A stretch of DNA of 64,000 nucleotides, from IMG/VR virus record IMGVR_UViG_3300047547_000167, positions 1 through 64,000 of that record; one strand, given 5' to 3'. The first letter of the stretch is position 1; each line of letters starts with the position of its first letter. Below are positions 1-64,000 of the stretch, in pieces. This stretch comes from a virus. The notes below the pieces were generated by a model, which was not told the DNA's origin, did no database searches, and was given only the letters and a program-made list of their open reading frames with translations. The translations under genes and the position numbers were made by a program.

Positions 1-734
1 TCCAGAGCGGCAACAGCAGCAGCAGCGCCAGCGGCCACGGTGCTGGCGTTGTTGGCGGTTGCCTGGGCAGCAGCAGCGGCAGCAGCAGCGGCAGCAGCGT
101 CGGCTGCAGCAGCGTCGGCTGCAGCCTGGGCGGCGGCGATGGCTGCAGCGCTGGTGCTCAGGCCAGCCAGGGCATCCTGCAGGGCAGTGATGCGAACCGA
201 CTGCTGGGCATCCGACGCTTCCAGGTTGACAGCGCGGTTGGTCAGGTCGGCAATCGCTGCGGTCAGGGCCACGCAGTCGCAGTCGCCGCCCGTGCCGCCA
301 GTGCCTTCGTTTTGAATGGTAACGATCTGCTGGGTCAGAGTGGCAACAGTCGCCTCCAACTCGTCCAAGTCGCTGCGCAGAGCCGTGTCGCCAGCGGTGC
401 GGGCGGCGGTTTCAGCGGTCAGGGCGGTCTGGATGGCGTCGACAACAGCGGTCAGGTCGGCAACAGCGGTGCTGCCTTCCAGCACGTCCAGGCGGCTGTC
501 CAGAGCGGACAGCTGGGCCAGGATGGACTGGGCGGTCAGCTGGTCACCTTCGGTGTTGCTGGCCAGCAAGGCATTCAGCGTGGCGATCTGCGCGCTGATG
601 GCGTTGATGTCAGCGCCCTGCAGGGCGAGGACTTGGTCGAATTTTTCCTGGACCGCTTGACCGATCTCGTCACCGAAGGTGGTGGAGATACAGCTGATCA
701 GGGTATTCAGTTCGTCGTTGTACGTGGTGGACAT
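1..734 (-). CDS. Alanine-rich coiled-coil protein, partial (runs off left edge)
   Basis: Partial gene: it starts at the ATG at 734 and stays open to position 1, giving about 244 visible codons. I do not recognise a family. Residues 40-190 are heptad-like and rich in Leu, Ala, Gln and Thr, as in a long coiled coil. A Gly-rich spacer with a DCDC motif lies near residues 144-154. Residues 195-225 are almost pure Ala with a few Asp and Gln, encoded by a GCT/GCC/GCA repeat. It is the last visible gene of the portal operon (portal, repeat protein, 66-residue protein, this one). A virion fibre, scaffold or decoration role is possible but only inferred. Confidence 0.75.
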   Translation of the reverse strand, partial: MSTTYNDELNTLISCISTTFGDEIGQAVQEKFDQVLALQGADINAISAQIATLNALLASNTEGDQLTAQSILAQLSALDSRLDVLEGSTAVADLTAVVDAIQTALTAETAARTAGDTALRSDLDELEATVATLTQQIVTIQNEGTGGTGGDCDCVALTAAIADLTNRAVNLEASDAQQSVRITALQDALAGLSTSAAAIAAAQAAADAAAADAAAAAAAAAAAQATANNASTVAAGAAAAVAAL

Positions 735-775
735 AAGTGTTTCCAATTAGGGATGGGACAGGGACAAGCCGCCAC

Positions 776-976
776 TCACGCGGGCGGCGTTGCGTTCTCC
801 AGCTGGCTGGGGGAATCGGTGGCGCAGGACTGGCCGTTCAAAACGGCCTGGAGGTCGCTGATGCGCTGCATGTGTGACGCGATCTCGGCTTGCACCAGGC
901 AGTGCAGCAGCTCGCCAATTTGCTCGCCAATCGCCACCGCGAAACAGGACAGTTTCTCATCGAGGATATTGCTCAT
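776..976 (-). CDS. Small phage protein, 66 aa, unknown
   Basis: Short ORF in the leftward portal operon between the repeat protein (ends 1011) and the coiled-coil gene (starts 734). An AAGGG ribosome-binding site lies just upstream of the ATG. The protein is mostly helical in character, begins MSNILDEKLSCFAVAIGEQI and has a hydrophobic stretch around residues 12-30. No family is recognised. Spacing and orientation support it as a real cistron. Confidence 0.65.
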   Translation of the reverse strand: MSNILDEKLSCFAVAIGEQIGELLHCLVQAEIASHMQRISDLQAVLNGQSCATDSPSQLENATPPA

Positions 977-1010
977 GTGGGGCCCTTATGGATGCCGAAG
1001 CAGCGGGGAA

Positions 1011-2015
1011 TCACGCCTGCTTCTGAACCGCTCGCGTTATGTTTCCGTCCTTGTCGCGTTCGATCTCGGTGACCACGCGGCGAGGCTCTGGCAATTCTAG
1101 TGTCACGTTCGGAGCGGGAACCACGACCGGCTCAATATTCACGACAGGGGCCGCCACGTTGACCACTGGCGCGGGCACGACCACGGGGTCGATGTTGACG
1201 ACCGGGGCCGCCACATGAACGTCGGGGGCCGCGACGTTGACCACTGGCGCAGGCACCACGACCGGCTCGATGTTGACAATCGGCGCTGGCTGCTGGGGGA
1301 CGTTGACGTGCACCACGGGCGGCTGCGCCTCGGGCACCGTGACGTTGACCACGGGCGCCACTTGCTCCGGCACCTTGACGTCGATGCGCGGGTCAAAGTG
1401 GATGACAGGCTGGGCTTGCGCGAGGGCCTGGATGGCCCCCACAAGCTGCGATTGAAGCTCGGCCAGGCCATCCAGGCGGGCCACGATGGCAGAGGCGTCC
1501 TGGGCACCGCTGGCGGCCACGGACGCGGCAGTCTGGTGCACGGCCACCACCATACCGTCCAGTGACTTCGCCAGGTCGGACAGACCATGCAGGTCCACGC
1601 GCGTCGCGGCGGGCATCAGGCTCACGGCGGGCGCATGAAAAGACTTGGCGAGAGCCGACGGCCGCGCCTTGGGCTTGTCCAGCGCCAGGCGCTCGCCACG
1701 GGCCTCGGGCGGGATGCCGACATACCGGCGGTTGCCGGTGGAGTCCGCCACGATCATGCCGTCGGAGCCTTGCTCCAGAACCCGGTACCGCTGCACGGCC
1801 CGCTTCTTGTGGCCCGCGATGTGCTCCCACTTGACCCTGTGCTGGGCGCCGCCGTGCTCCACGGTGCAGCCGTGCTGGCCGACGCAAATCACCTTGCCGG
1901 AAACGGGGGTGCCTGCCTTGTGGAAATAGACCTCATCACCCGGGAATGCGTGGCACACGGCTGGCGTGGCCGCCTGCTTTTGATTGGGCGTCTTGGGGGC
2001 GTTGAAGCTGGCCAT
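1011..2015 (-). CDS. Portal-adjacent protein with Val/Pro-rich beta repeats
   Basis: 334 residues. The ATG overlaps the portal stop codon (TGATG), so the two are translationally coupled. Residues about 25-100 look like a small beta domain. Residues about 130-205 are helical. Residues 215-310 are imperfect repeats of a unit like PVVNIEPVVVPAPVVNVAAP, ending in a charged tail (VTEIERDKDGNITRAVQ). Proteins with such PVVNV repeats sit next to portal genes in other tailed phages, and their role is not established. The repeats suggest a beta-solenoid or extended fibre. A structural role is inferred from position only. Confidence 0.8.
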   Translation of the reverse strand: MASFNAPKTPNQKQAATPAVCHAFPGDEVYFHKAGTPVSGKVICVGQHGCTVEHGGAQHRVKWEHIAGHKKRAVQRYRVLEQGSDGMIVADSTGNRRYVGIPPEARGERLALDKPKARPSALAKSFHAPAVSLMPAATRVDLHGLSDLAKSLDGMVVAVHQTAASVAASGAQDASAIVARLDGLAELQSQLVGAIQALAQAQPVIHFDPRIDVKVPEQVAPVVNVTVPEAQPPVVHVNVPQQPAPIVNIEPVVVPAPVVNVAAPDVHVAAPVVNIDPVVVPAPVVNVAAPVVNIEPVVVPAPNVTLELPEPRRVVTEIERDKDGNITRAVQKQA

Positions 2016-3724
2016 CAGGGCTCCACGGTGAACACGGGCAGGCCAAACGACTTCTGCATGTCCTGACCATCGTCCTCCTGCCCGGGGTCGGGCTGGCCGC
2101 CGTCATCGAACATGCCGTCTTCAGGCTCGCCGCCCTGCTGGTCGTCGCCATCTTCAGGCGGCTGTCCACCGCCGGGCCCGGGGGCGCCGTAGTCCTCCTG
2201 CTGGGCCTGGTTTTCAGCCTGCCACGCCGACATCAGCGCAGGGTTGAGCGGGGCGTTGCCCCATTCGCCCTTGACCTCTTCCATGCCCTGGGCCTTGCGG
2301 GCTTCGTTGAGCGTGAGGATGGTCTTGTCCTTGTCCCAGCGCATCTGGGGGTCTTCTTCATCGAGGCCAGTCCAGCGGAAGACGTACTTGTCGCCGAACT
2401 CGGACACGATGTAGTCGGAGAACAAATCCTCGAAGTGGGACAGCAGCGGGCGCAGGCCCTTGTCCTTGCTGTTGATCAGCTTCTCTTCGGTGTCGGAGCC
2501 AGACAGCGAAGACGTGCCAGCGGTGAACGACTCGAAGTTGATCTCGTCCGGCGCGATGCCGTAGATCGCGCAAATGATGGACGTGAGGAACGTCATCCAC
2601 TTGGCGAACATGATCTCGTTCACGTCCACACCGAAGTTTTCAAACGCGGCCTTGGACTCCTGATTTTTCGACACCAGCACGGGGAGCGTCCACGCGTTGT
2701 TGATGCCCTTCACCATGGCATTCCAGTACCGCTTGAAGGCGGCCATGTCCTGGTCGCTGTACTCGCCGGTCAGGTGCAGCAAGCCCTTGGGGATAGCATT
2801 CGAATCGAAATACTTGGTGTTGTACGAAAAGGCGTTGAGGAAGCCCGTGACCACGCGCACCAGCAGCTCGGTCTCGGACAGGCCGTAGCCGCCCACCAGG
2901 ACATCGGTGCGGGGATTGCGCGGGACGTAGATCAGGTCGTCGTGGGTGTAGGCGGCCCGGATGTTCCCATCCACCACCTGGAGCGCGAAAATCTCATCCT
3001 CGTCGCGGTAGCCGATCTCGTTGGCGAGCCGGATGGTCGCGCCGTCCACGGCATACATGCCGTCAATCCCCAGCGACTTGTCGCGCTTGTATTCGGTTTC
3101 GATTGGGGCGCTGTCCAGCGTGAGGCTGTCGCGCACCAGCTTGGCCATCAGGTTGGAGAAGTTGTCGCGCTTCAGGCGGGCGCGCTGGCGCGGGTTGCGC
3201 TCCCAGCCGCTGTGCGTGAAGAAGTCCTGCATCAGCGCGATGGATTGCTGCTCGTCGCTGCCAAGTTTTGCGTTGGGGTCTTTCAGGCGCACCTGGAACC
3301 CAGGGCCCTTGCCACCGTCGGGCACGCGGCAAAACCGCTTCACCTGACGGATGCGGGTGAAGATCACGGCCGACAGAATCGGGGTCTGGTCAACCATGCC
3401 GCGCAGCATGTCGAAGCTCATGTTCGACCACCGCTCGCGCCACTCGCCCATGGCGTTGCCATAGGTGTCGTTCACCCACACGGACTGCATGCCCGCCTTG
3501 CCGTCGGCGATGGCTTTGCTCGGAAAAGGTATGACCTTGGCGTGAGACAAAGACTTTGAAAGCTCTTGTTCGGCGTATTGCTCGCGCATGAACTCAACAA
3601 TCGGCATCATGTCCGCAACGGACGAAGGAACAACGCTCGACTGAGCCTGCAGCATCGCATCCGCCCGCTCGTCATTCGGTGCGAATTGGTTGTATGCCGT
3701 TTCGAGGGCTTTCTGTGTTGTCAT
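2015..3724 (-). CDS. Portal protein
   Basis: 569 residues. It forms the dodecameric ring at the capsid vertex through which DNA is packaged and the tail is attached. The central region has the features of the HK97/SPP1-like portal family: helical stem segments around YGNAMGEWRERW, SLTLDSAPIETEYKRDKS, YGLSETELLVRVV, and a clip/crown region with IYGIAPDEINFES and FTAGTSSLSGSD. The C-terminal ~90 residues are Pro/Gly/Asp/Gln-rich and likely disordered. It is followed with a TGATG overlap by the repeat protein and preceded by an HNH gene inserted between terminase and portal. Family assignment is strong from length, composition and context. Confidence 0.9.
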   Translation of the reverse strand: MTTQKALETAYNQFAPNDERADAMLQAQSSVVPSSVADMMPIVEFMREQYAEQELSKSLSHAKVIPFPSKAIADGKAGMQSVWVNDTYGNAMGEWRERWSNMSFDMLRGMVDQTPILSAVIFTRIRQVKRFCRVPDGGKGPGFQVRLKDPNAKLGSDEQQSIALMQDFFTHSGWERNPRQRARLKRDNFSNLMAKLVRDSLTLDSAPIETEYKRDKSLGIDGMYAVDGATIRLANEIGYRDEDEIFALQVVDGNIRAAYTHDDLIYVPRNPRTDVLVGGYGLSETELLVRVVTGFLNAFSYNTKYFDSNAIPKGLLHLTGEYSDQDMAAFKRYWNAMVKGINNAWTLPVLVSKNQESKAAFENFGVDVNEIMFAKWMTFLTSIICAIYGIAPDEINFESFTAGTSSLSGSDTEEKLINSKDKGLRPLLSHFEDLFSDYIVSEFGDKYVFRWTGLDEEDPQMRWDKDKTILTLNEARKAQGMEEVKGEWGNAPLNPALMSAWQAENQAQQEDYGAPGPGGGQPPEDGDDQQGGEPEDGMFDDGGQPDPGQEDDGQDMQKSFGLPVFTVEP

Positions 3725-3725
3725 T

Positions 3726-4409
3726 TCAAAGTCGCTCGTAGATCGGCATGTCCGGCCAATGCTTGTTGTGTTTTGAGATGTTCTTGAACCGGTCGATTAT
3801 CGCCAGGTTTGTGTGGCACTGAAGCCCCTGAACCAGTGGAATCAAAGGCCCAACAAAGCGAGACTTTGGCTGAAAGTTGCCGTCAAGGCTCTGCGCCTTC
3901 GGGGGAGTGATTGGAACCACGTGATCAACTGCAACTTGCTTGCCCTCGCCGCGCATTTGGATTGCCAGAGCATAAATCGCATCAACCTCCGCGTGGTCAC
4001 ACCATGCCGCCACGGAGCCCATCTTAGATGCTCGCCTTGCAGACTCGTGGGCCGCTACACGCTGACGGTTTTCAGCTTTCCACCTCGACATTCTCTTGGC
4101 TTGGGCCGGCTTGTTTGCGTCGGCGTAAGCCTTCTTTTTGGCCGCAAGCTCATCTGCGTTTTTTTGGCGGTAATCAATCATGTACTCCCGATGCCGACCT
4201 TTGTTTTTCTGATACCGCTCCTTCATTTCAGCCACGAGTTGATCTCGTTTCGCGTAGTGACGAGACAGCATCCTGGCCGCATGGCACTCGCGGCATACCC
4301 AGTGGGTGCCGCGCTCTCGGACATAAAAGGCAGAAAGCGGCAGGATGCGATTGCAGTCGCGGCACGCATGCGTATCGGCAATCACGGTGGAGAGTGCAGT
4401 TTCGGCCAT
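3726..4409 (-). CDS. HNH homing endonuclease
   Basis: 227 residues. The N-terminal zinc-ribbon has paired cysteines (CRDCN at ~17 and CREC at ~39), followed by a long basic helical DNA-contacting region. The C-terminal HNH core contains AVDHVVPI and GLQCHTNLAIID. It lies between the terminase and the portal, 2 bp upstream of the portal start, and is typical of a free-standing mobile endonuclease. Its ATG has no Shine-Dalgarno sequence. Instead it lies 6 nt after a late-promoter-like motif (4416-4431), so a leaderless message is predicted. Base composition is lower in GC than neighbours. It is one of five HNH genes in the window. Confidence 0.85.
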   Translation of the reverse strand: MAETALSTVIADTHACRDCNRILPLSAFYVRERGTHWVCRECHAARMLSRHYAKRDQLVAEMKERYQKNKGRHREYMIDYRQKNADELAAKKKAYADANKPAQAKRMSRWKAENRQRVAAHESARRASKMGSVAAWCDHAEVDAIYALAIQMRGEGKQVAVDHVVPITPPKAQSLDGNFQPKSRFVGPLIPLVQGLQCHTNLAIIDRFKNISKHNKHWPDMPIYERL

Positions 4410-4415
4410 GCTGGA

Positions 4416-4431
4416 AGTGTGCCGTCACGAC
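4416..4431 (-). promoter_or_regulatory. Late promoter motif (leaderless type)
   Basis: Leftward sequence GTCGTGACGGCACACT. The -10-like CACACT ends 6 nt before the ATG at 4409. It belongs to the repeated TCGTGAC...-10 family (see findings). Promoter function is inferred from recurrence and position. Confidence 0.6.
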
Positions 4432-4459
4432 AACAAAAAAGAAGGCGGCGCAATTTGCG

Positions 4460-4480
4460 GCAACATTTTTGCAGTAGAAT
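4460..4480 (+). promoter_or_regulatory. Early promoter/operator motif
   Basis: 13-bp quasi-palindrome GCAACATTTTTGC (4460-4472), then TAGAAT as -10 (4475-4480), then TTGAGGCATC. It drives the rightward cassette starting at 4505, which has an AAGGAG ribosome-binding site. A further GCAATTTGC half-palindrome lies just upstream. It is divergent from the late motif at 4416-4431. Confidence 0.6.
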
Positions 4481-4504
4481 TGAGGCATCAACCAAGGAGC
4501 CAAC

Positions 4505-4624
4505 ATGAACACACGAGAGATGACCCCAAGCGAGCGCCAAGTCGAGAAGCTGAAAGACTACGTGCTTGCCGCCGCGATTTCACTTGGTTTCGTGTGGTTC
4601 CTGGTTGATAGCCTGACCCACTAA
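4505..4624 (+). CDS. Small single-pass membrane protein, 39 aa
   Basis: ORF of 39 codons with a strong AAGGAG site 8-13 nt upstream and directly downstream of an early promoter motif. The N-terminal half is charged (REMTPSERQVEKLKDY). The C-terminal half is hydrophobic (VLAAAISLGFVWFLV), so one transmembrane helix is predicted. It is the first gene of the rightward dUTPase cassette. Function is unknown. Confidence 0.6.
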   Translation: MNTREMTPSERQVEKLKDYVLAAAISLGFVWFLVDSLTH

Positions 4625-4640
4625 CACACCAAGGAAGATC

Positions 4641-4856
4641 ATGAGCGCAAAACGCATCTATCGCACCGAAGACACCAACGGCGCACGCAAACTCATCAGC
4701 GCCACCACGTCGCACCAGGCCGTGGCCCACCACGCCAAGAGCACGATCACCGTGCGCGTGGCCACCCAGGAAGACCTCATTGCGCTGACCAAGGCCGGCG
4801 TCGAGGTCGAGGAAGCGGGCGCGGCTGCGACCGCAGAAGGCGGGGCAGCGGAATGA
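4641..4856 (+). CDS. Small phage protein, 71 aa, unknown
   Basis: Second gene of the rightward cassette, with an AAGGAAG site upstream of the ATG. The sequence (MSAKRIYRTEDTNGARKLIS...) resembles short early phage proteins with a beta-strand-rich core and an Ala/Glu-rich tail. The last codons overlap the dUTPase start by 4 bp (ATGA), so the pair is coupled. No function is assigned. Confidence 0.65.
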   Translation: MSAKRIYRTEDTNGARKLISATTSHQAVAHHAKSTITVRVATQEDLIALTKAGVEVEEAGAAATAEGGAAE

Positions 4857-5293
4857 CGCCACCCGGCCCACTCAAGGTCCAGAAGCTGCACCCGGACGCC
4901 CGGGTGCCGGAGTACGCCACCGACGGCGCGGCCTGCTTTGACATTGCGAGCATTGAGGAAATGGCGGTCGGGGCGGGCGCGGCTCACACATACAGAACCG
5001 GCTTGGCCTTTGAGGTTCCAGATGGTCACACCATGCTGATTTTCAGCCGCAGCGGCCACGGCTTTAAGCACGGCCTGCGCCTGGCCAATTGCGTCGGCGT
5101 AATTGACGCCGACTATCGCGGCGAGGTGATGGTGAGACTTGCGAACGACGGGCTCACGACGATGAGAATTTGCAGCGGCGACCGCATAGCCCAAGCCATG
5201 ATCCTGCCAGTGCCTCGCGTGCAAATCCAGGAAGCCGACGACCTGACCGAAACAGAGCGCGGCGTCGGCGGCTTCGGGAGCACCGGCAAATGA
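4853..5293 (+). CDS. dut: dUTPase (dUTP nucleotidohydrolase)
   Basis: 146 residues, the usual length for a homotrimeric dUTPase. It hydrolyses dUTP to dUMP and pyrophosphate, keeping uracil out of phage DNA and feeding dUMP to thymidylate synthase, which is encoded at 29517. All five conserved motifs are visible: I DGAACFDI, II SRSGHG, III GVIDADYRGEVMV, IV GDRIAQAMI, V RGVGGFGSTG. Motif II has GHG where many enzymes have GLA. Its ATG overlaps the upstream stop and its TGA overlaps the next start. Confidence 0.95.
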   Translation: MTPPGPLKVQKLHPDARVPEYATDGAACFDIASIEEMAVGAGAAHTYRTGLAFEVPDGHTMLIFSRSGHGFKHGLRLANCVGVIDADYRGEVMVRLANDGLTTMRICSGDRIAQAMILPVPRVQIQEADDLTETERGVGGFGSTGK

Positions 5294-5751
5294 GAAAACG
5301 CACGCGCCGCAAGGTTTACCCCCTGGTGAACCCCATCGAAATGGCAATCAGTGGCGCAGGTATCGCCACGAACGACCGACTGGACAAACTCCGCGCCCTG
5401 GAGCTGTCCGCCATCGACGCCATTGCGCACGGGTCCGGCACGATGGGCGACCTTGGGACGCTGCGCGACATGCTCAACATCGCAGAGGTGATGGCACTTG
5501 GCGGGGTTGGCCCGGAAGTGCTGGAGCCGTCCCGGCTCGCTCAGCGCGAGCTGGTGGACATGATCGAGCGCCACAACCGAACGGGGCGCATTGGCTCCAC
5601 CGGGGCCGGGCTTGAAGCATTCCGCGAGGCATACCGGTGGCACGACATCCAGCGCACCAGCATCGCGCGCAGCGAGTACGAGCACTTCATCAAGAAAACG
5701 GCCAACGCCATCAAGGGCGGCAAGGCCAAAGCGGTCACGGTGGTCGCTTAA
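5290..5751 (+). CDS. Conserved phage protein, 153 aa, unknown
   Basis: The ATG overlaps the dUTPase stop (ATGA), which sets the start. The N-terminus is very basic (MRKRTRRKVY), followed by a helical body with motifs LVNPIEMAISGA and YRWHDIQRTSIARSEYE. I recall similar proteins in prophages of Burkholderiales, always unannotated. It ends convergently with the terminase gene, sharing the stop codon bases (5748-5751), so there is no room for a terminator between them. Confidence 0.75.
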   Translation: MRKRTRRKVYPLVNPIEMAISGAGIATNDRLDKLRALELSAIDAIAHGSGTMGDLGTLRDMLNIAEVMALGGVGPEVLEPSRLAQRELVDMIERHNRTGRIGSTGAGLEAFREAYRWHDIQRTSIARSEYEHFIKKTANAIKGGKAKAVTVVA

Positions 5752-8369
5752 ACCGCAATGAACAACGGGCACCCGGGGTCGGTTTCGCGCACGCGAACAC
5801 CATCCCGCTCGTTGCACCGGCCGTTGTCGAATGAGATGCACCGGCCACACACGTCGCCGGACACCTGCAGCACCTCCTGAATGGCATTGCTCAGCGTCGG
5901 CGTGTAGCGCTCCAGCACCACCTGCACCGATGTCTCCTTGGGCTTTTCAGGCTCCGGCAGGATGAACATATTGGTGCCATACGCGCGGGCCCAGGCTACG
6001 TCAGTCAGCATATTTGCGTAGCTAGAGTGCGGGTCAATCCCCACTTTAACCACCCGGCGCTTGAACTTCTTTTCTTCCTCGTCCTTTTCCGCGATCAGCG
6101 CCGTGCGCGTGAAGTGGAAGAACGCGTACTCCTTGCACACGGGCGACATGCGCCACTTGCCCTTCTCCAGCACCTCCTGCACCAGCCCATCGGGATCAGG
6201 GAACAGGCAGAGCTTTTTCTGGAATCGGCCCATCGACACCTGCATGCACTTGTACTGGTCGAGGGTGACGGTGTAGCGGTCCCGCAATTCCTCGTCCGTC
6301 CTGCGCTCGCTGGTGTCCAGCTTCGGGGCATCGCCCCAGCGCAGCATGTCGCCCTCCATGTTGCCGTACCCAGCCAGGAACACGCGGCCGTCATGGCGGC
6401 GGGCAAACGACTTGGCGTTGTCGTAGTTGGGCAGCGTTTCCACCACGCAGCACTGCACACCGTAGGCCGCCATCAGCTCGTCGCAGCGGTCCCATGGCGA
6501 GGCCTCGGGGTCGTCCTTCGTTGGCGCCCGGAAGATGTACTCCATGTGCACCACGGCCTGGCGACCGTCGGGCAGCCGCTCCTTGATGATGGCCACAATG
6601 AAGGAGCCCATCTGGTCGAGCCCCATGAAGGTGCCGCGACCGTTGCGTCGCCACTGGAGCCCGTACTCCATGCCCACGCGAGCGCACTCGTTGAGCATTT
6701 CCAGGTTCACCGGCACCTGGGACGGGTCGGTGTAGGGCTTGCCCAGCTTCCGGTTAAAAAAGTTCTTCATGTCGTCGGCGTTGTGGTACGCCTCGATGAT
6801 GTCCCGGGGGCTGATTGTGGGCGACAGGAACTGGGGGAAGTGCACCGAGCGAATCTCAGCGTCCGGCGCCTTTGCGATCCACTGGCCGACCTGCGGGTCG
6901 TCAATCCACCCCTGGCACGACACGCACCGGTACCGGTACTCGCCACGGGTGGTGCCACCCTCACGTTGCAGCAGGCGCGGCGCCTCGGCGTCGTAGCCGA
7001 TGCACTGGGGGAAGTTTTCGTCCAACACCTGCAGCGTCGCGCAGTGCGGGCACTCGGTGTGGAACTGGTGCTGGGTGCCCTTCTTGTACCAGAAGTGAAT
7101 GTCGGAATCCGGCCAGTTGGCCGTGGAGCCCATGAGCGTGTACCGCAGCGCCGAGGCGGACATACGCTCGCGGGTTTTCTCCATGTCCGCGATTGCCATC
7201 TCCTGCACCTCGTCAAACGAGACGACATCCATAGGGAAGGATTCGGTCGCGGTCTTGCCGGTGGTCCAGAGGAAGTGAAACCGGGATGAGCCCAGGTTTC
7301 GGATCAAGATGTTGCCCTCGCCCCCACGGCCACCAGAGGCCTGCTTCTCGGTCATCAGGGCGTACACGTCGGGCACGGTCCGCACGATGGGCATGAAGCG
7401 CTCGCTCGACTTGCCGGACGCCAGCATCTGCGAGGGCATGAACATGCCGATCTTGGCCGGCGAGAACCGCATGGCCAGGTAGATCATGGCCAGCATTTCC
7501 ATGACGGTGAAGCCCACCTGCGTGCACTTCATGATCACGTCGGTGCGGTTGAAGGCGTCCTCAATCGTGGCCGGGATGAGGTCGTAAATGAACCGCATGG
7601 CCGGGCGGTCGGACAGCGTGAAGGCGCGGCCGTCCACCTTCAGACCATCGGCCTCCAGCCGCTCGCACCACTGGAGGAACGTCTCGCCGGGTTTGAGCGA
7701 GCGCTGCTCCTGGGTGAACTCGACGGCCACGTCAAAGAACTCGGCGCCGAACCGCTGGCGCTGCTCCAGCTCGGTGGCCAGCGACGCCGCCAGGCGCGCC
7801 TCTTCGGGCAGGTGCGGATTGCAGAAGCTGTCGAACTGCCACACCGACCAGTCGGGGTCGGTCTGGCCGAGGCGGCACAGCCGGTAGAAGTCGTTGCGCT
7901 TGCCGAAGGCCCCGGACAGAAACCAGGCGTCGCCGTTGTAGACCTTCAGCATGGGGCGGAGCACGTCATCCCACAGATTGAGCAGGCCCTCCACCAGCCG
8001 GGCGTCGTCCACCACGATCAGGCCGTACTGCTCGAACAGCTCCTGGGGCTTTTCCAGGCTGTAGAAGTCGATGAATCCGCCGGACACCAGCTCCAGGCGG
8101 CGCGCATTGACGCGGCGTTTGATGAGCGGGTCGATGGACCGCATCACCTGGCGGCGGGCCTCGATCATGGCGTCGTCGGTGGGCGAGAACCAGGCCACGG
8201 GCTTTTTGCTGTTGAACGCGCCCTTGGGGCCCGCCAGCAGCACCTCGATGCCGAGCGTGGTCTTCCCGAACTGCTCCCCGGCGGCCACGGCGTTGAACCG
8301 GCTGGCCCGCGCCAGCGCCTTCTGCTGGGCTGCGTGGGGGGTTGGGAGCGAGATTTTTACTTGGGCCAT
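5748..8369 (-). CDS. Terminase large subunit with two ATPase-like domains
   Basis: 873 residues, far longer than the usual 400-650. It is the DNA-packaging motor and nuclease. Residues 1-225 resemble the ATPase half of a TerL: FNAVAAGEQFGKTT as Walker A (31-38), LIVVDD (117-122) at Walker B with Asp replacing the catalytic Glu, then LSGAFGKRNDFYRL. Residues 228 onward resemble a lambda GpA-type terminase: deviant Walker A KCTQVGFT (281-288), SFDEVQEM (384-391), a zinc site CPHC (440-443) with CVSC (482-485), then an RNase H-like nuclease starting GLDQMG (583-588) with SSYANMLTDVAWA near the end. The reading frame is continuous. The N-terminal domain may be a degenerate duplicate or a regulatory subunit. 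Confidence 0.88.
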   Translation of the reverse strand: MAQVKISLPTPHAAQQKALARASRFNAVAAGEQFGKTTLGIEVLLAGPKGAFNSKKPVAWFSPTDDAMIEARRQVMRSIDPLIKRRVNARRLELVSGGFIDFYSLEKPQELFEQYGLIVVDDARLVEGLLNLWDDVLRPMLKVYNGDAWFLSGAFGKRNDFYRLCRLGQTDPDWSVWQFDSFCNPHLPEEARLAASLATELEQRQRFGAEFFDVAVEFTQEQRSLKPGETFLQWCERLEADGLKVDGRAFTLSDRPAMRFIYDLIPATIEDAFNRTDVIMKCTQVGFTVMEMLAMIYLAMRFSPAKIGMFMPSQMLASGKSSERFMPIVRTVPDVYALMTEKQASGGRGGEGNILIRNLGSSRFHFLWTTGKTATESFPMDVVSFDEVQEMAIADMEKTRERMSASALRYTLMGSTANWPDSDIHFWYKKGTQHQFHTECPHCATLQVLDENFPQCIGYDAEAPRLLQREGGTTRGEYRYRCVSCQGWIDDPQVGQWIAKAPDAEIRSVHFPQFLSPTISPRDIIEAYHNADDMKNFFNRKLGKPYTDPSQVPVNLEMLNECARVGMEYGLQWRRNGRGTFMGLDQMGSFIVAIIKERLPDGRQAVVHMEYIFRAPTKDDPEASPWDRCDELMAAYGVQCCVVETLPNYDNAKSFARRHDGRVFLAGYGNMEGDMLRWGDAPKLDTSERRTDEELRDRYTVTLDQYKCMQVSMGRFQKKLCLFPDPDGLVQEVLEKGKWRMSPVCKEYAFFHFTRTALIAEKDEEEKKFKRRVVKVGIDPHSSYANMLTDVAWARAYGTNMFILPEPEKPKETSVQVVLERYTPTLSNAIQEVLQVSGDVCGRCISFDNGRCNERDGVRVRETDPGCPLFIAV

Positions 8370-8377
8370 GTGCCAAT

Positions 8378-8401
8378 GATAAAGCCCGCGCGAGGCGGGC
8401 T
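8378..8401 (-). terminator. Rho-independent terminator upstream of terminase
   Basis: Perfect 7-bp stem AGCCCGC/GCGGGCT with loop GCGAG, followed on the leftward transcript by TTTAT. It closes the transcript of the gene ending at 8423 and lies only ~10 nt before the terminase ATG. Confidence 0.65.
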
Positions 8402-8422
8402 GTTGCCGGGGGGCGCGGGCTG

Positions 8423-9127
8423 TCAGTCGTTCATGAGGTGGCCCGAGTGGGTTACCCAGGCGCGGCGGTCGCCGGAATCAGATTGGTGCGAATACTCGTA
8501 GGACGCCTCGCCGGTTTTCATGTTCTTGCCGGACTTGCCGGTGAACGAGAACAGCTTGCCGTCGTGGTGCACCATGTGGTCGCCCTTGCCGTTGCTGGGT
8601 GGCTCGAACCCGCCAACGTGATGCGTGGAGCCGTCGTCGTGCTTGGCGGCCAGCTTGTCGCTGTTCTTTGCCAGCAGCGGGTACTTTTCACTGCCCACGT
8701 TGGTCATGCGCGCTGGCGCGGCGGAGCCGGTTTTGGCGGCGGCCTTCTTCGGCAGCGCCAGGCGGGGCTCGGGCTGCTTGTCGCCATCCAGCGGCGCATG
8801 CTTATACCCGTTCTTTTCCATGCGCTGCGAGTCGGCGCCATTGACCACGACGTGGTGCCCGTGTTCAGGGTGCGACATGACGAAGGCCCCACCCTTGGCA
8901 CCGGCAGCCTTCGCGGCAAACGAGTGAGCGGCGGCAGCATTCGAGAACGCAGCCACCCCAGATTTGTACTTTGCCCCGGCGGCGACCGCGTGGGCCACGG
9001 CAGGGTGAACCTGAGCCGCCATCCGCTTGTCATCGTGGGCCTGCACCACGGTGCCATCAGACCGCGTGTACTGGTCCACATGAGACTTCAGCAGGTCAGG
9101 GAAAACGATGATGGTTGGCTTCGACAT
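8423..9127 (-). CDS. Phage protein, 234 aa, possible virion-associated
   Basis: GGAG site before the ATG, with a late-promoter motif 21 nt upstream of the start. Residues 12-35 (LLKSHVDQYTRSDGTVVQA...) are of a type I recall repeatedly in large structural or morphogenesis proteins of phages. The middle is Ala-rich with a FAAKAAGAKGG segment resembling a DNA- or matrix-binding helix. The C-terminal half has Gly/His-rich beta segments (HHVGGFEPPSNGKGDHMVHH). Function is unknown. It is followed by a terminator. Confidence 0.7.
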   Translation of the reverse strand: MSKPTIIVFPDLLKSHVDQYTRSDGTVVQAHDDKRMAAQVHPAVAHAVAAGAKYKSGVAAFSNAAAAHSFAAKAAGAKGGAFVMSHPEHGHHVVVNGADSQRMEKNGYKHAPLDGDKQPEPRLALPKKAAAKTGSAAPARMTNVGSEKYPLLAKNSDKLAAKHDDGSTHHVGGFEPPSNGKGDHMVHHDGKLFSFTGKSGKNMKTGEASYEYSHQSDSGDRRAWVTHSGHLMND

Positions 9128-9148
9128 GGTGGCTCCAGAATTTCCGAC

Positions 9149-9164
9149 AGTATGCGGTCACGAC
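9149..9164 (-). promoter_or_regulatory. Late promoter motif
   Basis: Leftward GTCGTGACCGCATACT, with -10-like CATACT ending 21 nt before the ATG at 9127. The TGA inside the motif is also the stop codon of the upstream gene (9158). Confidence 0.55.
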
Positions 9165-9502
9165 AGGCTGCCGCGTGGAGCGCGAGCGTATGGGCCACCG
9201 GGTTGCAGCGGAGCCACGGCGTGCCAGACATCCATGTAGGCGTCGTGCAGCTTGCGGTCCTTGGTTGAGCCTTTGAAGTTCGAGTAACCAATACCCATGA
9301 TCCGGGCGGAAACAGCATCAGCAATCACGGTGCGTTTGATTGCGGCGCGATAGCGGTAGTCCGTGCCGAAGCTCTCGACAACGGTGACGCCGGGAAACAC
9401 CCGCTCAATGTCACCGGGACGGCGAGCGCGAACAAGCAGCTCGTCGTGCTCGCACTCTTTGTCAACAATTGAAAGAAAGGCGTCGTTGAAACAGGCCCAC
9501 AT
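9158..9502 (-). CDS. Conserved protein of unknown function, 114 aa (moron-like)
   Basis: Start at ATG 9502, preceded by TAGGAGTG and by an early-type promoter/operator on the leftward strand (9532-9555). The pattern MWACFNDAFLSIV, LLVRARRPGDIERVF, TDYRYRAAIKRTVIADAV and GIGYSNFK matches a small family common in bacteria and phages whose function is unknown. It begins with the same MW...FFSIV-like strand as those proteins. Its private promoter in the middle of late genes is typical of a moron, a gene expressed independently of the lytic programme. Confidence 0.75.
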   Translation of the reverse strand: MWACFNDAFLSIVDKECEHDELLVRARRPGDIERVFPGVTVVESFGTDYRYRAAIKRTVIADAVSARIMGIGYSNFKGSTKDRKLHDAYMDVWHAVAPLQPGGPYARAPRGSLS

Positions 9503-9531
9503 GAGAACACTCCTAAAAAATTGGTGAGGCA

Positions 9532-9555
9532 ATGTTACCTCAACAATTTTGCGGC
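9532..9555 (-). promoter_or_regulatory. Early-type promoter/operator on leftward strand
   Basis: Leftward GCCGCAAAATTGTTGAGG followed by TAACAT as a -10-like hexamer, matching the rightward early family. It is positioned 30 nt before the ATG at 9502. Confidence 0.55.
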
Positions 9556-9566
9556 GCGTTGCTTTC

Positions 9567-10376
9567 TCAGAACAATTTTTTACTGCCGGTCCACTTCGCC
9601 TGCGCAGGCGGCTCGGGCTTCTTCGGGGCCGGGCCAGCGCCGATGGCCTCGGCCACTGGGTGGTCGGCCCAGCCGTTGAGCAGCTCGTACAAGTTTCCCT
9701 TGGGGCACAGGTGGACCGCTTGGGTTTCCCAACCTGAGTCCGTGGGGTCGCCGCCAACGCGCACGGCGCGGTACATGCGGGCCTTTGACGTGGTGCGGTC
9801 GAAGTCCCCAATGAAGCCGGTGATCCGCACGCGGAGCCCGGTCTCTTCAAAGGCCTCCTTGATTGCGTTCGCCTGCAAGCTGAGCCCCTTCTCCGCCGTG
9901 CCCTTGGGCAGCGTGGCGTGGTAGCCCCCGAAGGCGTTGGTCGGCGCGCAGAGCCACACGCGGCCGTCCGGCTCTTCCACCACCACACCAGCACCGACGG
10001 ACTTGCCCGGGGCCACGTGGAACGCGGGCTCTTCGAGGTCTTCCGCGATGCCGTCGCAGTAATCCCACCCCTCCGCCGTGGTCGGCGCATCGCGCCAGCG
10101 GCGGAACGGCACGCCGTTCAACTCGCGCGGCACGTCGCCACCAGGCACGAACGTGGCCACGGCGTCGGGGTTGTCCCAGGTGGACTCGGCCGACGGATGG
10201 TGGGGGGCCTTGACCAGCACGGCCTCGCCCTTTTCGCCTGGCTTCGGGTGGTGGTGCGGCGGCAGCGGCTCGTGGCCATTGCGGTCATACGGGCGGACGT
10301 AGTGCTGCCCGCGCATGTGGCCCTTGACGTGGGCCTTGGCGAGATCGTCGCCGAACTCCAGCACGGCGTCAGTCAT
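9567..10376 (-). CDS. Nudix hydrolase-domain protein, possibly virion-associated
   Basis: 269 residues. The start ATG overlaps the upstream stop by 8 bp (ATGACTGA). The first ~65 residues contain AKAHVKGHMRGQHYVRPYDR, resembling the segment in the 8423-9127 protein. The Nudix fold follows, with box GTAEKGLSLQANAIKEAFEE then TGL. Compared with GX5EX7REUXEEXGU, the first Glu is Leu and the Arg is Lys, while the catalytic EE pair and Gly are kept. Nudix enzymes hydrolyse X-linked nucleoside diphosphates such as ADP-ribose or NADH. Its neighbour two genes upstream is an ADP-ribosyltransferase, so ADP-ribose metabolism is a plausible but untested link. Confidence 0.8.
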   Translation of the reverse strand: MTDAVLEFGDDLAKAHVKGHMRGQHYVRPYDRNGHEPLPPHHHPKPGEKGEAVLVKAPHHPSAESTWDNPDAVATFVPGGDVPRELNGVPFRRWRDAPTTAEGWDYCDGIAEDLEEPAFHVAPGKSVGAGVVVEEPDGRVWLCAPTNAFGGYHATLPKGTAEKGLSLQANAIKEAFEETGLRVRITGFIGDFDRTTSKARMYRAVRVGGDPTDSGWETQAVHLCPKGNLYELLNGWADHPVAEAIGAGPAPKKPEPPAQAKWTGSKKLF

Positions 10377-10869
10377 TACCAACCACCCCCACCAGTGCCA
10401 TGGAGATCGACCGCACTGCCGCCACCAGGGTCTGCTGCGCTTCCTCTTCTGGCGCGCCAGCGGACACCTCGCGCAACAGGTCATAGACCGAGTGCACGAA
10501 CACCGCGAATGCCTGGGCCACAAGCTGAACGTCGTCATCCTCCGGCACCAGCTCGCGCTCCATGCGGTTGCGTAGGTGGTCGGCCAGCGGCTTACCCGTC
10601 CAGTTGCGCACGGGCGCATAGGCTGGGTCTGCACCAGTGAACACCCCGGCAAGCGCCAGGCACTGCGCCTGGTCGGCGGCAGCGGCATCGCTGGGTGTGA
10701 GCACGCCGTGCCCCACCTCGTCAAACCGCGTGATCACCTCGGAGGCGAACTGGCGCACGATGCGCTCGACCGCCTGAATGTCGCCCAGGAACGGGCGGCC
10801 ATCGGTGGCGGCCTTCAGGGATTCCAGAAGGCCGGACGGGTCGGTGTGGCGGTCAAGTTTGTCGGTCAT
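10369..10869 (-). CDS. Phage protein, 166 aa, unknown
   Basis: Lies between the ADP-ribosyltransferase gene (4 bp gap) and the Nudix gene (8 bp overlap), so the three form one coupled unit. It is mostly helical, with an acidic/hydrophobic segment RELVPEDDDVQLVAQAF and a C-terminal helix VAAVRSISMALVGVVGND. No catalytic motif was seen. It could be an adaptor or immunity-like partner of the large neighbour; this is speculation from position. Confidence 0.7.
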   Translation of the reverse strand: MTDKLDRHTDPSGLLESLKAATDGRPFLGDIQAVERIVRQFASEVITRFDEVGHGVLTPSDAAAADQAQCLALAGVFTGADPAYAPVRNWTGKPLADHLRNRMERELVPEDDDVQLVAQAFAVFVHSVYDLLREVSAGAPEEEAQQTLVAAVRSISMALVGVVGND

Positions 10870-10873
10870 GGTT

Positions 10874-13800
10874 TTATTCCGTTGGCAGGATGATAGCCTC
10901 GATCACATGGGCCTGGCCATGCGCGCCGAAGCCGTCGGCGTCTTTTCCGCCGCTGCGGACAGACATGACCAGCAGGCGGGTACCAGGAGGCAGGATCATC
11001 TCATCCTCACCGGACTTACTGGAAAGCGCACCGCCGCCAGGAAGCGAGTGGTGACCCACCCACAACCCCTTCACACCGGGACCGACGTGCAGCTTCAGCT
11101 GAACATTCTTCACCCACGACGACGGGCGAATTGATGTGGACATGATCGCTGGCTCTTGCAGAATCTTGCCCACCGAACCGAGAACGGCCTTCAAATTTTC
11201 CCCATGCAAACTCAGCTGACGAGAAAGGACCGTGCCCGGGGCAATGTCGTGCCCCAGCGTCTTCAGGGCCTCGCCGGCAGCCTTTGCCGCCCCCGTCGGG
11301 TTGCCGTCCCACAGTGAGCCGTTCATCGCGCCATACGAGCTGCCGGTGTACGACTTCACGGCCTGCTTTTGCGTGGCGGGCATCTTGGCAATCGCGGCCT
11401 GGGCCTGCTTGGCGTAGGTGTTCACAGACAGATTGCCGCCGCCCTCCGCATGCGTGATCTTCTCCGGTAGGCCCAACTCCGACAGCTTCACCACGCCAGG
11501 CTCGCCCAGCACGATGAACTTGCCCAGCTTCTGGGCGACCGTGCTGGAGGCTGGGCCGGTGAAGGCCGGATACGCCGCATTCAGCGAGTGCAGCGGGTGG
11601 CCGCCGTCAAACCTGAACTTCTTGGGCGGGTTGAGCTGGTAGTTGATCTCGTTGACGGCCTGCTGGGCGTAGCCCTTCACGTGCTGGCTCGGGTGCTCCA
11701 GCACGGGTTTCTCGCCTGTGACCTGCCCGGTGTCCTTGTCGTAGACCTTGGCCTTCAGGCCCTTGATGGCGTCCAGGTCGCCAGTCTTGGCGGCCGCGAA
11801 GATAGCCTGCACGGCCTCCTCGTTGGCCTTGTTGAGAAACTCCTTCGAGGACGGGCCCGAGCTGCCCTTGCCGCCCCAGTTGAGGAAGGAAGGCGGCGCG
11901 CTGATGTCCTCGGGCTTGAAGACCGGGGCCTTCTTCTTCTTGACGGCGGCGGGGAACCGTTTTGCCAGGTCAGCCTTGCGGGCGATCAGCGTGTCGGCCA
12001 GCTTCGCCTTGGCGGCGGCGTCGCCGGGGCCGTACTGGTTGACCATGGCCCGGATCGCCACGTCGCTGATGGCCAGCACCTTTGCCGCGCTGGCAGTCAG
12101 GTCGGCCGTGGTCATGCCCTTGAAGACAGACGCGGCCTGCGGGTTCTTGCCCGCATCCAGCAGGGTGTCCAGCTCGTCCACCTTGGAGCCAAACGGCTTC
12201 TTCTCGCCCTGGGCGCGGTATTCGAGCGAGCCACCGGCATCCACGCGGTGGGCCTTGCCGTCGGGGCCGATCTGCAGGTTGTCGTAGGACAGCCCGACCA
12301 CGTCCCAGTTGCCCAGCCAGGCATCGACCACGAAGCCGGACTGAGCGCCGTCGGCCTTGGCGAGCGCGCTGGCGCTGGCGGCCTTTTTGATGTCCACCCA
12401 CTTGGTGGCGATGGCGGTCTTGCCACCCTTGCTCACCAGCATGCAGTCCTGGGACGAGAGGCCCGCCAGGGCGTACAGCTTGGCCGCGAGCACCTCGGAC
12501 TTGGCCGCCTCGGCGTCGTCCGGCCACTTGCAGTACCACTCCTGGCCGCTGGGGTCTTTGAACTTGCCACCGGGGTTGGAGCCGCCCTGCCCTCCGGTCT
12601 GGGCCCAGTTGTCCATGGATGGCAGGCCGCCGGACGGGGTGGCCGGGGCTGCTGCGGGAGGCGGAACGGGGGCGGAGGCAGGTGTGGCGCCGCTGTCCCA
12701 CTGGCTGACGTCCACACCCATGGCCTGCGCCACGGCTTTGATGTGTTTCGCGGTCTTTGGAAGGCTAAACGACACGGCCTTGGCGTAAGCCTCCGCCATG
12801 CCGGGGCCGTCGCCCTTCTTGGCTGCGGCGGTGGCCAGCTTGCCCGCTCCGTTGGTGGAGAATTTGGTCTGGCCGGGAGTGATGGTCTGAATGGCGGTGC
12901 TGATGTCGATCAGGGTCGCCTTCTTGACCTTGGCTGGGGCGGCCTGCTCGACCTTCACCCAGTGCCCATTTTTGAACACCAGCATGCCGTCAGCGCCCTG
13001 CTTGGTGTCGCCTTCTTTCGGGCCAGCCTCGGCCGCCGCCAGCGCATCAATCGCGGCCTGCTGCGTTGGGAAGAACTGGCCGTGCAGCACGTCGGCCTTG
13101 GCCTCGTTGTGGGCGACGACGAACCACCCCAGGCCCGCAGCGTTTTTGTCCACCATTCCGCCGTCCGGGCCGGGCTTGGTGGCCACGCCATCGGGGGAGC
13201 CGCTCCAGCCTTCGGGGAGCTTCGGGCCGGCACCAGGCTTCTTGCCATCAGCCAGCGCGTGGGCGTGCTCCAGCGCGTCCGACTCCTTGCTGAACGACTT
13301 GATCGTGGGCAGGAACTCGCCGGAATCCACGTCCTTGACGACCACCGAAAACTTGGACCCTGGGGCCGACTTCGGCGTGGCGATGTGCACCTCGTAGCCA
13401 GCCTTGGCGTCCGACGACGGGATGACGTGCAAGACCTTGGAGGCCGGGGTGTCGTGCACCGCCAGAGGGTCGGCCTCGGCGGCGGGAGCCGCGTACCCAC
13501 TCCCCTCCCCCTTCGCGTGCGCCAGAGCAGCAGCATGCAGGTCGAGCAGCTTCTTCGAGTTGGGCGTCTTGCCGTGCCACATCTTCTTGGCCGGGTCGGG
13601 CATGCCTTCCAGCACGGAGACGTTGCCCGCGTGGCCATGGTCGATGATCTTCTGGCCGACGCCTTGGTACAGCGCCTGCACGCCCGTGGTGGTCTTGCCC
13701 TCTTGAAAGTCGGGCATGGTCAGGGGGCCAGTGGGGGTGGCGGCCTCGGGCTCGGGCTCCTTCGGTGCCAGGTGCTCTGGCAGCCCAGTGGGATGCGGGT

Positions 13801-14278
13801 CGGCGGGCTCGGCCACCTGGGCGGCGGCGTGGGTGCCCGGCTTCTGGCCGGGGGTGACGGTGTGCGCGGAGCCGTGGAGCCCGAGCAAGTGGTTGGCGAT
13901 TTTGGCGAGCTTCGCGCCATAGGTGTTCGTGCCGTATTGAGCCCCAACGATAGCCGTCACGTCACCCGCGTCAGACCAGGTGCGCAGCTTTTCCAGCGCC
14001 TTGTTGAAGACCGGCGCGTTCACATTCGAGTCCGGCAGCTTCAACGCGGCCCACTGCTCGTCCGAAAAATGCGCAGCGGCCTCGTGGTGCCCGGCGGATT
14101 TGGGGTGGGCTGCGACCGGTGCGCCCTTGGGGGCTGGTGCGTCGGGAGTGATTTTGTGCCAGCGCGGAGGGTTGCCGTACTTGGCATAGCCGCCCTTGTG
14201 CGCAATCGAGGTACCGGTGCCGGGCCCGGACTTGAGCAGCAGGACGAGGCGCGGTGTGGTGGCGGGCATGGTGTGCAT
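10874..14278 (-). CDS. Giant multidomain protein: helical repeats, kinase-like domain, ADP-ribosyltransferase
   Basis: 1134 residues. The C-terminal ~150 residues match the ADP-ribosyltransferase exoenzyme (RSE) class: Arg in VLSRQLSL (R1020), STS at 1047-1049 and the ExE turn EDEMILPPGTRL (E1091, E1093). These transfer ADP-ribose from NAD+ to host proteins. Residues ~556-780 look like a HipA/PI4K-type kinase fold: glycine-rich TGGQGGSNPGGKF, WYCKW (K584), SEVLAAKLY (E595), GNWDVVGLSYDNLQI (656-670), RVDAGGSL (D680). Four degenerate helical segments with GD...YA patterns occur near 100-137, 218-255, 489-521 and 839-880, joined by Ala/Pro linkers. It is likely packaged or injected like T4 Alt, which is inference. 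The start ATG is 6 nt after a late -10. Confidence 0.8.
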   Translation of the reverse strand: MHTMPATTPRLVLLLKSGPGTGTSIAHKGGYAKYGNPPRWHKITPDAPAPKGAPVAAHPKSAGHHEAAAHFSDEQWAALKLPDSNVNAPVFNKALEKLRTWSDAGDVTAIVGAQYGTNTYGAKLAKIANHLLGLHGSAHTVTPGQKPGTHAAAQVAEPADPHPTGLPEHLAPKEPEPEAATPTGPLTMPDFQEGKTTTGVQALYQGVGQKIIDHGHAGNVSVLEGMPDPAKKMWHGKTPNSKKLLDLHAAALAHAKGEGSGYAAPAAEADPLAVHDTPASKVLHVIPSSDAKAGYEVHIATPKSAPGSKFSVVVKDVDSGEFLPTIKSFSKESDALEHAHALADGKKPGAGPKLPEGWSGSPDGVATKPGPDGGMVDKNAAGLGWFVVAHNEAKADVLHGQFFPTQQAAIDALAAAEAGPKEGDTKQGADGMLVFKNGHWVKVEQAAPAKVKKATLIDISTAIQTITPGQTKFSTNGAGKLATAAAKKGDGPGMAEAYAKAVSFSLPKTAKHIKAVAQAMGVDVSQWDSGATPASAPVPPPAAAPATPSGGLPSMDNWAQTGGQGGSNPGGKFKDPSGQEWYCKWPDDAEAAKSEVLAAKLYALAGLSSQDCMLVSKGGKTAIATKWVDIKKAASASALAKADGAQSGFVVDAWLGNWDVVGLSYDNLQIGPDGKAHRVDAGGSLEYRAQGEKKPFGSKVDELDTLLDAGKNPQAASVFKGMTTADLTASAAKVLAISDVAIRAMVNQYGPGDAAAKAKLADTLIARKADLAKRFPAAVKKKKAPVFKPEDISAPPSFLNWGGKGSSGPSSKEFLNKANEEAVQAIFAAAKTGDLDAIKGLKAKVYDKDTGQVTGEKPVLEHPSQHVKGYAQQAVNEINYQLNPPKKFRFDGGHPLHSLNAAYPAFTGPASSTVAQKLGKFIVLGEPGVVKLSELGLPEKITHAEGGGNLSVNTYAKQAQAAIAKMPATQKQAVKSYTGSSYGAMNGSLWDGNPTGAAKAAGEALKTLGHDIAPGTVLSRQLSLHGENLKAVLGSVGKILQEPAIMSTSIRPSSWVKNVQLKLHVGPGVKGLWVGHHSLPGGGALSSKSGEDEMILPPGTRLLVMSVRSGGKDADGFGAHGQAHVIEAIILPTE

Positions 14279-14284
14279 GCCCGA

Positions 14285-14300
14285 AGTTTGCCCTCACGAC
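14285..14300 (-). promoter_or_regulatory. Late promoter motif (leaderless type)
   Basis: Leftward GTCGTGAGGGCAAACT. The -10-like CAAACT ends 6 nt before the ATG at 14278 of the giant ADP-ribosyltransferase. No Shine-Dalgarno is present, so a leaderless start is predicted. Confidence 0.6.
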
Positions 14301-14621
14301 TCACGCCACCGGCACGACCTTGCAGCTCTTCGCGCCGAATTGGACCTCCACGTCCATGGCGAACACGCCCGACAGGCGGATCGGCGCGCGCTTGATGGAC
14401 AGCGACTCGGCGTGCGTGAGCATGTCCACAGACCACTCGTACTCGGGCATTTTGCGCGCCAGGCGCTTCGCCATTTTCATGGCCATGCCCTCGGTGGGCC
14501 GGATGGTGTAGATCATCCGGCGGCCGGGGTCTTGCGTGGGGAAGCCCGGGATGACCACGAGGATGGTCGGGTACTTCTTCGGCGGCTTCTTTTCCTTGGC
14601 CGGGGCGGCGGTTTCAGCCAT
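14301..14621 (-). CDS. Phage protein, 106 aa, unknown
   Basis: The start was chosen at ATG 14621, which has GGGAGG upstream and overlaps the previous stop by 8 bp (ATGGCTGA). The Lys/Pro-rich N-terminus is followed by an alpha/beta domain: YPTILVVIPGF, MIYTIRPTEGMAMKMAKRL, SLSIKRAPIRLSG, VEVQFGAKSCKVVPV. No family recognised. Confidence 0.65.
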   Translation of the reverse strand: MAETAAPAKEKKPPKKYPTILVVIPGFPTQDPGRRMIYTIRPTEGMAMKMAKRLARKMPEYEWSVDMLTHAESLSIKRAPIRLSGVFAMDVEVQFGAKSCKVVPVA

Positions 14622-14847
14622 GCGACCTCCCGAGGTTGTACCAGTGGGCGGCGTTGGCCGAGACGTGGCCACCGCAGGCCGAGCACCGCCACTTGGCACT
14701 GAGCCGGGTCGGGTCTTCGCACTCGAAGTCGTGGCGCGGGCACGCATTCAGCACGGCGTTGTTGGCCTTCACCTCGTCCCAGATTTCCAGCATGGTCGCC
14801 CGGCTCAGGCCGGTGGCCGCGCCGATAGCGTCGACGGAATCAGCCAT
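14614..14847 (-). CDS. Small zinc-finger-like protein, 77 aa
   Basis: Start at ATG 14847 with GGGAGG 6 nt upstream. The N-terminal half is helical with an HTH-like feel (IGAATGLSRATMLEIWDEV). The C-terminal half has cysteines and histidines spaced as a metal site: CPRHDFEC ... WRCSACGGH. It may bind nucleic acid. It is translationally coupled to both neighbours. Confidence 0.65.
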   Translation of the reverse strand: MADSVDAIGAATGLSRATMLEIWDEVKANNAVLNACPRHDFECEDPTRLSAKWRCSACGGHVSANAAHWYNLGRSHG

Positions 14848-14953
14848 GCAGCGCCTCCCGAAGCGCCCGCTGTGCGCCCTGGACGCGAACAGCCAGCGCG
14901 AAACCCACGCCAGCCAACGCAACTCGCACGCAGGTCCAATGACTTAGGATCAT
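14840..14953 (-). CDS. Very small membrane-type protein, 37 aa
   Basis: ORF whose stop overlaps the next start (ATGGCTGA). It has a central hydrophobic segment VRVALAGVGFALAV followed by a basic amphipathic tail. The ribosome-binding site is weak. It is supported mainly by tight packing between neighbours. Confidence 0.4.
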   Translation of the reverse strand: MILSHWTCVRVALAGVGFALAVRVQGAQRALREALHG

Positions 14954-14966
14954 CGGTCGGTCGCGG

Positions 14967-15038
14967 TCAGGCGCGGGCAGGCCACCAGGAGCGCAGCCAC
15001 ACGCCCCACAGTAGGTACAGGGCGAGCGGGGGCCACAT
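14967..15038 (-). CDS. Micro-ORF, 23 aa, Trp-rich transmembrane
   Basis: The ATG overlaps the stop of the 185-residue gene upstream (TGATG). The product is essentially one short hydrophobic helix (MWPPLALYLLWGVWLRSWW...). It is plausible as a coupled micro-protein, but a chance ORF is possible. Confidence 0.35.
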   Translation of the reverse strand: MWPPLALYLLWGVWLRSWWPARA

Positions 15039-15595
15039 CAGACGAATGTCCCGGTAACCACGGAAAACCCAGCATCGCGCCAGCGGGCTGACTTGGCATC
15101 AAAGCCATCTGGCAACGGGGCGAATGCCGGGCCGCTAGAGCATCCTAGCCCAACGAACGGAAGCCAACCCAACTGATCCCCGTTCCACAAGCCAAACACC
15201 CGGACGCCATCCGCTGCGCATTCCATTTCGTACCACCCCATGTGCTCCGGAGTGTCGGTGTGCTCGCGCCACAGGCCTGGCTCAACAACCTCCAGCCCGG
15301 CCCCTTCGGCGAGCGCCTTCAGCGTTTCCATCGAGCAGCCATCGGTCAGTCGCTTGCCGTTTTCCACCGGCACCAGCATGGTGACGGCGCGCACCAGATC
15401 ACGGCGACCGGGACCATCCACAACGTCCACCGTGGTTTGAAATGGCCATTTCTCGCCATCGGTCGCACCCTCCAGAATCATGGTGGGCCGAAACACTTTG
15501 TCCGCCACGTCAGCAGTGAAGTTACCGCCGCCGATATGGCGCCAGCCGCCAAGGTACGCACCAACGGGCAAGGACATGGAAAGCAGCTTGCTCAT
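15038..15595 (-). CDS. Phage protein, 185 aa, unknown
   Basis: The ATG overlaps the upstream stop (ATGA). The protein is beta-rich, with Gly-rich N-terminus (YLGGWRHIGGGNF), a middle segment DLVRAVTMLVPVENGKR, and an aromatic region HMGWYEMECAADGVRVFGLW. No motif identifies a function. It belongs to the block between small terminase/methyltransferase and the ADP-ribosyltransferase. Confidence 0.65.
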   Translation of the reverse strand: MSKLLSMSLPVGAYLGGWRHIGGGNFTADVADKVFRPTMILEGATDGEKWPFQTTVDVVDGPGRRDLVRAVTMLVPVENGKRLTDGCSMETLKALAEGAGLEVVEPGLWREHTDTPEHMGWYEMECAADGVRVFGLWNGDQLGWLPFVGLGCSSGPAFAPLPDGFDAKSARWRDAGFSVVTGTFV

Positions 15596-15975
15596 TGCAC
15601 CACCTCCGAAGCCTTCACCATGCCCACCGACTCGCGGGCCTTGAGCACCTTGTCGGCGTCAGCCAGGCGCTCCAGCATGGCCATGGCCTCGGGGTCGCGC
15701 TGGGCGGCGGCGATCTCGACCGCGCGGGTCGCGGCGACGGCATCGAACACGAACGAGCAGTGGTGCGTGGCGGCGCCGAACGGGAAGGTCTCGGAGTCCC
15801 AGGCGACGGGCAGGCCCTCCACCTTCTGCTCGGCGTCGGCGGACATGCCAAGCAGCACCAGTGGAGGTAGGTCGGACACGAACTGGCCGTCACCCTTGTG
15901 GACGAAGACCTGCTGGCCGCCGGTGGGGGCGGACACCACAAGCGCGGCGCCCTTGGGCAGTGAAAACGAGAACAT
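15592..15975 (-). CDS. Phage protein, 127 aa, unknown
   Basis: The AGGAG site lies upstream of the ATG at 15975. An early-like hexamer TAGAAT (16007-16012) with GAGCC downstream stands 31 nt before the start. The N-terminal half is beta-rich (FSLPKGAALVVSAPTGGQQV). The C-terminal half is one long amphipathic helix (AVEIAAAQRDPEAMAMLERL...). No family recognised. Confidence 0.65.
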   Translation of the reverse strand: MFSFSLPKGAALVVSAPTGGQQVFVHKGDGQFVSDLPPLVLLGMSADAEQKVEGLPVAWDSETFPFGAATHHCSFVFDAVAATRAVEIAAAQRDPEAMAMLERLADADKVLKARESVGMVKASEVVQ

Positions 15976-16006
15976 GGCGGCTCCTGAAAAAATTGATGAG
16001 GGCTCG

Positions 16007-16020
16007 ATTCTACGCGGTCA
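16007..16020 (-). promoter_or_regulatory. Weak promoter-like element
   Basis: Leftward TCTGACCGCGTAGAAT followed by CGAGCC. The -10 and downstream bases resemble the early family (TAGAATTGAGCC at 22142). The bases before it resemble the late family (TGACCGC). It lies upstream of the gene starting at 15975. Function is uncertain. Confidence 0.4.
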
Positions 16021-17451
16021 GAACGGCTGGCCGTCGTCCTCGTCGGGGGTGGGCTCGGTGAGGTCGGCAGGGGCGCGCACCTCGCCGTCGCGGGGGAATG
16101 GCTCGCCGGTAACGGCATGCACAGCACGGCGGCCGGTCAGCATTTCCCAGCGGCGCACGGCCACGTCCACGAACTTGGCGTCCAGCTCGGTGACGCGCGC
16201 CACCAGGCCCATGCGGTCGGCGGCGATCATCGTGGTGCCGGACCCCGAGAACCAGTCGATCACCACGTCACCCGGGCGGCTCGACGGCTTCATCAGCTTC
16301 TCCCACAGGCCCACGGGCTTGGTGGTGGGGTGCAGCTCGGAGCGCGACGGCTTGTCGTGGTAGATGACCGAGCCGGGCACTTCCTCGATGGTCGCCTGGC
16401 CGTCCACCACCAGGACGGAATCGCCCACGGTGATGGCCCAGCGGCCGTCTTCCAGCTTGCGCACGGGACCGGACTCGCCCCACTCCACCACCGTGGTGCG
16501 CTTGCGGCCGCCGTACCAGCGGTGGGCAGCGCCGGGCTTCCACCCGTACAGGATGGGCTCGTGCTGCCACTGGTAGTCGGAGCGGCCCAGCACCAGGGAG
16601 TTCTTGCGCCAGATCAGGCAGCCGGACAGCTTGAAGCCAGCCGCACGGAAGGCGTCGCGGAAGTTGAGCCCCTCGGTGTCGGCGTGGGCCACGTAGATCG
16701 GCGCGCCGGGCTTCATGACGGCGAACATCGAGTCGTACCAGCCGCCCAGCATGCGGCGGAACTCGGCGTCGGCCATGTTGTCGTTTTTGATCGACCCGGC
16801 CAGCTTGGACTCGTAGGCCACGTTGTAAGGCGGGTCCGTGACGCACAGGTCCGCCATTTCGCCCTGCATGAGGGCATCGATCAGCTTGGCATCGGAGCAG
16901 TCGCCACACGCAATGCGGTGGGGCCCGCACACCCACACGTCACCCGCACGGGAGTGCGGCACGTCCGGCGTGGGGGGCACGGCATCGGGGTCGCCACCAC
17001 CCTCGGGGGGCTCAGGGTCAACCATGCCCTCAAACAGCTTCGCCAGGTCTTCCTCGGCGAAGCCCGTGTACAGCTCCAAGTCGATACCCATGGCGCGGAG
17101 GTCGTCAGTCTCCAGCTTCAGCATGTCCAGGTCCCAGGTCGCCATTTCGGCGAGCCTGTTGTCAGACACAACGAGCCCGCGACGGTCGACGTCCGACAGG
17201 TGCGAGAGGTCGATGCCCGGCACGCGGGACAGGCCCAGCTTTTTCGCGGCCATGATGCGGCCGTGACCAGCCAGGATGCCGCCGTCGGCCACCAGGATGG
17301 GGGTGGTCCAGCCAACGCGCTGGATGGTGCCGGCGAGCGCCTCGATTTGAGCCGGGCTGTGCTTGCGGGAGTTTCGGGCGTAGGGCAGCAGGGCCTCGAC
17401 CTCGAACATGCGGATTTCAGACGGCATCCGCACGCCTTCATCAGCCGCCAT
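16018..17451 (-). CDS. ParB-domain / DNA N-methyltransferase fusion
   Basis: 477 residues. The N-terminal ~110 residues are a ParB/sulfiredoxin-like nuclease-fold domain (LLPYARNSRKHSPAQIEAL, PILVADGGILAGHGRIMAAKKLG). The C-terminal part is a class beta N6-adenine/N4-cytosine methyltransferase: the catalytic TDPPYNV precedes the SAM-binding DWFSGSGTT, and HPTTKPV is present. The fusion is widespread in phages and is thought to modify phage DNA against host restriction. The ATG overlaps the stop of the small-terminase candidate (TGATG). No cognate endonuclease is seen, so it is likely an orphan methylase. Confidence 0.9.
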   Translation of the reverse strand: MAADEGVRMPSEIRMFEVEALLPYARNSRKHSPAQIEALAGTIQRVGWTTPILVADGGILAGHGRIMAAKKLGLSRVPGIDLSHLSDVDRRGLVVSDNRLAEMATWDLDMLKLETDDLRAMGIDLELYTGFAEEDLAKLFEGMVDPEPPEGGGDPDAVPPTPDVPHSRAGDVWVCGPHRIACGDCSDAKLIDALMQGEMADLCVTDPPYNVAYESKLAGSIKNDNMADAEFRRMLGGWYDSMFAVMKPGAPIYVAHADTEGLNFRDAFRAAGFKLSGCLIWRKNSLVLGRSDYQWQHEPILYGWKPGAAHRWYGGRKRTTVVEWGESGPVRKLEDGRWAITVGDSVLVVDGQATIEEVPGSVIYHDKPSRSELHPTTKPVGLWEKLMKPSSRPGDVVIDWFSGSGTTMIAADRMGLVARVTELDAKFVDVAVRRWEMLTGRRAVHAVTGEPFPRDGEVRAPADLTEPTPDEDDGQPF

Positions 17452-18056
17452 CAGAACTCGCCCCCGTCGTCGGTACCGGTGGCCACGGCGGGCGCAGCAG
17501 CACCACGCTCGACCACAACGACGGTCTGGCCATCACCGGCGCGCGCGTCGTGGTTGATCCCGTAGGCACGGCACTCGCCCACCTGCACCAGGGTCAGGGT
17601 CTCGGCGGTGATCTTCGCCAGCTTGGCGCGCTCGAAGCCGCCAGCAATGTCGCCCTTGCCCGCCTGCTGCAGCGCCTCGTAAGCGACCTTGCGCGGGGCG
17701 GCCCACTCCTTGCGGTGGCGGTCCAGCACCTCGGCGCGGACATCGGTGGCGAACTCCTGGGCCACCTCACGGGAGGCCTCGGCGGCGGCGACTTCATCGG
17801 AAAGGGGTTTGCCCAGCTCTGACATGCGAACCTTGAATTTGTTGGCAAGCTCGCCAGCGCGAGCGGAAAGCCCGGCAGCGGGCCGGGTAGCGACGACCCA
17901 CTTGCCCTCGGACTTCCACGAGCGGATCAGCTTGTGATCCACGCCCACGGCAGCAGCCACGGTGTCGATGGTCGCGCCAGGCTGGCCCTCGAACAGCGCA
18001 CGGGCAGCAGCGCGGCGGCTGGCCATGTCCTCGACAAGTTTCTTTTTTACGGTCAT
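17451..18056 (-). CDS. Probable terminase small subunit
   Basis: 201 residues. The N-terminal HTH (residues ~20-52: EGQPGATIDTVAAAVGVDHK then LIRSWKSEGKWV) is of the kind used by small terminases to recognise pac/cos DNA. A helical middle (EVAQEFATDVRAEVLDRH...) could form the oligomer core. It is the first gene of the long leftward late unit that contains the large terminase, methyltransferase and virion genes. The start lacks a Shine-Dalgarno and sits 6 nt after a late -10 (leaderless). A generic HTH regulator is the alternative. Confidence 0.65.
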   Translation of the reverse strand: MTVKKKLVEDMASRRAAARALFEGQPGATIDTVAAAVGVDHKLIRSWKSEGKWVVATRPAAGLSARAGELANKFKVRMSELGKPLSDEVAAAEASREVAQEFATDVRAEVLDRHRKEWAAPRKVAYEALQQAGKGDIAGGFERAKLAKITAETLTLVQVGECRAYGINHDARAGDGQTVVVVERGAAAPAVATGTDDGGEF

Positions 18057-18062
18057 GGGCTG

Positions 18063-18078
18063 ATCGTGCCGTCACGAC
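18063..18078 (-). promoter_or_regulatory. Late promoter motif (leaderless type)
   Basis: Leftward GTCGTGACGGCACGAT. CACGAT ends 6 nt before the ATG at 18056. It is separated from the upstream unit by the terminator at 18195-18221, so it probably starts the terminase/packaging transcript. Confidence 0.6.
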
Positions 18079-18194
18079 CAACACGCCAGACGGTGCGCCC
18101 GCGTCGCGCCCTTGGGGCAGGCAGAACGGGCGAAACCCACGCCCAGCAAGGCCCGGCGGGCACAGGCTCGGTGACTTGCAATCATTTCGACAAC

Positions 18195-18221
18195 AAAAAG
18201 GCCCAGCGGTGGGGCTGGGCC
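18195..18221 (-). terminator. Rho-independent terminator
   Basis: 8-bp perfect stem GGCCCAGC/GCTGGGCC with a 6-nt loop, followed by TTTTT on the leftward transcript. It ends the 21641-18240 unit before the terminase unit. Confidence 0.8.
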
Positions 18222-18239
18222 AGTGAGGGAGGAACAACG

Positions 18240-18518
18240 TCAGCGCGCAGAGCACCACCATCGCCAGGTGCCCCGATTGCGCCAGAGCCAGCGCACGCCC
18301 CACAGGGCCGCGTCCAGCAGCAGGAGCGCGACGACACCGCCCGAGATGAGCAATGGCCCCGCCAGCAGCGCGAACAGCCACGGGCCATCCACGATGATCA
18401 GGTAGGCCAGCAGCGACAGCCACAGGGTGACGGCGTAGAGGCAGGCGATCAGGACGTGCACGGAAAGAACCCCAGCGGCGACGGCCCAGGGTAGGACGGC
18501 GGGCAGGCTCGGGCTCAT
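18240..18518 (-). CDS. Small membrane protein, 92 aa, three hydrophobic segments
   Basis: Very hydrophobic: residues 5-30 (LPAVLPWAVAAGVLSVHVLI), 31-50 (LYAVTLWLSLLAYLIIV) and 51-75 (LFALLAGPLLISGGVVALLL), ending in a basic Trp/Arg tail. It is the last gene before a terminator. A holin-like topology is conceivable, but it is far from the endolysin, so function is left open. Confidence 0.6.
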   Translation of the reverse strand: MSPSLPAVLPWAVAAGVLSVHVLIACLYAVTLWLSLLAYLIIVDGPWLFALLAGPLLISGGVVALLLLDAALWGVRWLWRNRGTWRWWCSAR

Positions 18519-18549
18519 GGGAAGGCGGGAAAAGCCGGGACAGGCCGGG

Positions 18550-18783
18550 TCAACGCAGGGCGTCGCGCCAGCGCAGGGGCCACAGGGCGGCGTACTCGAA
18601 CGCCACCGTGACCAGCGACAGCGCCATGATCAGCGCCGCAGCCCACACGGGCATGCCTGCCCCGAATGCGGCGCGGCGCAGGTGGGCCATGGACGGGCCC
18701 GAGCGAAACAGGCGCACCACGGACACGGTGGCAAGCGATGCGCCGATGGAGGCGTAGGCGAGAAGGAGGTCGGAGGTGGTCAC
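18550..18783 (-). CDS. Small membrane protein, 77 aa, GTG start
   Basis: The start was set at GTG 18783 because a late-promoter motif ends 7 nt upstream. A longer reading frame to 18885 would run through the motif. Two hydrophobic segments (LLLAYASIGASLATVSVV and VWAAALIMALSLVTVAFEYA) flank a basic loop (RLFRSG...LRRAAF). Function is unknown. Confidence 0.55.
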   Translation of the reverse strand: MTTSDLLLAYASIGASLATVSVVRLFRSGPSMAHLRRAAFGAGMPVWAAALIMALSLVTVAFEYAALWPLRWRDALR

Positions 18784-18790
18784 CGACCGG

Positions 18791-18806
18791 ATTGTGCCGT
18801 CACGCC
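18791..18806 (-). promoter_or_regulatory. Late promoter motif (leaderless type)
   Basis: Leftward GGCGTGACGGCACAAT. CACAAT ends 7 nt before the GTG at 18783. This copy has GGC in place of GTC. Confidence 0.55.
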
Positions 18807-18814
18807 CCGAGCGG

Positions 18815-18910
18815 TCAGCAGAACGGCGCCGCGAAGCACAGCAGAAAGCCGCGCCCGGGTTTGCCGTCCAGCACCAGCGAGACACCCACGCACCAGATCA
18901 GGACGTTCAT
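18815..18910 (-). CDS. Micro-protein, 31 aa
   Basis: The ATG overlaps the stop of the preceding gene (ATGA). The product has a hydrophobic N-terminal helix (MNVLIWCVGVSLVL) and a second hydrophobic end. It is tightly packed but very short. Confidence 0.4.
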   Translation of the reverse strand: MNVLIWCVGVSLVLDGKPGRGFLLCFAAPFC

Positions 18911-19116
18911 GGTTCCCGCAGCGCCCACAAGGCGGCCTTGCCAAGCGGGCCGGCGCGCACGCTGGCGCACAGGTGCCAAGCGGCCACAGCCACGCTGGTC
19001 CGGCGCGGAGCCGTCCAGCCGGTGGAGGAACCCGGGTCTGGCACCAGGATGCGGTGACCACGGCGGCGGGCGAACCAGGGATGGCCGTCAGCGGCGAGCC
19101 ACGGGCGGTCGTACAT
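18907..19116 (-). CDS. Small phage protein, 69 aa, unknown
   Basis: Start chosen at ATG 19116, inside the 3' end of the upstream gene. The protein is basic and aromatic (MYDRPWLAADGHPWFARRRG), with an Ala-rich helical C-terminus. No family recognised. Confidence 0.5.
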   Translation of the reverse strand: MYDRPWLAADGHPWFARRRGHRILVPDPGSSTGWTAPRRTSVAVAAWHLCASVRAGPLGKAALWALREP

Positions 19117-19279
19117 AGGCGGCCTCGAAAAGACGTTGAAGGTCGCGCGCAGCAACGCGGCGCTCGGCCTCGTGGGCGGGGCTACGAGGCAGGCTCAGCC
19201 GCACCATGGTGCAGTTGCAGTGGGGCTCGCCGTTGCGCGGGCCCAGGCAGGCGCAGAGGGTCGGCAGGAGTGCAGTCAC
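19088..19279 (-). CDS. Small Cys-containing protein, 63 aa, GTG start
   Basis: The GTG overlaps the upstream TGA (GTGA). It contains a CACLG...HCNC cysteine cluster (residues 9-23), then a basic helix (AHEAERRVAARDLQRLFEAA). It may be a small metal-binding protein. Function is unknown. Confidence 0.5.
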   Translation of the reverse strand: MTALLPTLCACLGPRNGEPHCNCTMVRLSLPRSPAHEAERRVAARDLQRLFEAAYVRPPVARR

Positions 19280-19689
19280 GCGACACCCCGCGCACGGATG
19301 GCATCAGCGCAGCCAGACGCGATCTGCTCGGCGCCGTTCCAGAAGCCACGGTTCGACGGGATGTCGCTGCTCCAGCTGAACAGCGCCCGGCTGGCCTCGC
19401 CACCGCACACCTTGGCGCACGCCTCACGCTCAGCCAGCACGGCCTCCCGCACAGCACGGCGCTCCGCCACACCAGACGCAGCCAGCCGGGCCTTCAGCGC
19501 CTCGTTTTCGACCTGAGCGGCGATGCGGGCGGCACGGGCGTCGGCAGCCACCAGGGCGGCGAAGCGCTCCAGCGCGCCAAAGTCATCCGCCTCAACTGAC
19601 TCGCCAAGGTCTTGACCATCCACGTTGTGCATGTCGTAGAGAAAAAACCCAGCCTCACGCGCCATGCGCAGCACGTCGTCGCGGCTCAC
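19276..19689 (-). CDS. Conserved phage protein, 137 aa, unknown
   Basis: GTG start overlapping the upstream TGA (GTGA) at 19686-19689. The N-terminal block (SRDDVLRMAREAGFFLYD) and the helical middle ending VLAEREACAKVCGGEASRAL, then SGCADAIRARG at the C-terminus, are typical of widespread phage and prophage proteins of unknown function, often found among early or accessory genes. No enzyme motif seen. Confidence 0.7.
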   Translation of the reverse strand: MSRDDVLRMAREAGFFLYDMHNVDGQDLGESVEADDFGALERFAALVAADARAARIAAQVENEALKARLAASGVAERRAVREAVLAEREACAKVCGGEASRALFSWSSDIPSNRGFWNGAEQIASGCADAIRARGVA

Positions 19690-20075
19690 AGCCACCCCCT
19701 CATGCTGGCCAGCACCAGCAGGGACGCGCCAGTGCACCAGAACCCGACGATCAGCGCAGCAACCCGGCCCATGCCATCGGGCTCCAGCAGGTCGGGGGCA
19801 TGGGCCACGGGCGCGGCGGCAGGGCAAGCCAGCAGCCAGCGCTCTCGGCGCGGCCGCATGCGGATCACCGGACCAACGGGCGCAGGCCACGGAACCTCGG
19901 GCATGAACACGTGGCAGGGCACGCGGTCGCCCACCGGGGCGGGCTCGTCGGGCTCCACAAGGTCGATGGGCAGGCCATGGGGGACGGGCGAGCGGGGCGC
20001 GAGGCAGGCGCCACTGCACTCGCCAACGGGGTAGCCGCAATGCGGCAGAGCGCACGGGCTCAGGGAAACGGACAT
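19686..20075 (-). CDS. Phage protein, 129 aa, Cys-rich start and C-terminal TM helix
   Basis: The ATG overlaps the upstream stop (TGATG). The N-terminal region carries a cysteine pattern (CALPHCGYPVGECSGAC) that may bind a metal. The C-terminal 30 residues form one hydrophobic segment (GRVAALIVGFWCTGASLLVL), so the protein is probably tail-anchored in the inner membrane. Function is unknown. Confidence 0.6.
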   Translation of the reverse strand: MSVSLSPCALPHCGYPVGECSGACLAPRSPVPHGLPIDLVEPDEPAPVGDRVPCHVFMPEVPWPAPVGPVIRMRPRRERWLLACPAAAPVAHAPDLLEPDGMGRVAALIVGFWCTGASLLVLASMRGWL

Positions 20076-20371
20076 CAGGATTCTCCAGAAGAAGCGGCAG
20101 CAGCAGCGCGGCGACGCTCCCACAGGCCAAGGACCACCGCCTCAAGGCGGCGGCGGTATTCGGGGCCATGACGGGCCTCAATGCGGTCAAGGTGGGCGCG
20201 GCGAGTGTCGCGGCTGCCCATGGCCAGCACGGCACGGGCCTCGACCTCACGGCCCCGCGTCTCCTCGCGCCAATCGGGACACCACGAGCACACGGTCTGG
20301 CCCGACAGCAGCACCACGGTGGGCGCGTCGGCGACCTCCAGCCGTGAACAGCCCAGGCAGCCGTCGCTCAC
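20075..20371 (-). CDS. Conserved phage protein, 98 aa, CxxC pairs
   Basis: GTG start overlapping the upstream TGA (GTGTGA). It has CLGC near residue 5 and CSWC near residue 29, a likely zinc ribbon. A helical domain follows (EVEARAVLAMGSRDTRRAHL, YRRRLEAVVLGLWERRRA). I recall relatives in Comamonadaceae-type prophages, all unannotated. Function is unknown. Confidence 0.65.
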   Translation of the reverse strand: MSDGCLGCSRLEVADAPTVVLLSGQTVCSWCPDWREETRGREVEARAVLAMGSRDTRRAHLDRIEARHGPEYRRRLEAVVLGLWERRRAAAAASSGES

Positions 20372-20559
20372 ACAGCACCCCGACGTCGCGGCACGCAGGC
20401 CCCAAGGTCGATGCGGCGGCGGCCATCGCTGGCAATCGCGTACTTGCAGCCGGTGAGCGCATCCACGAACACCACCTGGCGCGGAGGCGCGGGGCGAGCC
20501 GGTGCGCATGCGGCCACCAGGGCGGCCAGGGCAAGGGTGAGCGAGATGGTGTAGTTCAT
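20368..20559 (-). CDS. Small lipoprotein, 63 aa
   Basis: N-terminal signal MNYTISLTLALAALVAAC with a lipobox (LVAAC), so Cys18 should be lipidated and the mature ~46 residues anchored in a membrane. The mature part starts Pro-rich (APARPAPPRQ) and has a second and third Cys. Its -10 hexamer (20585-20590) and an operator-like palindrome lie upstream. It might be an envelope or exclusion protein. It is distant from the spanin pair at 46386-46875. Confidence 0.65.
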   Translation of the reverse strand: MNYTISLTLALAALVAACAPARPAPPRQVVFVDALTGCKYAIASDGRRRIDLGACVPRRRGAV

Positions 20560-20567
20560 GGGGTAGT

Positions 20568-20590
20568 GCAAAATTGATGCGGGAATTTTA
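20568..20590 (-). promoter_or_regulatory. Early-type promoter with operator-like palindrome
   Basis: Leftward GTGGTAAAATTCCCGCATCA: the -10 TAAAAT and downstream GCATC match the early family. The 13-mer GCAAAATTGATGC (20568-20580, one base from the consensus operator) overlaps the predicted transcript start. It would drive the lipoprotein gene. Confidence 0.45.
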
Positions 20591-20692
20591 CCACGGGAGC
20601 GGACGGGTAGCCGGGGCGGGAAAACCCCCATTTGCGCCCTATGTGCGCCCAGGAAAAACGGCCACCCAACAAAACCCAATGAAATCAAGTGG

Positions 20693-21082
20693 TTACGCAT
20701 GTCCGCGCACTGATTTGGAATCATTCGGCCTTGGAGATTCCCCAGCAATTGCAACGATTTGAGAGGGTAGCGCTGGCGTGGGGTTGGGGTTGGGCGCGCA
20801 CCGCACACCAGCGTCGGCCTCGCCCGCCCTGCCCTTCAGCCTGAGCCCGCAGGAGCACAGCACATCGGGCGCCGCCCCCACGGCCTCGGCCCCGCAATTG
20901 GAGCACACATAGCGCCGCGTGTCGGCCCCAGGCACCAGGGTGGACAGCAGGCGGCCGAAGCAGTGTCGGCATACATGCGGCTCAAGGCGAAACCCCACGT
21001 CCGGCGCGGGCGCGCGCGTTTTTTTTGATTGGGTCGATAGGTTTTTCCTATCGGGCCCGGCATCGCAATAGTTTTCACCCAT
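20693..21082 (-). CDS. Conserved zinc-ribbon phage protein, 129 aa
   Basis: The ATG overlaps the upstream stop by 8 bp (ATGGGTGA). It has repeated cysteine pairs: HVCRHCFG (~37-43), YVCSNCGAE (~58-66), VLCSCGL (~74-80) and GVRCAPNPNPTP (~92-103). I recall this Cys-rich layout from other phages of Burkholderiales, with no known role. It may bind nucleic acid. The C-terminal codons reach into a region with little other coding. Confidence 0.65.
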   Translation of the reverse strand: MGENYCDAGPDRKNLSTQSKKTRAPAPDVGFRLEPHVCRHCFGRLLSTLVPGADTRRYVCSNCGAEAVGAAPDVLCSCGLRLKGRAGEADAGVRCAPNPNPTPALPSQIVAIAGESPRPNDSKSVRGHA

Positions 21083-21641
21083 TCATCACCCCGCCACGTC
21101 CCAAGCCCATCACAACCCGCCGCGTCGAATCCCGCAGCAGCTCCACCACCAGCTCATCCGTCCCAGCCGTCAGCTCCCGCACCAGAACCCGAACCTCGCC
21201 CCCGACCGCGTACACCACGCGACGCTTCGCCAGCACCGGGTGCAACTTCGGGAACTGCCCCTTGGCATTCTTCCCTTTCACCCACTCGTACTCGCGGTTC
21301 TTGCACCCCACGCACACATTCCCCCCGATCAGCCGCAGATCGGTCCGATGACACCGCGCACAGATCGACACACCCCGCAGCCGGTGGTAGCTCGCATCCC
21401 CCTCGCCCGAGTGCTGCGCCCCAACAGGGCAAGCCCGGCACCGGAACAACCGCTCAGGCACACCCCCCTGGCTGTTCGCCTCGGCCCACATCCCCACACA
21501 CGACACCACGCGAATGCTCGCGCTCAACCGGTCGCACCGGAACATCGGCTGGCCCGGCATCAGCTCGGACTCGAAGTAATCCACCCCCGGCACCTGGACA
21601 GAGCCAGGCGCAGGACAGGCAGCGCGGGAAGCTGGAGGCAT
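21075..21641 (-). CDS. Conserved zinc-binding phage protein, 188 aa
   Basis: First gene of the leftward 21641-18240 unit. Cysteine motifs: MFRCDRL, CRACPVGA (~69), CARCHRTD (~94-97) and CVGCKNRE (~109-112), followed by EWVKGKNAKGQ and an alpha/beta C-terminus with LTAGTDELVVELLRDS. The arrangement resembles conserved hypothetical phage proteins that sit near regulatory regions. DNA binding is plausible. A late-like motif lies ~40 nt upstream of the start. Confidence 0.7.
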   Translation of the reverse strand: MPPASRAACPAPGSVQVPGVDYFESELMPGQPMFRCDRLSASIRVVSCVGMWAEANSQGGVPERLFRCRACPVGAQHSGEGDASYHRLRGVSICARCHRTDLRLIGGNVCVGCKNREYEWVKGKNAKGQFPKLHPVLAKRRVVYAVGGEVRVLVRELTAGTDELVVELLRDSTRRVVMGLGRGGVMNG

Positions 21642-21680
21642 GGCAGTGGCCCGGAAATTTCGATGCCCGGGATTATGCCG

Positions 21681-21696
21681 CCCCTACAGTCACGAC
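21681..21696 (-). promoter_or_regulatory. Late promoter motif (divergent -10)
   Basis: Leftward core CTGTCGTGACTG matches the late family. The -10 position (TAGGGG) is poor, and a better hexamer CATAAT lies 9 bases further on. It stands upstream of the gene starting at 21641. Confidence 0.4.
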
Positions 21697-21733
21697 AGGC
21701 CGTGAAGCCGTGAATTGGCGGGAAAACAACAGA

Positions 21734-22105
21734 GGAACCGAAGCGGCAGCCAGTTCCCCTCCGGTTCCCTTTTTGGTTCCCTCTCTCTTCTCTTTATTTA
21801 TCAAGACTTAATCAAGATAGTAGTAGTAGAGGGAACCAGGGAACCGGTAAAAGATAGATAACCCCCTAGCGAGAAGACTAGAAAACAGATACCCAGCATG
21901 CAGCATTTTTGTTGCATCACACATACACTCTTTTTCTAGGGTGCTTAGCCTATCGGTCCGGTTCCCGGTGCCTTTGGTTCCCGACACGCAGGAACCCCAA
22001 TGAAATCAACGGTTTTTGCAGGAACCAAGGCGGGAACCACCCCCCGAAAATGCATCAAATTTGCGGGGAACCCGAGGGGGAACCTGAAAGCGGTTCCCGG
22101 TTCCC
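21734..22105. repeat. GGGAACC/GGTTCCC iteron cluster around AT-rich core (candidate origin)
   Basis: About 15 copies of GGGAACC or its complement, some one base off, in ~370 bp without a convincing gene. Inverted-orientation copies (GGTTCCC): 21753 (variant), 21763, 21775, 21960, 21976, 22092, 22099. Direct copies: 21734, 21831, 21839, 21991, 22021, 22032, 22066, 22078. Many spacings are 8-16 bp. Pairs face each other across an AT-rich stretch (21782-21830). This is what an iteron-type replication origin or a multi-site operator would look like. It separates the leftward and rightward units. Nothing else is recognised in 21642-22126. Confidence 0.65.
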
Positions 22106-22126
22106 GCAAGTATTCGAGCACATGCC

Positions 22127-22147
22127 GCAAAATTGTTGTGGTAGAAT
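22127..22147 (+). promoter_or_regulatory. Early promoter/operator motif
   Basis: GCAAAATTGTTGT (22127-22139), then TAGAAT (22142-22147), then TGAGCCATC. It lies at the right edge of the iteron cluster and drives the rightward operon from 22179. Confidence 0.6.
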
Positions 22148-22178
22148 TGAGCCATCGAAACAGACGCCAGACAGCAAC

Positions 22179-22544
22179 ATGACCACCTACAAATGCAGCC
22201 GCTGCGCCGGTACCGGACGCCTGACCCAATTCAGCAACGTGATCGGCGGCACCTGCTTCAAGTGTCACGGCGCTGGAACCCAGCCCAGCAAGCCCGCGAA
22301 GCCCGGGGCCATGTGGGCGGTCTTCGGGTTTGACCGCACCACCGGCACGCTGGCCAGGATTTACAACGTGAGCGCCAAGACAGAGCAGGAGGCCATCAAG
22401 AAGGCCGCCGCCACCATGGCCAGAGCCAGCGCCGAGTACCGCGCCCGGTACGCCGAGCCCGAACGGGCGATTGCATGGACAGACATGACCAACCAGGCCG
22501 CCCTGACATGGGACGAGGCCACCACCACCAAGGAGAACGTATGA
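22179..22544 (+). CDS. Zinc-finger early protein, 121 aa
   Basis: Start at ATG 22179, downstream of the early promoter. A longer open frame to 21909 would run through the iterons and promoter and is rejected. The N-terminus has DnaJ-like zinc motifs CSRCAGTGR and CFKCHGAGT. The rest is helical with SAKTEQEAIKKAAATM. It may be a single-strand or RNA-binding early protein. Its stop overlaps the next start (ATGA). Confidence 0.7.
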   Translation: MTTYKCSRCAGTGRLTQFSNVIGGTCFKCHGAGTQPSKPAKPGAMWAVFGFDRTTGTLARIYNVSAKTEQEAIKKAAATMARASAEYRARYAEPERAIAWTDMTNQAALTWDEATTTKENV

Positions 22545-22897
22545 GTTACACCGACACCCTCGCCGCCATCCGCGTAGCCGGATACCACAACGACCAGCGC
22601 ACCAGAGTGCGCCTGTTCACCGAGAGCCGCGTCAGCCGCGAAGCAGCCGACAAGGCATGGGCCAAAGGCATGGACCAGCGCGCGGCTGGCATGGCCTGCG
22701 GGTGCTACCAGTGCAAGGAAGCGTTCCACGCCAACCTGCGCCAGCAGGAGCGCCTGCTCAACGCCGGATGCCTGACCACCTGGGACGCCACCACCGGCCA
22801 CACCACATGGACCGTCGCCGGGCAGGTCGTCGGCCACTCGGTCGGGCAGGTCGGAGCCACCACCGGATACATCAACCAACCAGCAACCCAAGCATGA
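22541..22897 (+). CDS. Early phage protein, 118 aa, unknown
   Basis: Coupled to both neighbours by ATGA overlaps. Contains CGCYQC (~52-57), a possible metal knuckle, within a helical first half (MSYTDTLAAIRVAGYHNDQR, VSREAADKAWAKGM). The C-terminal part is Gly/Thr-rich. No family recognised. Confidence 0.65.
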   Translation: MSYTDTLAAIRVAGYHNDQRTRVRLFTESRVSREAADKAWAKGMDQRAAGMACGCYQCKEAFHANLRQQERLLNAGCLTTWDATTGHTTWTVAGQVVGHSVGQVGATTGYINQPATQA

Positions 22898-23169
22898 CCA
22901 CCACCCCCACCCCCCTCGAATGGCAACCCCTCTGGGACGCCATGGACGCCGCCCCAACCGCCTGGATCGAAACCACCAGCGAGATGTTCTGGCAGATGCT
23001 CGAATGCCTGCCACCCCGGGCCCAGCGTCGCGGAGCCTTCCTGGTCGGCGAGGCCAAGACGCACAACGAGAACGGCCAGGCCGTCCACGCATGTTTCAAC
23101 GAGCGCGCCGATGGACGCTTTTTTGCCCGCCACATGACCGTGGCAGAATTTTTGAAGGAGTTTTCATGA
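22894..23169 (+). CDS. Early phage protein, 91 aa, unknown
   Basis: The start overlaps the upstream stop (ATGA). Rich in Trp and acidic residues (WQPLWDAMDAAPTAWIETTS), ending VAEFLKEF. This style resembles small phage proteins that bind host enzymes, but no function can be assigned. Confidence 0.6.
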   Translation: MTTTPTPLEWQPLWDAMDAAPTAWIETTSEMFWQMLECLPPRAQRRGAFLVGEAKTHNENGQAVHACFNERADGRFFARHMTVAEFLKEFS

Positions 23170-23351
23170 GCACTGCACAGCACACGCCAGGAGAGTGGGA
23201 AGCGCATGCGGGAGTGGGTAAACGAAAACCTGCGGAAGGAGCAAGCATGACAGAAGCAGACATAGACAACATAGATTGCAACAAGATTCGGCAGGTGTTT
23301 CGATTGGCAATCCTTGTGCCGAAAGCTAAACGCAACAAGGGGAAAGAATGA
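23166..23351 (+). CDS. Small early protein, 61 aa
   Basis: The ATG overlaps the previous stop (ATGA); GAAGGAG lies upstream. N-terminal MSTAQHTPGEWEAH is a common start of short phage proteins. The C-terminus is basic (VPKAKRNKGKE). Function is unknown. Confidence 0.55.
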   Translation: MSTAQHTPGEWEAHAGVGKRKPAEGASMTEADIDNIDCNKIRQVFRLAILVPKAKRNKGKE

Positions 23352-23545
23352 CCCGCCCAGACTCCCCCTGCATCGCCATCTGCGACACGCTCTACCAACC
23401 CACCCACTGCTCAGGCTGCGGCCGCACCATCCAGGAGGTGGCCAACTGGGTGGCCCTCAGCGAAGCCGAGAAAGACGCGGTGTGGCAGCGCATCGAGGCA
23501 GAGGGCACCGCCAAGCGTTTCACCACTTACCGGGAGCGGACATGA
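23348..23545 (+). CDS. DUF1289 family protein
   Basis: 65 residues with the DUF1289 pattern: PCIAICDT near the start, CSGCGRTIQEVANWVALS in the middle and a C-terminal helix. Small proteins of this family carry four conserved cysteines, likely a zinc site, and are found in bacteria and phages with no known function. The start overlaps the upstream stop. Confidence 0.8.
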   Translation: MTRPDSPCIAICDTLYQPTHCSGCGRTIQEVANWVALSEAEKDAVWQRIEAEGTAKRFTTYRERT

Positions 23546-23793
23546 GCCGCCACATCCCCTACGCCGCCTACCTGCTCAGCCACCCCGTCGTCATCACCAC
23601 CCCGGGCCAGTACATCACCCGCGCAGGCGAGGCGGTCACGGTTGACAACGTGAGCGACTACCACTGGAAGCGCGGCACGTATTCCACCGGCCAGCGCGAG
23701 TGCTGGCACAGCAGCGGCCGCATCTTCAGCGGACAGGAAACGGCCAACGACATCGTGGGCCAGGTCGCAGCAGAATCCAGGCTGGAACCATGA
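23542..23793 (+). CDS. Early phage protein, 83 aa, unknown
   Basis: The start overlaps the upstream stop (ATGA) and GGGAGCGG precedes it. Beta-rich (HPVVITTPGQYITRAGEAVT), followed by WKRGTYSTGQRECWHSSGRI, a pattern seen in small phage proteins of unknown role. Coupled to the HNH gene downstream. Confidence 0.6.
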   Translation: MSRHIPYAAYLLSHPVVITTPGQYITRAGEAVTVDNVSDYHWKRGTYSTGQRECWHSSGRIFSGQETANDIVGQVAAESRLEP

Positions 23794-24293
23794 AACTCCA
23801 CACCATCGAATCCATCCACCAGCGCTGCGTCGAAGAAGGCGACTGCTGGGAGTGGCAAGGCTGCACCACCGCCACAGGCCACCCGACGGTGCGCCACGAC
23901 GGCAAAACCGTACTGGTGCGACGGCTTGTGGTATCACTGTTAGGCCGCCAGATAGGCCCAAAAGACAAGGCGGTGACGACTTGTGAGAACACTAAGTGCG
24001 TCAACCCAGACCACGTCGTCACACGCACGCACCGCCAGGTCATGAAGCGCCAAGGCGAACTCGGGAAGCTGAGCGATCCCGCCCGCATCGCCAAGATCGC
24101 GGCCACCAAGCGAGCTGGCCATCAAGCCAAGCTGACCATTGATGACGCCCGCGCCATTCGCGCCAGCAGCGATACGCACAAGAAAATCGCAGAGCAATAC
24201 AGCATTCACCCCAGCAAAGTCGCGTCAATCCGGCAACACCGATGCTGGAGAGAACTCACGGGAAACCCGTTTGCCGGGCTGGGCGCGCGGTGA
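23790..24293 (+). CDS. HNH endonuclease with C-terminal HTH
   Basis: 167 residues. The N-terminal HNH_3-like core has CWEWQG, VRRLVVSLL, TCENTKCVNPDHVVTRTH with conserved Cys, Asn and His. The C-terminal HTH (KLTIDDARAIRASSDTHKKI, then AEQYSIHPSKVASIRQHRCW) resembles the NUMOD-type DNA-recognition module of homing endonucleases. Coupled by ATGA overlap to the upstream gene. One of five HNH genes here. Confidence 0.85.
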   Translation: MKLHTIESIHQRCVEEGDCWEWQGCTTATGHPTVRHDGKTVLVRRLVVSLLGRQIGPKDKAVTTCENTKCVNPDHVVTRTHRQVMKRQGELGKLSDPARIAKIAATKRAGHQAKLTIDDARAIRASSDTHKKIAEQYSIHPSKVASIRQHRCWRELTGNPFAGLGAR

Positions 24294-24322
24294 GTAACCA
24301 CAAAAATTGGTCATGAATACAC

Positions 24323-24346
24323 GCCGCAATAATTTTGCGGCACAAT
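24323..24346 (+). promoter_or_regulatory. Early promoter with perfect 7-5-7 palindrome
   Basis: GCCGCAATAATTTTGCGGC (24323-24341) is a perfect 7-bp inverted repeat with a 5-bp centre. It overlaps the -10-like CACAAT (24341-24346) and is followed by CAGCGCATC. This is the clearest operator in the early family. Confidence 0.6.
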
Positions 24347-24379
24347 CAGCGCATCAACAACCACCAAGGGAACAACACC

Positions 24380-24634
24380 ATGAACCTCCAAGCCCACATC
24401 ATCAGCACGCGCGGCAAGCGCCTGCACAGCATCCAGGTTGTGACCGCGTCCACAGGCCTCGACCGCGTCACCATCTCCCTGGCCGAACAAGAAGCCCGCG
24501 ACTGGGCCCGCACCAACGGCCACAAGGTGATCAGCGACATCGTCAGCCAGGGCGAATACCGCGCATGGGTCGAGCCCATCCCCGCCGGTCGCCTGCGCAC
24601 CATGGCGCAACTCGGTCGCGGGGTGGCGGCGTGA
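24380..24634 (+). CDS. Early phage protein, 84 aa, unknown
   Basis: First gene after an early promoter, with AAGGGAAC upstream of the ATG. N-terminal MNLQAHIISTRGKRLHSI, then an alpha/beta region VTISLAEQEARDWARTNGHK and YRAWVEP. Similar short proteins occur in phages. Function unknown. Confidence 0.6.
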   Translation: MNLQAHIISTRGKRLHSIQVVTASTGLDRVTISLAEQEARDWARTNGHKVISDIVSQGEYRAWVEPIPAGRLRTMAQLGRGVAA

Positions 24635-24987
24635 ACACCATCCCCCCAGGCTTCCAAGCCCCACCCGTCGTGCGCGCATTCCAGCGCCTCCAAGCCGAAC
24701 TCGATGCCACGCGCACCATCGCGCTCTCCGAGGGCGTGCGCGCCACCACCCTCGCCGACCAGCTCGACGCGCTCCACCAGGATGCCATGCGGTACCGGGC
24801 GCTGAAGACGCGGCACCCGTACATCATGGTCACCCGCCTGATCCAACCCGGCGGCGGTTACAGCAGCGCGCGAGCCGAGAGCGTCATCGATGCATTCGCC
24901 GACAAGGCCGTCGCCGAGGTCGCCGACTGGGACGCCACGACACCCGAAGCCCGCATGGCCAACGCCCTCGCCGAGGTGCGCCAATGA
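24631..24987 (+). CDS. Early phage protein, 118 aa, coiled-coil
   Basis: GTG start overlapping the upstream stop (GTGA). N-terminal coiled-coil (VVRAFQRLQAELDATRTIAL) followed by RYRALKTRHPYIMVTRLI. The layout is shared with early phage proteins that have a coil followed by a conserved YR.LK motif. Function unknown. Confidence 0.6.
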   Translation: MNTIPPGFQAPPVVRAFQRLQAELDATRTIALSEGVRATTLADQLDALHQDAMRYRALKTRHPYIMVTRLIQPGGGYSSARAESVIDAFADKAVAEVADWDATTPEARMANALAEVRQ

Positions 24988-25241
24988 CCGCCCCCACCCG
25001 CGACGTGACGCGCATCGAGAAAGCCCGCGTCACCACGCTCCACGAGTGCAACGCCTACATCGGCCACGCGACCGGCGTGATGATTGCCGGTGGCGTCGAG
25101 TGCATCGTCATCACCGCCAACCGCGAAGAAGCGCAGGCCTTCATGGATGCCTTCTTCCCCACACAGGGAGACGCCCGGTTTTCAGCCCCCGTCGCCATGG
25201 TCCAGCGCAAGGACGTGGCCATCACACCCGCATCATCATGA
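24984..25241 (+). CDS. Early phage protein, 85 aa, unknown
   Basis: ATGA overlap at both ends. Alpha/beta composition with GVECIVITANREEAQAFMDA and a C-terminal VAMVQRKDVAIT. No family recognised. Confidence 0.55.
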   Translation: MTAPTRDVTRIEKARVTTLHECNAYIGHATGVMIAGGVECIVITANREEAQAFMDAFFPTQGDARFSAPVAMVQRKDVAITPASS

Positions 25242-25429
25242 TCACCATCACGCACCAAAAGAAGACCGTCGCAGCCATCCACCGCCAGAACGCAGGGGAT
25301 GACGGGTACACACCAGCCGAACCATGGGTGCTGAAGTACGACGCCGGGCGCATCGAGCGCTTCCACAACTTGAACGCCGCGAAGTACGAGGCAAACAAAA
25401 CGTGGCCAGGCTGCAAATTTATCAAGTAA
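25238..25429 (+). CDS. Small early protein, 63 aa
   Basis: The start overlaps the upstream stop. Basic, with MITITHQKKTVAAIHRQ and a C-terminal AAKYEANKTWPGCKFIK. Last gene before the next early promoter (25443). Function unknown. Confidence 0.55.
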   Translation: MITITHQKKTVAAIHRQNAGDDGYTPAEPWVLKYDAGRIERFHNLNAAKYEANKTWPGCKFIK

Positions 25430-25442
25430 AACGGTGGATGCA

Positions 25443-25463
25443 GCAAAATTGTTGCAGTAGAAT
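25443..25463 (+). promoter_or_regulatory. Early promoter/operator motif (consensus copy)
   Basis: GCAAAATTGTTGC (25443-25455), TAGAAT (25458-25463), then AGAGGCATC and an AAGGAG site before the ATG at 25490. Confidence 0.65.
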
Positions 25464-25489
25464 AGAGGCATCGCAACAAGGAGAGCAGC

Positions 25490-25708
25490 ATGACCCGCAA
25501 ATACCACCTTCAAGACACTAAGCACTACGGCCCAACCTGCCAAGGCGGCCGCAGCGGCGCCGGCCTTATTCGTAGCGGCGAGCACACCACCGTCCATTAC
25601 AGCGAGTTCTCCGCGACGGCCCGTGAACTGCGCTGCGACCGCTGCAACAACGGCAAGTTGTTCGCGTTCCTTGAGCGCCAAACCGCAAAAGCATTGTTGG
25701 CCGCCTGA
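25490..25708 (+). CDS. Small early protein, 72 aa
   Basis: Preceded by AAGGAG and an early promoter. Contains GGRSGAGLIRSGEHTTVHYS and a CDRCNNGK zinc-knuckle-like pair. Ends in an amphipathic helix. Function unknown. Confidence 0.6.
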   Translation: MTRKYHLQDTKHYGPTCQGGRSGAGLIRSGEHTTVHYSEFSATARELRCDRCNNGKLFAFLERQTAKALLAA

Positions 25709-25767
25709 TAACACCCAGCCATTCGGGGCCACGGCCCCTGACCAAAAACAAACAACGAAAGCGCACC

Positions 25768-26064
25768 ATGACCGACCGTACCACCCTCGCCCTCGCCGCC
25801 TGCGCCGGGCTCACCGACGCCGAACTCGCCGAGCGCGGGCCCCAGGGCTTCAAGAAGATGCGCGACCGAAAGCGCCAGTACGCCACCGCCGCCCGCATGC
25901 TGGCGAAAGGCATGGAACTGGCCGAGGCGAAGATCGCCGACCTCCAGAAGCAGCTGGACGCCGCGAAGAAGCACGCCGCAGCACTGGAGCAACTCGACGC
26001 GCCGGTGACCGACACCACGCAGGCCGCCAACCTGTTGGCAGCACTGGGCAAGACCACCAAGTAA
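25768..26064 (+). CDS. Early phage protein, 98 aa, coiled-coil
   Basis: N-terminal hydrophobic helix (TTLALAACAGLTDAELAE), basic segment KKMRDRKRQYATAARMLAKG, then a coiled-coil (AEAKIADLQKQLDAAKKH). Could oligomerise. Function unknown. Confidence 0.6.
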   Translation: MTDRTTLALAACAGLTDAELAERGPQGFKKMRDRKRQYATAARMLAKGMELAEAKIADLQKQLDAAKKHAAALEQLDAPVTDTTQAANLLAALGKTTK

Positions 26065-26099
26065 CGCAACCCGCCCGGAGCCAACCGGGCACATCAACC

Positions 26100-26408
26100 A
26101 TGAAACTCAAGCACCTCACCATCATCGCAGCCATCCTCGTCAGCGCGACAGCGCACGCCCAGGACCGCAACATCCACATCGACACACACGAGGGCAAACT
26201 CATTCTGGAGCCCAAGGCGTGCCAAAAAGGCGGACGGGAAGCCACGTTCATCGAAAGCCGACACAACGGCGGCGGCGGCTACGGCTGCTGGTACGTCTGG
26301 AACGACAACGTGTACGTCGCGTGGCACACCTTCATGGGCGCGAACGGAAGCATGCTCCGAACCAACACGGTCATGACATACCCAGCGCCACCGGAGCTGC
26401 GTCGTTGA
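26100..26408 (+). CDS. Secreted/periplasmic protein, 102 aa
   Basis: Clear N-terminal signal peptide MKLKHLTIIAAILVSATAHA with cleavage expected after AHA. The mature part is beta-rich with two cysteines (CQKGG, GYGCWYVW) that could form a disulfide. Periplasmic location in an early operon suggests an envelope-directed function such as exclusion; this is inference. Confidence 0.7.
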   Translation: MKLKHLTIIAAILVSATAHAQDRNIHIDTHEGKLILEPKACQKGGREATFIESRHNGGGGYGCWYVWNDNVYVAWHTFMGANGSMLRTNTVMTYPAPPELRR

Positions 26409-26503
26409 CCGCCCCACCACCCGGCTGGCCGTTTCCCACATGGAAGGGCCGGCCGATCCCACCACTACCGCCCCAGCCGTACCCGGGCAAGGCACCGTTT
26501 TAA
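26405..26503 (+). CDS. Proline-rich micro-protein, 32 aa, TTG start
   Basis: TTG start overlapping the upstream TGA. Extremely Pro-rich (PPPGWPFPTWKGRPIPPLPP). It could be a coupled cistron, or it could be the remnant of a longer frame. Weak evidence. Confidence 0.3.
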   Translation: MTAPPPGWPFPTWKGRPIPPLPPQPYPGKAPF

Positions 26504-26534
26504 CCCGCCGCCCCGGTCGCACGGGGCCAGAACC

Positions 26535-26957
26535 ATGACCAAACAAATTGAAACCCTGATGGCGCTGGCCGATGAGTACGCAAAAGCGTGGCACGCAAGC
26601 CAGACAAGCCGATTGATTGCAGCGTATGACGATGGCGACCATCGCAAGGCACTGCGCACGGCAATTGAGGCTGCGCTGAAGCCGGGGGTGGAGCCTGTAG
26701 CGAAATACATCGGAGAGTGCCCGAATGGTTCATTGGTGCAGCTTTTCGATGATTTGAAAAAAGGAACTGAACTCTACACCGCCGCACCCACAGCGCAAAC
26801 ACCGCCGCCACGGCTGAAGGACACAGCGGTCGAAGCATGTATCAAAGCGGTCGAAGATGCATTCGCGTGGACTGGTGGACATGGTGAGCCATCCAAACCG
26901 GGGCCAGACGCGATAGCGAACATCATTCGTTCGCACTTTCACGTTGCGCAGTCATGA
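26535..26957 (+). CDS. Early phage protein, 140 aa, unknown
   Basis: Contains segments typical of short Gram-negative phage proteins: MALADEYAKAWHASQTSR, ALRTAIEAALKPGVEPVAKY, ELYTAAPTAQTPPPRL. The blocks resemble the EP...LYTAAP ends of many prophage hypothetical proteins. Lower GC than neighbours. Function unknown. Confidence 0.65.
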   Translation: MTKQIETLMALADEYAKAWHASQTSRLIAAYDDGDHRKALRTAIEAALKPGVEPVAKYIGECPNGSLVQLFDDLKKGTELYTAAPTAQTPPPRLKDTAVEACIKAVEDAFAWTGGHGEPSKPGPDAIANIIRSHFHVAQS

Positions 26958-27175
26958 CCAACCACCGCGCCACAGTCGGCCCCATCACCACCTGGCTACT
27001 GACCCGCGTGGTCGGCGGCTGCCAGCACAGCATCTCCGTCACGTACAACAACCGACACGAACCCAGCCCCGAAGTCGCCCGCCGCATCTGGCGCGCGCGC
27101 CGCCAGCTCCAGATCGCCTGCGAGCAGCAGCGCGACGCGATCCGAATCCAGCAACAACTTCACCACCACTACTGA
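26954..27175 (+). CDS. Small early protein, 73 aa
   Basis: The start overlaps the upstream stop (ATGA). Very basic and Gln-rich C-terminus (RRIWRARRQLQIACEQQRDA). Probably nucleic-acid or membrane-surface binding. Function unknown. Confidence 0.5.
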   Translation: MTNHRATVGPITTWLLTRVVGGCQHSISVTYNNRHEPSPEVARRIWRARRQLQIACEQQRDAIRIQQQLHHHY

Positions 27176-27180
27176 CCATC

Positions 27181-27339
27181 ATGAAAATCATTGCCACCAC
27201 CATCACCTGCATCGGCGCGCTGATGCTCGCCAAACACCTGTTTTCAGGATTCATCACCGGCTACGCAACAATGGACGGCAGCGACATCTCTGCGGTGCTG
27301 CTGCTCGCCATCGCCGTGCGTCTGACCTTCCAGGAGTGA
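27181..27339 (+). CDS. Small membrane protein, 52 aa
   Basis: Two hydrophobic stretches (IIATTITCIGALMLA and ISAVLLLAIAVRLTF). It starts 5 bp after the previous stop. Predicted inner-membrane micro-protein of unknown function. Confidence 0.5.
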   Translation: MKIIATTITCIGALMLAKHLFSGFITGYATMDGSDISAVLLLAIAVRLTFQE

Positions 27340-27341
27340 CC

Positions 27342-27533
27342 ATGCACACACCCGAAGAAGCCCGCGCCTTGTGGTGCCCCATGGTTGTCGGACGAGGCTC
27401 AAGCGAAAAATGCAGGGCCGACCGCTGCGCCATGTGGCGGTGGGCGCAACCACCCCACCCCCAGGACGGCATCGACCGCAGTCACCAGCCACGTAGTGGA
27501 TACTGTGGGCTGGCTCCACTTCACAAAACCTGA
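27342..27533 (+). CDS. Small Cys-rich early protein, 63 aa
   Basis: Start chosen at ATG 27342 because GGAG lies 7 nt upstream; a GTG at 27336 overlapping the upstream stop is the alternative. N-terminal TPEEARALWCPMVVGRG, then CRADRCAMWRWA and a terminal GYCGLAP. This Cys/Trp layout recurs in many prophage proteins (LWCPM...CIADRCAMWRW...GYCGL) with no known function; probably zinc-binding. Confidence 0.7.
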   Translation: MHTPEEARALWCPMVVGRGSSEKCRADRCAMWRWAQPPHPQDGIDRSHQPRSGYCGLAPLHKT

Positions 27534-27538
27534 CCACC

Positions 27539-28117
27539 ATGAAACCCTACGTTCCCCAGCCCGGCACCATCCCCAACCGCGTCATCGAGCACCTGAAAAG
27601 ACTGTCGCCAGACACCGAACTGGCCACTGCAGTGCTGGCTGAGATCGTCGGCCAAGACACCAAGCAAATGGCGGCATGCCTGGCCTCGCCCCGCAAGCAT
27701 GGCGCGTTGATCATGCGCAAGCGCGAAGACGGCATCCACGTCTGGTCGCTTGGAAGCGGCAAGCCCACACCGCTGCCGCCAGATCACACGCCCGACGAAC
27801 CGCTGCACCCCGTGCCAAAGACCCCCGCCAAGCCCGCGTCGCCGTTTGACCTGCGCAAGCCGCGTGCACTGACGCCGCGCGAGGCCAAGCCGACCCCGCC
27901 CGCCGATCCACCCCCGGCCCCGGACACGTACATCGGAATTCCGATATCCACCATCACCGCCATCCCCGCGCCAGAACCCATCAAAGAGTCATGCGTCCGG
28001 TTCGGCTATTTCAGCGACGGCTGCCTGATCATTGAGAAGATAGGCAACCGGATCGGGCTGACAGAAGAAGAAGCGCAAAACCTGATCAAATTCATACAAA
28101 AACACGCACAGCAATAA
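27539..28117 (+). CDS. Putative winged-helix DNA-binding protein, 192 aa
   Basis: Residues 1-65 look like a winged helix (TIPNRVIEHLKRLSPDTELA, VLAEIVGQDTKQMAACLASP then HGALIMRKREDGIHVW). A Pro-rich linker (~70-125) leads to a C-terminal domain with VRFGYFSDGCLIIEKIG and TEEEAQNLIKFIQK. Similar two-part proteins are found in early operons and could be regulators. Last gene before the promoter/terminator pair at 28111-28160. Confidence 0.65.
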   Translation: MKPYVPQPGTIPNRVIEHLKRLSPDTELATAVLAEIVGQDTKQMAACLASPRKHGALIMRKREDGIHVWSLGSGKPTPLPPDHTPDEPLHPVPKTPAKPASPFDLRKPRALTPREAKPTPPADPPPAPDTYIGIPISTITAIPAPEPIKESCVRFGYFSDGCLIIEKIGNRIGLTEEEAQNLIKFIQKHAQQ

Positions 28118-28134
28118 AATTGTTGCAGTAGAAT
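28111..28134 (+). promoter_or_regulatory. Early promoter/operator motif
   Basis: GCAATAAAATTGTTGC (28111-28126), then TAGAAT (28129-28134), at the 3' end of the upstream gene. Immediately followed by a terminator-like hairpin, so initiation here may be attenuated. Confidence 0.55.
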
Positions 28135-28135
28135 A

Positions 28136-28160
28136 GGGGCCGGGAATTGCCCCTTTTTTT
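28136..28160 (+). terminator. Terminator or attenuator just downstream of a promoter
   Basis: GGGGC/GCCCC stem with an 8-nt loop followed by seven T. It lies where the transcript of the promoter at 28111-28134 would start, and at the end of the 25490-28117 gene set. Confidence 0.6.
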
Positions 28161-28172
28161 CATTTCAAGACC

Positions 28173-28364
28173 ATGAACATCCTCGAACACTTCAAGCGCC
28201 CAAGCGCCGAATTGCTGGCCAAACGCGAACTCGAAGAAGCGCGACGCGAACTGCTCGCCGCCGAGAGCGCAGCCGAGTACGCGCAAAAGATGGCGGCCTA
28301 CCACTCCGCCCGCATCACCCGCCTGACCGCATTCATCAGCCGTTCCACCACCCAAGCATCATGA
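28173..28364 (+). CDS. Small coiled-coil protein, 63 aa
   Basis: Helical throughout: LAKRELEEARRELLAAESAA forms a coil, followed by YHSARITRLTAFISR. The N-terminus MNILEHFKRPSAE resembles short prophage proteins next to rdgC-like genes. The ATG at 28361 of the next gene overlaps its stop. Confidence 0.65.
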   Translation: MNILEHFKRPSAELLAKRELEEARRELLAAESAAEYAQKMAAYHSARITRLTAFISRSTTQAS

Positions 28365-29296
28365 TCAAAAACGCCCACGTCTACCGCGCCGACATCCCGA
28401 CCGATCTAGTCGCACTCCACAACCACCTGTCCGAGCGCTCGTTTTCAGAGCCACTCAGCAACCAGACACAGAGCCACGGCTTTGTGCCGCCATTCGGCCA
28501 GGGATGCACCCTCGTCGGCGCCTACCTGGGCGGCATGGCCTTCAGCCTGCGCGTGGACACCAAGGTGATGCCCGCCAGCGCAATCAACGCCGAGGTGAAC
28601 AAGCGCGTCGCCCTGCGCCTGGAGCAAACCGGCCAGAAGCGCCTGAGCAAGCTGGAGCGCGCCGACATCAAGGACGTGGTGCGCTCCGAGTTTTGTGCAA
28701 AAGCTATCGTCACCACGGCGGTGATAAACATTTTCTATGACACCGAGTCCCGGTTCTTGGTGGTGGCCACAGCCAGCCAGCGCATGGCCGATCTGGTCAC
28801 CACGGCGCTGGTGGGAGCCATCGGCAGCATGAAGACCGAGACGATCAACGTCAGCAGCGTCAAGCTGGGCCTCACCACCCGCCTGACCGAATGGCTGCCC
28901 CGCGTTGACGCGGAAGGCGACCAGCTCGAAGGCGACATGGATGCCTTCGGTGAATTCAGCCCAACCGGCGAAGTGGCCATGGCCAACGCCGCGCGCCACA
29001 AGCTGACCGTCAAGGCCGACACGCTGGCTGCCGCCACGGACGCCCTGATCGAAGCCATCAAGCGCGGGTACAGCGTCACGTCGATCCGCCTGGCCCACGG
29101 CTGCTGCACCTTCCGCTTGACCTCCGACTTCCACCTGCGCGGCATCGACATCCCGCGCGAGGAAAACCCGGTGGGCAACGACTGGGAGCACGAAGCCGCG
29201 TGGGAGATGACCAACGTCGTCGCGGTGATGAACGACCTCTGCGCCATGTTTGCCTACAAGGCGCCCGAAGGTGCCGAGGAAGGCGGTGAGGCATGA
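28361..29296 (+). CDS. rdgC: RdgC family recombination-associated protein
   Basis: 311 residues, as in bacterial RdgC (~300). RdgC forms a ring dimer that binds DNA and limits RecA and exonuclease access. Matches: N-terminal KNAHVYRADI, SHGFVPPFGQG, LRVDTKVMPASAINAEVNKR, LSKLERADIKDVVRSEF and INIFYDTESRFLVVATASQR. A phage copy could protect phage DNA ends or modulate recombination with the RecE/SbcC-like genes at 39028-41207. Its start overlaps the upstream stop. Confidence 0.88.
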   Translation: MIKNAHVYRADIPTDLVALHNHLSERSFSEPLSNQTQSHGFVPPFGQGCTLVGAYLGGMAFSLRVDTKVMPASAINAEVNKRVALRLEQTGQKRLSKLERADIKDVVRSEFCAKAIVTTAVINIFYDTESRFLVVATASQRMADLVTTALVGAIGSMKTETINVSSVKLGLTTRLTEWLPRVDAEGDQLEGDMDAFGEFSPTGEVAMANAARHKLTVKADTLAAATDALIEAIKRGYSVTSIRLAHGCCTFRLTSDFHLRGIDIPREENPVGNDWEHEAAWEMTNVVAVMNDLCAMFAYKAPEGAEEGGEA

Positions 29297-29520
29297 CCAA
29301 CCAGGAAACCGTCATGCAGCTGGCCGAGCTGCTGCTGATGCGGGCCGCCGAGCTGGGAATGAACGTCACCATCACCCGCGTCCCCAACCACCCACTGGCC
29401 ATGGGCAACATGCGCGACGTGATCGAGGTGTGGCCCATCCGCCAGCTGGCGGAGCCCATCCGCCGCGCCCCCACCGTCCAGCACCTGCCCGCCGACGACA
29501 CGGAAGGCGGTGAGCTGTGA
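29293..29520 (+). CDS. Small early protein, 75 aa
   Basis: ATGA overlap with rdgC and GTGA overlap with thyA, so it is a coupled middle gene. N-terminal helix (TVMQLAELLLMRAAELGMN), then a beta region VIEVWPIRQLAEPIR. Function unknown. Confidence 0.6.
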   Translation: MTNQETVMQLAELLLMRAAELGMNVTITRVPNHPLAMGNMRDVIEVWPIRQLAEPIRRAPTVQHLPADDTEGGEL

Positions 29521-30314
29521 AGCAATACACCGACCTCGTGAAACACGTGATCGACAACGGCGAGATGCGCACCGACCGCACGGGCGTGGGCACGCTGAGC
29601 GTCTTCGGCGGCATGCTTGAGTTCGACCTGCGCGAGCGCTTCCCGCTGGTGCAGGCGAAGGAAACGCGCTGGCGCACGGCGTTTCTGGAAATGCTGTGGT
29701 TCCTGCGCGGCGAGGACAACACCGACTGGCTGCGCGCCAACGACTGCAAGTTGTGGGATGCGTGGACGGACGACGACGGGTACCTTGGGCCGGTTTACGG
29801 CGTGCAGTGGCGCAGCTGGCCAGCCAACGAAGGCCCATGGCACGACCAGATCAAAGCCATGATCGAAGGCCTGCGCAACAACCCCACCAGCCGCCGGCAC
29901 ATCGTCACAGCGTGGAACGTGGCCGACCTGAACGACATGGCCCTGCCACCCTGCCACTGGGCCCACCAGTGCTACGTCGCAAACGGCTGGCTGGACATGA
30001 TCGTGCACCAGCGCAGCTGGGACTTGGGTCTGGGTGCACCCTTCAACATCGCCCAGTACGCCCTGCTCCAGCACCTGTACGCCCGCGCCGCTGGCCTGAA
30101 GCCCCGGCACATGAAGTTTGCCTACGGCGACGCCCACGTCTACCTGAACCACGTCGGTGCCCTGGAGGAAATGCTGGGCCGCCAGTACCAGCCAGACAGC
30201 GCCAGCCTGGTGTTCAAAGCCGACAACACCGACATCGACGGCTACAAGCCCGGCGACTTCGACATCGAGGGCTACGAGCCGCAGCCGTTCATCAAGCTGG
30301 AGGTGGCCCTGTGA
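29517..30314 (+). CDS. thyA: Thymidylate synthase
   Basis: 265 residues with GTG start overlapping the upstream TGA. Methylates dUMP to dTMP with methylene-tetrahydrofolate. Visible: RTDRTGVGTLSVFGG, FLEMLWFLRGEDNT, catalytic Cys in LPPCHWAHQ, dUMP-site QRSWDLGLGAPFNIAQYALL (Asn kept, which favours dUMP over dCMP), and the C-terminal LEVAL. RSWD replaces the usual RSCD/RSVD, and CHWAHQ replaces the common CHAFFQ. A hydroxymethylase variant cannot be excluded. It complements dUTPase at 4853. Confidence 0.9.
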   Translation: MKQYTDLVKHVIDNGEMRTDRTGVGTLSVFGGMLEFDLRERFPLVQAKETRWRTAFLEMLWFLRGEDNTDWLRANDCKLWDAWTDDDGYLGPVYGVQWRSWPANEGPWHDQIKAMIEGLRNNPTSRRHIVTAWNVADLNDMALPPCHWAHQCYVANGWLDMIVHQRSWDLGLGAPFNIAQYALLQHLYARAAGLKPRHMKFAYGDAHVYLNHVGALEEMLGRQYQPDSASLVFKADNTDIDGYKPGDFDIEGYEPQPFIKLEVAL

Positions 30315-30607
30315 ACCCGCCAACCCACCCAGGCCAACGCTGCCGCGTCATCGGCGGCCGCATGGCCTTCAACGGCGAGGGCCAGGGGCCCAACCAGGGC
30401 AAAGAGGTCATCACCGTCTTCATGCACGATGAGAAGGCGGGCGTGGAGCAGGAGAACGTCTGGCGCTGCCGAGCGGCCAGCGGGCACGCGCTCCAGACCT
30501 ACTACGGGGCGGGCACCGAGGCTGACTTTTTGGAGTGCTGGCTGGAAATCGTTGAGCCGCCAAAGCAGGTGAACACGACCACCACCGAGCGCGAGGTCAA
30601 AGCCTGA
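30311..30607 (+). CDS. Early phage protein, 98 aa
   Basis: GTG start overlapping the thyA stop. Beta-rich: GQRCRVIGGRMAFNGEGQ, NQGKEVITVFMHDEK, NVWRCRAASGH. Resembles small phage proteins that follow thymidylate synthase. Function unknown. Confidence 0.6.
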   Translation: MNPPTHPGQRCRVIGGRMAFNGEGQGPNQGKEVITVFMHDEKAGVEQENVWRCRAASGHALQTYYGAGTEADFLECWLEIVEPPKQVNTTTTEREVKA

Positions 30608-30927
30608 TGGCACAAGTCCGGGTAAACGCGCTTTCGTTCGCAATGATGGTCCGGGCCTTGTATGACGGCCCCAAGACCCTGCACCAGCTCTGCGAGATCA
30701 CGGGCCTCCACGTTTGGACGGCCCGTCATTACGTCAAGGCGATGCAAAAGCAGGAGGTGGTGCACATCACCGGCTGGACGAAGGACAGCATGGGCCGCGA
30801 CGCCATCGCCCACTACGCCCTCGGCATGGGCTTGGACATGCCGCGCGAGTGCAAGACAGGCGCACAGAAGCAGCAGGCACTGAGGGCCCGCAGGCGGGCT
30901 GCCGTCGAGGCCGCGAACAACTCCTGA
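30607..30927 (+). CDS. Putative HTH regulator, 106 aa
   Basis: Winged-helix-like core: MVRALYDGPKTLHQLCEITG, then HVWTARHYVKAMQKQEVVHI. C-terminal basic Ala/Arg tail. Last gene of the rightward early operon before a bidirectional terminator. Likely a transcription regulator; target unknown. Confidence 0.65.
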   Translation: MAQVRVNALSFAMMVRALYDGPKTLHQLCEITGLHVWTARHYVKAMQKQEVVHITGWTKDSMGRDAIAHYALGMGLDMPRECKTGAQKQQALRARRRAAVEAANNS

Positions 30928-30950
30928 CACCAGGGTGGCCTGGGCACAAA

Positions 30951-30972
30951 AAAACCGCCAGATGGCGGTTTT
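30951..30972. terminator. Bidirectional rho-independent terminator
   Basis: AAAACCGCC/GGCGGTTTT perfect stem with AGAT loop; A-run on one side and T-run on the other, so it works in both directions. Separates the convergent early operon and the primase-helicase gene. Confidence 0.85.
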
Positions 30973-30989
30973 GTCGTTTGGGCAGCTGG

Positions 30990-33737
30990 TCAGATTGGGG
31001 GCTCGTCGTCGTCCAGGACCAGGGACAGCGGAACGGTGATGACCTTGCTGTTGGTGCCCGCGTACTTCCGCGTCCGGTTCCCGTAGTTGGTCGCGCCAGG
31101 CAGGCGTGACAGCTGGCCGCGAAGGTCTGTCACGTAGGCCGTGTCCTTCACCAGCGCATTCAGGTTGGTCGAGCGCACGCCGAACAGGATGGCCTTGTCC
31201 TCGATCATCATCCCGTTTCGGCGCAGGATATCCATGCAAAGTGGGCCGCCAATCGAGGTCGAGCTGACCTGGCGGCCAACCGCCTCGGACAGAATCTCGT
31301 GCACGGTCACGTCGGAGTTCGCCACGCGAATCTTGGCCTCCATGATGGCAGCCAGGGCCTTCTCTGGATCGCCAGGCCCGCCGGACACGTCGGTGTGGTC
31401 CGTCCAGTCGTAGCTGTTGATCATGGCCAGCGCCTCGGCTTCGCTTGCCACCTTGCTGGACGTCAGGCACCACGTACCGGCCAGCAGCGTGCCGTACTGG
31501 TCACCCTGGCGCTGCGTCCCAAACCGAGCGGCAGCGACCCGGCAGAACACCTCGACGTTGGCGATGACAGTGGGCAGCAGCCAGAGGCCGCGAGCCAGGA
31601 TGCGGGCAGGCCAGGTGCCGTCGCGCTTGATCTTGTGGAGCGACTCCTCCAGCTTTTGCCACTGGTCGTCCGACGCGCCCGACTTGGCCGCAGGCCTCAG
31701 CACCAAGGGCGTGATGCGAGACTGGTCCGAGTCCTTGTCGAGCATGGTGTTGATCGAGGCCACGCAAAACATCGACCGGATGTGGAACCGCATGGAGTCG
31801 CCAGAAACCGTGCCCTTGGCCGTCTGGTGCGCGCCTTCGGATGACGACTGGCGCATCAGCATCATGATGGACTTCATGCGTTTGCGGTCGCCCTCGTCGT
31901 TGGGCTCGAACTCGTCAATCAGCGCGGGAACAGCGTCCGCCCGCAGGGTTTGCCGGATGCCGGGCTCGGTGGAATCGCCCTGGAACGGCTCCGAGATGCC
32001 AGACAGCAGCGCCTGAACGTAGTCACTCTGGATTGTGGACTTGCCGGACCCGGCCGCGCCAGTGATCCAGACGTGGGGCCGCCAATTCAGCGCGCCACCA
32101 ATCGGGCTCAGGAACACCCAGCCCGCCAGCAGCGCAGCGGAGCCGGGCCGCGTCCAGCGCGCCATCTTCGCCACTTCGAGCATGTGCTGGCCATCCTCGT
32201 CGGACAGCGGCGTCTCGGCAGGCGGCGTCATGGTCCGCGACATGGGATAGACCCAGCGCGACTCGATATCGGTTATGTCCGTCCGCACGCCATCGACGGA
32301 CAGGTAGTCGCCGTGGTGGAAGACCGCCCGGCCATTGTCGCGCCAGGCGCCACGGCCGCGTACATTCCGGGGGTCGTACACGCCACGCTTGTGAGCAATT
32401 GCCATGATCCACTCGAAGGCCTGCACGCGGTTGACGCCGCCTTTGTCGCCCGGGAAATGCATCTCCCACCAGTTCGTGGGGGCCAGCTCCGCCAACCCCA
32501 TGTCGCTGAAGTCCTGCCGCGAGCGGTGGAGCACCATCCGCTTGGCGCGGTGGAAAAAATAGTAGTAGTCGCCGTCGTAGCCCAGGATGGCAAAGTGCCC
32601 GTGGTCGAGAAGCGCCTCGTCTTCGCCATCCAGCGCCGGGATTGAAGGCTGGCCTTCCGGTGGGGGCTCATCGGGCGAGGCGGGCTCCCCCTCCCAAGGC
32701 GGCAAATCATCAGGCGGCACCGGCGCAGGCGCAGGAGCCAGCGCGGCATCAATGACGCCGGCCACGGCCTCCAGCCCCTCGGACTGCTGCAAGTCGTTGA
32801 AGTCGCCAGGAGGCGGCACGGCCACCAGGCCGCCGACGGCATCGGCCGCCTTGCGCGCAGCGGTCACGCCAGGGTTGCCCGCCGTCTGGGTGTCGTTGTC
32901 GGCAGCGAACAGGATGATGGCGTCGGGCTTGGCCGCGCGCAGCTTCTCGGCCACGCGCAACAGGTTCGAGGTGTCGAAGCACACCAGCACCAGGTGGCCG
33001 GTGGCCGCGTGCACGCTGGCACACGTGGCGTAGCCCTCGCCCAGCACGTAGACCACCCGGCCGTCGTGCTGCCGGGGCTTGCCGATTGGGAAGAAGTTGC
33101 CCGACTTGGCCCCGTCTTTGAAAAAGCGCTTCTTGCCACCTTCCTCTGGGTCGATGCCCTGAAGGCTCCAGAGCTTGCCCTTGTTGTCCTTGATCGGGAT
33201 GAGCAGAGACTGCTGCGTGACCACGAACACCTCGCCGGTGTCGGGGTCCACGCGCTCCCAGGTGCCCACACGCAAGCCGTAGGACGAAACGCCCTTGCGG
33301 GCGAGGTAGGGATGGGCGCCGCCAGGCGAAGCCGCGTCCCAGATTTGCTGGGCACGCACGGCGCGCTCTTCATGGAGCGCCGCCTCTTCAGCGGCGGCCT
33401 GGGCGGCACGCTCAGCAGCCCGAGCGCGGTCGGCGTCGATCTCGGCCTTGGAGCGCTTCTTGTGGGTGCCAGCGTCCACCCAGCCCGCCGACTTGGCGTC
33501 GTAGAACAGGCTGGCAATGGTCAGCTTGCCCGCCGTCTTGATCGACTTCCACACCGACTTGGCCGCGCCAGCGCTGTAGCTGTCGCACTGGGAGCCCCAC
33601 TGGTCCCAAATTTCAAAGCCCTCGTCGGGAAACTCGCTCTTGATGCAGGTCGCGGCGCGAACCCAAACCTCACGGCTCGCCGGGTTGAGGTAGCTCAGCG
33701 CAGACCGGACACGCTCAATGCTGGTGGCGTCATGCAT
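30990..33737 (-). CDS. DNA primase-helicase
   Basis: 915 residues from ATG 33737 (AGGGGC upstream); a longer frame to 33779 lacks a site. Domains: PriCT-like N-terminus (1-80: RVRSALSYLNPASREVWVRA), Toprim (~225-345) with GEGYAT and AADND as the metal-binding motifs, then a Pro-rich linker. A C-terminal P-loop ATPase has WITGAAGSGKST as Walker A and VPALIDEFE as Walker B. It would prime and unwind at the phage fork. Last gene of the leftward replication unit; an unusual structured leader precedes it. Confidence 0.88.
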   Translation of the reverse strand: MHDATSIERVRSALSYLNPASREVWVRAATCIKSEFPDEGFEIWDQWGSQCDSYSAGAAKSVWKSIKTAGKLTIASLFYDAKSAGWVDAGTHKKRSKAEIDADRARAAERAAQAAAEEAALHEERAVRAQQIWDAASPGGAHPYLARKGVSSYGLRVGTWERVDPDTGEVFVVTQQSLLIPIKDNKGKLWSLQGIDPEEGGKKRFFKDGAKSGNFFPIGKPRQHDGRVVYVLGEGYATCASVHAATGHLVLVCFDTSNLLRVAEKLRAAKPDAIILFAADNDTQTAGNPGVTAARKAADAVGGLVAVPPPGDFNDLQQSEGLEAVAGVIDAALAPAPAPVPPDDLPPWEGEPASPDEPPPEGQPSIPALDGEDEALLDHGHFAILGYDGDYYYFFHRAKRMVLHRSRQDFSDMGLAELAPTNWWEMHFPGDKGGVNRVQAFEWIMAIAHKRGVYDPRNVRGRGAWRDNGRAVFHHGDYLSVDGVRTDITDIESRWVYPMSRTMTPPAETPLSDEDGQHMLEVAKMARWTRPGSAALLAGWVFLSPIGGALNWRPHVWITGAAGSGKSTIQSDYVQALLSGISEPFQGDSTEPGIRQTLRADAVPALIDEFEPNDEGDRKRMKSIMMLMRQSSSEGAHQTAKGTVSGDSMRFHIRSMFCVASINTMLDKDSDQSRITPLVLRPAAKSGASDDQWQKLEESLHKIKRDGTWPARILARGLWLLPTVIANVEVFCRVAAARFGTQRQGDQYGTLLAGTWCLTSSKVASEAEALAMINSYDWTDHTDVSGGPGDPEKALAAIMEAKIRVANSDVTVHEILSEAVGRQVSSTSIGGPLCMDILRRNGMMIEDKAILFGVRSTNLNALVKDTAYVTDLRGQLSRLPGATNYGNRTRKYAGTNSKVITVPLSLVLDDDEPPI

Positions 33738-33783
33738 AGACGCCCCTGAAGAAAGATGAAGACAAACCGCACTCCCCACGGAA

Positions 33784-33861
33784 TCCTCCCCGACAAGTAA
33801 AGGTGGGCGGCGCGCACAGGGGGAGGACTGCGCGCGCCTTTTCAGCCGGTAGCTAACCGGC
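33784..33861 (-). promoter_or_regulatory. Predicted structured leader RNA (hairpin plus pseudoknot) of primase gene
   Basis: On the leftward transcript: hairpin GCCGGT/ACCGGC (33845-33861), then hairpin GGCGCGC/GCGCGCC (33809-33838). The 16-nt loop of the second contains TCCTCCCC, which is complementary to GGGGAGGA downstream (33784-33791), forming an H-type pseudoknot. The downstream strand resembles a ribosome-binding site 46 nt before the ATG. The 201-bp gap 33738-33938 holds no ORF. Regulatory function is inferred. Confidence 0.5.
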
Positions 33862-33938
33862 GTAGCCCAAAAACGATTGTGGCCACACGGCGACCGAGTC
33901 GCTGACGTGAAGCCGGGAATTCGTGTGAAGGCTGCATC

Positions 33939-34382
33939 TTACAGCGGATCGGGGGCGCTCCCACGCCGCCATGCTGCAATAATTTCAACAGCCTGCTCGG
34001 GCGAGCTGGCAAACCCAGCGATCCCGCCAGCGCGGTGCATCTGCTGCACGAAGTTGATCTGCGCGTCGCGTTTGCGACCGCCGCCGCTGGCCTTGCACTC
34101 CACGCCAGTGAAGACGGGGATGGTTCGGCCCACCATGTCTGGGGTGATGACCACAGGGGTCCAGCCTATGAGGTCGGGCGCCCCTTGGAGCGGGTCACCA
34201 GTCGGAAGCGCAAGACCCAAAGCCACAGGGCGACTGCCAGGCGGCAGAACAACGGAGCCGTCGTTAAGCCGCCTGACCTCGCCATGACACACCCAGCCCT
34301 TGCCAGTATTCAACCTGAACAGGCGACTGACCGGCCCGAGGGCCAGCCACACCTGGCGCATGACGGTGGACTCGGTAGCCAT
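33939..34382 (-). CDS. VRR-NUC domain nuclease
   Basis: 147 residues from ATG 34382 overlapping the upstream stop (TGATG). VRR-NUC features: FRLNTGKGWV, a metal-binding PDLIGWTPV, GVECKASGGGRK (E-x-K), and QINFVQQMHRAGGIAGFASS. These small PD-(D/E)XK nucleases act on branched or flapped DNA and may serve as the phage's junction resolvase. Part of the replication unit. Confidence 0.85.
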   Translation of the reverse strand: MATESTVMRQVWLALGPVSRLFRLNTGKGWVCHGEVRRLNDGSVVLPPGSRPVALGLALPTGDPLQGAPDLIGWTPVVITPDMVGRTIPVFTGVECKASGGGRKRDAQINFVQQMHRAGGIAGFASSPEQAVEIIAAWRRGSAPDPL

Positions 34383-34903
34383 CAGCGGGGCACCACGCGG
34401 TAGGCGATCACGTCGCTGGGGAGGCCTCGATGCTCCCAGATGAAAATCGAGGCGCGCCCCATGCGGGGAATCTTGCCACGGCGCTGGCACTCAACGACCA
34501 CGCTGGGGCCAACGGGGGCCGTCCCACCACTCCACTTGATCCACCAGCCAGTAGTATCCACCACCGCCCCAGCAAACGCCACGCTGTCCGGGTCGTACTC
34601 AGGCGGCGGCGGGATGACCACGGCGTCGGCAGCGGCATCCTCGTCCAGCATTTCCAGCCGACGCGTCAGCGTGTCGATGGCTTCCTGCACGTCGCGCCTG
34701 AAGTCCTTGCCAGCGCCACGGCCACCAGGGGCGACCAGCTTCTTGATGGCGTGCCCCAGGGCCTGGTCGGTGACGCCGAACAGGTCCAGCATGCGGTAGA
34801 TGTCAATCTCGCTCAGGTGGGCTACCGAGCGGAAGTAGTGGGCGTGTTTACGTGCGCCAGCCTGGTTTTTGCTTTGGGTTGTGGACGTCATGGTAGTGGT
34901 CAT
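34382..34903 (-). CDS. Replication-unit protein, 173 aa, conserved N-terminal domain
   Basis: The N-terminal domain (HAHYFRSVAHLSEIDIYRML, FGVTDQALGHAIKKLVAPGG, FRRDVQEAIDTLTRRLEM) is one I recall from many phages as an unnamed helical module, often next to SSB or polymerase. The C-terminal half is beta-rich with WWIKWSGGTAPVGPSVVVEC and HRGLPSDVIAYRVVPR. The start (34903 or ATG 34891) overlaps the 3' end of an HNH gene, suggesting the HNH gene inserted just upstream. Confidence 0.7.
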   Translation of the reverse strand: MTTTMTSTTQSKNQAGARKHAHYFRSVAHLSEIDIYRMLDLFGVTDQALGHAIKKLVAPGGRGAGKDFRRDVQEAIDTLTRRLEMLDEDAAADAVVIPPPPEYDPDSVAFAGAVVDTTGWWIKWSGGTAPVGPSVVVECQRRGKIPRMGRASIFIWEHRGLPSDVIAYRVVPR

Positions 34904-35318
34904 CGGGGTAAGCCAAGTGAATCTCTCTGTGGTGAGGTGGACAAAGCCAGATCACATCAAGGGGGCGGGAGTAGTCAGGGTGGTGCGCCTCAACGTCCGC
35001 AGCGCCACAGCACGCGCAAGGCTGCTTTGCCAGCCTGCCGGTCTTCAAGGCGGCGGCCACTGCGCCGTTTGCTTTGTAGCGATCAGGAAACCGACGCCGG
35101 TATTCCGCCGTTCTCTCATGGCCGAGGTGGACACGGTGCGGGAGTTTTGACCGCTCACGGTCATAAGCGCGTATCGCGTCGCCGTTGGCGCGACGATGCT
35201 CAAGCATGTCGCGCTTTGTGCACGCCTTGCATTTGTTGAGGTGTCCATCCGCCATCATTTTGTGCCGGTAGAACTCCGACAGCGGCTGGCAAACACCACA
35301 CTTGAAGCACGCTTTCAC
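34848..35318 (-). CDS. HNH endonuclease
   Basis: 156 residues from GTG 35318, whose bases overlap the SSB stop. N-terminal zinc ribbon CFKCGVCQPLSEFYRHK and CKACTKRD. C-terminal HNH with CACCGAADVEAHHPDYSRP and VIWLCPPHHREIH. Inserted between ssb and the next replication gene. The end of this ORF overlaps the following start by up to 56 bp, consistent with recent acquisition. Confidence 0.85.
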   Translation of the reverse strand: MKACFKCGVCQPLSEFYRHKMMADGHLNKCKACTKRDMLEHRRANGDAIRAYDRERSKLPHRVHLGHERTAEYRRRFPDRYKANGAVAAALKTGRLAKQPCACCGAADVEAHHPDYSRPLDVIWLCPPHHREIHLAYPDDHYHDVHNPKQKPGWRT

Positions 35319-35773
35319 CAAGGCCCCCGCATCGGAGCGAATGGGATGTCGTCATCCATTGCGCCATACCCACCACCAGCAGGCGCGGCAGCCGGTGCAC
35401 GCGCTGGCGCGGGAGCAGGAGCTGGTGCGCCGCCTTCAGGCTTTGCCCCCAGCAACTGGAAGTCCTGGCCCCGCACCTCGGTGACGTACTTCTCGGCCCC
35501 GTCCTTGTCGGTGTACTTGCGCACCGAGAACTCGCCGTTCGCCCGCATCTGCGAGCCCTTCTTGGCGTACTGGCCAATCAGCTCGGCGGTCTTCCCAAAG
35601 AACGAGAACGGCACCCAGGTGGTCTGCTCCTTCATTTCACCGGTGGCCTTGTCCTTCCACTTTTTGCCCACCGCCAGCGAGATGTTCACCGCCGCGTCGC
35701 CGTTGGGCATGCGGCGCACCTCGGGATCACGCCCCAGGCGTCCGATGACGCAAACCAAATTCAAATCAGCCAT
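35315..35773 (-). CDS. ssb: Single-stranded DNA-binding protein
   Basis: 152 residues. OB-fold SSB: LNLVCVIGRLGRDPEVRRM, SLAVGKKWKDKATGE, TTWVPFSFFGKTAELIGQYA, and a Pro/Ala-rich tail with DDDIPF near the end, resembling the protein-interaction tip. Coats single strands at the phage fork. RBS and position after the helicase are normal for a phage replication unit. Confidence 0.93.
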   Translation of the reverse strand: MADLNLVCVIGRLGRDPEVRRMPNGDAAVNISLAVGKKWKDKATGEMKEQTTWVPFSFFGKTAELIGQYAKKGSQMRANGEFSVRKYTDKDGAEKYVTEVRGQDFQLLGAKPEGGAPAPAPAPARAPAAAPAGGGYGAMDDDIPFAPMRGPW

Positions 35774-35800
35774 AACGAATACCCTTTCAAAAACTCACGG

Positions 35801-37411
35801 TTAGAAGGCCCGTGATTTGCCCGAATTCTTGCGCTGCCGCGCGTTCCACAAGTGTTGCGCCCACCCCCGGGAATAACCACGCTGGGCCGCGATCTTCTCC
35901 AGCTCCTCCAGCGTTTTCGCCCCCGCCACCTCGACCTTCTTCTGTCGCTTCAACGCTTCCTCCATTTCCGGGGTGATCTCGGCCAGCTCGCCGTCCACGT
36001 GCTCGGGGCCCTTGCGGACGCGCCCTGGGATGGCGTGCCCGCAATTGGGGCAGACGTGCTCCTGGCCAGCGGGCCGGTCCTTGGGGTCGAAAACCGAGTA
36101 GCACTGGGGGCACTGCGTGAGGTCGATCTTGGGCTCGTCGTCCTTCTTCTTGCCCTTCTTCTTTTTGATGCCGTCCAAGTCCCACTCGCGCTCGGCGTCG
36201 GCGAAGCCGTGCTTCTGCCAGAGCCCGCAGTGGTCGATGACAAAGCACTTGCGCCCCTTGGGGCCGGCGTCGATGGCCGCAAAGCGCTGCTCCGCAGTGT
36301 CCAGCGGCATGCCGGGCGCGAAGATGGGGCGCAGTCCGCGCCCGATGGTTTGCAGGTAGGACGACAGGCTCATGGTGAGCCGCAGCAGGATGACGGCGCC
36401 GATGGCCGGGCAGTCCACGCCTTCCACTAGGAGCATGGCGAACGTGATCAGCTTCAGACGGCCGTCGGACAGCATCTGGAGCGCGCGGTCGCGTTCCTCG
36501 CTGGTGTTCTCGCCCGACAGCGCCAGCGCCGGGATACCGGCGGCGTTGAACTCCTCTGCGACGTGCCGGGCGTGGGCCACGTTGGTGCACCAGGCCACAG
36601 CTGGAACACCGGGGCAGATTTTCTTGTATTCAGCGATGGCGCTCCCGGTGATGACGGGCTTGTCCATCAGGTCGGCCATGGCGTCGGCGTCGTAGTCGCC
36701 GCCCACCTTCTTCACGCCAGACAGGTCGATTTGCTGCTTGGAGGCGAACACGGCGGGCTTCACAAGATAGCCGTTGGCTATCAACTCCTTGATGCTGATA
36801 CCCTGCACCATGGTGTCAAAGCAGCCGCCAGCGTGGCGACCCAGGCCCTTGCCGTCCAGGCGCACCGGGGAGCCGGTCACACCCAGCACGCGGGCCTGGG
36901 GCCACGCGGCCAGGATGTCCATGTAGGACTTGGCGGCGCTGAGGTGGCACTCATCGATGACGATCAGGTCGAAGCCCACGCCCACCGCCTTCATTTTGTC
37001 GATGCGGCGCACCAGCGTCTGCACGCTGGCCACTTGCACCAGGCGGCGAGGGTTGGGGGTGAACCCGGCCATGATGATGCCGTGCTGCACGCCGTTGTCG
37101 TCCAGCTTGCGGCTGGCCTGTTTGATGAGCTGGTCGCGGTGCGCCAGGATGAGCACGCGAGAGCCTTTAGCGGCGGCCGACTTGGCGATGTAGCTGAACA
37201 CGACCGTTTTGCCGGCACCGGTTGCAGCCACCAGCAGGACGGCCTTATGCCCGTTGCGGTACTCGATGCGGACCTTGTCCACGAAGTCGTGCTGGTAATC
37301 GCGCAGGCTCACAGTCGGCGCAGGCGCGGCTGGTCGAGCAGCAGGCGCGGGCCTTGGAGCGGCTGCATTGATGGCGGCAGCCAGGCGCCCGGGTTGATGG
37401 GGAGCGTTCAT
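35801..37411 (-). CDS. SF2 DNA helicase (DEAH-type) with zinc ribbon
   Basis: 536 residues. Motif I AATGAGKT, motif Ia LILAHRDQL, motif II IDECH, motif III GVTGSP, motif V/VI FAMLLVEGVDCPA and QTIGRGLRP. A C-terminal zinc ribbon (CPQCYSVF, CPNCGHAIPG) and helical tail follow. Such UvsW/RecQ-like or ResIII-type helicases remodel forks in phages. The N-terminal ~30 residues are Ala/Pro-rich and probably unstructured. In the leftward replication unit before ssb. Confidence 0.9.
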   Translation of the reverse strand: MNAPHQPGRLAAAINAAAPRPAPAARPAAPAPTVSLRDYQHDFVDKVRIEYRNGHKAVLLVAATGAGKTVVFSYIAKSAAAKGSRVLILAHRDQLIKQASRKLDDNGVQHGIIMAGFTPNPRRLVQVASVQTLVRRIDKMKAVGVGFDLIVIDECHLSAAKSYMDILAAWPQARVLGVTGSPVRLDGKGLGRHAGGCFDTMVQGISIKELIANGYLVKPAVFASKQQIDLSGVKKVGGDYDADAMADLMDKPVITGSAIAEYKKICPGVPAVAWCTNVAHARHVAEEFNAAGIPALALSGENTSEERDRALQMLSDGRLKLITFAMLLVEGVDCPAIGAVILLRLTMSLSSYLQTIGRGLRPIFAPGMPLDTAEQRFAAIDAGPKGRKCFVIDHCGLWQKHGFADAEREWDLDGIKKKKGKKKDDEPKIDLTQCPQCYSVFDPKDRPAGQEHVCPNCGHAIPGRVRKGPEHVDGELAEITPEMEEALKRQKKVEVAGAKTLEELEKIAAQRGYSRGWAQHLWNARQRKNSGKSRAF

Positions 37412-37461
37412 GAAGTAAAGCGCGGCATCAGTAAAAGTCCGCGTTCAAAAAGAGTGGAAGA

Positions 37462-37770
37462 TCAGGACGGCTGCTCGGCCCCGTCCAGGATGATGACGCG
37501 CATCCCCAACTCGACGGCTACCTTGTGCTCCAGAGTCGCGCCACGCGATGCCGACCAGCCAGGCAACAGGGCGATGGTGTCGCACGTCACCAGCTGGGCC
37601 AGAGCCATCCTCATGTACGCAGCCCAGGTGCCACAGGCAGGCACCGGGTTCTCGGCTGGGTTTTCCACGTGCGCACCGGTTGCTCGAAGGCGAGCCGCCG
37701 CCGCGTGGAAAGCCGGGTAGTTAAAGGCTGGCAAACCGGACATCGGGCCAGCCAGGTACGTGCGGTCCAT
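37462..37770 (-). CDS. DUF4406-like (nucleoside deoxyribosyltransferase fold) protein
   Basis: 102 residues. Pattern YLAGPMSGLPAFNYPAFHAA, NPAEN, YMRMALAQLVTCDTIALLPG and SRGATLEHKVAVELGMRVI matches DUF4406, related to nucleoside 2-deoxyribosyltransferases. Possible role in nucleotide salvage. The start overlaps the upstream HTH gene stop (TGATG). Confidence 0.85.
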   Translation of the reverse strand: MDRTYLAGPMSGLPAFNYPAFHAAAARLRATGAHVENPAENPVPACGTWAAYMRMALAQLVTCDTIALLPGWSASRGATLEHKVAVELGMRVIILDGAEQPS

Positions 37771-37997
37771 CAGGAGCCCGCAGCGGCCGCAGCCTTTTCG
37801 GCCTCCAGGCGCACCACCTCGGCCTCCAGCTCGTCAACCTTCGACACAGACTGGGGAGCGCGGTAGCGCCAGCGTTCGACCGTGGCGCGGGCGATGCCGG
37901 TCTTCTTGCAGATTTGCGTGAGATTGCTGCCCGTCGCCTTGGCGCGGGCTTCGATGGATTGCAGGCGGCTCTGCAGCTCTGCGGCGAAAGTGGACAT
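37770..37997 (-). CDS. Small HTH protein with C-terminal coil, candidate repressor
   Basis: 75 residues. HTH: GSNLTQICKKTGIARATVER then WRYRAP. The C-terminal DELEAEVVRLEAEKAAAA is a probable dimerisation coil. First gene of the leftward replication unit, divergent from the rightward recombination operon. No CI-type repressor with a peptidase domain is seen in the window, so this is the best repressor/Cro candidate, and the early operators may be its targets. This link is inference. Confidence 0.75.
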   Translation of the reverse strand: MSTFAAELQSRLQSIEARAKATGSNLTQICKKTGIARATVERWRYRAPQSVSKVDELEAEVVRLEAEKAAAAAGS

Positions 37998-38048
37998 AGG
38001 TACTCCGTTGAAAAGATGGCGGAGTTTACATTAAAAACGCTGCATCCC

Positions 38049-38066
38049 GCAAAAATGTTTTACAAT
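38049..38066 (+). promoter_or_regulatory. Early promoter/operator motif (partial)
   Basis: GCAAAAATGTTT then TACAAT (-10, 38061-38066), with the upstream CATCCC. Lies in the 164-bp divergent gap between the HTH gene (37997) and the HNH gene (38162). Only half of the palindrome is kept. Confidence 0.5.
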
Positions 38067-38161
38067 AAAGCCGTGACGCAGCGGGAAATTCCGGTAATTC
38101 CGGGGTTTTTACATTGCAGGTTACTGACGGTTTGTTTCAAAATTTTTGAGAAAGGTGATTC

Positions 38162-39019
38162 ATGATCCAAGCAGCGCAGCAGACATCAGGAGTTATCGCC
38201 AGAGAGGAAGCGGGCGCTGCCGGGTACAAGCGCTACTTCACCGGCGTGCCGTGCATGAGGGGGCATGTCGCCGAGCGACTCGTGACCAACACGCGATGCG
38301 TCCAGTGCCACAGGGAGAAAGCCAAGGTGCAGCGGGCCGCCGATCCGAGGTTGGCGGCCAGGCTGGAGGCGGCCGCGTCCGCAGCAATAGCGGCCGGGAA
38401 AAATCTGCTGTCGCGCCAGGAGGCCATCGCACTTGGCGCGAGGCACTTTTTCACGGGGGTGGCATGTATTCGAGGACACATCTCCGAACGACTTGTCAGC
38501 GATCACTCATGCAAAGAATGCAACAGGGCGAAGGCCGCACAAGAGCGCGCACTCAATCCCGAACTGGTCAGGCGCAGGGTTCGGCAAAGCTATCAACGCC
38601 ACATCGAAAAGCAGCGCGAACAATCTCGTCAGTACATGAATGCCAAGTACGCATCCAACCCAGAGGCATTTCGAGATAGGCTGCGTCAACGACGTGCAAG
38701 CGACCCAGTTTTTGCCTTTAACCACCGCGCTCGACAGATGGTCCGATCAGCGTTGATGAGGACTGGATTCAGAAAGGCCAACAAGACAGAGGCCCTTCTG
38801 GGTTGCTCCCTGGCTGAATTTAGAGGGCACATCCAGCGTCAATTCTTGCCCGGTATGGGATGGCACAACATGAGAGCTTGGGAAATCGACCACATCGTCC
38901 CGATCTCAACAGCAAAAACCAAGGAGGAAGCCGAAGCCCTCAACCACTTCACCAACCTGCGACCGCTCTGGAAGATCGACAACAGAAGCAAGCACAGCAA
39001 GACCACGCACCTGATTTGA
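38162..39019 (+). CDS. HNH endonuclease with duplicated zinc-finger repeat
   Basis: 285 residues. Two copies of an N-terminal repeat: RYFTGVPCMRGHVAERLV plus CVQCH, then HFFTGVACIRGHISERLV plus CKEC. A basic linker leads to an HNH core with WEIDHIVPIS and NHFTNLRPLWKIDN. First gene of the rightward recombination operon. The duplicated finger and A/T-richer codons mark it as mobile. Possibly one gene with neighbours added later. Confidence 0.87.
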   Translation: MIQAAQQTSGVIAREEAGAAGYKRYFTGVPCMRGHVAERLVTNTRCVQCHREKAKVQRAADPRLAARLEAAASAAIAAGKNLLSRQEAIALGARHFFTGVACIRGHISERLVSDHSCKECNRAKAAQERALNPELVRRRVRQSYQRHIEKQREQSRQYMNAKYASNPEAFRDRLRQRRASDPVFAFNHRARQMVRSALMRTGFRKANKTEALLGCSLAEFRGHIQRQFLPGMGWHNMRAWEIDHIVPISTAKTKEEAEALNHFTNLRPLWKIDNRSKHSKTTHLI

Positions 39020-39027
39020 GCACCAGC

Positions 39028-39861
39028 ATGACTACAGAACCAAAGAAACTCGGTCTCGTGATCGAAACCAATGACGAATACCACTCCCACACGGAGTCGA
39101 TCAGCAAGAGCCACCTGGACACGATAGCGTCCGGGTCTCCCCGCCATTACTGGTGGAAATACTTGGCGCCTAACCGCGAGCGCCAAGAGCCCACCGCCGC
39201 CATGATCATGGGTACAGCGGTGCACTCGGCCATCCTGGAGCCCGACCTTTTCACCACGGAGATCATCGAATCGCCGGACTTCGACCGCCGCACCAAGGTG
39301 GGCAAGGCCGAGTACGAGGCATTCCAGCAGGCGAACAAAGGCAAGATCGTCCTCGCCCCCGAAGACTTCGCCACCTGCCTGGCCATCCGCGATGCCGTGC
39401 ACGCCCACCCGGTGGCCGCAGGCCTGCTCCAGGGCGGGCGTGCAGAACAATCGTTCTACGCCATCGACCGCGAGACGGGCGAACTCATCAAGTGCCGCAC
39501 CGACTACATGCACGACAGCGGCGCGATGATCGTGGACGTGAAGACGACCGAGGACGCCAGCCCCAACGGGTTCGGCAAGTCGGCGGCGAACTTCCGGTAC
39601 CCCATCCAGACAGCCTGGTACAACGGCGTGCTGGATGCCGCGTTTGGGGAGCACCCGAACACCTGGGTGTTTCTCGCGGTCGAGAAGAAGCCACCCTACG
39701 CGGTCGGCATCTACTTCATGGACGACGACACGCTGGCCCGCGCAGAGATCGCCGCGCGCCGGGACTTCCTGCGCATCGTGGAGTGCAGGCGGTCGGGCGA
39801 ATGGCCCGATTACGGCATGCAGCCGATGCCGCTGGCCCTGCCGGGCTGGAGCAAGCTCTGA
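39028..39861 (+). CDS. RecE-like PD-(D/E)XK exonuclease
   Basis: 277 residues from ATG 39028; a longer frame overlaps the HNH gene and is rejected. Features of the DUF3799/RecE-like family: HLDTIASGSPRHYWWKYL, GTAVHSAILEPDLF, IKCRTDYMHDSGAMIVDVKT (D...DxK catalytic triad) and FRYPIQTAWYNGVL. It would resect double-stranded DNA ends. Followed by an SbcC/RecF-like ATPase and a probable annealing protein, giving a phage recombination set. Confidence 0.87.
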   Translation: MTTEPKKLGLVIETNDEYHSHTESISKSHLDTIASGSPRHYWWKYLAPNRERQEPTAAMIMGTAVHSAILEPDLFTTEIIESPDFDRRTKVGKAEYEAFQQANKGKIVLAPEDFATCLAIRDAVHAHPVAAGLLQGGRAEQSFYAIDRETGELIKCRTDYMHDSGAMIVDVKTTEDASPNGFGKSAANFRYPIQTAWYNGVLDAAFGEHPNTWVFLAVEKKPPYAVGIYFMDDDTLARAEIAARRDFLRIVECRRSGEWPDYGMQPMPLALPGWSKL

Positions 39862-39887
39862 TTTCTCACCTCACGAAAACGACCACC

Positions 39888-41207
39888 ATGAAAATCTCAT
39901 TCGTCAAAATCTCCAACATCCTCGGCATCGACCACCTCGAATTCAGCCCCGAGGGCTTCACGCAGATCACCGGGCCCAACGGCCAGGGCAAGACCAGCGT
40001 GCTCGAAGCCATCAAGGCCGCCACAGGGCAAGGCCACGACGCCACGCTGCTGCGCAAGGGGGCCGACAAGGGCGAGGTAGTGCTCGTGCTGGACGACGGC
40101 ACCGAAATCCAGCAGCGCGTCACCGCCAGCCGCACGACCCGCGATGTGGTGCGCGACGGCAAGAAGGTCACGAAGCCGGGCGACGCCATCAAGGCGCTCA
40201 CCGACGCGCTGAGCGTGAACCCGGTCGAGTTCCTGACCGCCCGCCCCAAGGACCGCGTGCAGGTGCTGCTGGAGAGCATGCCCATCGAGCTGGACGCCGC
40301 CAGGCTGTCCCAGGCCTCCGGCCTGCCCGTCACCCCCACGGCAGGCGCCCACGCCCTGGCCATCATCGACCACGTGCGAAAGCAGGTCTTTGATGACCGC
40401 ACGGGCACCAACCGGGCGGTGAAGGAGAAGGACGCGACGATCAACCAGCTGCGCATCGCCATGCCCGACGCGCCAGGTGGCGTCGAGGGCGACGAAGACA
40501 GCCTGCGCGCCCAACTGGAGCAGGCGCGAGTCACGCTCGACACCGAGCAGCAGCGCATCGACACCAAGCTCTCCACCATCCGCGCCGAGAGCGTGGCGCG
40601 TACCCAGGCCTTGAAAGATGAGGCCCGCGCCAAGATCGACGCCATCCAAGCGGAGCTGGCCGCAGCCATCGACGCCGAGCGCACCACGCTGGCCGACACA
40701 GAGGCCAAGGCCGGGCGCGTGCGCAGCAAGGCCGGTCAGACGTACCACGAAACGGCCAACCCGCTGGAAGCCGCCATTGCAGCCATCGCCGCCAACCGCG
40801 ACGCCGCCGCCAAGCGCAAGGCCACCGCCGACACCATCGCCATGATGACCACCGAGCTGGCCGAGCTGCAAGCCGACGCCGCGCGCCAGACCAAGGCGCT
40901 GGACGACATCGACGCCTACAAGGCCGAGCTGCTGGCCAACCTGCCCATCCCCGACCTGGAAGTGATCGACGGCGAGGTCTACCGCAAGGGCGTGCCATTC
41001 GACCGCCTGAACACAGCCCAGCGCGTCGGCATCGCCTTCGAGATCGCCAAGCTGCGCGCGGGCGAACTGAAGGCGGTGTGCCTCGACGGCTGCGAGCTGC
41101 TGGACGACGAGCACCTGAAGGAACTGGAGCGCAACGCAGAAGAAAGCGGCATCCAGGTCTTCATCACGCGGGTCACCGGCAAAGAATTTGCGGTAGAAAC
41201 CAAGTAA
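39888..41207 (+). CDS. RecF/SbcC-like AAA ATPase
   Basis: 439 residues from ATG 39888. N-terminal P-loop GPNGQGKTSVLEAI and a coiled-coil core (~230-350, with DEDSLRAQLEQARV, IRAESVARTQALKDEARAKI, AEAKAGRV). C-terminal Walker B-like AVCLDGCELLDDEHL and an end that re-forms the ATPase head. Such SMC-like ATPases partner nucleases in phage recombination. Its 3' end contains a promoter-like palindrome (41179-41199). Confidence 0.88.
   Translation: MKISFVKISNILGIDHLEFSPEGFTQITGPNGQGKTSVLEAIKAATGQGHDATLLRKGADKGEVVLVLDDGTEIQQRVTASRTTRDVVRDGKKVTKPGDAIKALTDALSVNPVEFLTARPKDRVQVLLESMPIELDAARLSQASGLPVTPTAGAHALAIIDHVRKQVFDDRTGTNRAVKEKDATINQLRIAMPDAPGGVEGDEDSLRAQLEQARVTLDTEQQRIDTKLSTIRAESVARTQALKDEARAKIDAIQAELAAAIDAERTTLADTEAKAGRVRSKAGQTYHETANPLEAAIAAIAANRDAAAKRKATADTIAMMTTELAELQADAARQTKALDDIDAYKAELLANLPIPDLEVIDGEVYRKGVPFDRLNTAQRVGIAFEIAKLRAGELKAVCLDGCELLDDEHLKELERNAEESGIQVFITRVTGKEFAVETK
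41179..41199 (+). promoter_or_regulatory. Early operator/promoter inside 3' end of SbcC-like gene
   Basis: GCAAAGAATTTGC is a perfect 5-3-5 inverted repeat, followed by GGTAGAAA. It is the early motif placed within coding sequence, 12 nt before a second copy at 41211-41229. Confidence 0.45.
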
Positions 41208-41210
41208 TCG

Positions 41211-41229
41211 CGGGAAATTGCGTTAAAAT
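41211..41229 (+). promoter_or_regulatory. Early promoter motif
   Basis: CGGGAAATTGCG followed by TTAAAAT (-10 TAAAAT 41224-41229) and AGTGCATC. Upstream of the gene starting at 41276. Confidence 0.5.
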
Positions 41230-41275
41230 TAGTGCATCACAACCGCCCCATCGGGGGCTTCAACCAGGAGAATTC

Positions 41276-41548
41276 ATGAAACCCAAATCAACCAAAGCGC
41301 CCGCGAGCGCAAAACCCAAAGCAACCACAGAGCCCGCAAGCGCACCAGGCCCGACGATCCAAGGCCCGACGATCCAAAATTGCAGCATCGTGAACACGAG
41401 CGCCGCCAACGAGCACACACGCGCCGCAGTCGAAGCACTGGCTGCAGCCGTCAAAGCTAACGCCGAGGCGATCACAGCTATCGCCAACGGCCTCAAAGGT
41501 TCACCGGCCACGATGCAGTCCGGCATTCACCTGCAGGGCCTGCAATGA
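41276..41548 (+). CDS. Early protein, 90 aa, unknown
   Basis: Preceded by CAGGAG. Ala/Lys/Pro-rich N-terminus (KPKSTKAPASAKPKATTEPA), a tandem GPTIQ GPTIQ motif, then a helical segment HTRAAVEALAAAVKANAEAI. Lies under two stacked early promoters. Function unknown. Confidence 0.6.
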   Translation: MKPKSTKAPASAKPKATTEPASAPGPTIQGPTIQNCSIVNTSAANEHTRAAVEALAAAVKANAEAITAIANGLKGSPATMQSGIHLQGLQ

Positions 41549-41607
41549 CCTCCGTGCGCCTACACCGCGCCCACGCCTGATCACACCCCGCAACTACGAA
41601 AGAAACC

Positions 41608-42618
41608 ATGAGTCAAGAACTCGTCACCCAGCAGCACCAGTCTGCACCGTTCGCGCAGGGCCGCGCGCTGGCAGCCAGCGTGAACGCCGGCGCCGTAAGC
41701 GTGGAACAGGAGCGCGCGGTCGCGGAAGCCCAGGGCCAGCTCGTGCTGGCAAAGAAATTTCCCCGCGACAACAGCGCGTCCTACGCGGAGCTGATGGAGT
41801 CCTGCAAAATGCCCGCATTCGCAGCGGTCGCGTTTTACAGCGTCCCTCGCGGCGGCGGGAAGGTAACAGGCCCCAGCATTCGGCTGGCTGAAGAAATCGC
41901 CCGCTGCTACGGGAACTTCAGTTATGGGCACCGCGAGCTGTCACGAAGCGCCGGAAAGTCCGAGGTGGAGGTTTACGCCTGGGACATGGAGAAGAACAAC
42001 CGCCGCATCCGGCAGATCACGGTCGAGCACGTCATCGACACGCGCGACGGCCCCAAGAAGATGCGCGACAGCAAGGAAATCGACGACAAGATCAGCAACG
42101 TGGCGAGCAAGCAGGTGCGCGGCCTGATGCTGGCCTTGATGCCAAAATGGATGGTGGAGAGCGCCATCGAGGAATGCCGCAAGACACTGGCCGGCAACAA
42201 CGACGAGCCGATCAGTGTGCGGGTTCGCAAAATGACCCAGGCATTCGCCCGGTTCGGCGTGACCACAGAGCACTTGGAGCGCCACCTCGGCCACAAACTG
42301 GACGATGTGCTGGCTGACGAGCTGGTGGACCTGATGGGGGTTTTCAACAGCCTGAAGGAAGGCACCCCAGCATCCGAGTTCTTCGGCCAGCAGGAAGCCG
42401 CCGAGGCCGTGGCCAACACCGCCGAGGCGATCAAGGCCACGGCAGCCGCCGCGCCACGAAAGGCAGCCGCAGCGAAGCCCGAACCCGCCCCCGCTGCAGC
42501 GCAGCAAGAAAGCAAGGCTGTGACAAAACCGAGCAATCCGGTGAAAGAACAGCCAGCCCAGGCAGAGGTACAGGAGCCCACCGCATCCCCCGCAGACGAT
42601 GGAGCTGACGTCTTCTAA
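41608..42618 (+). CDS. Probable recombination/annealing protein
   Basis: 336 residues. Conserved core seen in many phages: FPRDNSASYAELMESCKMPA, PSIRLAEEIARCYGNFSYGH, VEVYAWDMEKNNRRIRQITV, IDDKISNVASKQVRGLMLAL then MPKWMV. Its place right after a RecE-like nuclease and an SbcC-like ATPase suggests a single-strand annealing or ssDNA-binding role. C-terminal ~90 residues are Ala/Pro/Glu-rich and disordered. The exact family name is uncertain. Confidence 0.7.
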   Translation: MSQELVTQQHQSAPFAQGRALAASVNAGAVSVEQERAVAEAQGQLVLAKKFPRDNSASYAELMESCKMPAFAAVAFYSVPRGGGKVTGPSIRLAEEIARCYGNFSYGHRELSRSAGKSEVEVYAWDMEKNNRRIRQITVEHVIDTRDGPKKMRDSKEIDDKISNVASKQVRGLMLALMPKWMVESAIEECRKTLAGNNDEPISVRVRKMTQAFARFGVTTEHLERHLGHKLDDVLADELVDLMGVFNSLKEGTPASEFFGQQEAAEAVANTAEAIKATAAAAPRKAAAAKPEPAPAAAQQESKAVTKPSNPVKEQPAQAEVQEPTASPADDGADVF

Positions 42619-42836
42619 TGAGCACCGCACGATTTCTGAGCGCGCAGGAAGTCTCAGATCGCTACGACGGCAAGATCAGCGTGAGAACGCTGGCCAACTG
42701 GCGAAACCTGGGCTCCGGCCCGCCATATTCAAAAATTGGAGGCCGCGTGCTGTACCCATCAGAGAAGCTGGTGGAATGGGAACAGCGCAACACAGTCAAA
42801 TCCACCAGCGAATACTCAAGAGGTAACACAGCATGA
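42618..42836 (+). CDS. Excisionase-like/AlpA-type HTH protein
   Basis: 72 residues. MerR-like winged HTH: LSAQEVSDRYDGKISVRTLA, NWRNLGSGPPYSKIGGRVLY, PSEKLVEWE. Typical of excisionases and AlpA-type regulators; it could act as recombination directionality factor for the integrase at 44965 or as a transcription activator. Overlaps both neighbours by a few bases. Confidence 0.8.
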   Translation: MSTARFLSAQEVSDRYDGKISVRTLANWRNLGSGPPYSKIGGRVLYPSEKLVEWEQRNTVKSTSEYSRGNTA

Positions 42837-43108
42837 TGAAAAAAGCAGAACTGGCTAAGGCCATCGCAGAAAAAGTAGGCATCACCAACGTCAAGGCGCA
42901 CGAGTGCCTGGATGCATTGGCCGCCGTCACCAGTGAGCAGCTGGCAGAAGGCCAGGAGATCTCTCTCCCTGGCATCGGCAAGCTCAGCACCACGGCGCGC
43001 CCCGAGCGCCCTGGGCGCAACGTGAAGACCGGCGAGAGCATCACCATCAAGGCGTCGACCGGGGTGAAGTTCAAAGTAGCGTCATCCCTCAAGGACGCGG
43101 TTCAATAA
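42833..43108 (+). CDS. HU/IHF family DNA-bending protein
   Basis: 91 residues. KKAELAKAIAEKVGITNVKA, EGQEISLPGIGKLSTTARPE, RPGRNVKTGESITIKAS, KFKVASSLKDAV match HU/IHF. Bends DNA and may aid integration, replication or packaging of phage DNA. Followed by a UUCG-hairpin terminator. Confidence 0.92.
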   Translation: MMKKAELAKAIAEKVGITNVKAHECLDALAAVTSEQLAEGQEISLPGIGKLSTTARPERPGRNVKTGESITIKASTGVKFKVASSLKDAVQ

Positions 43109-43113
43109 AAAAA

Positions 43114-43131
43114 CGGGGCCTTCGGGCCCCG
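43114..43131. terminator. UUCG-capped hairpin terminator
   Basis: CGGGGCC-TTCG-GGCCCCG, a 7-bp stem with a stable tetraloop. The A-run on its left gives a strong T-run for leftward transcripts, while the rightward U-tract is weak (GTTCATTCT). Confidence 0.7.
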
Positions 43132-43150
43132 GTTCATTCTCGGGAGGTGT

Positions 43151-43876
43151 ATGAGTTGTTTGCACGTTAGACCTGTCGCATACCATGTCACTTTGATGGA
43201 TGGAAGGTGGTGCATTGCCTACGCGCTGCACAACGCGACCGCTAAAAATCGCGGAGCAAAATCACTTGGCGAGAAAAAAGGAAACGTCGCGTCATGCGTT
43301 CGGTTTCCAGAGCTTGACGCCGCTGCACCAGACGAATCCTCACTGGCGCAAAAGCGTGGGCGCCCACTGCCTCCTGGCGCTCACGATGCCGAGAAAGCAG
43401 ACCAGAACATCAGGTGTTGCACCACATGCGGCAGCATGAAGCAAAAGTCAGAATTCAACATCTTGTCAAAAGCGTCTAACCAACTCACACGCGAGTGCAA
43501 GCAATGCAGGTCTGAGAGATGGAAGAAGCTGGAGCCTGAAGACAGGATAAATCAGATGCTCTCAATGGCGAGGCATCGCGCAAAGAAGATGAAAATACCA
43601 TTCAACTTAAAGCCATCTGACATTAAGATACCGGCGCTTTGCCCCGTCCTTGGTATACCAATTCAATTTAGCGATTTGCAGAATCGCCACAACTCTCCAA
43701 GCCTCGACAGAATAATTCCCGAGCTCGGCTACACACCAAGCAACGTGATTGTTGTTTCATGGCTTGCAAACGACATTCGGCGCAACTTTAGACCTGACGA
43801 CATCGTGACGGTTGGGGCGTTTTACAAAAAAATTGCCGTGACCCGGGCGGCGGAAAGGGTGACGGTGGTGGTATGA
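43151..43876 (+). CDS. HNH/EndoVII-like endonuclease
   Basis: 241 residues, GGAGG upstream. The first ~90 residues are unrecognised. Zinc ribbon at ~95-130 (CCTTCGSMKQKSEFN, CKQC). The C-terminal nuclease region has HNSPSLDRIIPELGYTPSNV then IVVSWLANDIRR, a pattern of phage HNH-type endonucleases. Composition is markedly less GC-rich than surrounding genes, supporting mobile origin. Follows a terminator, so it may be an insertion between HU and the next gene. Confidence 0.8.
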   Translation: MSCLHVRPVAYHVTLMDGRWCIAYALHNATAKNRGAKSLGEKKGNVASCVRFPELDAAAPDESSLAQKRGRPLPPGAHDAEKADQNIRCCTTCGSMKQKSEFNILSKASNQLTRECKQCRSERWKKLEPEDRINQMLSMARHRAKKMKIPFNLKPSDIKIPALCPVLGIPIQFSDLQNRHNSPSLDRIIPELGYTPSNVIVVSWLANDIRRNFRPDDIVTVGAFYKKIAVTRAAERVTVVV

Positions 43877-44100
43877 GCTACTACACCCCAATACAAACAC
43901 TGGTCGCCCGCAAGGAGCACCGCTGCACTAATTGCGGCGAGTCAATTAACGCGGGCGACGCCTACAAACGCTGGTCCAGCGTGGAGAATGTCTGGTTTAC
44001 CAGCAAGATGCACCCCGAGTGCCTCCAGTGGCTCCTGGACGATGCCGATGGCGGAGAATTCGAGTACACGCCATACGATGGCGAGAGGCCCAAGCCATGA
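43873..44100 (+). CDS. Small zinc-binding protein, 75 aa
   Basis: GTATGAG overlap with the upstream gene. HRCTNCGESINAGDAYKRW and MHPECLQWL form a CxxC...HxxxC site like those in LIM-type or PARP-type small fingers of phage origin. Function unknown. Confidence 0.7.
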   Translation: MSYYTPIQTLVARKEHRCTNCGESINAGDAYKRWSSVENVWFTSKMHPECLQWLLDDADGGEFEYTPYDGERPKP

Positions 44101-44363
44101 CCCCCCAACACAAAACCCACATCGCCGCCGAACCCGGCCAGGTCTTCTGGCGCCACGGGCGGTGCCCGCATCGAGGCTCCAAGGTGCTGCTGCTGACCAT
44201 CGGCGGAATCTGCGTCACCGGCAGCTGGTATGGCGAGCCGGGGCAGTATTTCTCCGCCTGGTCGCCCATGCCGAAGACGGGATCGCCGCCGCCGGACATC
44301 CGCAGCGCCTCGCTGTGGGAGCGCATCAAGTACGCCGTCAGGCTGGTGATGGGGTGGGCGTGA
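44097..44363 (+). CDS. Small protein, 88 aa, beta-rich
   Basis: The start overlaps the upstream stop. PGQVFWRHGRCPHRGSKVLL, TIGGICVTGSWYGEPGQYFS: SH3-like beta segments, then WERIKYAVRLVMGWA, an amphipathic helix. Function unknown. Confidence 0.6.
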   Translation: MTPQHKTHIAAEPGQVFWRHGRCPHRGSKVLLLTIGGICVTGSWYGEPGQYFSAWSPMPKTGSPPPDIRSASLWERIKYAVRLVMGWA

Positions 44364-44653
44364 AGCGCACCGGGTGGTACCGGCCGGATCAGGTTCCAGC
44401 CAGGCGCGGCTGGTACGAGCGCGACCACCGCCAGGTGCCGTACCAGAACCGGGAAGACCGGCGAATCAGCCTCGACCTATGGGAGCCGGTGCGTGACCGC
44501 CGAAGCATCCTGTACCCGGGTGTGTGGTACGTCCAGGGCACGCCGTACTGGTACACGTGCGGGCGCACCGGGCAGCGCGTGCTGGCGGACAACATCAACG
44601 ACGCCAGCCACCAGAACCTGCCGTGGCGGGGGGTGGTGGGGCCTGCGCCCTAG
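44360..44653 (+). CDS. Small basic protein, 97 aa, unknown
   Basis: GTG start overlapping the upstream TGA (GTGA). Rich in Arg, Trp, Tyr (KRTGWYRPDQVPARRGWYER, YPGVWYVQGTPYWYTCGRTG). Last gene before the attachment region. Function unknown. Confidence 0.55.
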   Translation: MKRTGWYRPDQVPARRGWYERDHRQVPYQNREDRRISLDLWEPVRDRRSILYPGVWYVQGTPYWYTCGRTGQRVLADNINDASHQNLPWRGVVGPAP

Positions 44654-44680
44654 TTGCGCCCTTACTCCTGAGCTTGCGCC

Positions 44681-44701
44681 TCAATAATTTTGTGGCATAC
44701 T
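44681..44701 (+). promoter_or_regulatory. Early-type promoter upstream of attachment site
   Basis: TCAATAATTTTGTGGCATACT: a shortened copy of the palindrome at 24323, with CATACT as -10. It could drive the integrase (ATG 44965) through a 264-nt leader that crosses the att site. Confidence 0.45.
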
Positions 44702-44730
44702 CGTAAGTGCTTGGTTTTCAAGGGCTTTGA

Positions 44731-44776
<46 letters not shown>

Positions 44777-44964
44777 GGTGAAAATCAAGCATCCCGCAAA
44801 TACACGGAGATGCCGAAAACCGCGCAATTTCAACCGATTACCCGAATCCACACTTCCCGAAAACCCCCATAAATTCCCCGCACATCCCGGCGATTTGCGC
44901 CCTACCAGCGCCCCAACTTCTGGAGCGCGGCGCAAGCCGGGAGAAAAGGGCGCAAGAGGACAAC

Positions 44965-46128
44965 ATGCCAAAACTCACCAAGACCACCATCGACAACCTG
45001 AAGCCCGCCGCCACCGAGCAGTGGGTCTGGTGCTCCGAGCTCCCCGGCTTTGGGGTGCGCTGCCAACCCAGCGGCAACAAGACCTACATCGCCCGCTACC
45101 GCACCCAGGACGGCACCCAGCGCAAGCAAAAGATCGCCCGCACCTGCGACATGCCACCGGACAAAGCCCGCGACCTGGCGCGCAAGGTCTTCGCCGCCGT
45201 AGCCGAAGGCAAAGACCCCAAGCAGGACCAGCGCGACGCCAAAGCCGCGCCAACGGTCGCCGAAATGTCGGCCCGCTACATGAAGGAACACGCCGAGCCC
45301 TTCAAGAAGGACGCCAGCGTGCGCAGCGACGCCAACAACTGGCGCCTCCACATCCTGCCAGCCATGGGCAGCAAAAAGGTGCGCGCCATCACCAAAGCCG
45401 ACGTGCTCAGCCTCATGGGCAAGATGACCGACAAACAAGCCGCAGCCAACCAGGTGGTGGCCCTGCTCAGCAAGTCCTTCAACCTCGCCGAAGACTGGGG
45501 CTGGCGAGACGCCAACAGCAACCCCTGCCGCCGCATCAAAAAGTACAAGATCGCCGAAAAAGAGCTGATCCTCAGCCCCGCCGAAATCGGCACGCTCGAC
45601 AAGACCATGACCGACATGGTGGGCAGCGGCACCCTGCGCCCCGAGTTCGCGTCCTTCATCCGCCTGCTCATGCTCACCGGCTGCCGCAAGAGCGAAGTCA
45701 TGCTGGCCCGCTGCGAGTGGATCGACCTGGAACGCGGACTCCTGCTCCTGCCCGACTCCAAGGTCGGCCAGCGCAAGATCGCCATGTCGCCAGCAGCCAT
45801 CCAGATCGCCAAGGCGCTCATGGCCAACGGCGGCGAATGGCTCATCCCCGGGCGGCGCGTCGGCAAGCCGCTCCAGACCCCGTACAAGGTGTGGAAGGCC
45901 GTGAAGGAAGCCGCAGGCCTGCCCATCGAACTGCGCCTCCACGACCTGCGCCACAGCGCCGGGTCACTGGCACACATGGCCGGCGCCAGCCAGAAGCAGG
46001 TGGCCACCATGCTGGGCCACAGCCAGCTCAGCACCACCGAGCGATACCTGCACGGCCTGACCGGCGACGCGGCCGCCACAGCGGCCAAAATCGGCGACGT
46101 GATAACGAAGGCATGGGCCACGGCGTGA
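44965..46128 (+). CDS. int: Tyrosine integrase
   Basis: 387 residues. DUF4102-type N-terminal arm-binding domain (PKLTKTTIDNLKPAATEQWV). Catalytic domain with Arg in LTGCRKSEV, Lys in SKVGQRKI, HxLR as LHDLRHSAG, and GHSQLSTTERYLH with the nucleophile Tyr. AGAGGACAAC precedes the ATG. Catalyses recombination between attP (44731-44776) and the host tRNA-Lys gene. Confidence 0.95.
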   Translation: MPKLTKTTIDNLKPAATEQWVWCSELPGFGVRCQPSGNKTYIARYRTQDGTQRKQKIARTCDMPPDKARDLARKVFAAVAEGKDPKQDQRDAKAAPTVAEMSARYMKEHAEPFKKDASVRSDANNWRLHILPAMGSKKVRAITKADVLSLMGKMTDKQAAANQVVALLSKSFNLAEDWGWRDANSNPCRRIKKYKIAEKELILSPAEIGTLDKTMTDMVGSGTLRPEFASFIRLLMLTGCRKSEVMLARCEWIDLERGLLLLPDSKVGQRKIAMSPAAIQIAKALMANGGEWLIPGRRVGKPLQTPYKVWKAVKEAAGLPIELRLHDLRHSAGSLAHMAGASQKQVATMLGHSQLSTTERYLHGLTGDAAATAAKIGDVITKAWATA

Positions 46129-46140
46129 TGCCACAATACC

Positions 46141-46163
46141 AGCGGCCCCAATCCGGGGCCGCT
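46141..46163. terminator. Hairpin after integrase (no U-tract)
   Basis: AGCGGCCCC/GGGGCCGCT 9-bp perfect stem with 5-nt loop. Lacks a T-run, so it may be a weak terminator or mRNA stabiliser. Confidence 0.5.
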
Positions 46164-46180
46164 ATCACGTCGAGAACAGA

Positions 46181-46408
46181 ATGAGCCTTGAAGACAACGC
46201 CCAAGACTACGAAGCCAAGGAATGGGCGGCCAGGAACGCACCACGGCCAGAGCGCCCAACATACGCTCCAGGCGACGCCGGGTATGGCCCCGAGGAATGC
46301 GATCAGTGCGACGGAGCCGTGCACCCCGTGCGCCGAGCCAACGGCTGGAGGCTGTGCACGTCGTGCCAGTCGGCACGCGAGATCGTTACTGCCCGGCTGG
46401 CGCGCTGA
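46181..46408 (+). CDS. DksA/TraR-type zinc finger protein
   Basis: 75 residues. YGPEECDQCDGAVHPVRRAN then RLCTSCQSAREI is the C4 zinc finger of the DksA/TraR family (CxxC...CxxC); phage members bind RNA polymerase and alter transcription. The N-terminal helix is short and acidic. Its 3' end overlaps the convergent o-spanin gene. Confidence 0.8.
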   Translation: MSLEDNAQDYEAKEWAARNAPRPERPTYAPGDAGYGPEECDQCDGAVHPVRRANGWRLCTSCQSAREIVTARLAR

Positions 46409-46700
46409 GAGCCTCCACGACCTGCCGGTGGCGGTCCTGGCAGTCGCGGTACATCCGCGCCGTGTTCACACCCCAGCGCAGCACGGCGCCAGCAGTCCCG
46501 TCCACGGGCTCACCGAGATCAGGGCACGGCTGGCGAAGGCTTGCCGGAATCGTTGTGGCCTCCGTGGATGGCATCGGAGAGGACGCGCAGCCCATCAGGA
46601 TCGAGGCAGACATTGCGGTAAACAGGCCGCTCCACAATCCGGTCCACCGTCTCGGTGATGACTTGGTACACGACACGCTCGCGCTCCTTGAAAACTTCAT
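46386..46700 (-). CDS. Outer spanin (Rz1-like lipoprotein), nested
   Basis: Encoded out of frame within and beyond the i-spanin gene, the classic Rz/Rz1 layout. Lipobox SILMGC at ~34-38 (ATG 46700) or ~13-17 (TTG 46637). The mature part has PMPSTEATTIPASLRQPCPD, then a coil MYRDCQDRHRQVVEAL. Fuses outer and inner membranes in the last step of lysis. Its start codon is uncertain. Last gene of the leftward late operon. Confidence 0.75.
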   Translation of the reverse strand: MKFSRSASVSCTKSSPRRWTGLWSGLFTAMSASILMGCASSPMPSTEATTIPASLRQPCPDLGEPVDGTAGAVLRWGVNTARMYRDCQDRHRQVVEALSAPAGQ

Positions 46701-46875
46701 GGGTGGCCGCCGCCGTGTCGGCCTTGCGGGCACGCAGGCGCACCAGCTCGGCAGCATCCTCGCGCCGCTCCAGCTCGGCAGAATCGCGTCGCCAGCCCTG
46801 AGCCTTCCAGCCCGCGCCAAATGCCACAGCAGCCGCCACAGCGGCGACAACCAGGTGCGACTGGAACGGGATCAC
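46519..46875 (-). CDS. Inner spanin (Rz-like)
   Basis: 118 residues. N-terminal transmembrane helix HLVVAAVAAAVAFGAGWKA, then a long periplasmic coil (DSAELERREDAAELVRLRAR, ERERVVYQVITETVDRIV). ATGA overlap with the endolysin stop. Partners the nested o-spanin. Confidence 0.85.
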   Translation of the reverse strand: MIPFQSHLVVAAVAAAVAFGAGWKAQGWRRDSAELERREDAAELVRLRARKADTAAATHEVFKERERVVYQVITETVDRIVERPVYRNVCLDPDGLRVLSDAIHGGHNDSGKPSPAVP

Positions 46876-47495
46876 GCCAGCGCTCGGTCGGCGGCCAGCG
46901 TCACCTCGGCGCGGTGCTCAATACCCACCGTGCCGCCATTCACGCGGCGCGTGACCTTCACGATGTTGTCCATGATGGAGTCCGGCAGGTTGCCCTCCCA
47001 CCACGCCACGGATGCGCGCAGCGCGCACTCAGGCTGCGCCAGGAGGTCGGGGTTGCCCGTCAGGTCCACACCAATGGCGCGGCCCACGGCGGTGTAGTTG
47101 TCCCGGCCGGTGACCTGGAGCAGACCGCGACCCCGGAAGCGGAAGCCGTCGCCATGCTGCATGTTGCCCATGCGGCCGCTGTAGACGTAGTTCGCCAGGC
47201 CCTCGGGGTTGCGCACGTAGGGAGCCGCGTCGGCCGGCGTGCGGAACCGGCGCGGCCACACTTTGCACAGGCGGTCGGCGCTGGTGTACGTGAGGCCTTC
47301 CTCGACGCGCTCCAGCATGCCGGACTCGTGGAGCACCTGACCCAGGAAGTCGCCCAGCTCGGACGCGCCAGCGCTGAAAGAGCCGTCTGTGATGACGGCA
47401 GAGAATACGGGGGCCCAGCGGGTTGCCGTGGCGCGCTTGACGCCGCAGCGCGTGAGAATTTCAGTCCACTGGGCGGGAGTCTTGGAAATCGTCAT
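46872..47495 (-). CDS. Endolysin, GH19 chitinase/lysozyme-like
   Basis: 207 residues from ATG 47495, which lies inside the 3' end of the upstream holin candidate. GH19 features: LGQVLHESGMLERVEEGLTY (catalytic Glu in HES), NYVYSGRMGN, GFRFRGRGLLQVTGRDNY. No signal peptide, so it needs a holin. Degrades peptidoglycan at lysis. Confidence 0.92.
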   Translation of the reverse strand: MTISKTPAQWTEILTRCGVKRATATRWAPVFSAVITDGSFSAGASELGDFLGQVLHESGMLERVEEGLTYTSADRLCKVWPRRFRTPADAAPYVRNPEGLANYVYSGRMGNMQHGDGFRFRGRGLLQVTGRDNYTAVGRAIGVDLTGNPDLLAQPECALRASVAWWEGNLPDSIMDNIVKVTRRVNGGTVGIEHRAEVTLAADRALA

Positions 47496-47775
47496 CGGGG
47501 TTCTCGCGGAAGGCAAACGGCACGCCGTGGCGCCAGTGGAATGCCGTCACGGCCTGCAGAGCGAGGATCGCAAACAGCATGAAGATCGAGTCAGGTGTCG
47601 CCCGCCAATCCGGGACGACGAGGGGGGCGAAAAGCGAAAAGACCACCGCCGCCGTGAGCAAGTAGAAGGCCAGGAGAATCGGCAGCTTGGTGCTGCCGTC
47701 CGTCTTCACCGCCCTGCAAAACTGGGAGTAAAGCAGGGCCAATGACAGGGCGATGTGGAGGTCTGTGAGGCTCAT
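47461..47775 (-). CDS. Putative holin, three transmembrane helices
   Basis: 104 residues from ATG 47775 (ATGA overlap). Hydrophobic segments ~6-20, ~28-52 (LPILLAFYLLTAAVVFSLFA) and ~60-85 (SIFMLFAILALQAVTAF), with a charged C-terminus (RENPDDDFQDS). Directly before the endolysin. One of two neighbouring membrane proteins; either could be the holin. Confidence 0.7.
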   Translation of the reverse strand: MSLTDLHIALSLALLYSQFCRAVKTDGSTKLPILLAFYLLTAAVVFSLFAPLVVPDWRATPDSIFMLFAILALQAVTAFHWRHGVPFAFRENPDDDFQDSRPVD

Positions 47776-48158
47776 TTCTGGTCCCCGGAAGATGCGCCGC
47801 CAATACCGCGAGCCAGTGCGGCCAGCCCTTGCTTCAGCGCGTTGAGCACCGTCGTCCAACCGTTGCCCATCGCTCCAATCGCAAACGCCACCACGGCCAT
47901 GCCGTGGATCGCCGGGAAGCCGTAACTGGTCTCAAGGTGCCAGGCGGTCGGGATGGTCAGGATCAGTGCGGCAGTGATGATCCTGAAAAGGAAAAAGGCA
48001 CCGCCAATCTTGGTGGTGCCGTGCATCGTTGACAGAGGCCACATCGCGCCCAGCAGGGAGCCCATGACGATGACCGCGTAGGGGCCAGCAAGGGGCCCGA
48101 GAAAGGCGGTCAGCAAGACAATGAGCGTGACGCCGCTGGTGGAAGTTGGTTCTGCCAT
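47772..48158 (-). CDS. Membrane protein, second holin/antiholin candidate
   Basis: 128 residues, MAEPTSTSGVTLIVLLTAFL, PLAGPYAVIVMGSLLGAMWP, then TKIGGAFFLFRIITAALILT and a C-terminal amphipathic segment. Three or four helices. The late motif at 48189-48207 lies ~30 nt upstream. Its stop overlaps the start of the other holin candidate. Confidence 0.7.
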   Translation of the reverse strand: MAEPTSTSGVTLIVLLTAFLGPLAGPYAVIVMGSLLGAMWPLSTMHGTTKIGGAFFLFRIITAALILTIPTAWHLETSYGFPAIHGMAVVAFAIGAMGNGWTTVLNALKQGLAALARGIGGASSGDQK

Positions 48159-48188
48159 TTTTCGGATCGTTTGGGTGTGACTGGGCAG

Positions 48189-48207
48189 ATTCTGGCGTCA
48201 CGACGAC
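48189..48207 (-). promoter_or_regulatory. Late promoter motif (lysis cassette)
   Basis: Leftward GTCGTCGTGACGCCAGAAT, the fullest copy of the consensus. -10-like CAGAAT ends 30 nt before the ATG at 48158. Probably starts the lysis transcript. Confidence 0.6.
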
Positions 48208-48213
48208 CGGGTG

Positions 48214-48297
48214 TCAGGCCGAGATTTCGCGCACGGTCAGCGTGGACGCGATGAGGCCGCCGAGGTTGATGTCCTGGTGGGTCTTGTTGAGAGTCAT
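48214..48297 (-). CDS. Micro-protein, 27 aa
   Basis: The ATG overlaps the stop of the upstream tail protein (ATGA). MTLNKTHQDINLGGLIAST and VREISA. Coupled and conserved in layout, but very short. Confidence 0.4.
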   Translation of the reverse strand: MTLNKTHQDINLGGLIASTLTVREISA

Positions 48298-48773
48298 GGC
48301 CCCAGTGTTGTGCCCACCCGGACGTTGAACGTGGTGGCCGCAGTGGAGCCAGCCACAACCCGGTAGCGGATCAACGCAGAGCCGCTGGTGAGGTGGTTCC
48401 CGCCGCCGTTCATGCCACCCACGAAGCTGGCCGCCACGGCGTCAGCCCCAGAGTCGCGGAACAGCGCGGCCAGGATAGAGTCGCCCACGTTGGTCAGCTC
48501 AGAGCCGTGCACCACGGCCTCAACATCCAGCAGACTGCCGGCAGAGGTTGGAGTGATGGTCGCCGTCAGCACCTGGGTGCCTTCGGTGTTTTGCGGGATG
48601 GTCGAATCGGCGGGTATCGTGGCCGAGATCACGGTGTTGTCGGTATTCGACTGGAACACCGACTGCACCACCTGACCGCTGCGCGCCACGAATGGCGCAG
48701 CCCCAACGCTCAGCAGCTGGGAGAGGTAGTTTTGCAGGCCGGAGAGCTGGGCAATTTTGACGGCAAGGCTCAT
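48294..48773 (-). CDS. Tail-fibre-associated protein, 159 aa
   Basis: Beta-rich. N-terminal coil (LAVKIAQLSGLQNYLSQLLS), then NTVISATIPADSTIPQNTEG, TSAGSLLDVEAVVHGSELTN, DSILAALFRDSGADAVAASF. This TIPQNTEG pattern is one I recall from fibre-tip or host-recognition proteins of tailed phages. Last structural gene before the lysis cassette. Confidence 0.7.
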   Translation of the reverse strand: MSLAVKIAQLSGLQNYLSQLLSVGAAPFVARSGQVVQSVFQSNTDNTVISATIPADSTIPQNTEGTQVLTATITPTSAGSLLDVEAVVHGSELTNVGDSILAALFRDSGADAVAASFVGGMNGGGNHLTSGSALIRYRVVAGSTAATTFNVRVGTTLGP

Positions 48774-48809
48774 AAAACTCCAATGAAGCGGTCAGACACC
48801 GCGCAAAAA

Positions 48810-49439
48810 TCAGTACAGCCAGCGACGGAAGCGCAGCTTGTCCGTTGTCGCGGCTCCGACGGTCAAAACAACCGACACGCCGCTGCTCGCCGTGAAATCG
48901 TCGCCTTCGCCGAAAAGCATGGAGCCATTCAGGTACACGTCAATTTTGCCAACGGTGTACCCACCGGTGATCGTGAACAGCGTCTGCCCCTCAGTGCTTG
49001 GCACCACGATCTCATCGGAGAACAGGGCGCCGACCGCAGCCTTGGCGCGGGCGTTCGTGAAGTAGAGGTTTGTCGAGCCTTCGGTGACTTCATCCGTGGA
49101 GCCGGGCGAGCCGACGATCTCCACGTAGGCCGAACCCCCCCAGCGATACTGGGCGTTGTCGTTCAACGTGATGTAAACCTTGCCGGACTCACCTGTCCCG
49201 GGCAGCGAGGCAAAGTCGGCGACCTCAATCACATCGTCCACAAACGAGGGTAACTGGGCCGAAGGCACCTTGCCGCCCACCAGGTCGGCCTTGATCGCCA
49301 GCGTCTGGTCTTGAGCGTTGAGGGCCGAGTCCACGCTGGTCAGGGCCTCGCGCAGCCGCGCCACGTCATCCTTCAGGACGTTGCTCTGGTTGGGCAGCGC
49401 CAGGTTGTAGTGCGGGGTTCGGTCATTGATGATGGGCAT
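48810..49439 (-). CDS. Tail fibre/collar protein, 209 aa
   Basis: HYNLALPNQSNVLKDDVARL (fibre N-terminal type), coil EALTSVDSALNAQDQTLAIK, FTNARAKAAVG motif, then TLFTITGGYTVGKIDVYLNG. Resembles trimeric fibre segments that attach to the DUF4815-type protein. Lies directly downstream of it. Confidence 0.75.
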   Translation of the reverse strand: MPIINDRTPHYNLALPNQSNVLKDDVARLREALTSVDSALNAQDQTLAIKADLVGGKVPSAQLPSFVDDVIEVADFASLPGTGESGKVYITLNDNAQYRWGGSAYVEIVGSPGSTDEVTEGSTNLYFTNARAKAAVGALFSDEIVVPSTEGQTLFTITGGYTVGKIDVYLNGSMLFGEGDDFTASSGVSVVLTVGAATTDKLRFRRWLY

Positions 49440-49452
49440 TCAGGGCTCCGGG

Positions 49453-52400
49453 TTACAGGACAAACACCCGCAGGTCGCGCACAACAGGCCGGAAGGCCGT
49501 GCCGCCGGACAGCACCAGCTTGATCTGCACCGCTGTCTCGTTGATGCCGGTGGCCGAGTGAACAAACTCCACGAAGCCGTCGTCCACGTTGCGGGTGGTG
49601 GGGCTGGTGATTTCGGCCCACACGTCGCCGCCGTCGATGCCCTTCCAGTAAGCCTGGACGGTGGCACCGCTCGGGATGATGGCCTCGTAGATGATCTTCA
49701 CGGCAACGCTGGCCCCGCCAGGGATGGCGCGGGTCACGTAGTCGCCGGTGGCCGCGACCTGGCCGGCCACAAGCTGGGTGCCGGGGTGCAGCACAGCCGA
49801 CCAATCGGCGGTGCCGTTGATCTTCGCGGACACGGCCACTGTACCCGTGACTGCAGATGGCAACCGGATCGACTGACCATCCGATGCCGACACGGTGGAC
49901 GCATCGGGCAGGGTCAACAGGTACTCCACGCCGGTGGCGCTGGCTGGCGTCTCTGCGTAGGACATGAGCAACAGGTCGGTCGCCGCCGTGACGTTTGCGG
50001 AGCCCAGCGCCACAGTGCGGGTGGTCTGGGTGAAGGCCGCCGAGAGCAGGCGAAACGCCATGTCGCGGTCTTGGTGCGGCGTCCAAGTGCTGGCGTTGCT
50101 GGACGACAGCAGCACACCCACGGTGTACGGCTGGCTGGTGATCCAGCGCTGCGCGTTGCTGTCGAACTTGCCCAGCTCAGCCACGGACAAGGCACCCACA
50201 TCGTCGTCGCACAGCACCACCAGGGCGTATTCGACGCCGCCCAGCAGCGTGACAGGAGATGGGAACACCACCCGCGTGTGGCTTCCGTTGGTGACGATGG
50301 AGCCACTCGGAATCACCACGTTGGCGATCACGGTCTGGTTAGGCAGCCCTGTATCGGTGGCCCGCACCTGGAGCCGCACGGGCGTGGTTGGCGCAGCCGT
50401 GAACCAGAGGTCCACCGCCGTCGCCTGGGTGCCGGACACGAGGGTGAAGGTTTGAGCCAGGGGGTCGCTGCCGCCGCCTTCAAACACCACAGCGGGAGCC
50501 GGGGGTGGCGGCGACTGCCAGCGGCGCTCGTTGATCGTCGTCTGGCTCTGCCAAGTCTGACGTTCCAGCGTGCCCTGGCCTGAATACACCGCGCTTCCCG
50601 AGCTTCCACCGGCACCCGTGAAGACAACCGACTTGCTGCCCGACGGCACGCCGCTGGGCACCGTGAATGTGCCAGTGACCACGCCGCCGCCGTTGGCCAC
50701 AGCGCCGCCAGTGGGCAGGCTCAAGCCGTCAAACGTCAGCGACTGGAGCACCTCGCCGCCGCCGAAGCCAGACACGCTGTACGACACCGTCGTCTGGCGC
50801 AGCGTCTCCACCGCGCTGAAAGACGTGTTAATCAGGGCGGTACGCGTGCTGGACGACGTGTCGGACTGATCTCCCCAGCCGAAAGTGAAGCGCTGCGTCA
50901 GAGGCCCAGCCCAGTCGGACTGAACCACCGTCCAGCGGTCAACCGATGGCGTCAGCGTGACCTGCGCGGGCACCGGGGCAAACGACAGATACGGGTTGAT
51001 CTTCATGGAGCCCGTTCGCAGGGACTGCTCCAAGGTGATCACGTCGGTGTATGTCAGCGTCGTGGGCGTCGCCACATCGGCGGACATCTGCAACACCACG
51101 CCAGTGATGGGCAGCATGAGCAATCCGCTAACAATCGCGGCAGACTGCACAGTCCCGGCGTCGCGCTGGCTGTCATCTAGGAACGGGTCAACGAACAGCC
51201 CTTTCTTCGTGCCACCCTCGCGGGTGTGGATGCTCGACTCCAGGCGCTGCTGTGCGATCAGCTGGGCCAGCAGGTCCATGCGGCCATCAATCGCGGCCAG
51301 CGTGGGCATGGGCACCACGCGCACGCCGTCATTGATGACGCGGCGCGCAGAAGTCCAGGTCTGATAGACCGTGGAAATGGACAGCAGGTCGCCGGGAACA
51401 GTGGGGAATTGCGGATTGGCGTCCGACGACACGCCGTGCAGCCACACAATCGCGCCGGACTGGTCCAGGCACAGCTTGTCGTAGCGTGGCAGCATCTGGC
51501 TGTAGGTCAGCAGGATCAGGGTGCCGGTGACGGCGCCGGTGACCGTGAGGCCCGTTTCATCGACCAGCGTGGGCGTCACCAGGGTGATGTAGCGGTAGGT
51601 GCACGAGTACGTGCTGCCGGGGGCGGGCTCTGCGCCAGGCGGCGTCCAGTCCACCTTGCCAGCGGTCAGGACGTAGTCCGTGCCCTGGGTGTAAATCGTG
51701 GCACCCTGGGACACCTCCATGATCTGGAGCACCGACGTGTCGGGGAGCTGGTCCTGAGCGCCGGTGAACACGCCGTGCGTGAGCGTCACCGTCTTCTCGG
51801 CTGTGATCGAAACGGCGGTAACAGCGGTGCCCGGCGCGCGGTCGAAGTTGACGCGCTGCGCAGCGGTGCCCGTGGATAGGTGCGGCTCGTTGGTGATCAG
51901 CTTCAGGTCCGGGTCGGAAGCCAGCGTCAGGCGTCGCCCGGTGGGGTGCTCCACACTGAAGCCGAACACGCGCGCCCGGCCCTCGGACAGCGAGTAAACC
52001 TGATTGCCACCGACATCGGGCAGCGCCTTCAAGTTGAAGCCAGACACCACATAAGCGCCGCCCGCGCTGTCACGGTCGTAGCGGGCCAGCGCCTGGTTCA
52101 CGCCGTCCAGATTGGGCGGCGGCTCTTTGGACTGCGCGAAGCCGTTGGACACCTCGTAGACGGGGTAGAACTCCCCCGTGGTCACGCCGTCGCCCGACCA
52201 GCCCCAGGCGGCATCCACGCGCAGGCGCTCGGCACCCGGCGAGTTGTAGTTGCGCGTTCCAGTTGCAGGGTCACGCAGGTCTGGGTCTTGGAGCGATGTG
52301 ACAACGCTCTCGGTCAGCCGGACGCCGATGGCAATCGTGCCTGTGGTGGGCACGGTGAAGGCCGCCGGGGGCACGCCACGCACGGCCCCACGGATGTAGA

Positions 52401-52644
52401 CGGCACCGGACGCGCACTGCACGGCACCGGTGATCTCGTCCACCACAACACCGGCATCGCGGATGATGTCGCCGTCCTTGAAGATGGCATCGGCCAGCCC
52501 CTTGGTGCGGTACGCGGCCGTCTTCTGCACCTCGTTCAGCTCTGCGGACTGAAGGGCCCTGCCAGCAATGAACAGGTGCTCGTCGTAGTTGTCGGCCGGG
52601 TCAAACCGGCTGTAATACTGGCTCGGCATCGTGGCCATAGTCAT
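49453..52644 (-). CDS. Large tail protein, DUF4815-like
   Basis: 1063 residues. N-terminus SQYYSRFDPADNYDEHLFIA then ALQSAELNEVQ is the DUF4815 signature of large myovirus baseplate/tail proteins. Long beta-rich body with repeated immunoglobulin-like segments, and a C-terminal RPVVRDLRVFVL. Likely a baseplate wedge-fibre connector. No enzymatic motif. Confidence 0.8.
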   Translation of the reverse strand: MTMATMPSQYYSRFDPADNYDEHLFIAGRALQSAELNEVQKTAAYRTKGLADAIFKDGDIIRDAGVVVDEITGAVQCASGAVYIRGAVRGVPPAAFTVPTTGTIAIGVRLTESVVTSLQDPDLRDPATGTRNYNSPGAERLRVDAAWGWSGDGVTTGEFYPVYEVSNGFAQSKEPPPNLDGVNQALARYDRDSAGGAYVVSGFNLKALPDVGGNQVYSLSEGRARVFGFSVEHPTGRRLTLASDPDLKLITNEPHLSTGTAAQRVNFDRAPGTAVTAVSITAEKTVTLTHGVFTGAQDQLPDTSVLQIMEVSQGATIYTQGTDYVLTAGKVDWTPPGAEPAPGSTYSCTYRYITLVTPTLVDETGLTVTGAVTGTLILLTYSQMLPRYDKLCLDQSGAIVWLHGVSSDANPQFPTVPGDLLSISTVYQTWTSARRVINDGVRVVPMPTLAAIDGRMDLLAQLIAQQRLESSIHTREGGTKKGLFVDPFLDDSQRDAGTVQSAAIVSGLLMLPITGVVLQMSADVATPTTLTYTDVITLEQSLRTGSMKINPYLSFAPVPAQVTLTPSVDRWTVVQSDWAGPLTQRFTFGWGDQSDTSSSTRTALINTSFSAVETLRQTTVSYSVSGFGGGEVLQSLTFDGLSLPTGGAVANGGGVVTGTFTVPSGVPSGSKSVVFTGAGGSSGSAVYSGQGTLERQTWQSQTTINERRWQSPPPPAPAVVFEGGGSDPLAQTFTLVSGTQATAVDLWFTAAPTTPVRLQVRATDTGLPNQTVIANVVIPSGSIVTNGSHTRVVFPSPVTLLGGVEYALVVLCDDDVGALSVAELGKFDSNAQRWITSQPYTVGVLLSSSNASTWTPHQDRDMAFRLLSAAFTQTTRTVALGSANVTAATDLLLMSYAETPASATGVEYLLTLPDASTVSASDGQSIRLPSAVTGTVAVSAKINGTADWSAVLHPGTQLVAGQVAATGDYVTRAIPGGASVAVKIIYEAIIPSGATVQAYWKGIDGGDVWAEITSPTTRNVDDGFVEFVHSATGINETAVQIKLVLSGGTAFRPVVRDLRVFVL

Positions 52645-52646
52645 CC

Positions 52647-53129
52647 TCAGAAAGTGATCACAACTTCAAAGCTCTCGCGGATGGCCGGTGAGCGGTAGAT
52701 GGGCCCGATGTTCTCCAGGGACAGCATGCGGCCGGGGCTGGAAACCTGGGCGGGGGTGAAATACTCCTGCCCAGGTGGCAGGCCACCCACCGTGACGGTG
52801 CCCACGAAAACCGCGATTTCACGGATGACCTCGGACAGGCCGTCCTCGAAGTCGAAGGCTGTGCGGATGTAGAGGTGGTTGGTAGGTGTCACCGACCGGC
52901 TGAATGTTGCGTCGTTTGGCAGCACAATGTTGCCGCCAGCGTCAGGCACCACGAAGGCAACCTCGGTAGCGGTCCGACGCCCGATCTCAGCCTGCAGGGC
53001 TGTTGCAACCAGGGATTCGGCGGGTGGTGTGACCCACGCGCCATCGCCGCTACCCCAAGCCAGGTGTATGGCGCGCAGGGCGATGGACTCGGCGATAGAT
53101 ACGCGGCCAGCGTCAACAAGGATAGACAT
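52647..53129 (-). CDS. Baseplate/tail protein, 160 aa
   Basis: MSILVDAGRVSIAESIALRA, HLAWGSGDGAWVTPPAESLV, RTAFDFEDGLSEVIREIAVF resembles the small proteins adjoining DUF4815 genes in myoviruses. GGAG before the ATG. The late motif at 53154-53172 lies 24 nt upstream of the start. Confidence 0.7.
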   Translation of the reverse strand: MSILVDAGRVSIAESIALRAIHLAWGSGDGAWVTPPAESLVATALQAEIGRRTATEVAFVVPDAGGNIVLPNDATFSRSVTPTNHLYIRTAFDFEDGLSEVIREIAVFVGTVTVGGLPPGQEYFTPAQVSSPGRMLSLENIGPIYRSPAIRESFEVVITF

Positions 53130-53153
53130 CGGTGCTCCAAATTTCCTGGGGCC

Positions 53154-53172
53154 ATTGTCGCGTCACGACGAG
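53154..53172 (-). promoter_or_regulatory. Late promoter motif
   Basis: Leftward CTCGTCGTGACGCGACAAT. GACAAT ends 24 nt before the ATG at 53129. Probably drives 53129-48214. Confidence 0.6.
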
Positions 53173-53200
53173 CCGCGTCGGTCTGAGATCACGCGGCCGA

Positions 53201-53488
53201 TTACACCAGCCCGGAGGCGTCCAGCAATCCGGCGACCGCTAGGGTGGCCACAGCAGGCAAGGCCCAATCGAGGATGGCCTTTTGGTTCCAGGCCCTAGCC
53301 TGTCGAAGCGGCGCGAACGCGGGCATGCTGGACCGCTTGCCACCGTAGTAGTGCTCAATCAAACGGTACTCGGCCTGGGCGTATTCGCGCCCCACGAAGT
53401 ACCAAGCCCCCGCAGCTGCTCCAACCCACCATCCGAAGACTGGGGCTGTGCAGAGCTGGATAAAGATGGCGAGCGGGACGTGGTGCAT
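53201..53488 (-). CDS. Small membrane protein, 95 aa
   Basis: Two hydrophobic regions (LAIFIQLCTAPVFGWWVGAA, DWALPAVATLAVAGLLDASG) around a charged loop with REYAQAEYRLIEHYY. This layout (W.G...REYAQAEYR.I) occurs in phage membrane proteins of unknown role. Begins directly after the stop of the gene upstream. Confidence 0.6.
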   Translation of the reverse strand: MHHVPLAIFIQLCTAPVFGWWVGAAAGAWYFVGREYAQAEYRLIEHYYGGKRSSMPAFAPLRQARAWNQKAILDWALPAVATLAVAGLLDASGLV

Positions 53489-53698
53489 TTACTCACCGTT
53501 TTGCTGATGTGTTTTTGGACAGATCACATCTTGATTTGTCATGACCCGCGCCTTAGCAGTCTCCGCATGCGGAGACTGGCTAGATTTGCCAATCTCTGAG
53601 TTGATGTGGGCAAACAATGGCGCTGCAAGGTGATAAGGCAGTTGCTGCAACGCCTTATCAATGATTGCGAGTTGGTCCTGCGTGAATGTAATGTTCAT
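53489..53698 (-). CDS. Small protein, 69 aa, unknown
   Basis: ATG 53698 chosen because AGGAAAG precedes it (an ATG 12 nt upstream has none). ITFTQDQLAIIDKALQQLPY, HLAAPLFAHINSEIG. Low GC region. The late-like motif at 53752-53771 lies ~50 nt upstream. Function unknown. Confidence 0.55.
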   Translation of the reverse strand: MNITFTQDQLAIIDKALQQLPYHLAAPLFAHINSEIGKSSQSPHAETAKARVMTNQDVICPKTHQQNGE

Positions 53699-53746
53699 TT
53701 CTTTCCTCATGCGTTGTAAATTGATACTTTGATAGTGTACTATTAA

Positions 53747-53772
53747 TTTTTAGTGTTGCATCACGACGAGGT
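53747..53772. repeat. 26-bp direct repeat, copy A (flanks tail fibre 2)
   Basis: Perfectly identical 26 bp at 53747-53772 and 55186-55211, bracketing the tail fibre gene 53772-55163. Contains the late motif and the codons for LVVMQH. Recombination would excise the gene. Confidence 0.85.
53752..53771 (-). promoter_or_regulatory. Late-type promoter motif within a direct repeat
   Basis: Leftward CCTCGTCGTGATGCAACACT, identical to the copy at 55190-55209. Lies just after the stop of the second tail fibre. It could drive the 69-residue protein. Confidence 0.5.
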
Positions 53773-55163
53773 TAGCCGGTTGTGCCGTTGTTGATGAGGC
53801 CCATGTCTGCGAGCGCGGCAAGCAGGTCAGACAGCGCAGCGTTACCACCTCGTGACCCCGTGATTGTAGGCTTGGAAACGGGAGTCGCGCCGAAAAAGCC
53901 GATGCCAGTGGTATTGATCCGAATTTGTTGAGCTGTGCTCCCGGCGGACAGAACAACGCCACCCCCACCCTTGCCTCGCAGAACAAGGTCAATGTCGGTA
54001 TCTGCGCCATCAGCAATCAAGTGTGGGTTGCCCCCAACCCCGAATGCAATTGCCCGGATGTGGTTTACAGGCGACCCAAAGCTAGCGTCTTCGACGCGAA
54101 GCGTAAGCCCGCCATTTGAGATAAGCTGGGTCTCATGGTTAGCGAAAACGATCTGCTGATGGGCGTTGGCTGCGTTTACATCCGAGCGGATTGCTGCGCC
54201 CAGGTAAGCCCCAGTTTTCCACTGGATGACATGGCCCTTCGCCATCTCCATGGCAATGCCTAATCCAGTGATGCCATCAGTCCCGGCAATCGCATTGGCG
54301 CCAAATACGATGCCCTTTGCATATCTATTGCCAGCTGCCGCAGACTCAGAGTTGATGATGCCGATGCAGCAAGAAACGTTTTGCAGCAGCGCGCCCTGGC
54401 CGTTCGCCTGCAAGCCCTGGGCGGTTTCTCCACCAACCCCAAACCAAGCCGTTGCAGTTGTGCCATTAGCCCCGGTCAAGTACGGGTTGACCTCGACCGC
54501 CGGCTGCAAGCTGCACACATCCAGCTCAATCGCCGTTGTAAAAAAGTTCGACTGCTCGTGGGCGGCGTGTCCGTAGATCGCCCAGGCCGACTTTGCTAAA
54601 GCTGGATTCGTGTTGTCATTCTTCGCGAAGAATGCCCCGCCTATGGTGTTGAGCTCCTCGGGCAGTCCATCCGATGTGCGAGAGGCCCCGGCAATACCGA
54701 TTCCGCCGATTGACGAAAATGAGGCAAAACTGCCACGCGTCTCAAAGTACGTCATGTACCCATTGGCCGAGTACCCAACCCACGATTTTTGAGAGCCTCC
54801 AGCCTTTGTTCCAGCCCCCTCCGTGGCAGCGTCGTCAACAAACACGCGGCGCCCCATGCGGAAAAGACGCCCAGGCGTTGGGTCATCATCCCAAAACCCG
54901 GCGGGTGCGGATGCGGTCGCCGCAACACGGGCGGCCTCGGGCGTGCTGTAGTCCTGCGTTGCGATAACGCTCCGCATCTTGCCCTGAGCACTCGTAGGAA
55001 CAGCGCCCGCACCTGCCGGGAGGTAGCCAGGATACGTTCCCAACACCCAATCAGCCAACGCCGACAGCGGCGAGCGCCGCGTCACCACGTTCTGCACCAG
55101 GGGGACGATCTCAGCCCCGGTAAGCGGGAGCGCGGGGTCGAGTTCGGTGATTTTCTTGGTCAT
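53772..55163 (-). CDS. Tail fibre/tailspike protein 2
   Basis: 463 residues. The N-terminal attachment domain (MTKKITELDPALPLTGAEIV, LADWVLGTYPGYLPAGAGAV) is paralogous to that of 55306-56724. Middle region Gly/Ala-rich with glycine-repeat beta strands. C-terminal TGIGFFGATPVSKPTITGSR then ALSDLLAALADMGLINN is a known phage fibre trimerisation/tip pattern. Lower GC than neighbours. Flanked by 26-bp direct repeats and started by a 20-bp tandem duplication. Confidence 0.8.
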   Translation of the reverse strand: MTKKITELDPALPLTGAEIVPLVQNVVTRRSPLSALADWVLGTYPGYLPAGAGAVPTSAQGKMRSVIATQDYSTPEAARVAATASAPAGFWDDDPTPGRLFRMGRRVFVDDAATEGAGTKAGGSQKSWVGYSANGYMTYFETRGSFASFSSIGGIGIAGASRTSDGLPEELNTIGGAFFAKNDNTNPALAKSAWAIYGHAAHEQSNFFTTAIELDVCSLQPAVEVNPYLTGANGTTATAWFGVGGETAQGLQANGQGALLQNVSCCIGIINSESAAAGNRYAKGIVFGANAIAGTDGITGLGIAMEMAKGHVIQWKTGAYLGAAIRSDVNAANAHQQIVFANHETQLISNGGLTLRVEDASFGSPVNHIRAIAFGVGGNPHLIADGADTDIDLVLRGKGGGGVVLSAGSTAQQIRINTTGIGFFGATPVSKPTITGSRGGNAALSDLLAALADMGLINNGTTG

Positions 55164-55190
55164 GGTTTTATTTTCTTGGTCATGGTTTTA
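55151..55190 (-). repeat. 20-bp tandem duplication at the tail fibre 2 start
   Basis: Two perfect copies of a 20-bp unit (55151-55170, 55171-55190), each carrying an ATG. The upstream ATG (55183) is 6 nt after a late -10 but reads only seven codons to a TGA that overlaps the true start (55163). Confidence 0.85.
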
Positions 55191-55211
55191 GTGTTGCATC
55201 ACGACGAGGTT
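55186..55211. repeat. 26-bp direct repeat, copy B (upstream of tail fibre 2)
   Basis: Identical to 53747-53772; see that entry. It lies at the junction of the small ORF 55188-55304 and the fibre start. Confidence 0.85.
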
Positions 55212-55304
55212 GGGTGACACGCCGCTGCGCTGATTCACCACGCTGAAGACGTGGATGTCGCCAACTTGAACCAACGCAATACAGCGAGACGCCCTATCAC
55301 ACAC
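55188..55304 (-). CDS. Small ORF, 38 aa, ends in LVVMQH
   Basis: GTG start 55304, two bases after the stop of tail fibre 1. CIALVQVGDIHVFSVVNQRS then VSPNLVVMQH. The same LVVMQH end is left after the tail fibre 2 gene (53747-53772), so this may be a conserved small gene following each fibre, or the remnant of a fibre 3' end. Confidence 0.45.
   Translation of the reverse strand: MCDRASRCIALVQVGDIHVFSVVNQRSGVSPNLVVMQH
55190..55209 (-). promoter_or_regulatory. Late promoter motif before duplicated fibre start
   Basis: Leftward CCTCGTCGTGATGCAACACT. AACACT ends 6 nt before the upstream, not the true, ATG of the fibre. Confidence 0.55.
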
Positions 55305-55305
55305 G

Positions 55306-56724
55306 TCAATCAATGATTGCCAGTTTTCTCTGATTACCAAGAGAATCTTTTATGACAATGAACCCGGTAATTAAAGAATCCACCGTGGCCGCATGAATAC
55401 CAAAACGCACCAACCCGCTACCTTTACCCAGCAAAGTGAGGTCTATATTTGCATCCACACCCTGGGGTAGAATCACAGGCCCATTTCCGGGGCCGCCACC
55501 GTAGATGTTGATGCCGCATGTGCTGGCGCTGTCACTGGTCAGCGTAAACAGTGCGTTCTCGCCGCGCCTCAAAGACATTTCGGCAGTGTTTGCTAACATT
55601 CCCCACTTGATTGCGGATGTGTTGGCGCCAACAATTTCAAACGCTGTGTTGCCCGCCGCGTTGTACCATCGGATTGCGTGGGCACCACCGATGCCCTCAC
55701 TTGACATAGCGATAGCTTCGCCGCTTGTCAGAGAGTTACGCATAAAAACGATGCCACTGTTCCAGGTGTTGAACGCGGAGCTTTCCCCCGCAAGCACGAC
55801 CATCGCAGCGGTGGCCGGTGCGGTTGGCGATCCAGCAAAGCGCTCATCTCCACCAGCTGCATACCAAGAGCCGTACATGCCCACAACTTGCGCGTTTGGC
55901 GTCAGGACTGCGTTGTTGCCTTTGTTCTTGGCTCCGATCTCAATGCCGTAGACTGATGCATCACTGATCTCCCGCTGCATCTCAAAAATAGAACCCCAGG
56001 CGTAAGAGCCTGGTCGATTTGCGATTACGTTTACACCTAGGCCAATCGCTTCCTGGTTCGTGTCTGAAGTTCTAACTCCTGCGACGAACATGTACGGCAC
56101 ATCGTCATAATCCGGGGTGCTCGAAACAACAACCTTGCCGTTTCGAGCCAAGTAGTGCGCAGATATGCCGGCGTCAGCAAACCAGCTCGTCCCCGCATTC
56201 GCGGTGTCTTCTCCAGACAACTTAGCTGCCGCATCCCCAATAAACACCCGGTCGGCAAATCGCCAGATGTTCTGCCCATCCGCCCAATTCGGCCTTCCGC
56301 CTCGCAAAATACTCAATTTTCCAGAATCGGTTAAAGCCTCCCAGCGAGCGGCGGGATCGAGAAAAAATGCCACTTTTTTTGGGGTAATTGGCGCGGCAAA
56401 TTTATAGCTGGACACCGGGCGCCCAACAAAAGTGTAAATGCCGTTTTCTGCTGCAGCCAAAAACGCATCCGAGTCATCCCCGCTACCGCTACCTGATCCG
56501 CCATAGTCTTTGACGCTGCTGGCCATTTCGCGCAGCTTTTCCTGCAGGCTTCTGCGAACGCCGCCCAAACCCAACGGGATGTAACCAGGGTATGTACCAA
56601 CCACCCAGTCAGCCAAGCCACCCAGCAAGGTCTTCTTGGTAGCGCCAGCGTTGACGACCGGCAGAGCGTCCGCCGAGGACAGCTCTGAAGCCTGAGTCAT
56701 TTCCGAAATTTTGATGATTGACAT
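55306..56724 (-). CDS. Tail fibre/tailspike protein 1
   Basis: 472 residues. N-terminus MSIIKISEMTQASELSSADA, LADWVVGTYPGYIPLGLGGV is the same anchor type as in tail fibre 2. Middle with a pectate-lyase-like start (GDDSDAFLAAAENGIYTFVG), then glycine-rich beta strands. C-terminus has KDSLGNQRKLAIID. GGAG before the ATG. Probably the main receptor-binding protein, made after the tail-I-like baseplate protein. Confidence 0.82.
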   Translation of the reverse strand: MSIIKISEMTQASELSSADALPVVNAGATKKTLLGGLADWVVGTYPGYIPLGLGGVRRSLQEKLREMASSVKDYGGSGSGSGDDSDAFLAAAENGIYTFVGRPVSSYKFAAPITPKKVAFFLDPAARWEALTDSGKLSILRGGRPNWADGQNIWRFADRVFIGDAAAKLSGEDTANAGTSWFADAGISAHYLARNGKVVVSSTPDYDDVPYMFVAGVRTSDTNQEAIGLGVNVIANRPGSYAWGSIFEMQREISDASVYGIEIGAKNKGNNAVLTPNAQVVGMYGSWYAAGGDERFAGSPTAPATAAMVVLAGESSAFNTWNSGIVFMRNSLTSGEAIAMSSEGIGGAHAIRWYNAAGNTAFEIVGANTSAIKWGMLANTAEMSLRRGENALFTLTSDSASTCGINIYGGGPGNGPVILPQGVDANIDLTLLGKGSGLVRFGIHAATVDSLITGFIVIKDSLGNQRKLAIID

Positions 56725-56755
56725 TGCGTTACTCCATTTTTTTAACTGGCCGCGA

Positions 56756-58126
56756 TCATTCTTCAGCCCCCAGCAGGCGTCCGCTTTCGGTCAGGATGTA
56801 GAACTCGCTCTCCGCGACCACAGCGGTATCTGGCGAGACAAGCGCGGCCAACAGCTCGTCGCTCTCGGTTGTGAGGTACTCGGACGCCTCGGTGAGCAGC
56901 AGCTCCTCGGGGGTGAGCAGGCGTGTGACCTCGCTGCGCACCGCCGGGCCAATTGCCGCCCAGGTCTCGATGTCGCTCCACGCGGATGGCCGCTCCCAGC
57001 TCTGCTGGTACTCCACCCGTGCGTAGTGGGTGCGGTAGTCGCGGACGTGCAGTGCGGCCCGGACGATGTACTGGAAGCCAGCCCACGTCTCGGCGCCCCA
57101 CGGCAGGTCCACCCAGGCTTGGGACGGCACGACCACGTGCGCGAGCCCCCGGCGGACCTCGCGCACGTTGAACAGCGCGGGGTGATTGAGCACGATGCCG
57201 GTGCCGTCGCTCAGCACCAGGGTGTTGTCCAGCGTCTGGCCGCCTTCCATCAGCGCCACACCAGACCTCTGCCGCAGCACACCCAGGCGGGCCACGTGAC
57301 CGGCAGACCCGTCCACGCCTGACGTGTGGGTGATGAGCGGTGGCAGGCTGATAACGCCAGCGGCGCGGTTGCGCTCGATGACGGCATTCACGGCATCCCA
57401 TTCAACCGTGGAGCGCGCCACGGGCTGGATCAGGTGGTGCCCTACCCGTTGGCCGTCCTGAAACTTGGCCGACCCCGACAGCTCGGAGTTGTCCAGCTGG
57501 AAAATCTCGCGCCAGGGCTCCTCGATGCGGACATCAAACCCGGTGGCGTCGAGGATGGCCAGCTCGATGGCGCGGGCGTTGTTGCGGGCGCGGAAGGCCT
57601 CGCGCGGGATGCGTATGCGCAGAGCGGCATCCGCCTCGCCGGGCAGGCGTGGCACGCCGTACAGGGCAGCCCAGAGGTCGAGCCATTCGCCTTCGGCGGT
57701 GCCAATGACCATTTGCAGCAGCGCCTGGCGCACCTGCTCCTTGGCCCCCAGCACCTCGTCGGCGTAGCCGCTCAGCAGCACCCACAGCAGGGAGGTGAAG
57801 CCCGTGATGTGGTCGCCATTGGACTGCGCCTGGTCGCCCGAGCCCTCCACCAGCACCACGGCGGACAGGCCGGAGAATTTCGTGGACAGCGACTCGACGG
57901 TGAACCCGTCGGCAACCAGCGCGGCGGCCAGCCCACCCACGGTGTACTGCCGCAGGTCGTGGGTGACGGACAGCATGCCAGCGGTGGCCGTGAGCACGCG
58001 GTCTGCAATTTCCCAGGACGCGCCATCGGCGTGACTGAGCCGGAACGCCAGCTCAGCCGCAGGCGCAGCGTCAAACACCGCAGCATGCGGGTATTTGAGC
58101 AGCCGCTGGAGCGCCGTCTGGGTCAT
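56756..58126 (-). CDS. Tail protein I / baseplate-fibre connector (P2 gpI-like)
   Basis: 456 residues. N-terminal region (LKYPHAAVFDAAPAAELAFR), ESLSTKFSGLSAVVLVEGSG and EGEWLDLWAALYGVPRLPGE match the P2 gpI/DUF2313 type; a C-terminal beta region (WSDIETWAAIGPAVRSEVTR) is added. ATGA overlap with baseplate J. Links baseplate to fibres. Confidence 0.8.
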   Translation of the reverse strand: MTQTALQRLLKYPHAAVFDAAPAAELAFRLSHADGASWEIADRVLTATAGMLSVTHDLRQYTVGGLAAALVADGFTVESLSTKFSGLSAVVLVEGSGDQAQSNGDHITGFTSLLWVLLSGYADEVLGAKEQVRQALLQMVIGTAEGEWLDLWAALYGVPRLPGEADAALRIRIPREAFRARNNARAIELAILDATGFDVRIEEPWREIFQLDNSELSGSAKFQDGQRVGHHLIQPVARSTVEWDAVNAVIERNRAAGVISLPPLITHTSGVDGSAGHVARLGVLRQRSGVALMEGGQTLDNTLVLSDGTGIVLNHPALFNVREVRRGLAHVVVPSQAWVDLPWGAETWAGFQYIVRAALHVRDYRTHYARVEYQQSWERPSAWSDIETWAAIGPAVRSEVTRLLTPEELLLTEASEYLTTESDELLAALVSPDTAVVAESEFYILTESGRLLGAEE

Positions 58127-59217
58127 AGCGCCGTGACAGTCAGCGCGCCAGCCACCAGCGCCTCACTGGGGCCGCATACGATGTTGGCCGTGGAGCCGGG
58201 CACGATGGACGCCACGCCGGGCGCGGCCAGCATGGACTCGACCAGCGAGCCCAGGTACAGCGTGGCCCCGGGCGGGACGGCGGCAAGCTCTGCGGCCATG
58301 ATGTCCCCCAGGCGCTGCTCCACGGTGCTGTTGAGCGTGTAGCCGTCGAACATGCCGACCTGCACGGCCAGTGGCACGGCACGCTCCACCATGGGGAGCA
58401 CCTGAATCTCGACCCCGGCAGATCGGTACCCGGGCGTGATGACGCCCAGCTGGTCGTCGCGGCTGCCTTCGAGCAGTGCTTGGGCGGCCTCCAAAATCTC
58501 TGAAGATGGCTCGCCACGGTTGGTGTAGAGGTAAATCCGAACCAGGCCAGGCTGCTCATCGAGCCCGGCGCGGGTGACGTATTCGAAGACGTTGCCGTCG
58601 GCATCCAGCACCACAGGCGACCGTGCGGCATAGAGGCACGCATACACGGTGCCGCGCGACAGCGCGCCGACAAACTCGGCGAACCGCGCCTCGCGCTCGG
58701 CGTCGGTCTCTGGGTCGCGCCCGGTGGTGATCGCCGGATTGCTGACGGTGTAGCCGTCGCCGAACGCCGACGATACCGTGATGAGCCCGGCTGCGATGTT
58801 GCCCACCAGGCCGGGTGTGCCAAACGACACGGGCACGCGCACCACGGTCTGGCTTGCTGCCCAGGTGACGGCTGCCGTGGACTCGTAGACGCGGCCATCC
58901 ACGGCGGTGAACACCGTGCCAATCGGGATGGCCAGCGGCGACACCACGGGGGCCGGGCGGGAGATGCTGACGAACCCGGAGGCGCGCGCCGCCGGTAGCT
59001 TGGTGAAGCCGAACGACTGGAACGTGGCCACCGGAATGGCGTCGCGCAACCCCAGGAACATCTGGAGGTAAAGCTCCTCCATTTCCACGGCTGGGGCTTC
59101 CATGAGCGTGCGCGCCACAGAGCCCGGCTGGAAGTCGGTGATCTTGGTGGTGACGCTGCGCGCGTGGTTGATCTGCGCGGCGACAATCGAAACAAAGTCC
59201 TTCAGCTGGAACGGCAC
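58123..59217 (-). CDS. Baseplate J-like protein
   Basis: 364 residues. ARTLMEAPAVEMEELYLQMF, ISRPAPVVSPLAIPIGTVFT, VPVSFGTPGLVGNIAAGLI, TTGRDPETDAEREARFAEFV and LVRIYLYTNRGEPS match baseplate J (P2 gpJ/T4 gp6 family), which forms the wedge. Follows the gp25/LysM protein by 8 bp. Confidence 0.92.
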   Translation of the reverse strand: MPFQLKDFVSIVAAQINHARSVTTKITDFQPGSVARTLMEAPAVEMEELYLQMFLGLRDAIPVATFQSFGFTKLPAARASGFVSISRPAPVVSPLAIPIGTVFTAVDGRVYESTAAVTWAASQTVVRVPVSFGTPGLVGNIAAGLITVSSAFGDGYTVSNPAITTGRDPETDAEREARFAEFVGALSRGTVYACLYAARSPVVLDADGNVFEYVTRAGLDEQPGLVRIYLYTNRGEPSSEILEAAQALLEGSRDDQLGVITPGYRSAGVEIQVLPMVERAVPLAVQVGMFDGYTLNSTVEQRLGDIMAAELAAVPPGATLYLGSLVESMLAAPGVASIVPGSTANIVCGPSEALVAGALTVTAL

Positions 59218-59225
59218 AGGAATCC

Positions 59226-59843
59226 TTAATCGCTGACCACGAGGTCAACGGAGCTACCCTCAATCGCCACCGCGCGAGCGGTGACCTTGACGGCATCAAA
59301 CTGCACATCGGCGCGCGAGGAATCGACGCTCGCCACCCTGTAGTCGGCCTCCAGCGCGGACTTCACGTACTGGGCACCCAGCAGGCCCGCCACGGGGCCG
59401 TTCATGGAGCCCAGGAGCCGCCAAACCCGGCAGCCGTACTCCGGGTGCCGACGGGCCTGCCCGGTGGGCGTGATGAGCCTGTGCTCCAGCTGCTGCCGCA
59501 GGTTGTCCAGCCCGGCGCGCACCATGATGTCGCCCGCGCCGTCGTCCTGAAGCTGCCGCCCCACCATGGCGCAATCCCGCTCGTAGACCTGCCCGCGCTC
59601 GGCATCGTCGGTCCACACCCCAACCGGCGCCGGAACCTTCAGGGCCGCCCCGCTGAGCACCACGCCCGGCGCGACACGCTGCGGGTCGTCGGTGATGTAG
59701 GGCCACACCAGCTTGTTCAACCAAACCAGCTCCACCCATCGGTTTGCGTCGCCCAGCTCTCGCGCGGCAACGGACTGCAGGTCGTCGCCGCGATGGGTTT
59801 CCACCAGGCGGTAATTGGGCTCGCCGCGCTCAAACTCGCTCAC
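59226..59843 (-). CDS. Baseplate protein: LysM plus gp25-like domain
   Basis: 205 residues. N-terminal LysM-like segment (VETHRGDDLQSVAARELGDA, RWVELVWLNKLVWPYITDD) and a C-terminal gp25/gpW-type wedge domain (LEHRLITPTGQARRHPEYGC). ATGA overlap with the upstream protein. The two domains are usually separate genes. Confidence 0.82.
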   Translation of the reverse strand: MSEFERGEPNYRLVETHRGDDLQSVAARELGDANRWVELVWLNKLVWPYITDDPQRVAPGVVLSGAALKVPAPVGVWTDDAERGQVYERDCAMVGRQLQDDGAGDIMVRAGLDNLRQQLEHRLITPTGQARRHPEYGCRVWRLLGSMNGPVAGLLGAQYVKSALEADYRVASVDSSRADVQFDAVKVTARAVAIEGSSVDLVVSD

Positions 59844-61027
59844 GCCGCCACCTCCACACCGCCAGAGATGATTGAGGTGAGGCGCCCGATTTCAGGCATG
59901 GGCACAGGAGCCAGCACGGGGTCCATGCCAACCAGCGTCGAGATGCCGCCCAGAGCCGCACTGCTTACCGAGACGGGCCCCTTTTCGGGCGTCATCAGCT
60001 CAAAGACGTTGAGGTTGGCATACGGGCTGTAAGGGCGGCCACCGGTCGTACTGGAGCAGTTCGATGCCCCGTAGAGCCCCGTGTACTGCTCGTAGACTTT
60101 GCGAGGCCGCAGGCTGTTGGCGAAGATGCACAAGGCCTCGTTGTAGGCCGCCGCCACGTTGGAAATTTTGGAGCGAATGTCGCCAGGCAGGCCAGCAATC
60201 GAACTCACGACGCGAAACACATTGAGCCCCACACTGGCCAGGCTGCTGGCGACCGAGATCAGGCGGTTGCCGACACCGGTGGCCAGGTTTTTTGCGTCGC
60301 GCAGCACGCTGAGCACGGAACTGAGCACGCCGTTTGTCATGGACACGAATCCGGTGATGGCCTCCGAGACGCCCGCAAACACCCCGTCGAGCGCACCCAG
60401 CGCATCATCCAGCCAGCTCTTGACGCTGGGCTGGTAGGACGCCAGGCGGCCGACCGTGCGATCAAGCGCGACCACGCCGTTGGCCGGGCTCCCGTACCCT
60501 GGCCCAAGTTTCACGGAGGCCTCCACCGAGGTGCTGACGGCCTGCAATGTGATGTTGTACTGCCAGAGCAGAGGCCGAGACTTTGAGCGGCGCAGCACGA
60601 ACTGCATGGGCACCACGGACCACGCGAAGCCGTCCAGCGTGTCGATGAACAACAGCTTCACCATGGCGGGGTCCATCCCGCGATCAATCGCCGCCTGCTT
60701 GGCATTGTGGTAGTCGTGCACCACTAGCTGATTCAGGGCGTCAAACGCCTGCGCGCCGTCCATGCCGGTGCCAAGGGCCTGGCGCCAGCCGGTGTGCCCG
60801 GAGATCGTGACCGAAGGCATCCCGGCGCCAAAGTTGTCCACCCAGCCCTTGATGTCGCCATGCGCCAGCGTCTGGTGCACGGCAGAGCGCGATGGCTCGT
60901 TGCGGGTCAGGTCTTCCGGGCGAATGTTGAGGCTGACAGCGCGACCAACGGAGCCCACGTTGTCCAGCGCGAACGCAATCGGACGAACTCCGGCTCGCTG
61001 TTCTGTGGGCGCAGGGCGGTCAATCAT
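59840..61027 (-). CDS. Baseplate/hub-associated protein, 395 aa
   Basis: N-terminal GSVGRAVSLNIRPEDLTRNE, TISGHTGWRQALGTGMDGAQ, KLLFIDTLDGFAWSVVPMQF and LRRSKSRPLLWQYNITLQAV resemble phage tail hub-adaptor proteins, often next to spike genes. The C-terminal half is helical and Ser/Ala-rich. The ATG lies 6 nt after a late -10 with no SD (leaderless prediction). Confidence 0.75.
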   Translation of the reverse strand: MIDRPAPTEQRAGVRPIAFALDNVGSVGRAVSLNIRPEDLTRNEPSRSAVHQTLAHGDIKGWVDNFGAGMPSVTISGHTGWRQALGTGMDGAQAFDALNQLVVHDYHNAKQAAIDRGMDPAMVKLLFIDTLDGFAWSVVPMQFVLRRSKSRPLLWQYNITLQAVSTSVEASVKLGPGYGSPANGVVALDRTVGRLASYQPSVKSWLDDALGALDGVFAGVSEAITGFVSMTNGVLSSVLSVLRDAKNLATGVGNRLISVASSLASVGLNVFRVVSSIAGLPGDIRSKISNVAAAYNEALCIFANSLRPRKVYEQYTGLYGASNCSSTTGGRPYSPYANLNVFELMTPEKGPVSVSSAALGGISTLVGMDPVLAPVPMPEIGRLTSIISGGVEVAA

Positions 61028-61033
61028 GCCGCC

Positions 61034-61052
61034 ATTCTTGCGTCACGACGAC
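61034..61052 (-). promoter_or_regulatory. Late promoter motif (leaderless type)
   Basis: Leftward GTCGTCGTGACGCAAGAAT. AAGAAT ends 6 nt before the ATG at 61027. Confidence 0.6.
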
Positions 61053-61058
61053 GGCGGA

Positions 61059-61802
61059 TCAGCCGACGGGTGGGTCGGTGTTGTCCGGGCCGCGCAGAAT
61101 GCCGCTGTGCACGTGCTCCAGGAAGCTGATGCCGTCGATGGTCACATCGCCATCCACCACCACTGGGCCGGTGATGTGGGTGCTGGGCGTGTCGAGCGTG
61201 ACTGATGGGGCCTTGATGGTGAGCGCCTCGGCGAATTCAAGCGCCCCGCCCTTGGCCACCGTCACACTGAGCGCGCCGTCTGGTGTCAGGCTCAGGTCGA
61301 AGGCGCCAGGCACGAACACGCGCACGCCGATGTTGCGCTCGGTGTTGCGGTCGAGCGCCAGGTTCTTGTCCACGTTCTTGCCGCCCAGGTCTTCGTGCTC
61401 CAGGCTTTCGGCGAACCGGACGAATGCGCCGCTGGGGTGGTGCAGCTCCATGTTGCCGTTGGCGTCCACGGTCGAATAAACGTCCGATGTGTGCCGCGTG
61501 AAAGCGCGGTCCTGCTCCTTGAACGTCATCTGGGAAATCTGCGGGAACAGGTAGCCCACAACCACGGGGTTGTTGCGGATAAACCCCACGATGGCGATCT
61601 GGTCCTGCCCGTTTCGCTTGGTGATATCCCACTTGTCCTTGCGCGCCGGCACGCTCGGCATGTTGACCGAACCCGAGCGGGCGCTGCCGTTTGACGTGAG
61701 CACCTGCACGCCGATCATGCGGGAGCCGTCGTCCATCATGACCAGATCGACGGAGTGATCCTCCGGGTGAACGTCCACCACGATACCTTGACGCATGTTC
61801 AT
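61059..61802 (-). CDS. Baseplate spike (gpV-like)
   Basis: 247 residues from ATG 61802, ATGA overlap with the hub gene. An N-terminal OB-fold (QGIVVDVHPEDHSVDLVMMD, IAIVGFIRNNPVVVGYLFPQ) and a C-terminal beta-helix ending HVHSGILRGPDNTDPPVG, with an HxH iron-binding tip. It pierces the host membrane. Confidence 0.87.
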   Translation of the reverse strand: MNMRQGIVVDVHPEDHSVDLVMMDDGSRMIGVQVLTSNGSARSGSVNMPSVPARKDKWDITKRNGQDQIAIVGFIRNNPVVVGYLFPQISQMTFKEQDRAFTRHTSDVYSTVDANGNMELHHPSGAFVRFAESLEHEDLGGKNVDKNLALDRNTERNIGVRVFVPGAFDLSLTPDGALSVTVAKGGALEFAEALTIKAPSVTLDTPSTHITGPVVVDGDVTIDGISFLEHVHSGILRGPDNTDPPVG

Positions 61803-63355
61803 GGCAGCACCCCTTGGCGGCTGGACTGTTCCACGAGCCACGGAGACGACGACAGGCCCTCCATGGATGTGCGCAGGGCAAAGCCCTCCCCGCGCTCGAA
61901 TGTGAGCGTGGTCACGTAGCCCTGGTACGGAATGAACTCATGGTCCACCTGGACGATGTAGGCGTCCCACACCATGCGCCCGAGCACGAAACGGGCGTAG
62001 TCGCCAGCCTTCAACATCTCGGCGCCATCTGGGCGCATGAGGCCGCCCTTGATGCGGGCGGTACCGCGCTCCAGCACGACGTTGTCCCGGTTCATCTCCA
62101 CCATGTGGCGGCGGCGGCGCTCGATCCACGCCTCCTGCTTGACGGACCGCTCGTCCTGTTCCTTTTCGGGCTGCCCGCTTTGCTGGTTGGTGATCTCGTC
62201 CCCGGCCTGCTGCGTCTCGGCATACATGGGCCGCACGCCGTAATACTTCACAGCGGTGTTTGGGTACTCGCGGGTGGAGACGGTCTCGCTGTTTTCAGCG
62301 ATAGCCGACAGCTTGCGCTGCATGTCATCAATCAGGTCGAAGCGGCTGTTGTTGACCCAGTAGAAGTTGGCCACCGTGGCGTCGGTCCGCATCACGGACA
62401 TGCTCACGATCTGCTCATCCAGCACCGGTACGTAAACGGGGTCTGGCGCGTCATCCTGAATCTTGCGGTCGGTGGAGCCATCCGGGGCTGTGAGGTGCAA
62501 CGCCGGGATGGCACGGTACACGCAGTGCACACCGTCCTCGCGGTCCTCCACGTAAAGCTCGTTCCAGACACCAACATCGCCGTGCAGCCGCATGATCTCG
62601 TAGAGCGACCCCTGCATGGACTGGAACGACTGGTTCACCGAGCCGTGCTTGACCGAGATGCTGTCGCCGGTCTGTATTTCCTTCGGAATGTCGGACGGCA
62701 GCGTGTCCGGCAGGAACCCAGCCAGGTGCGGATTGATGATCTTCTCGACCATCTGCCGAATGAACTCGCCAGCTGGCAGCGCCGCAACCACGCTGACACC
62801 GAAAAGCTCGGACAGGTTGAAGCTGGTGAGCAACGCTTTGCCCTCAACATAAGACGGTAGGTGCAGCACCTGGAACGTCTGCCAGATTTTCCCGTAGTCC
62901 TGCCCGGTGATGGCCACTTGCCGCTGCGGCGTTCCGTCCTGGCTCATGCTCTGGCTGCGGTGCACCTCGGACACGAAGCCCCGCATGACGATGGGGTACT
63001 TGCCGCCAGGCGGAGCGGAGCCAACCCCGCTCCACATGCGAATCTCGATCACGTCCATCGGCTCCACGAGGCCGTAGACGGTTTCCAACGACTGGAAGCC
63101 GGGCGGCGTGAAGTTTGACACCCAGTCCTTCTGGGCTGCGTCCATGAAGGTGATGGACCAGCCGCCTGCTGGCTCGCGCACGGACTTGCTTGTCCGCACG
63201 GATGAGCCATCCCCAAGAAATGGGGTCAGATCAATGTAGGGGTCTTTGCCCTGGTACCGCGTTGACACGCCGGATTTGCCATCAATGGTCCGGCGGTCGA
63301 TGGTTTTGAAAAGCCAGACCGCGCAGCGTGGGGTTGCGTCTTGAAGCGTTGCCAT
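61799..63355 (-). CDS. Baseplate hub protein
   Basis: 518 residues. GGWSITFMDAAQKDWVSNFT, VMRGFVSEVHRSQSMSQDGT, VAITGQDYGKIWQTFQVLHL: gp27/gpD-type hub beta domains. Carries the spike. Starts 6 bp after the upstream tape-measure stop. Confidence 0.8.
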   Translation of the reverse strand: MATLQDATPRCAVWLFKTIDRRTIDGKSGVSTRYQGKDPYIDLTPFLGDGSSVRTSKSVREPAGGWSITFMDAAQKDWVSNFTPPGFQSLETVYGLVEPMDVIEIRMWSGVGSAPPGGKYPIVMRGFVSEVHRSQSMSQDGTPQRQVAITGQDYGKIWQTFQVLHLPSYVEGKALLTSFNLSELFGVSVVAALPAGEFIRQMVEKIINPHLAGFLPDTLPSDIPKEIQTGDSISVKHGSVNQSFQSMQGSLYEIMRLHGDVGVWNELYVEDREDGVHCVYRAIPALHLTAPDGSTDRKIQDDAPDPVYVPVLDEQIVSMSVMRTDATVANFYWVNNSRFDLIDDMQRKLSAIAENSETVSTREYPNTAVKYYGVRPMYAETQQAGDEITNQQSGQPEKEQDERSVKQEAWIERRRRHMVEMNRDNVVLERGTARIKGGLMRPDGAEMLKAGDYARFVLGRMVWDAYIVQVDHEFIPYQGYVTTLTFERGEGFALRTSMEGLSSSPWLVEQSSRQGVLP

Positions 63356-63360
63356 GACCG

Positions 63361-64000
63361 TCAGTATCCCATGGATGGCCGCCAGTTTGACTGGACGCGG
63401 GTCTGGACCTGCTGGGGCGCCCCCATGGGCCGTCCATTGGCATCCACCACGCGCACAGTGATGTCGTCGGCGCTGATGTTGTAAGACGGGGTGGCGCCGC
63501 GACTCGACCCAGCGCCAGGCGGCAGCGGAGTCCCCTCCCCGATCTTGGTTCCATCAACGCGGGCCATGATATCGGCGGCATAGGCCTCGGCGGCGGGGCC
63601 CGAGCCGTTGTAGGCACGAACACCGGAGCGCACGCTGCCCGTCCGCTGAATGTTGTTCTTGAGCAGCTTCGCAGCCTCTTCAATCGACCGCTCGGGATTG
63701 CGCCAGTCGTCGGTCAGCCCGCGCTCGGCCAGGAAGGCGGAGTTGTGTTGCATCAACCCGTAGTCCCGGGTGCCGTTGCGGTTGACGCCGCCCACCGCGC
63801 CAGGGCGCATGTTGGACTCCTTCATGGCGATGGCCTTCAGGATGCGCGGGTCCACGCCGTACTGCTTGCCGTACTTCACGAACAGGTCGTCAAACGTGCC
63901 AGGCGCCTCTGCGCCGCCGCTCGACGTGTAGCTGCGCCCGCCTCCACCTGCGGCTGCCGGAGCATTCCCCATCCGGCCCAGCCGCGCACTCTCTGCTGCC
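63361..64000 (-). CDS. Tape-measure C-terminus with lytic transglycosylase domain (partial)
   Basis: The open frame continues past the right edge with no stop, so the ATG at 63972 is internal. SLT domain: KYGKQYGVDPRILKAIAMKE, SNMRPGAVGG, YGLMQHNSAFLAERG and SVRSGVRAYNGSGPAAEAYA. The C-terminus (MGAPQQVQTRVQSNWRPSMG) is typical of tape-measure ends. Degrades peptidoglycan at DNA entry. Confidence 0.85.
   Translation of the reverse strand, partial: AAESARLGRMGNAPAAAGGGGRSYTSSGGAEAPGTFDDLFVKYGKQYGVDPRILKAIAMKESNMRPGAVGGVNRNGTRDYGLMQHNSAFLAERGLTDDWRNPERSIEEAAKLLKNNIQRTGSVRSGVRAYNGSGPAAEAYAADIMARVDGTKIGEGTPLPPGAGSSRGATPSYNISADDITVRVVDANGRPMGAPQQVQTRVQSNWRPSMGY

Follow-up and report, generated by a model that had tools for sequence, protein, structure and literature searches.

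An Iteron Array as the Probable Replication Origin of a Temperate Phage of About 93 kb, with Its Primase-Helicase as the Proposed Initiator

The array of GGGAACC iterons located at 21733–22105 is very probably the replication origin of the phage studied here, and comparison with related sequences suggests that it would be opened by the phage-encoded primase-helicase through the C-terminal domain of this protein. Binding, melting, bidirectionality and origin activity at the array are what we infer. Three kinds of evidence point to this reading, that is, the position of comparable arrays 3′ of the primase-helicase gene, a conserved geometry of the core, and a joint exchange of the iteron motif and the C-terminal domain.

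The Phage and Its Relatives

The window, that is, the whole stretch of 64,000 nt analyzed, corresponds to positions 1–64000 of a record of 92,927 bases and comes from a temperate phage of ~93 kb. The contig carries a terminase, an integrase and long late genes, which are common to autonomous phages and do not fit a helper-dependent satellite. The main features are given in table 1. Megablast searches with 15–30 kb against phage records gave no nucleotide match, and relatives were recruited through protein searches. In the comparisons below, G000 is the phage under study. G001 and G002 are syntenic relatives with many genes 80–97% identical, followed by the further relatives G003 and G004 and then by G007, G009 and G011. 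The contigs of G005 and G006 stop near the primase-helicase gene, and their origin region thus lies outside those contigs.

Table 1. Positions of the iteron sites, neighboring elements and relevant genes in the window
Feature	Position	Strand	Details
Left iteron set	21733–21781		AGGAACC 21733–21739 (+), GGGAACT 21752–21758 (−), GGGAACC 21763–21769 (−) and 21775–21781 (−)
AT-rich core	21782–21830		49 bp, 71% AT
Right iteron pair	21831–21845	+	GGGAACC 21831–21837 and 21839–21845; spacing 8 bp; opposite orientation to the left inner pair
Spacer, core to third iteron set	21846–21959		114 bp, 56% AT
Third iteron set, nine sites	21960–22105		21960 (−), 21976 (−), 21990 (+, AGGAACC), 22020 (+, AGGAACC), 22032 (+), 22066 (+), 22078 (+), 22092 (−), 22099 (−)
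Repeated promoter-like element	22130–22150	+	At the head of the rightward operon; borders the array without belonging to the iteron core; second copy at 25446–25466
GpA-like terminase	5748–8369		Protein-domain search
ParB-like domain fused to DNA methyltransferase	16018–17451	−
RdgC	28361–29296
Primase-helicase, proposed initiator	30990–33737	−	915 aa; PriCT_2 + Toprim_3 primase part, D5/SaPI-like helicase, C-terminal domain (Pfam/PHROG)
C-terminal 152 residues, proposed iteron reader	30993–31448	−	Winged-helix-like helix/strand pattern in the model
Single-strand DNA-binding protein (SSB)	35315–35710	−	Replication module; PHROG 44, E 1e-34
SF2 DNA helicase	35801–37312	−	Replication module
RecE-like exonuclease	39028–39861
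Tyrosine integrase	44965–46128		Protein-domain search

The Iteron Array

The array spans 373 bp and has 15 sites, namely 11 exact GGGAACC, three AGGAACC and one GGGAACT, in agreement with the ~15 copies of a 7-mer in 370 bp that had been reported from the sequence alone (hereafter, the sequence-only reading). In the whole 92.9-kb contig, GGGAACC occurs 16 times. The total in the window, which is also 16, is mildly above the shuffle mean of 10.3, and the exceptional feature is the clustering. Eleven of these copies fall inside the array and the other five are scattered (1116, 11952, 18911, 31076 and 48395), so that the search for the 7-mer elsewhere, which the sequence-only reading had proposed, found no comparable density in the remaining 92.5 kb. 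When all 6- and 7-mers were scanned without bias, the array ranked first in the genome with a log10 p of −22.2, against −4.5 for the runner-up, and the strongest cluster of 25 Markov-1 resamples reached only −5.8.

The two sites of the left inner pair are both on the minus strand, 12 bp apart, and face the right pair across the AT-rich core, as the sequence-only reading had described. Few 50-bp stretches of the 93-kb genome are as rich in AT as the core, which would act as the unwinding element. The spacings between consecutive iterons are, in order, 19, 11, 12, 56, 8, 121, 16, 14, 30, 12, 34, 12, 14 and 7 bp; the proposed spacing of 8–16 bp applies inside the groups and fails between them, where gaps reach 56 and 121 bp. 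Between G000 and G001, the spacer sequence ahead of the third set has diverged, with the iterons kept.

The array lies between divergent genes (21075–21641 on the minus strand and 22179–22544 on the plus strand) and no recognized gene covers it, both as previously claimed. A 60-aa ORF (22000–22182, plus strand) that runs through the third iteron set and overlaps the following start as ATGA was rejected as spurious since the gene caller did not pick it, and it probably arose by chance. To the right of the array, the element AAATTGTTGTGGTAGAATTGA and its second copy, which has three mismatches, are both located ahead of rightward genes, and in G001 and G002 comparable sequences are found upstream of the same operon. 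This repeated element is probably an early phage promoter.

Arrays in the Same Gap of Related Phages

An array was found in the divergent gap to the right of the 21075–21641 orthologue in all eight genomes compared, being weak in G003. In G000, G001, G002, G004, G007 and G011, it is the best array of the genome. The motifs are GGGAACC in G000 and G001, CGGAACCG in G011, GGTAACC in G004, CGTTACA/CGTTGACA in G002, GGTAACA in G007, GGTAAT in G009, and a weak mix of GGTTCC and GGGTAAC in G003. In G001, a gene is placed between a part of the third iteron set and two more iterons. G009 (IMGVR_UViG_3300022744_000026) has two GGTAAT arrays ~26 kb apart (30564–30845 and 56180–56530, reversed coordinates), which might represent two origins or one that was duplicated.

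In several relatives, genes for proteins of 260–306 aa are located within the array or immediately after it, that is, L104 at about 5600–6370 (G001), G003 at 17730–18551, G004 at 3170–3970 and G011 at 51699–52616 (oriented coordinates), and are absent from the phage of the window. The copies of G003 and G004 are related to each other and the others show no similarity (tblastn).

GC skew, which the sequence-only reading had suggested as a check, gave a mixed outcome. Its extremes lie within 1–3 kb of the array in G000, G001, G002 and G009, where they coincide with the switch of the coding strand, and no such extreme is near the array in G003, G004 and G007. GC skew was thus set aside as evidence for an origin, being confounded by gene orientation and inconsistent among the genomes.

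Arrays Are Located 3′ of the Primase-Helicase Gene

Loci with a gene for a relative of the helicase and C-terminal part were taken from bacterial genomes and viral contigs, and 62 of them were scanned without a preset motif; they were picked mainly for length, are therefore not a random sample, and include three near-duplicates of others. A strong array (log10 p < −7) is present in 42 of the 62 loci. Without exception, these 42 arrays are located on the 3′ side of the gene or reach into its final 42 bp. For 37 entries, the ends of the genes and the distances were measured a second time. Small prophages carry the array immediately behind the gene, whereas large phages have it 1–10 kb away. The phage studied here belongs to the latter arrangement, as the 3′ end of its gene faces the array from a distance of 8.9 kb. 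The remaining 20 loci have no strong array within about 10 kb, and at least one of them (PHB04) has an array just beyond, at +10.9 kb.

In named isolates, which were picked by protein similarity and not for arrays, the best array is downstream of the gene in nine out of ten. For instance, the motif is GCTACC in ST4, GGTAACC in the Pseudomonas putida phage Dolphis (gap at 65.9–66.9 kb of MT711888), GGTAAC in Touem01 and GATACC in PHB04, and in these four the array is located in an unannotated divergent gap. The tenth isolate, Mecenats66, had no downstream array that scored; TGTAAC repeats in its gap were seen by eye only. In ST4 (L389 9361–9570) and Dolphis (L390 9051–9287), a gene annotated as a SaPI-like transcriptional repressor adjoins the replication genes.

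These positions also bear on whether the array could be an operator of a lysogeny repressor or of a silencer acting at divergent promoters, similar to stoperators. Such a role would agree with the integrase of this phage and with the location of the array between divergent operons, next to the promoter-like element. On the contrary, in about 20 relatives the array comes right after the stop codon of the primase-helicase gene and not at divergent promoters, the motif follows the C-terminus of this protein (see below), and the sites are not dispersed along the genome as those of stoperator and repressor arrays are. We consider an operator very unlikely, and the multi-site silencer offered in the sequence-only reading loses its ground for the same reasons of distribution and position. 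Its other proposal, an iteron origin, is the one favored by the comparisons.

Conserved Geometry of the Core

G000, G004, ST4, Dolphis and Touem01 share inverted inner pairs, with 12 bp on one side and 8–9 bp on the other, around an AT-rich gap of 50–62 bp, despite their different iteron sequences. In this comparison, some outer iteron partners were identified by eye from the sequence.

The Primase-Helicase

Searches with the sequence of the primase-helicase against the PDB returned weak P-loop hits only. An AlphaFold model of residues 360–915 (mean pLDDT 82.5) matched by Foldseek the SCCmec Cch protein (5dgk, E 4e-7, the top match), the mpox E5 and vaccinia D5 helicases, PriRep1 with dsDNA (7pds) and the SaPI5 primase-helicase (7ola). 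The model thus points to a helicase of the SaPI Rep/D5 fold, for which self-loading is a prediction from the fold. The modeled C-terminal domain consists of repeated elements of a helix and a strand pair, in a winged-helix-like pattern, and gave by itself no significant match in the PDB (Foldseek, best E 0.23).

In the mechanism that we propose, oligomers of the primase-helicase would bind the GGGAACC iterons through the C-terminal domain, and binding at the inverted inner pairs would load two helicase rings on the 49-bp core, which they would open in opposite directions. The TOPRIM part would prime, and the host polymerase, together with the phage SSB, would extend the primers. The third iteron set would probably add initiator or control it.

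The C-Terminal Domain as the Proposed Reader of the Iterons

Among 34 entries with motif models, the similarity of the motifs correlates with the identity of the C-terminal domains (Spearman 0.26, permutation p 0.001), a value which is globally modest and in which relatedness is controlled in part only. The correlation with the primase, the N-terminal part of the helicase and the AAA core is weaker (0.13–0.14). In partial Mantel tests, the signal of the C-terminal domain persists given the primase (p 0.001) or the helicase (p 0.003), and in partial correlations no signal is left for helicase or primase given the C-terminus. For six arrays, the free motif search drifted to AT-rich words and was re-seeded with the enriched k-mer, which could favor known motifs.

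Two discordant pairs separate the domains. L325 and L326 have primases that are 20% identical, C-termini that are 65% identical and similar motifs; G001 and G002 have primases that are 97% identical, C-termini that are 33% identical and different motifs. In detail, residues 1–330 of the primase-helicase are about 88% identical to G000 in both G001 and G002, and residues 335–915 are about 92% identical in G001 and about 45% in G002. At the array, the alignment of G001 and G002 is identical up to GGCGGGAAAACAACA and then gives way to a replaced block, a sharp cassette in which the GGGAACC array is exchanged for CGTTACA-type iterons. Based on the co-variation of the motifs and on this natural swap, the C-terminal domain of the primase-helicase is most likely the part that reads the iterons.

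The ParB-methyltransferase is also mosaic in the G001/G002 pair, and the array might be its partition or methylation site. The protein has a ParB-like part, and its methyltransferase half is exchanged in G002, whose iterons also differ. However, the ParB-like N-terminal part of G002 is the most similar to that of G000 (83–100% identical) despite the different iterons, no full homologue occurs in the compared contigs of G007 and G009, though both have arrays, and many small prophages carry the array behind the primase-helicase gene. A site of this kind therefore seems extremely improbable.

An origin with another host or phage protein as the initiator, to which the primase-helicase is merely linked, has to be weighed against the same data. 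The association with the primase-helicase comes from sequence comparison, other genes differ between G001 and G002 too, and there is one DnaA-box-like site in G003. The other seven of the eight regions have no DnaA box, walking from the primase-helicase gene led to arrays in many otherwise different elements, and the correlation is specific to the C-terminal domain of this protein. We judge another initiator to be quite unlikely, and the primase-helicase remains the preferred candidate.

Comparison with Known Origins

In the origins of phage-inducible chromosomal islands (PICIs), which are located 3′ of rep, an AT-rich region lies between two iteron sets; the rep-ori unit drives plasmid replication, and according to the same authors no other known bacterial replicon has that organization (PMC6092414). 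SaPI Rep recognizes its iterons through the C-terminal domain, and the isolated C-terminal domain of Cch2 binds its short direct repeats (PMC7581432). The phage studied here likewise has two iteron sets around an AT-rich region, an origin located 3′ of the putative initiator gene, and a helicase whose C-terminal domain is predicted to read the origin and whose fold matches the SaPI5 primase-helicase and PriRep1. In contrast, it is a temperate phage of ~93 kb that encodes a terminase and late genes itself, and its probable origin is 8.9 kb from the gene, in an intergenic gap between divergent genes; the immediate 3′ position is found in many of its small prophage relatives. In addition, the primase is of the AEP type in SaPIs and of the TOPRIM type here, where a third iteron set is also present.

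Alpha of the satellite phage P4 binds the origin repeats with a winged-helix domain (PMC4234260). Similarly to alpha, the protein of this phage combines a TOPRIM primase, a helicase and a C-terminal domain, here putatively DNA-binding and winged-helix-like by the model; no direct match between the two was obtained by sequence or structure. In P4 there are two distinct replication sites (ori and crr), compared with one array here. SCCmec Cch/Cch2 resemble the present case in the helicase, Cch being the top structural match, but they come from non-phage elements, where only three iterons follow immediately after the gene. As in lambda ori and iteron plasmids, the iterons adjoin an AT-rich unwinding region. 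In those systems, lambda O and the plasmid initiators are not helicases and load the host DnaB, whereas the initiator proposed here carries both helicase and primase.

In the literature covered, which took in little of the subscription journals, the papers on the isolates Mecenats66 and Touem01 contain no statement on the origin. An origin of the SaPI/PICI/P4 kind in a non-satellite phage, far from its gene, has apparently not been described for such phages.

Implications for Phage Replication

In large temperate phages, origins have rarely been mapped, and the phages compared here appear, from their sequences, to have a PICI-type organization. The present results offer a rule that leads from a protein family to the origin, that is, the densest short repeat 3′ of the primase-helicase, which was checked on about 50 loci. 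The chances are about even that the origin and the C-terminal domain of the initiator can be swapped as a lock-and-key pair throughout a broad range of phages and prophages, with both ends exchanged together by recombination while being kilobases apart. If this is true, the exchange of both ends would create replication-specificity groups, and closely related phages could replicate in one cell without sharing origins. Since C-terminal domains and iterons are naturally paired in dozens of cases, including a clean natural swap, the recognition code of the initiator would be directly testable.
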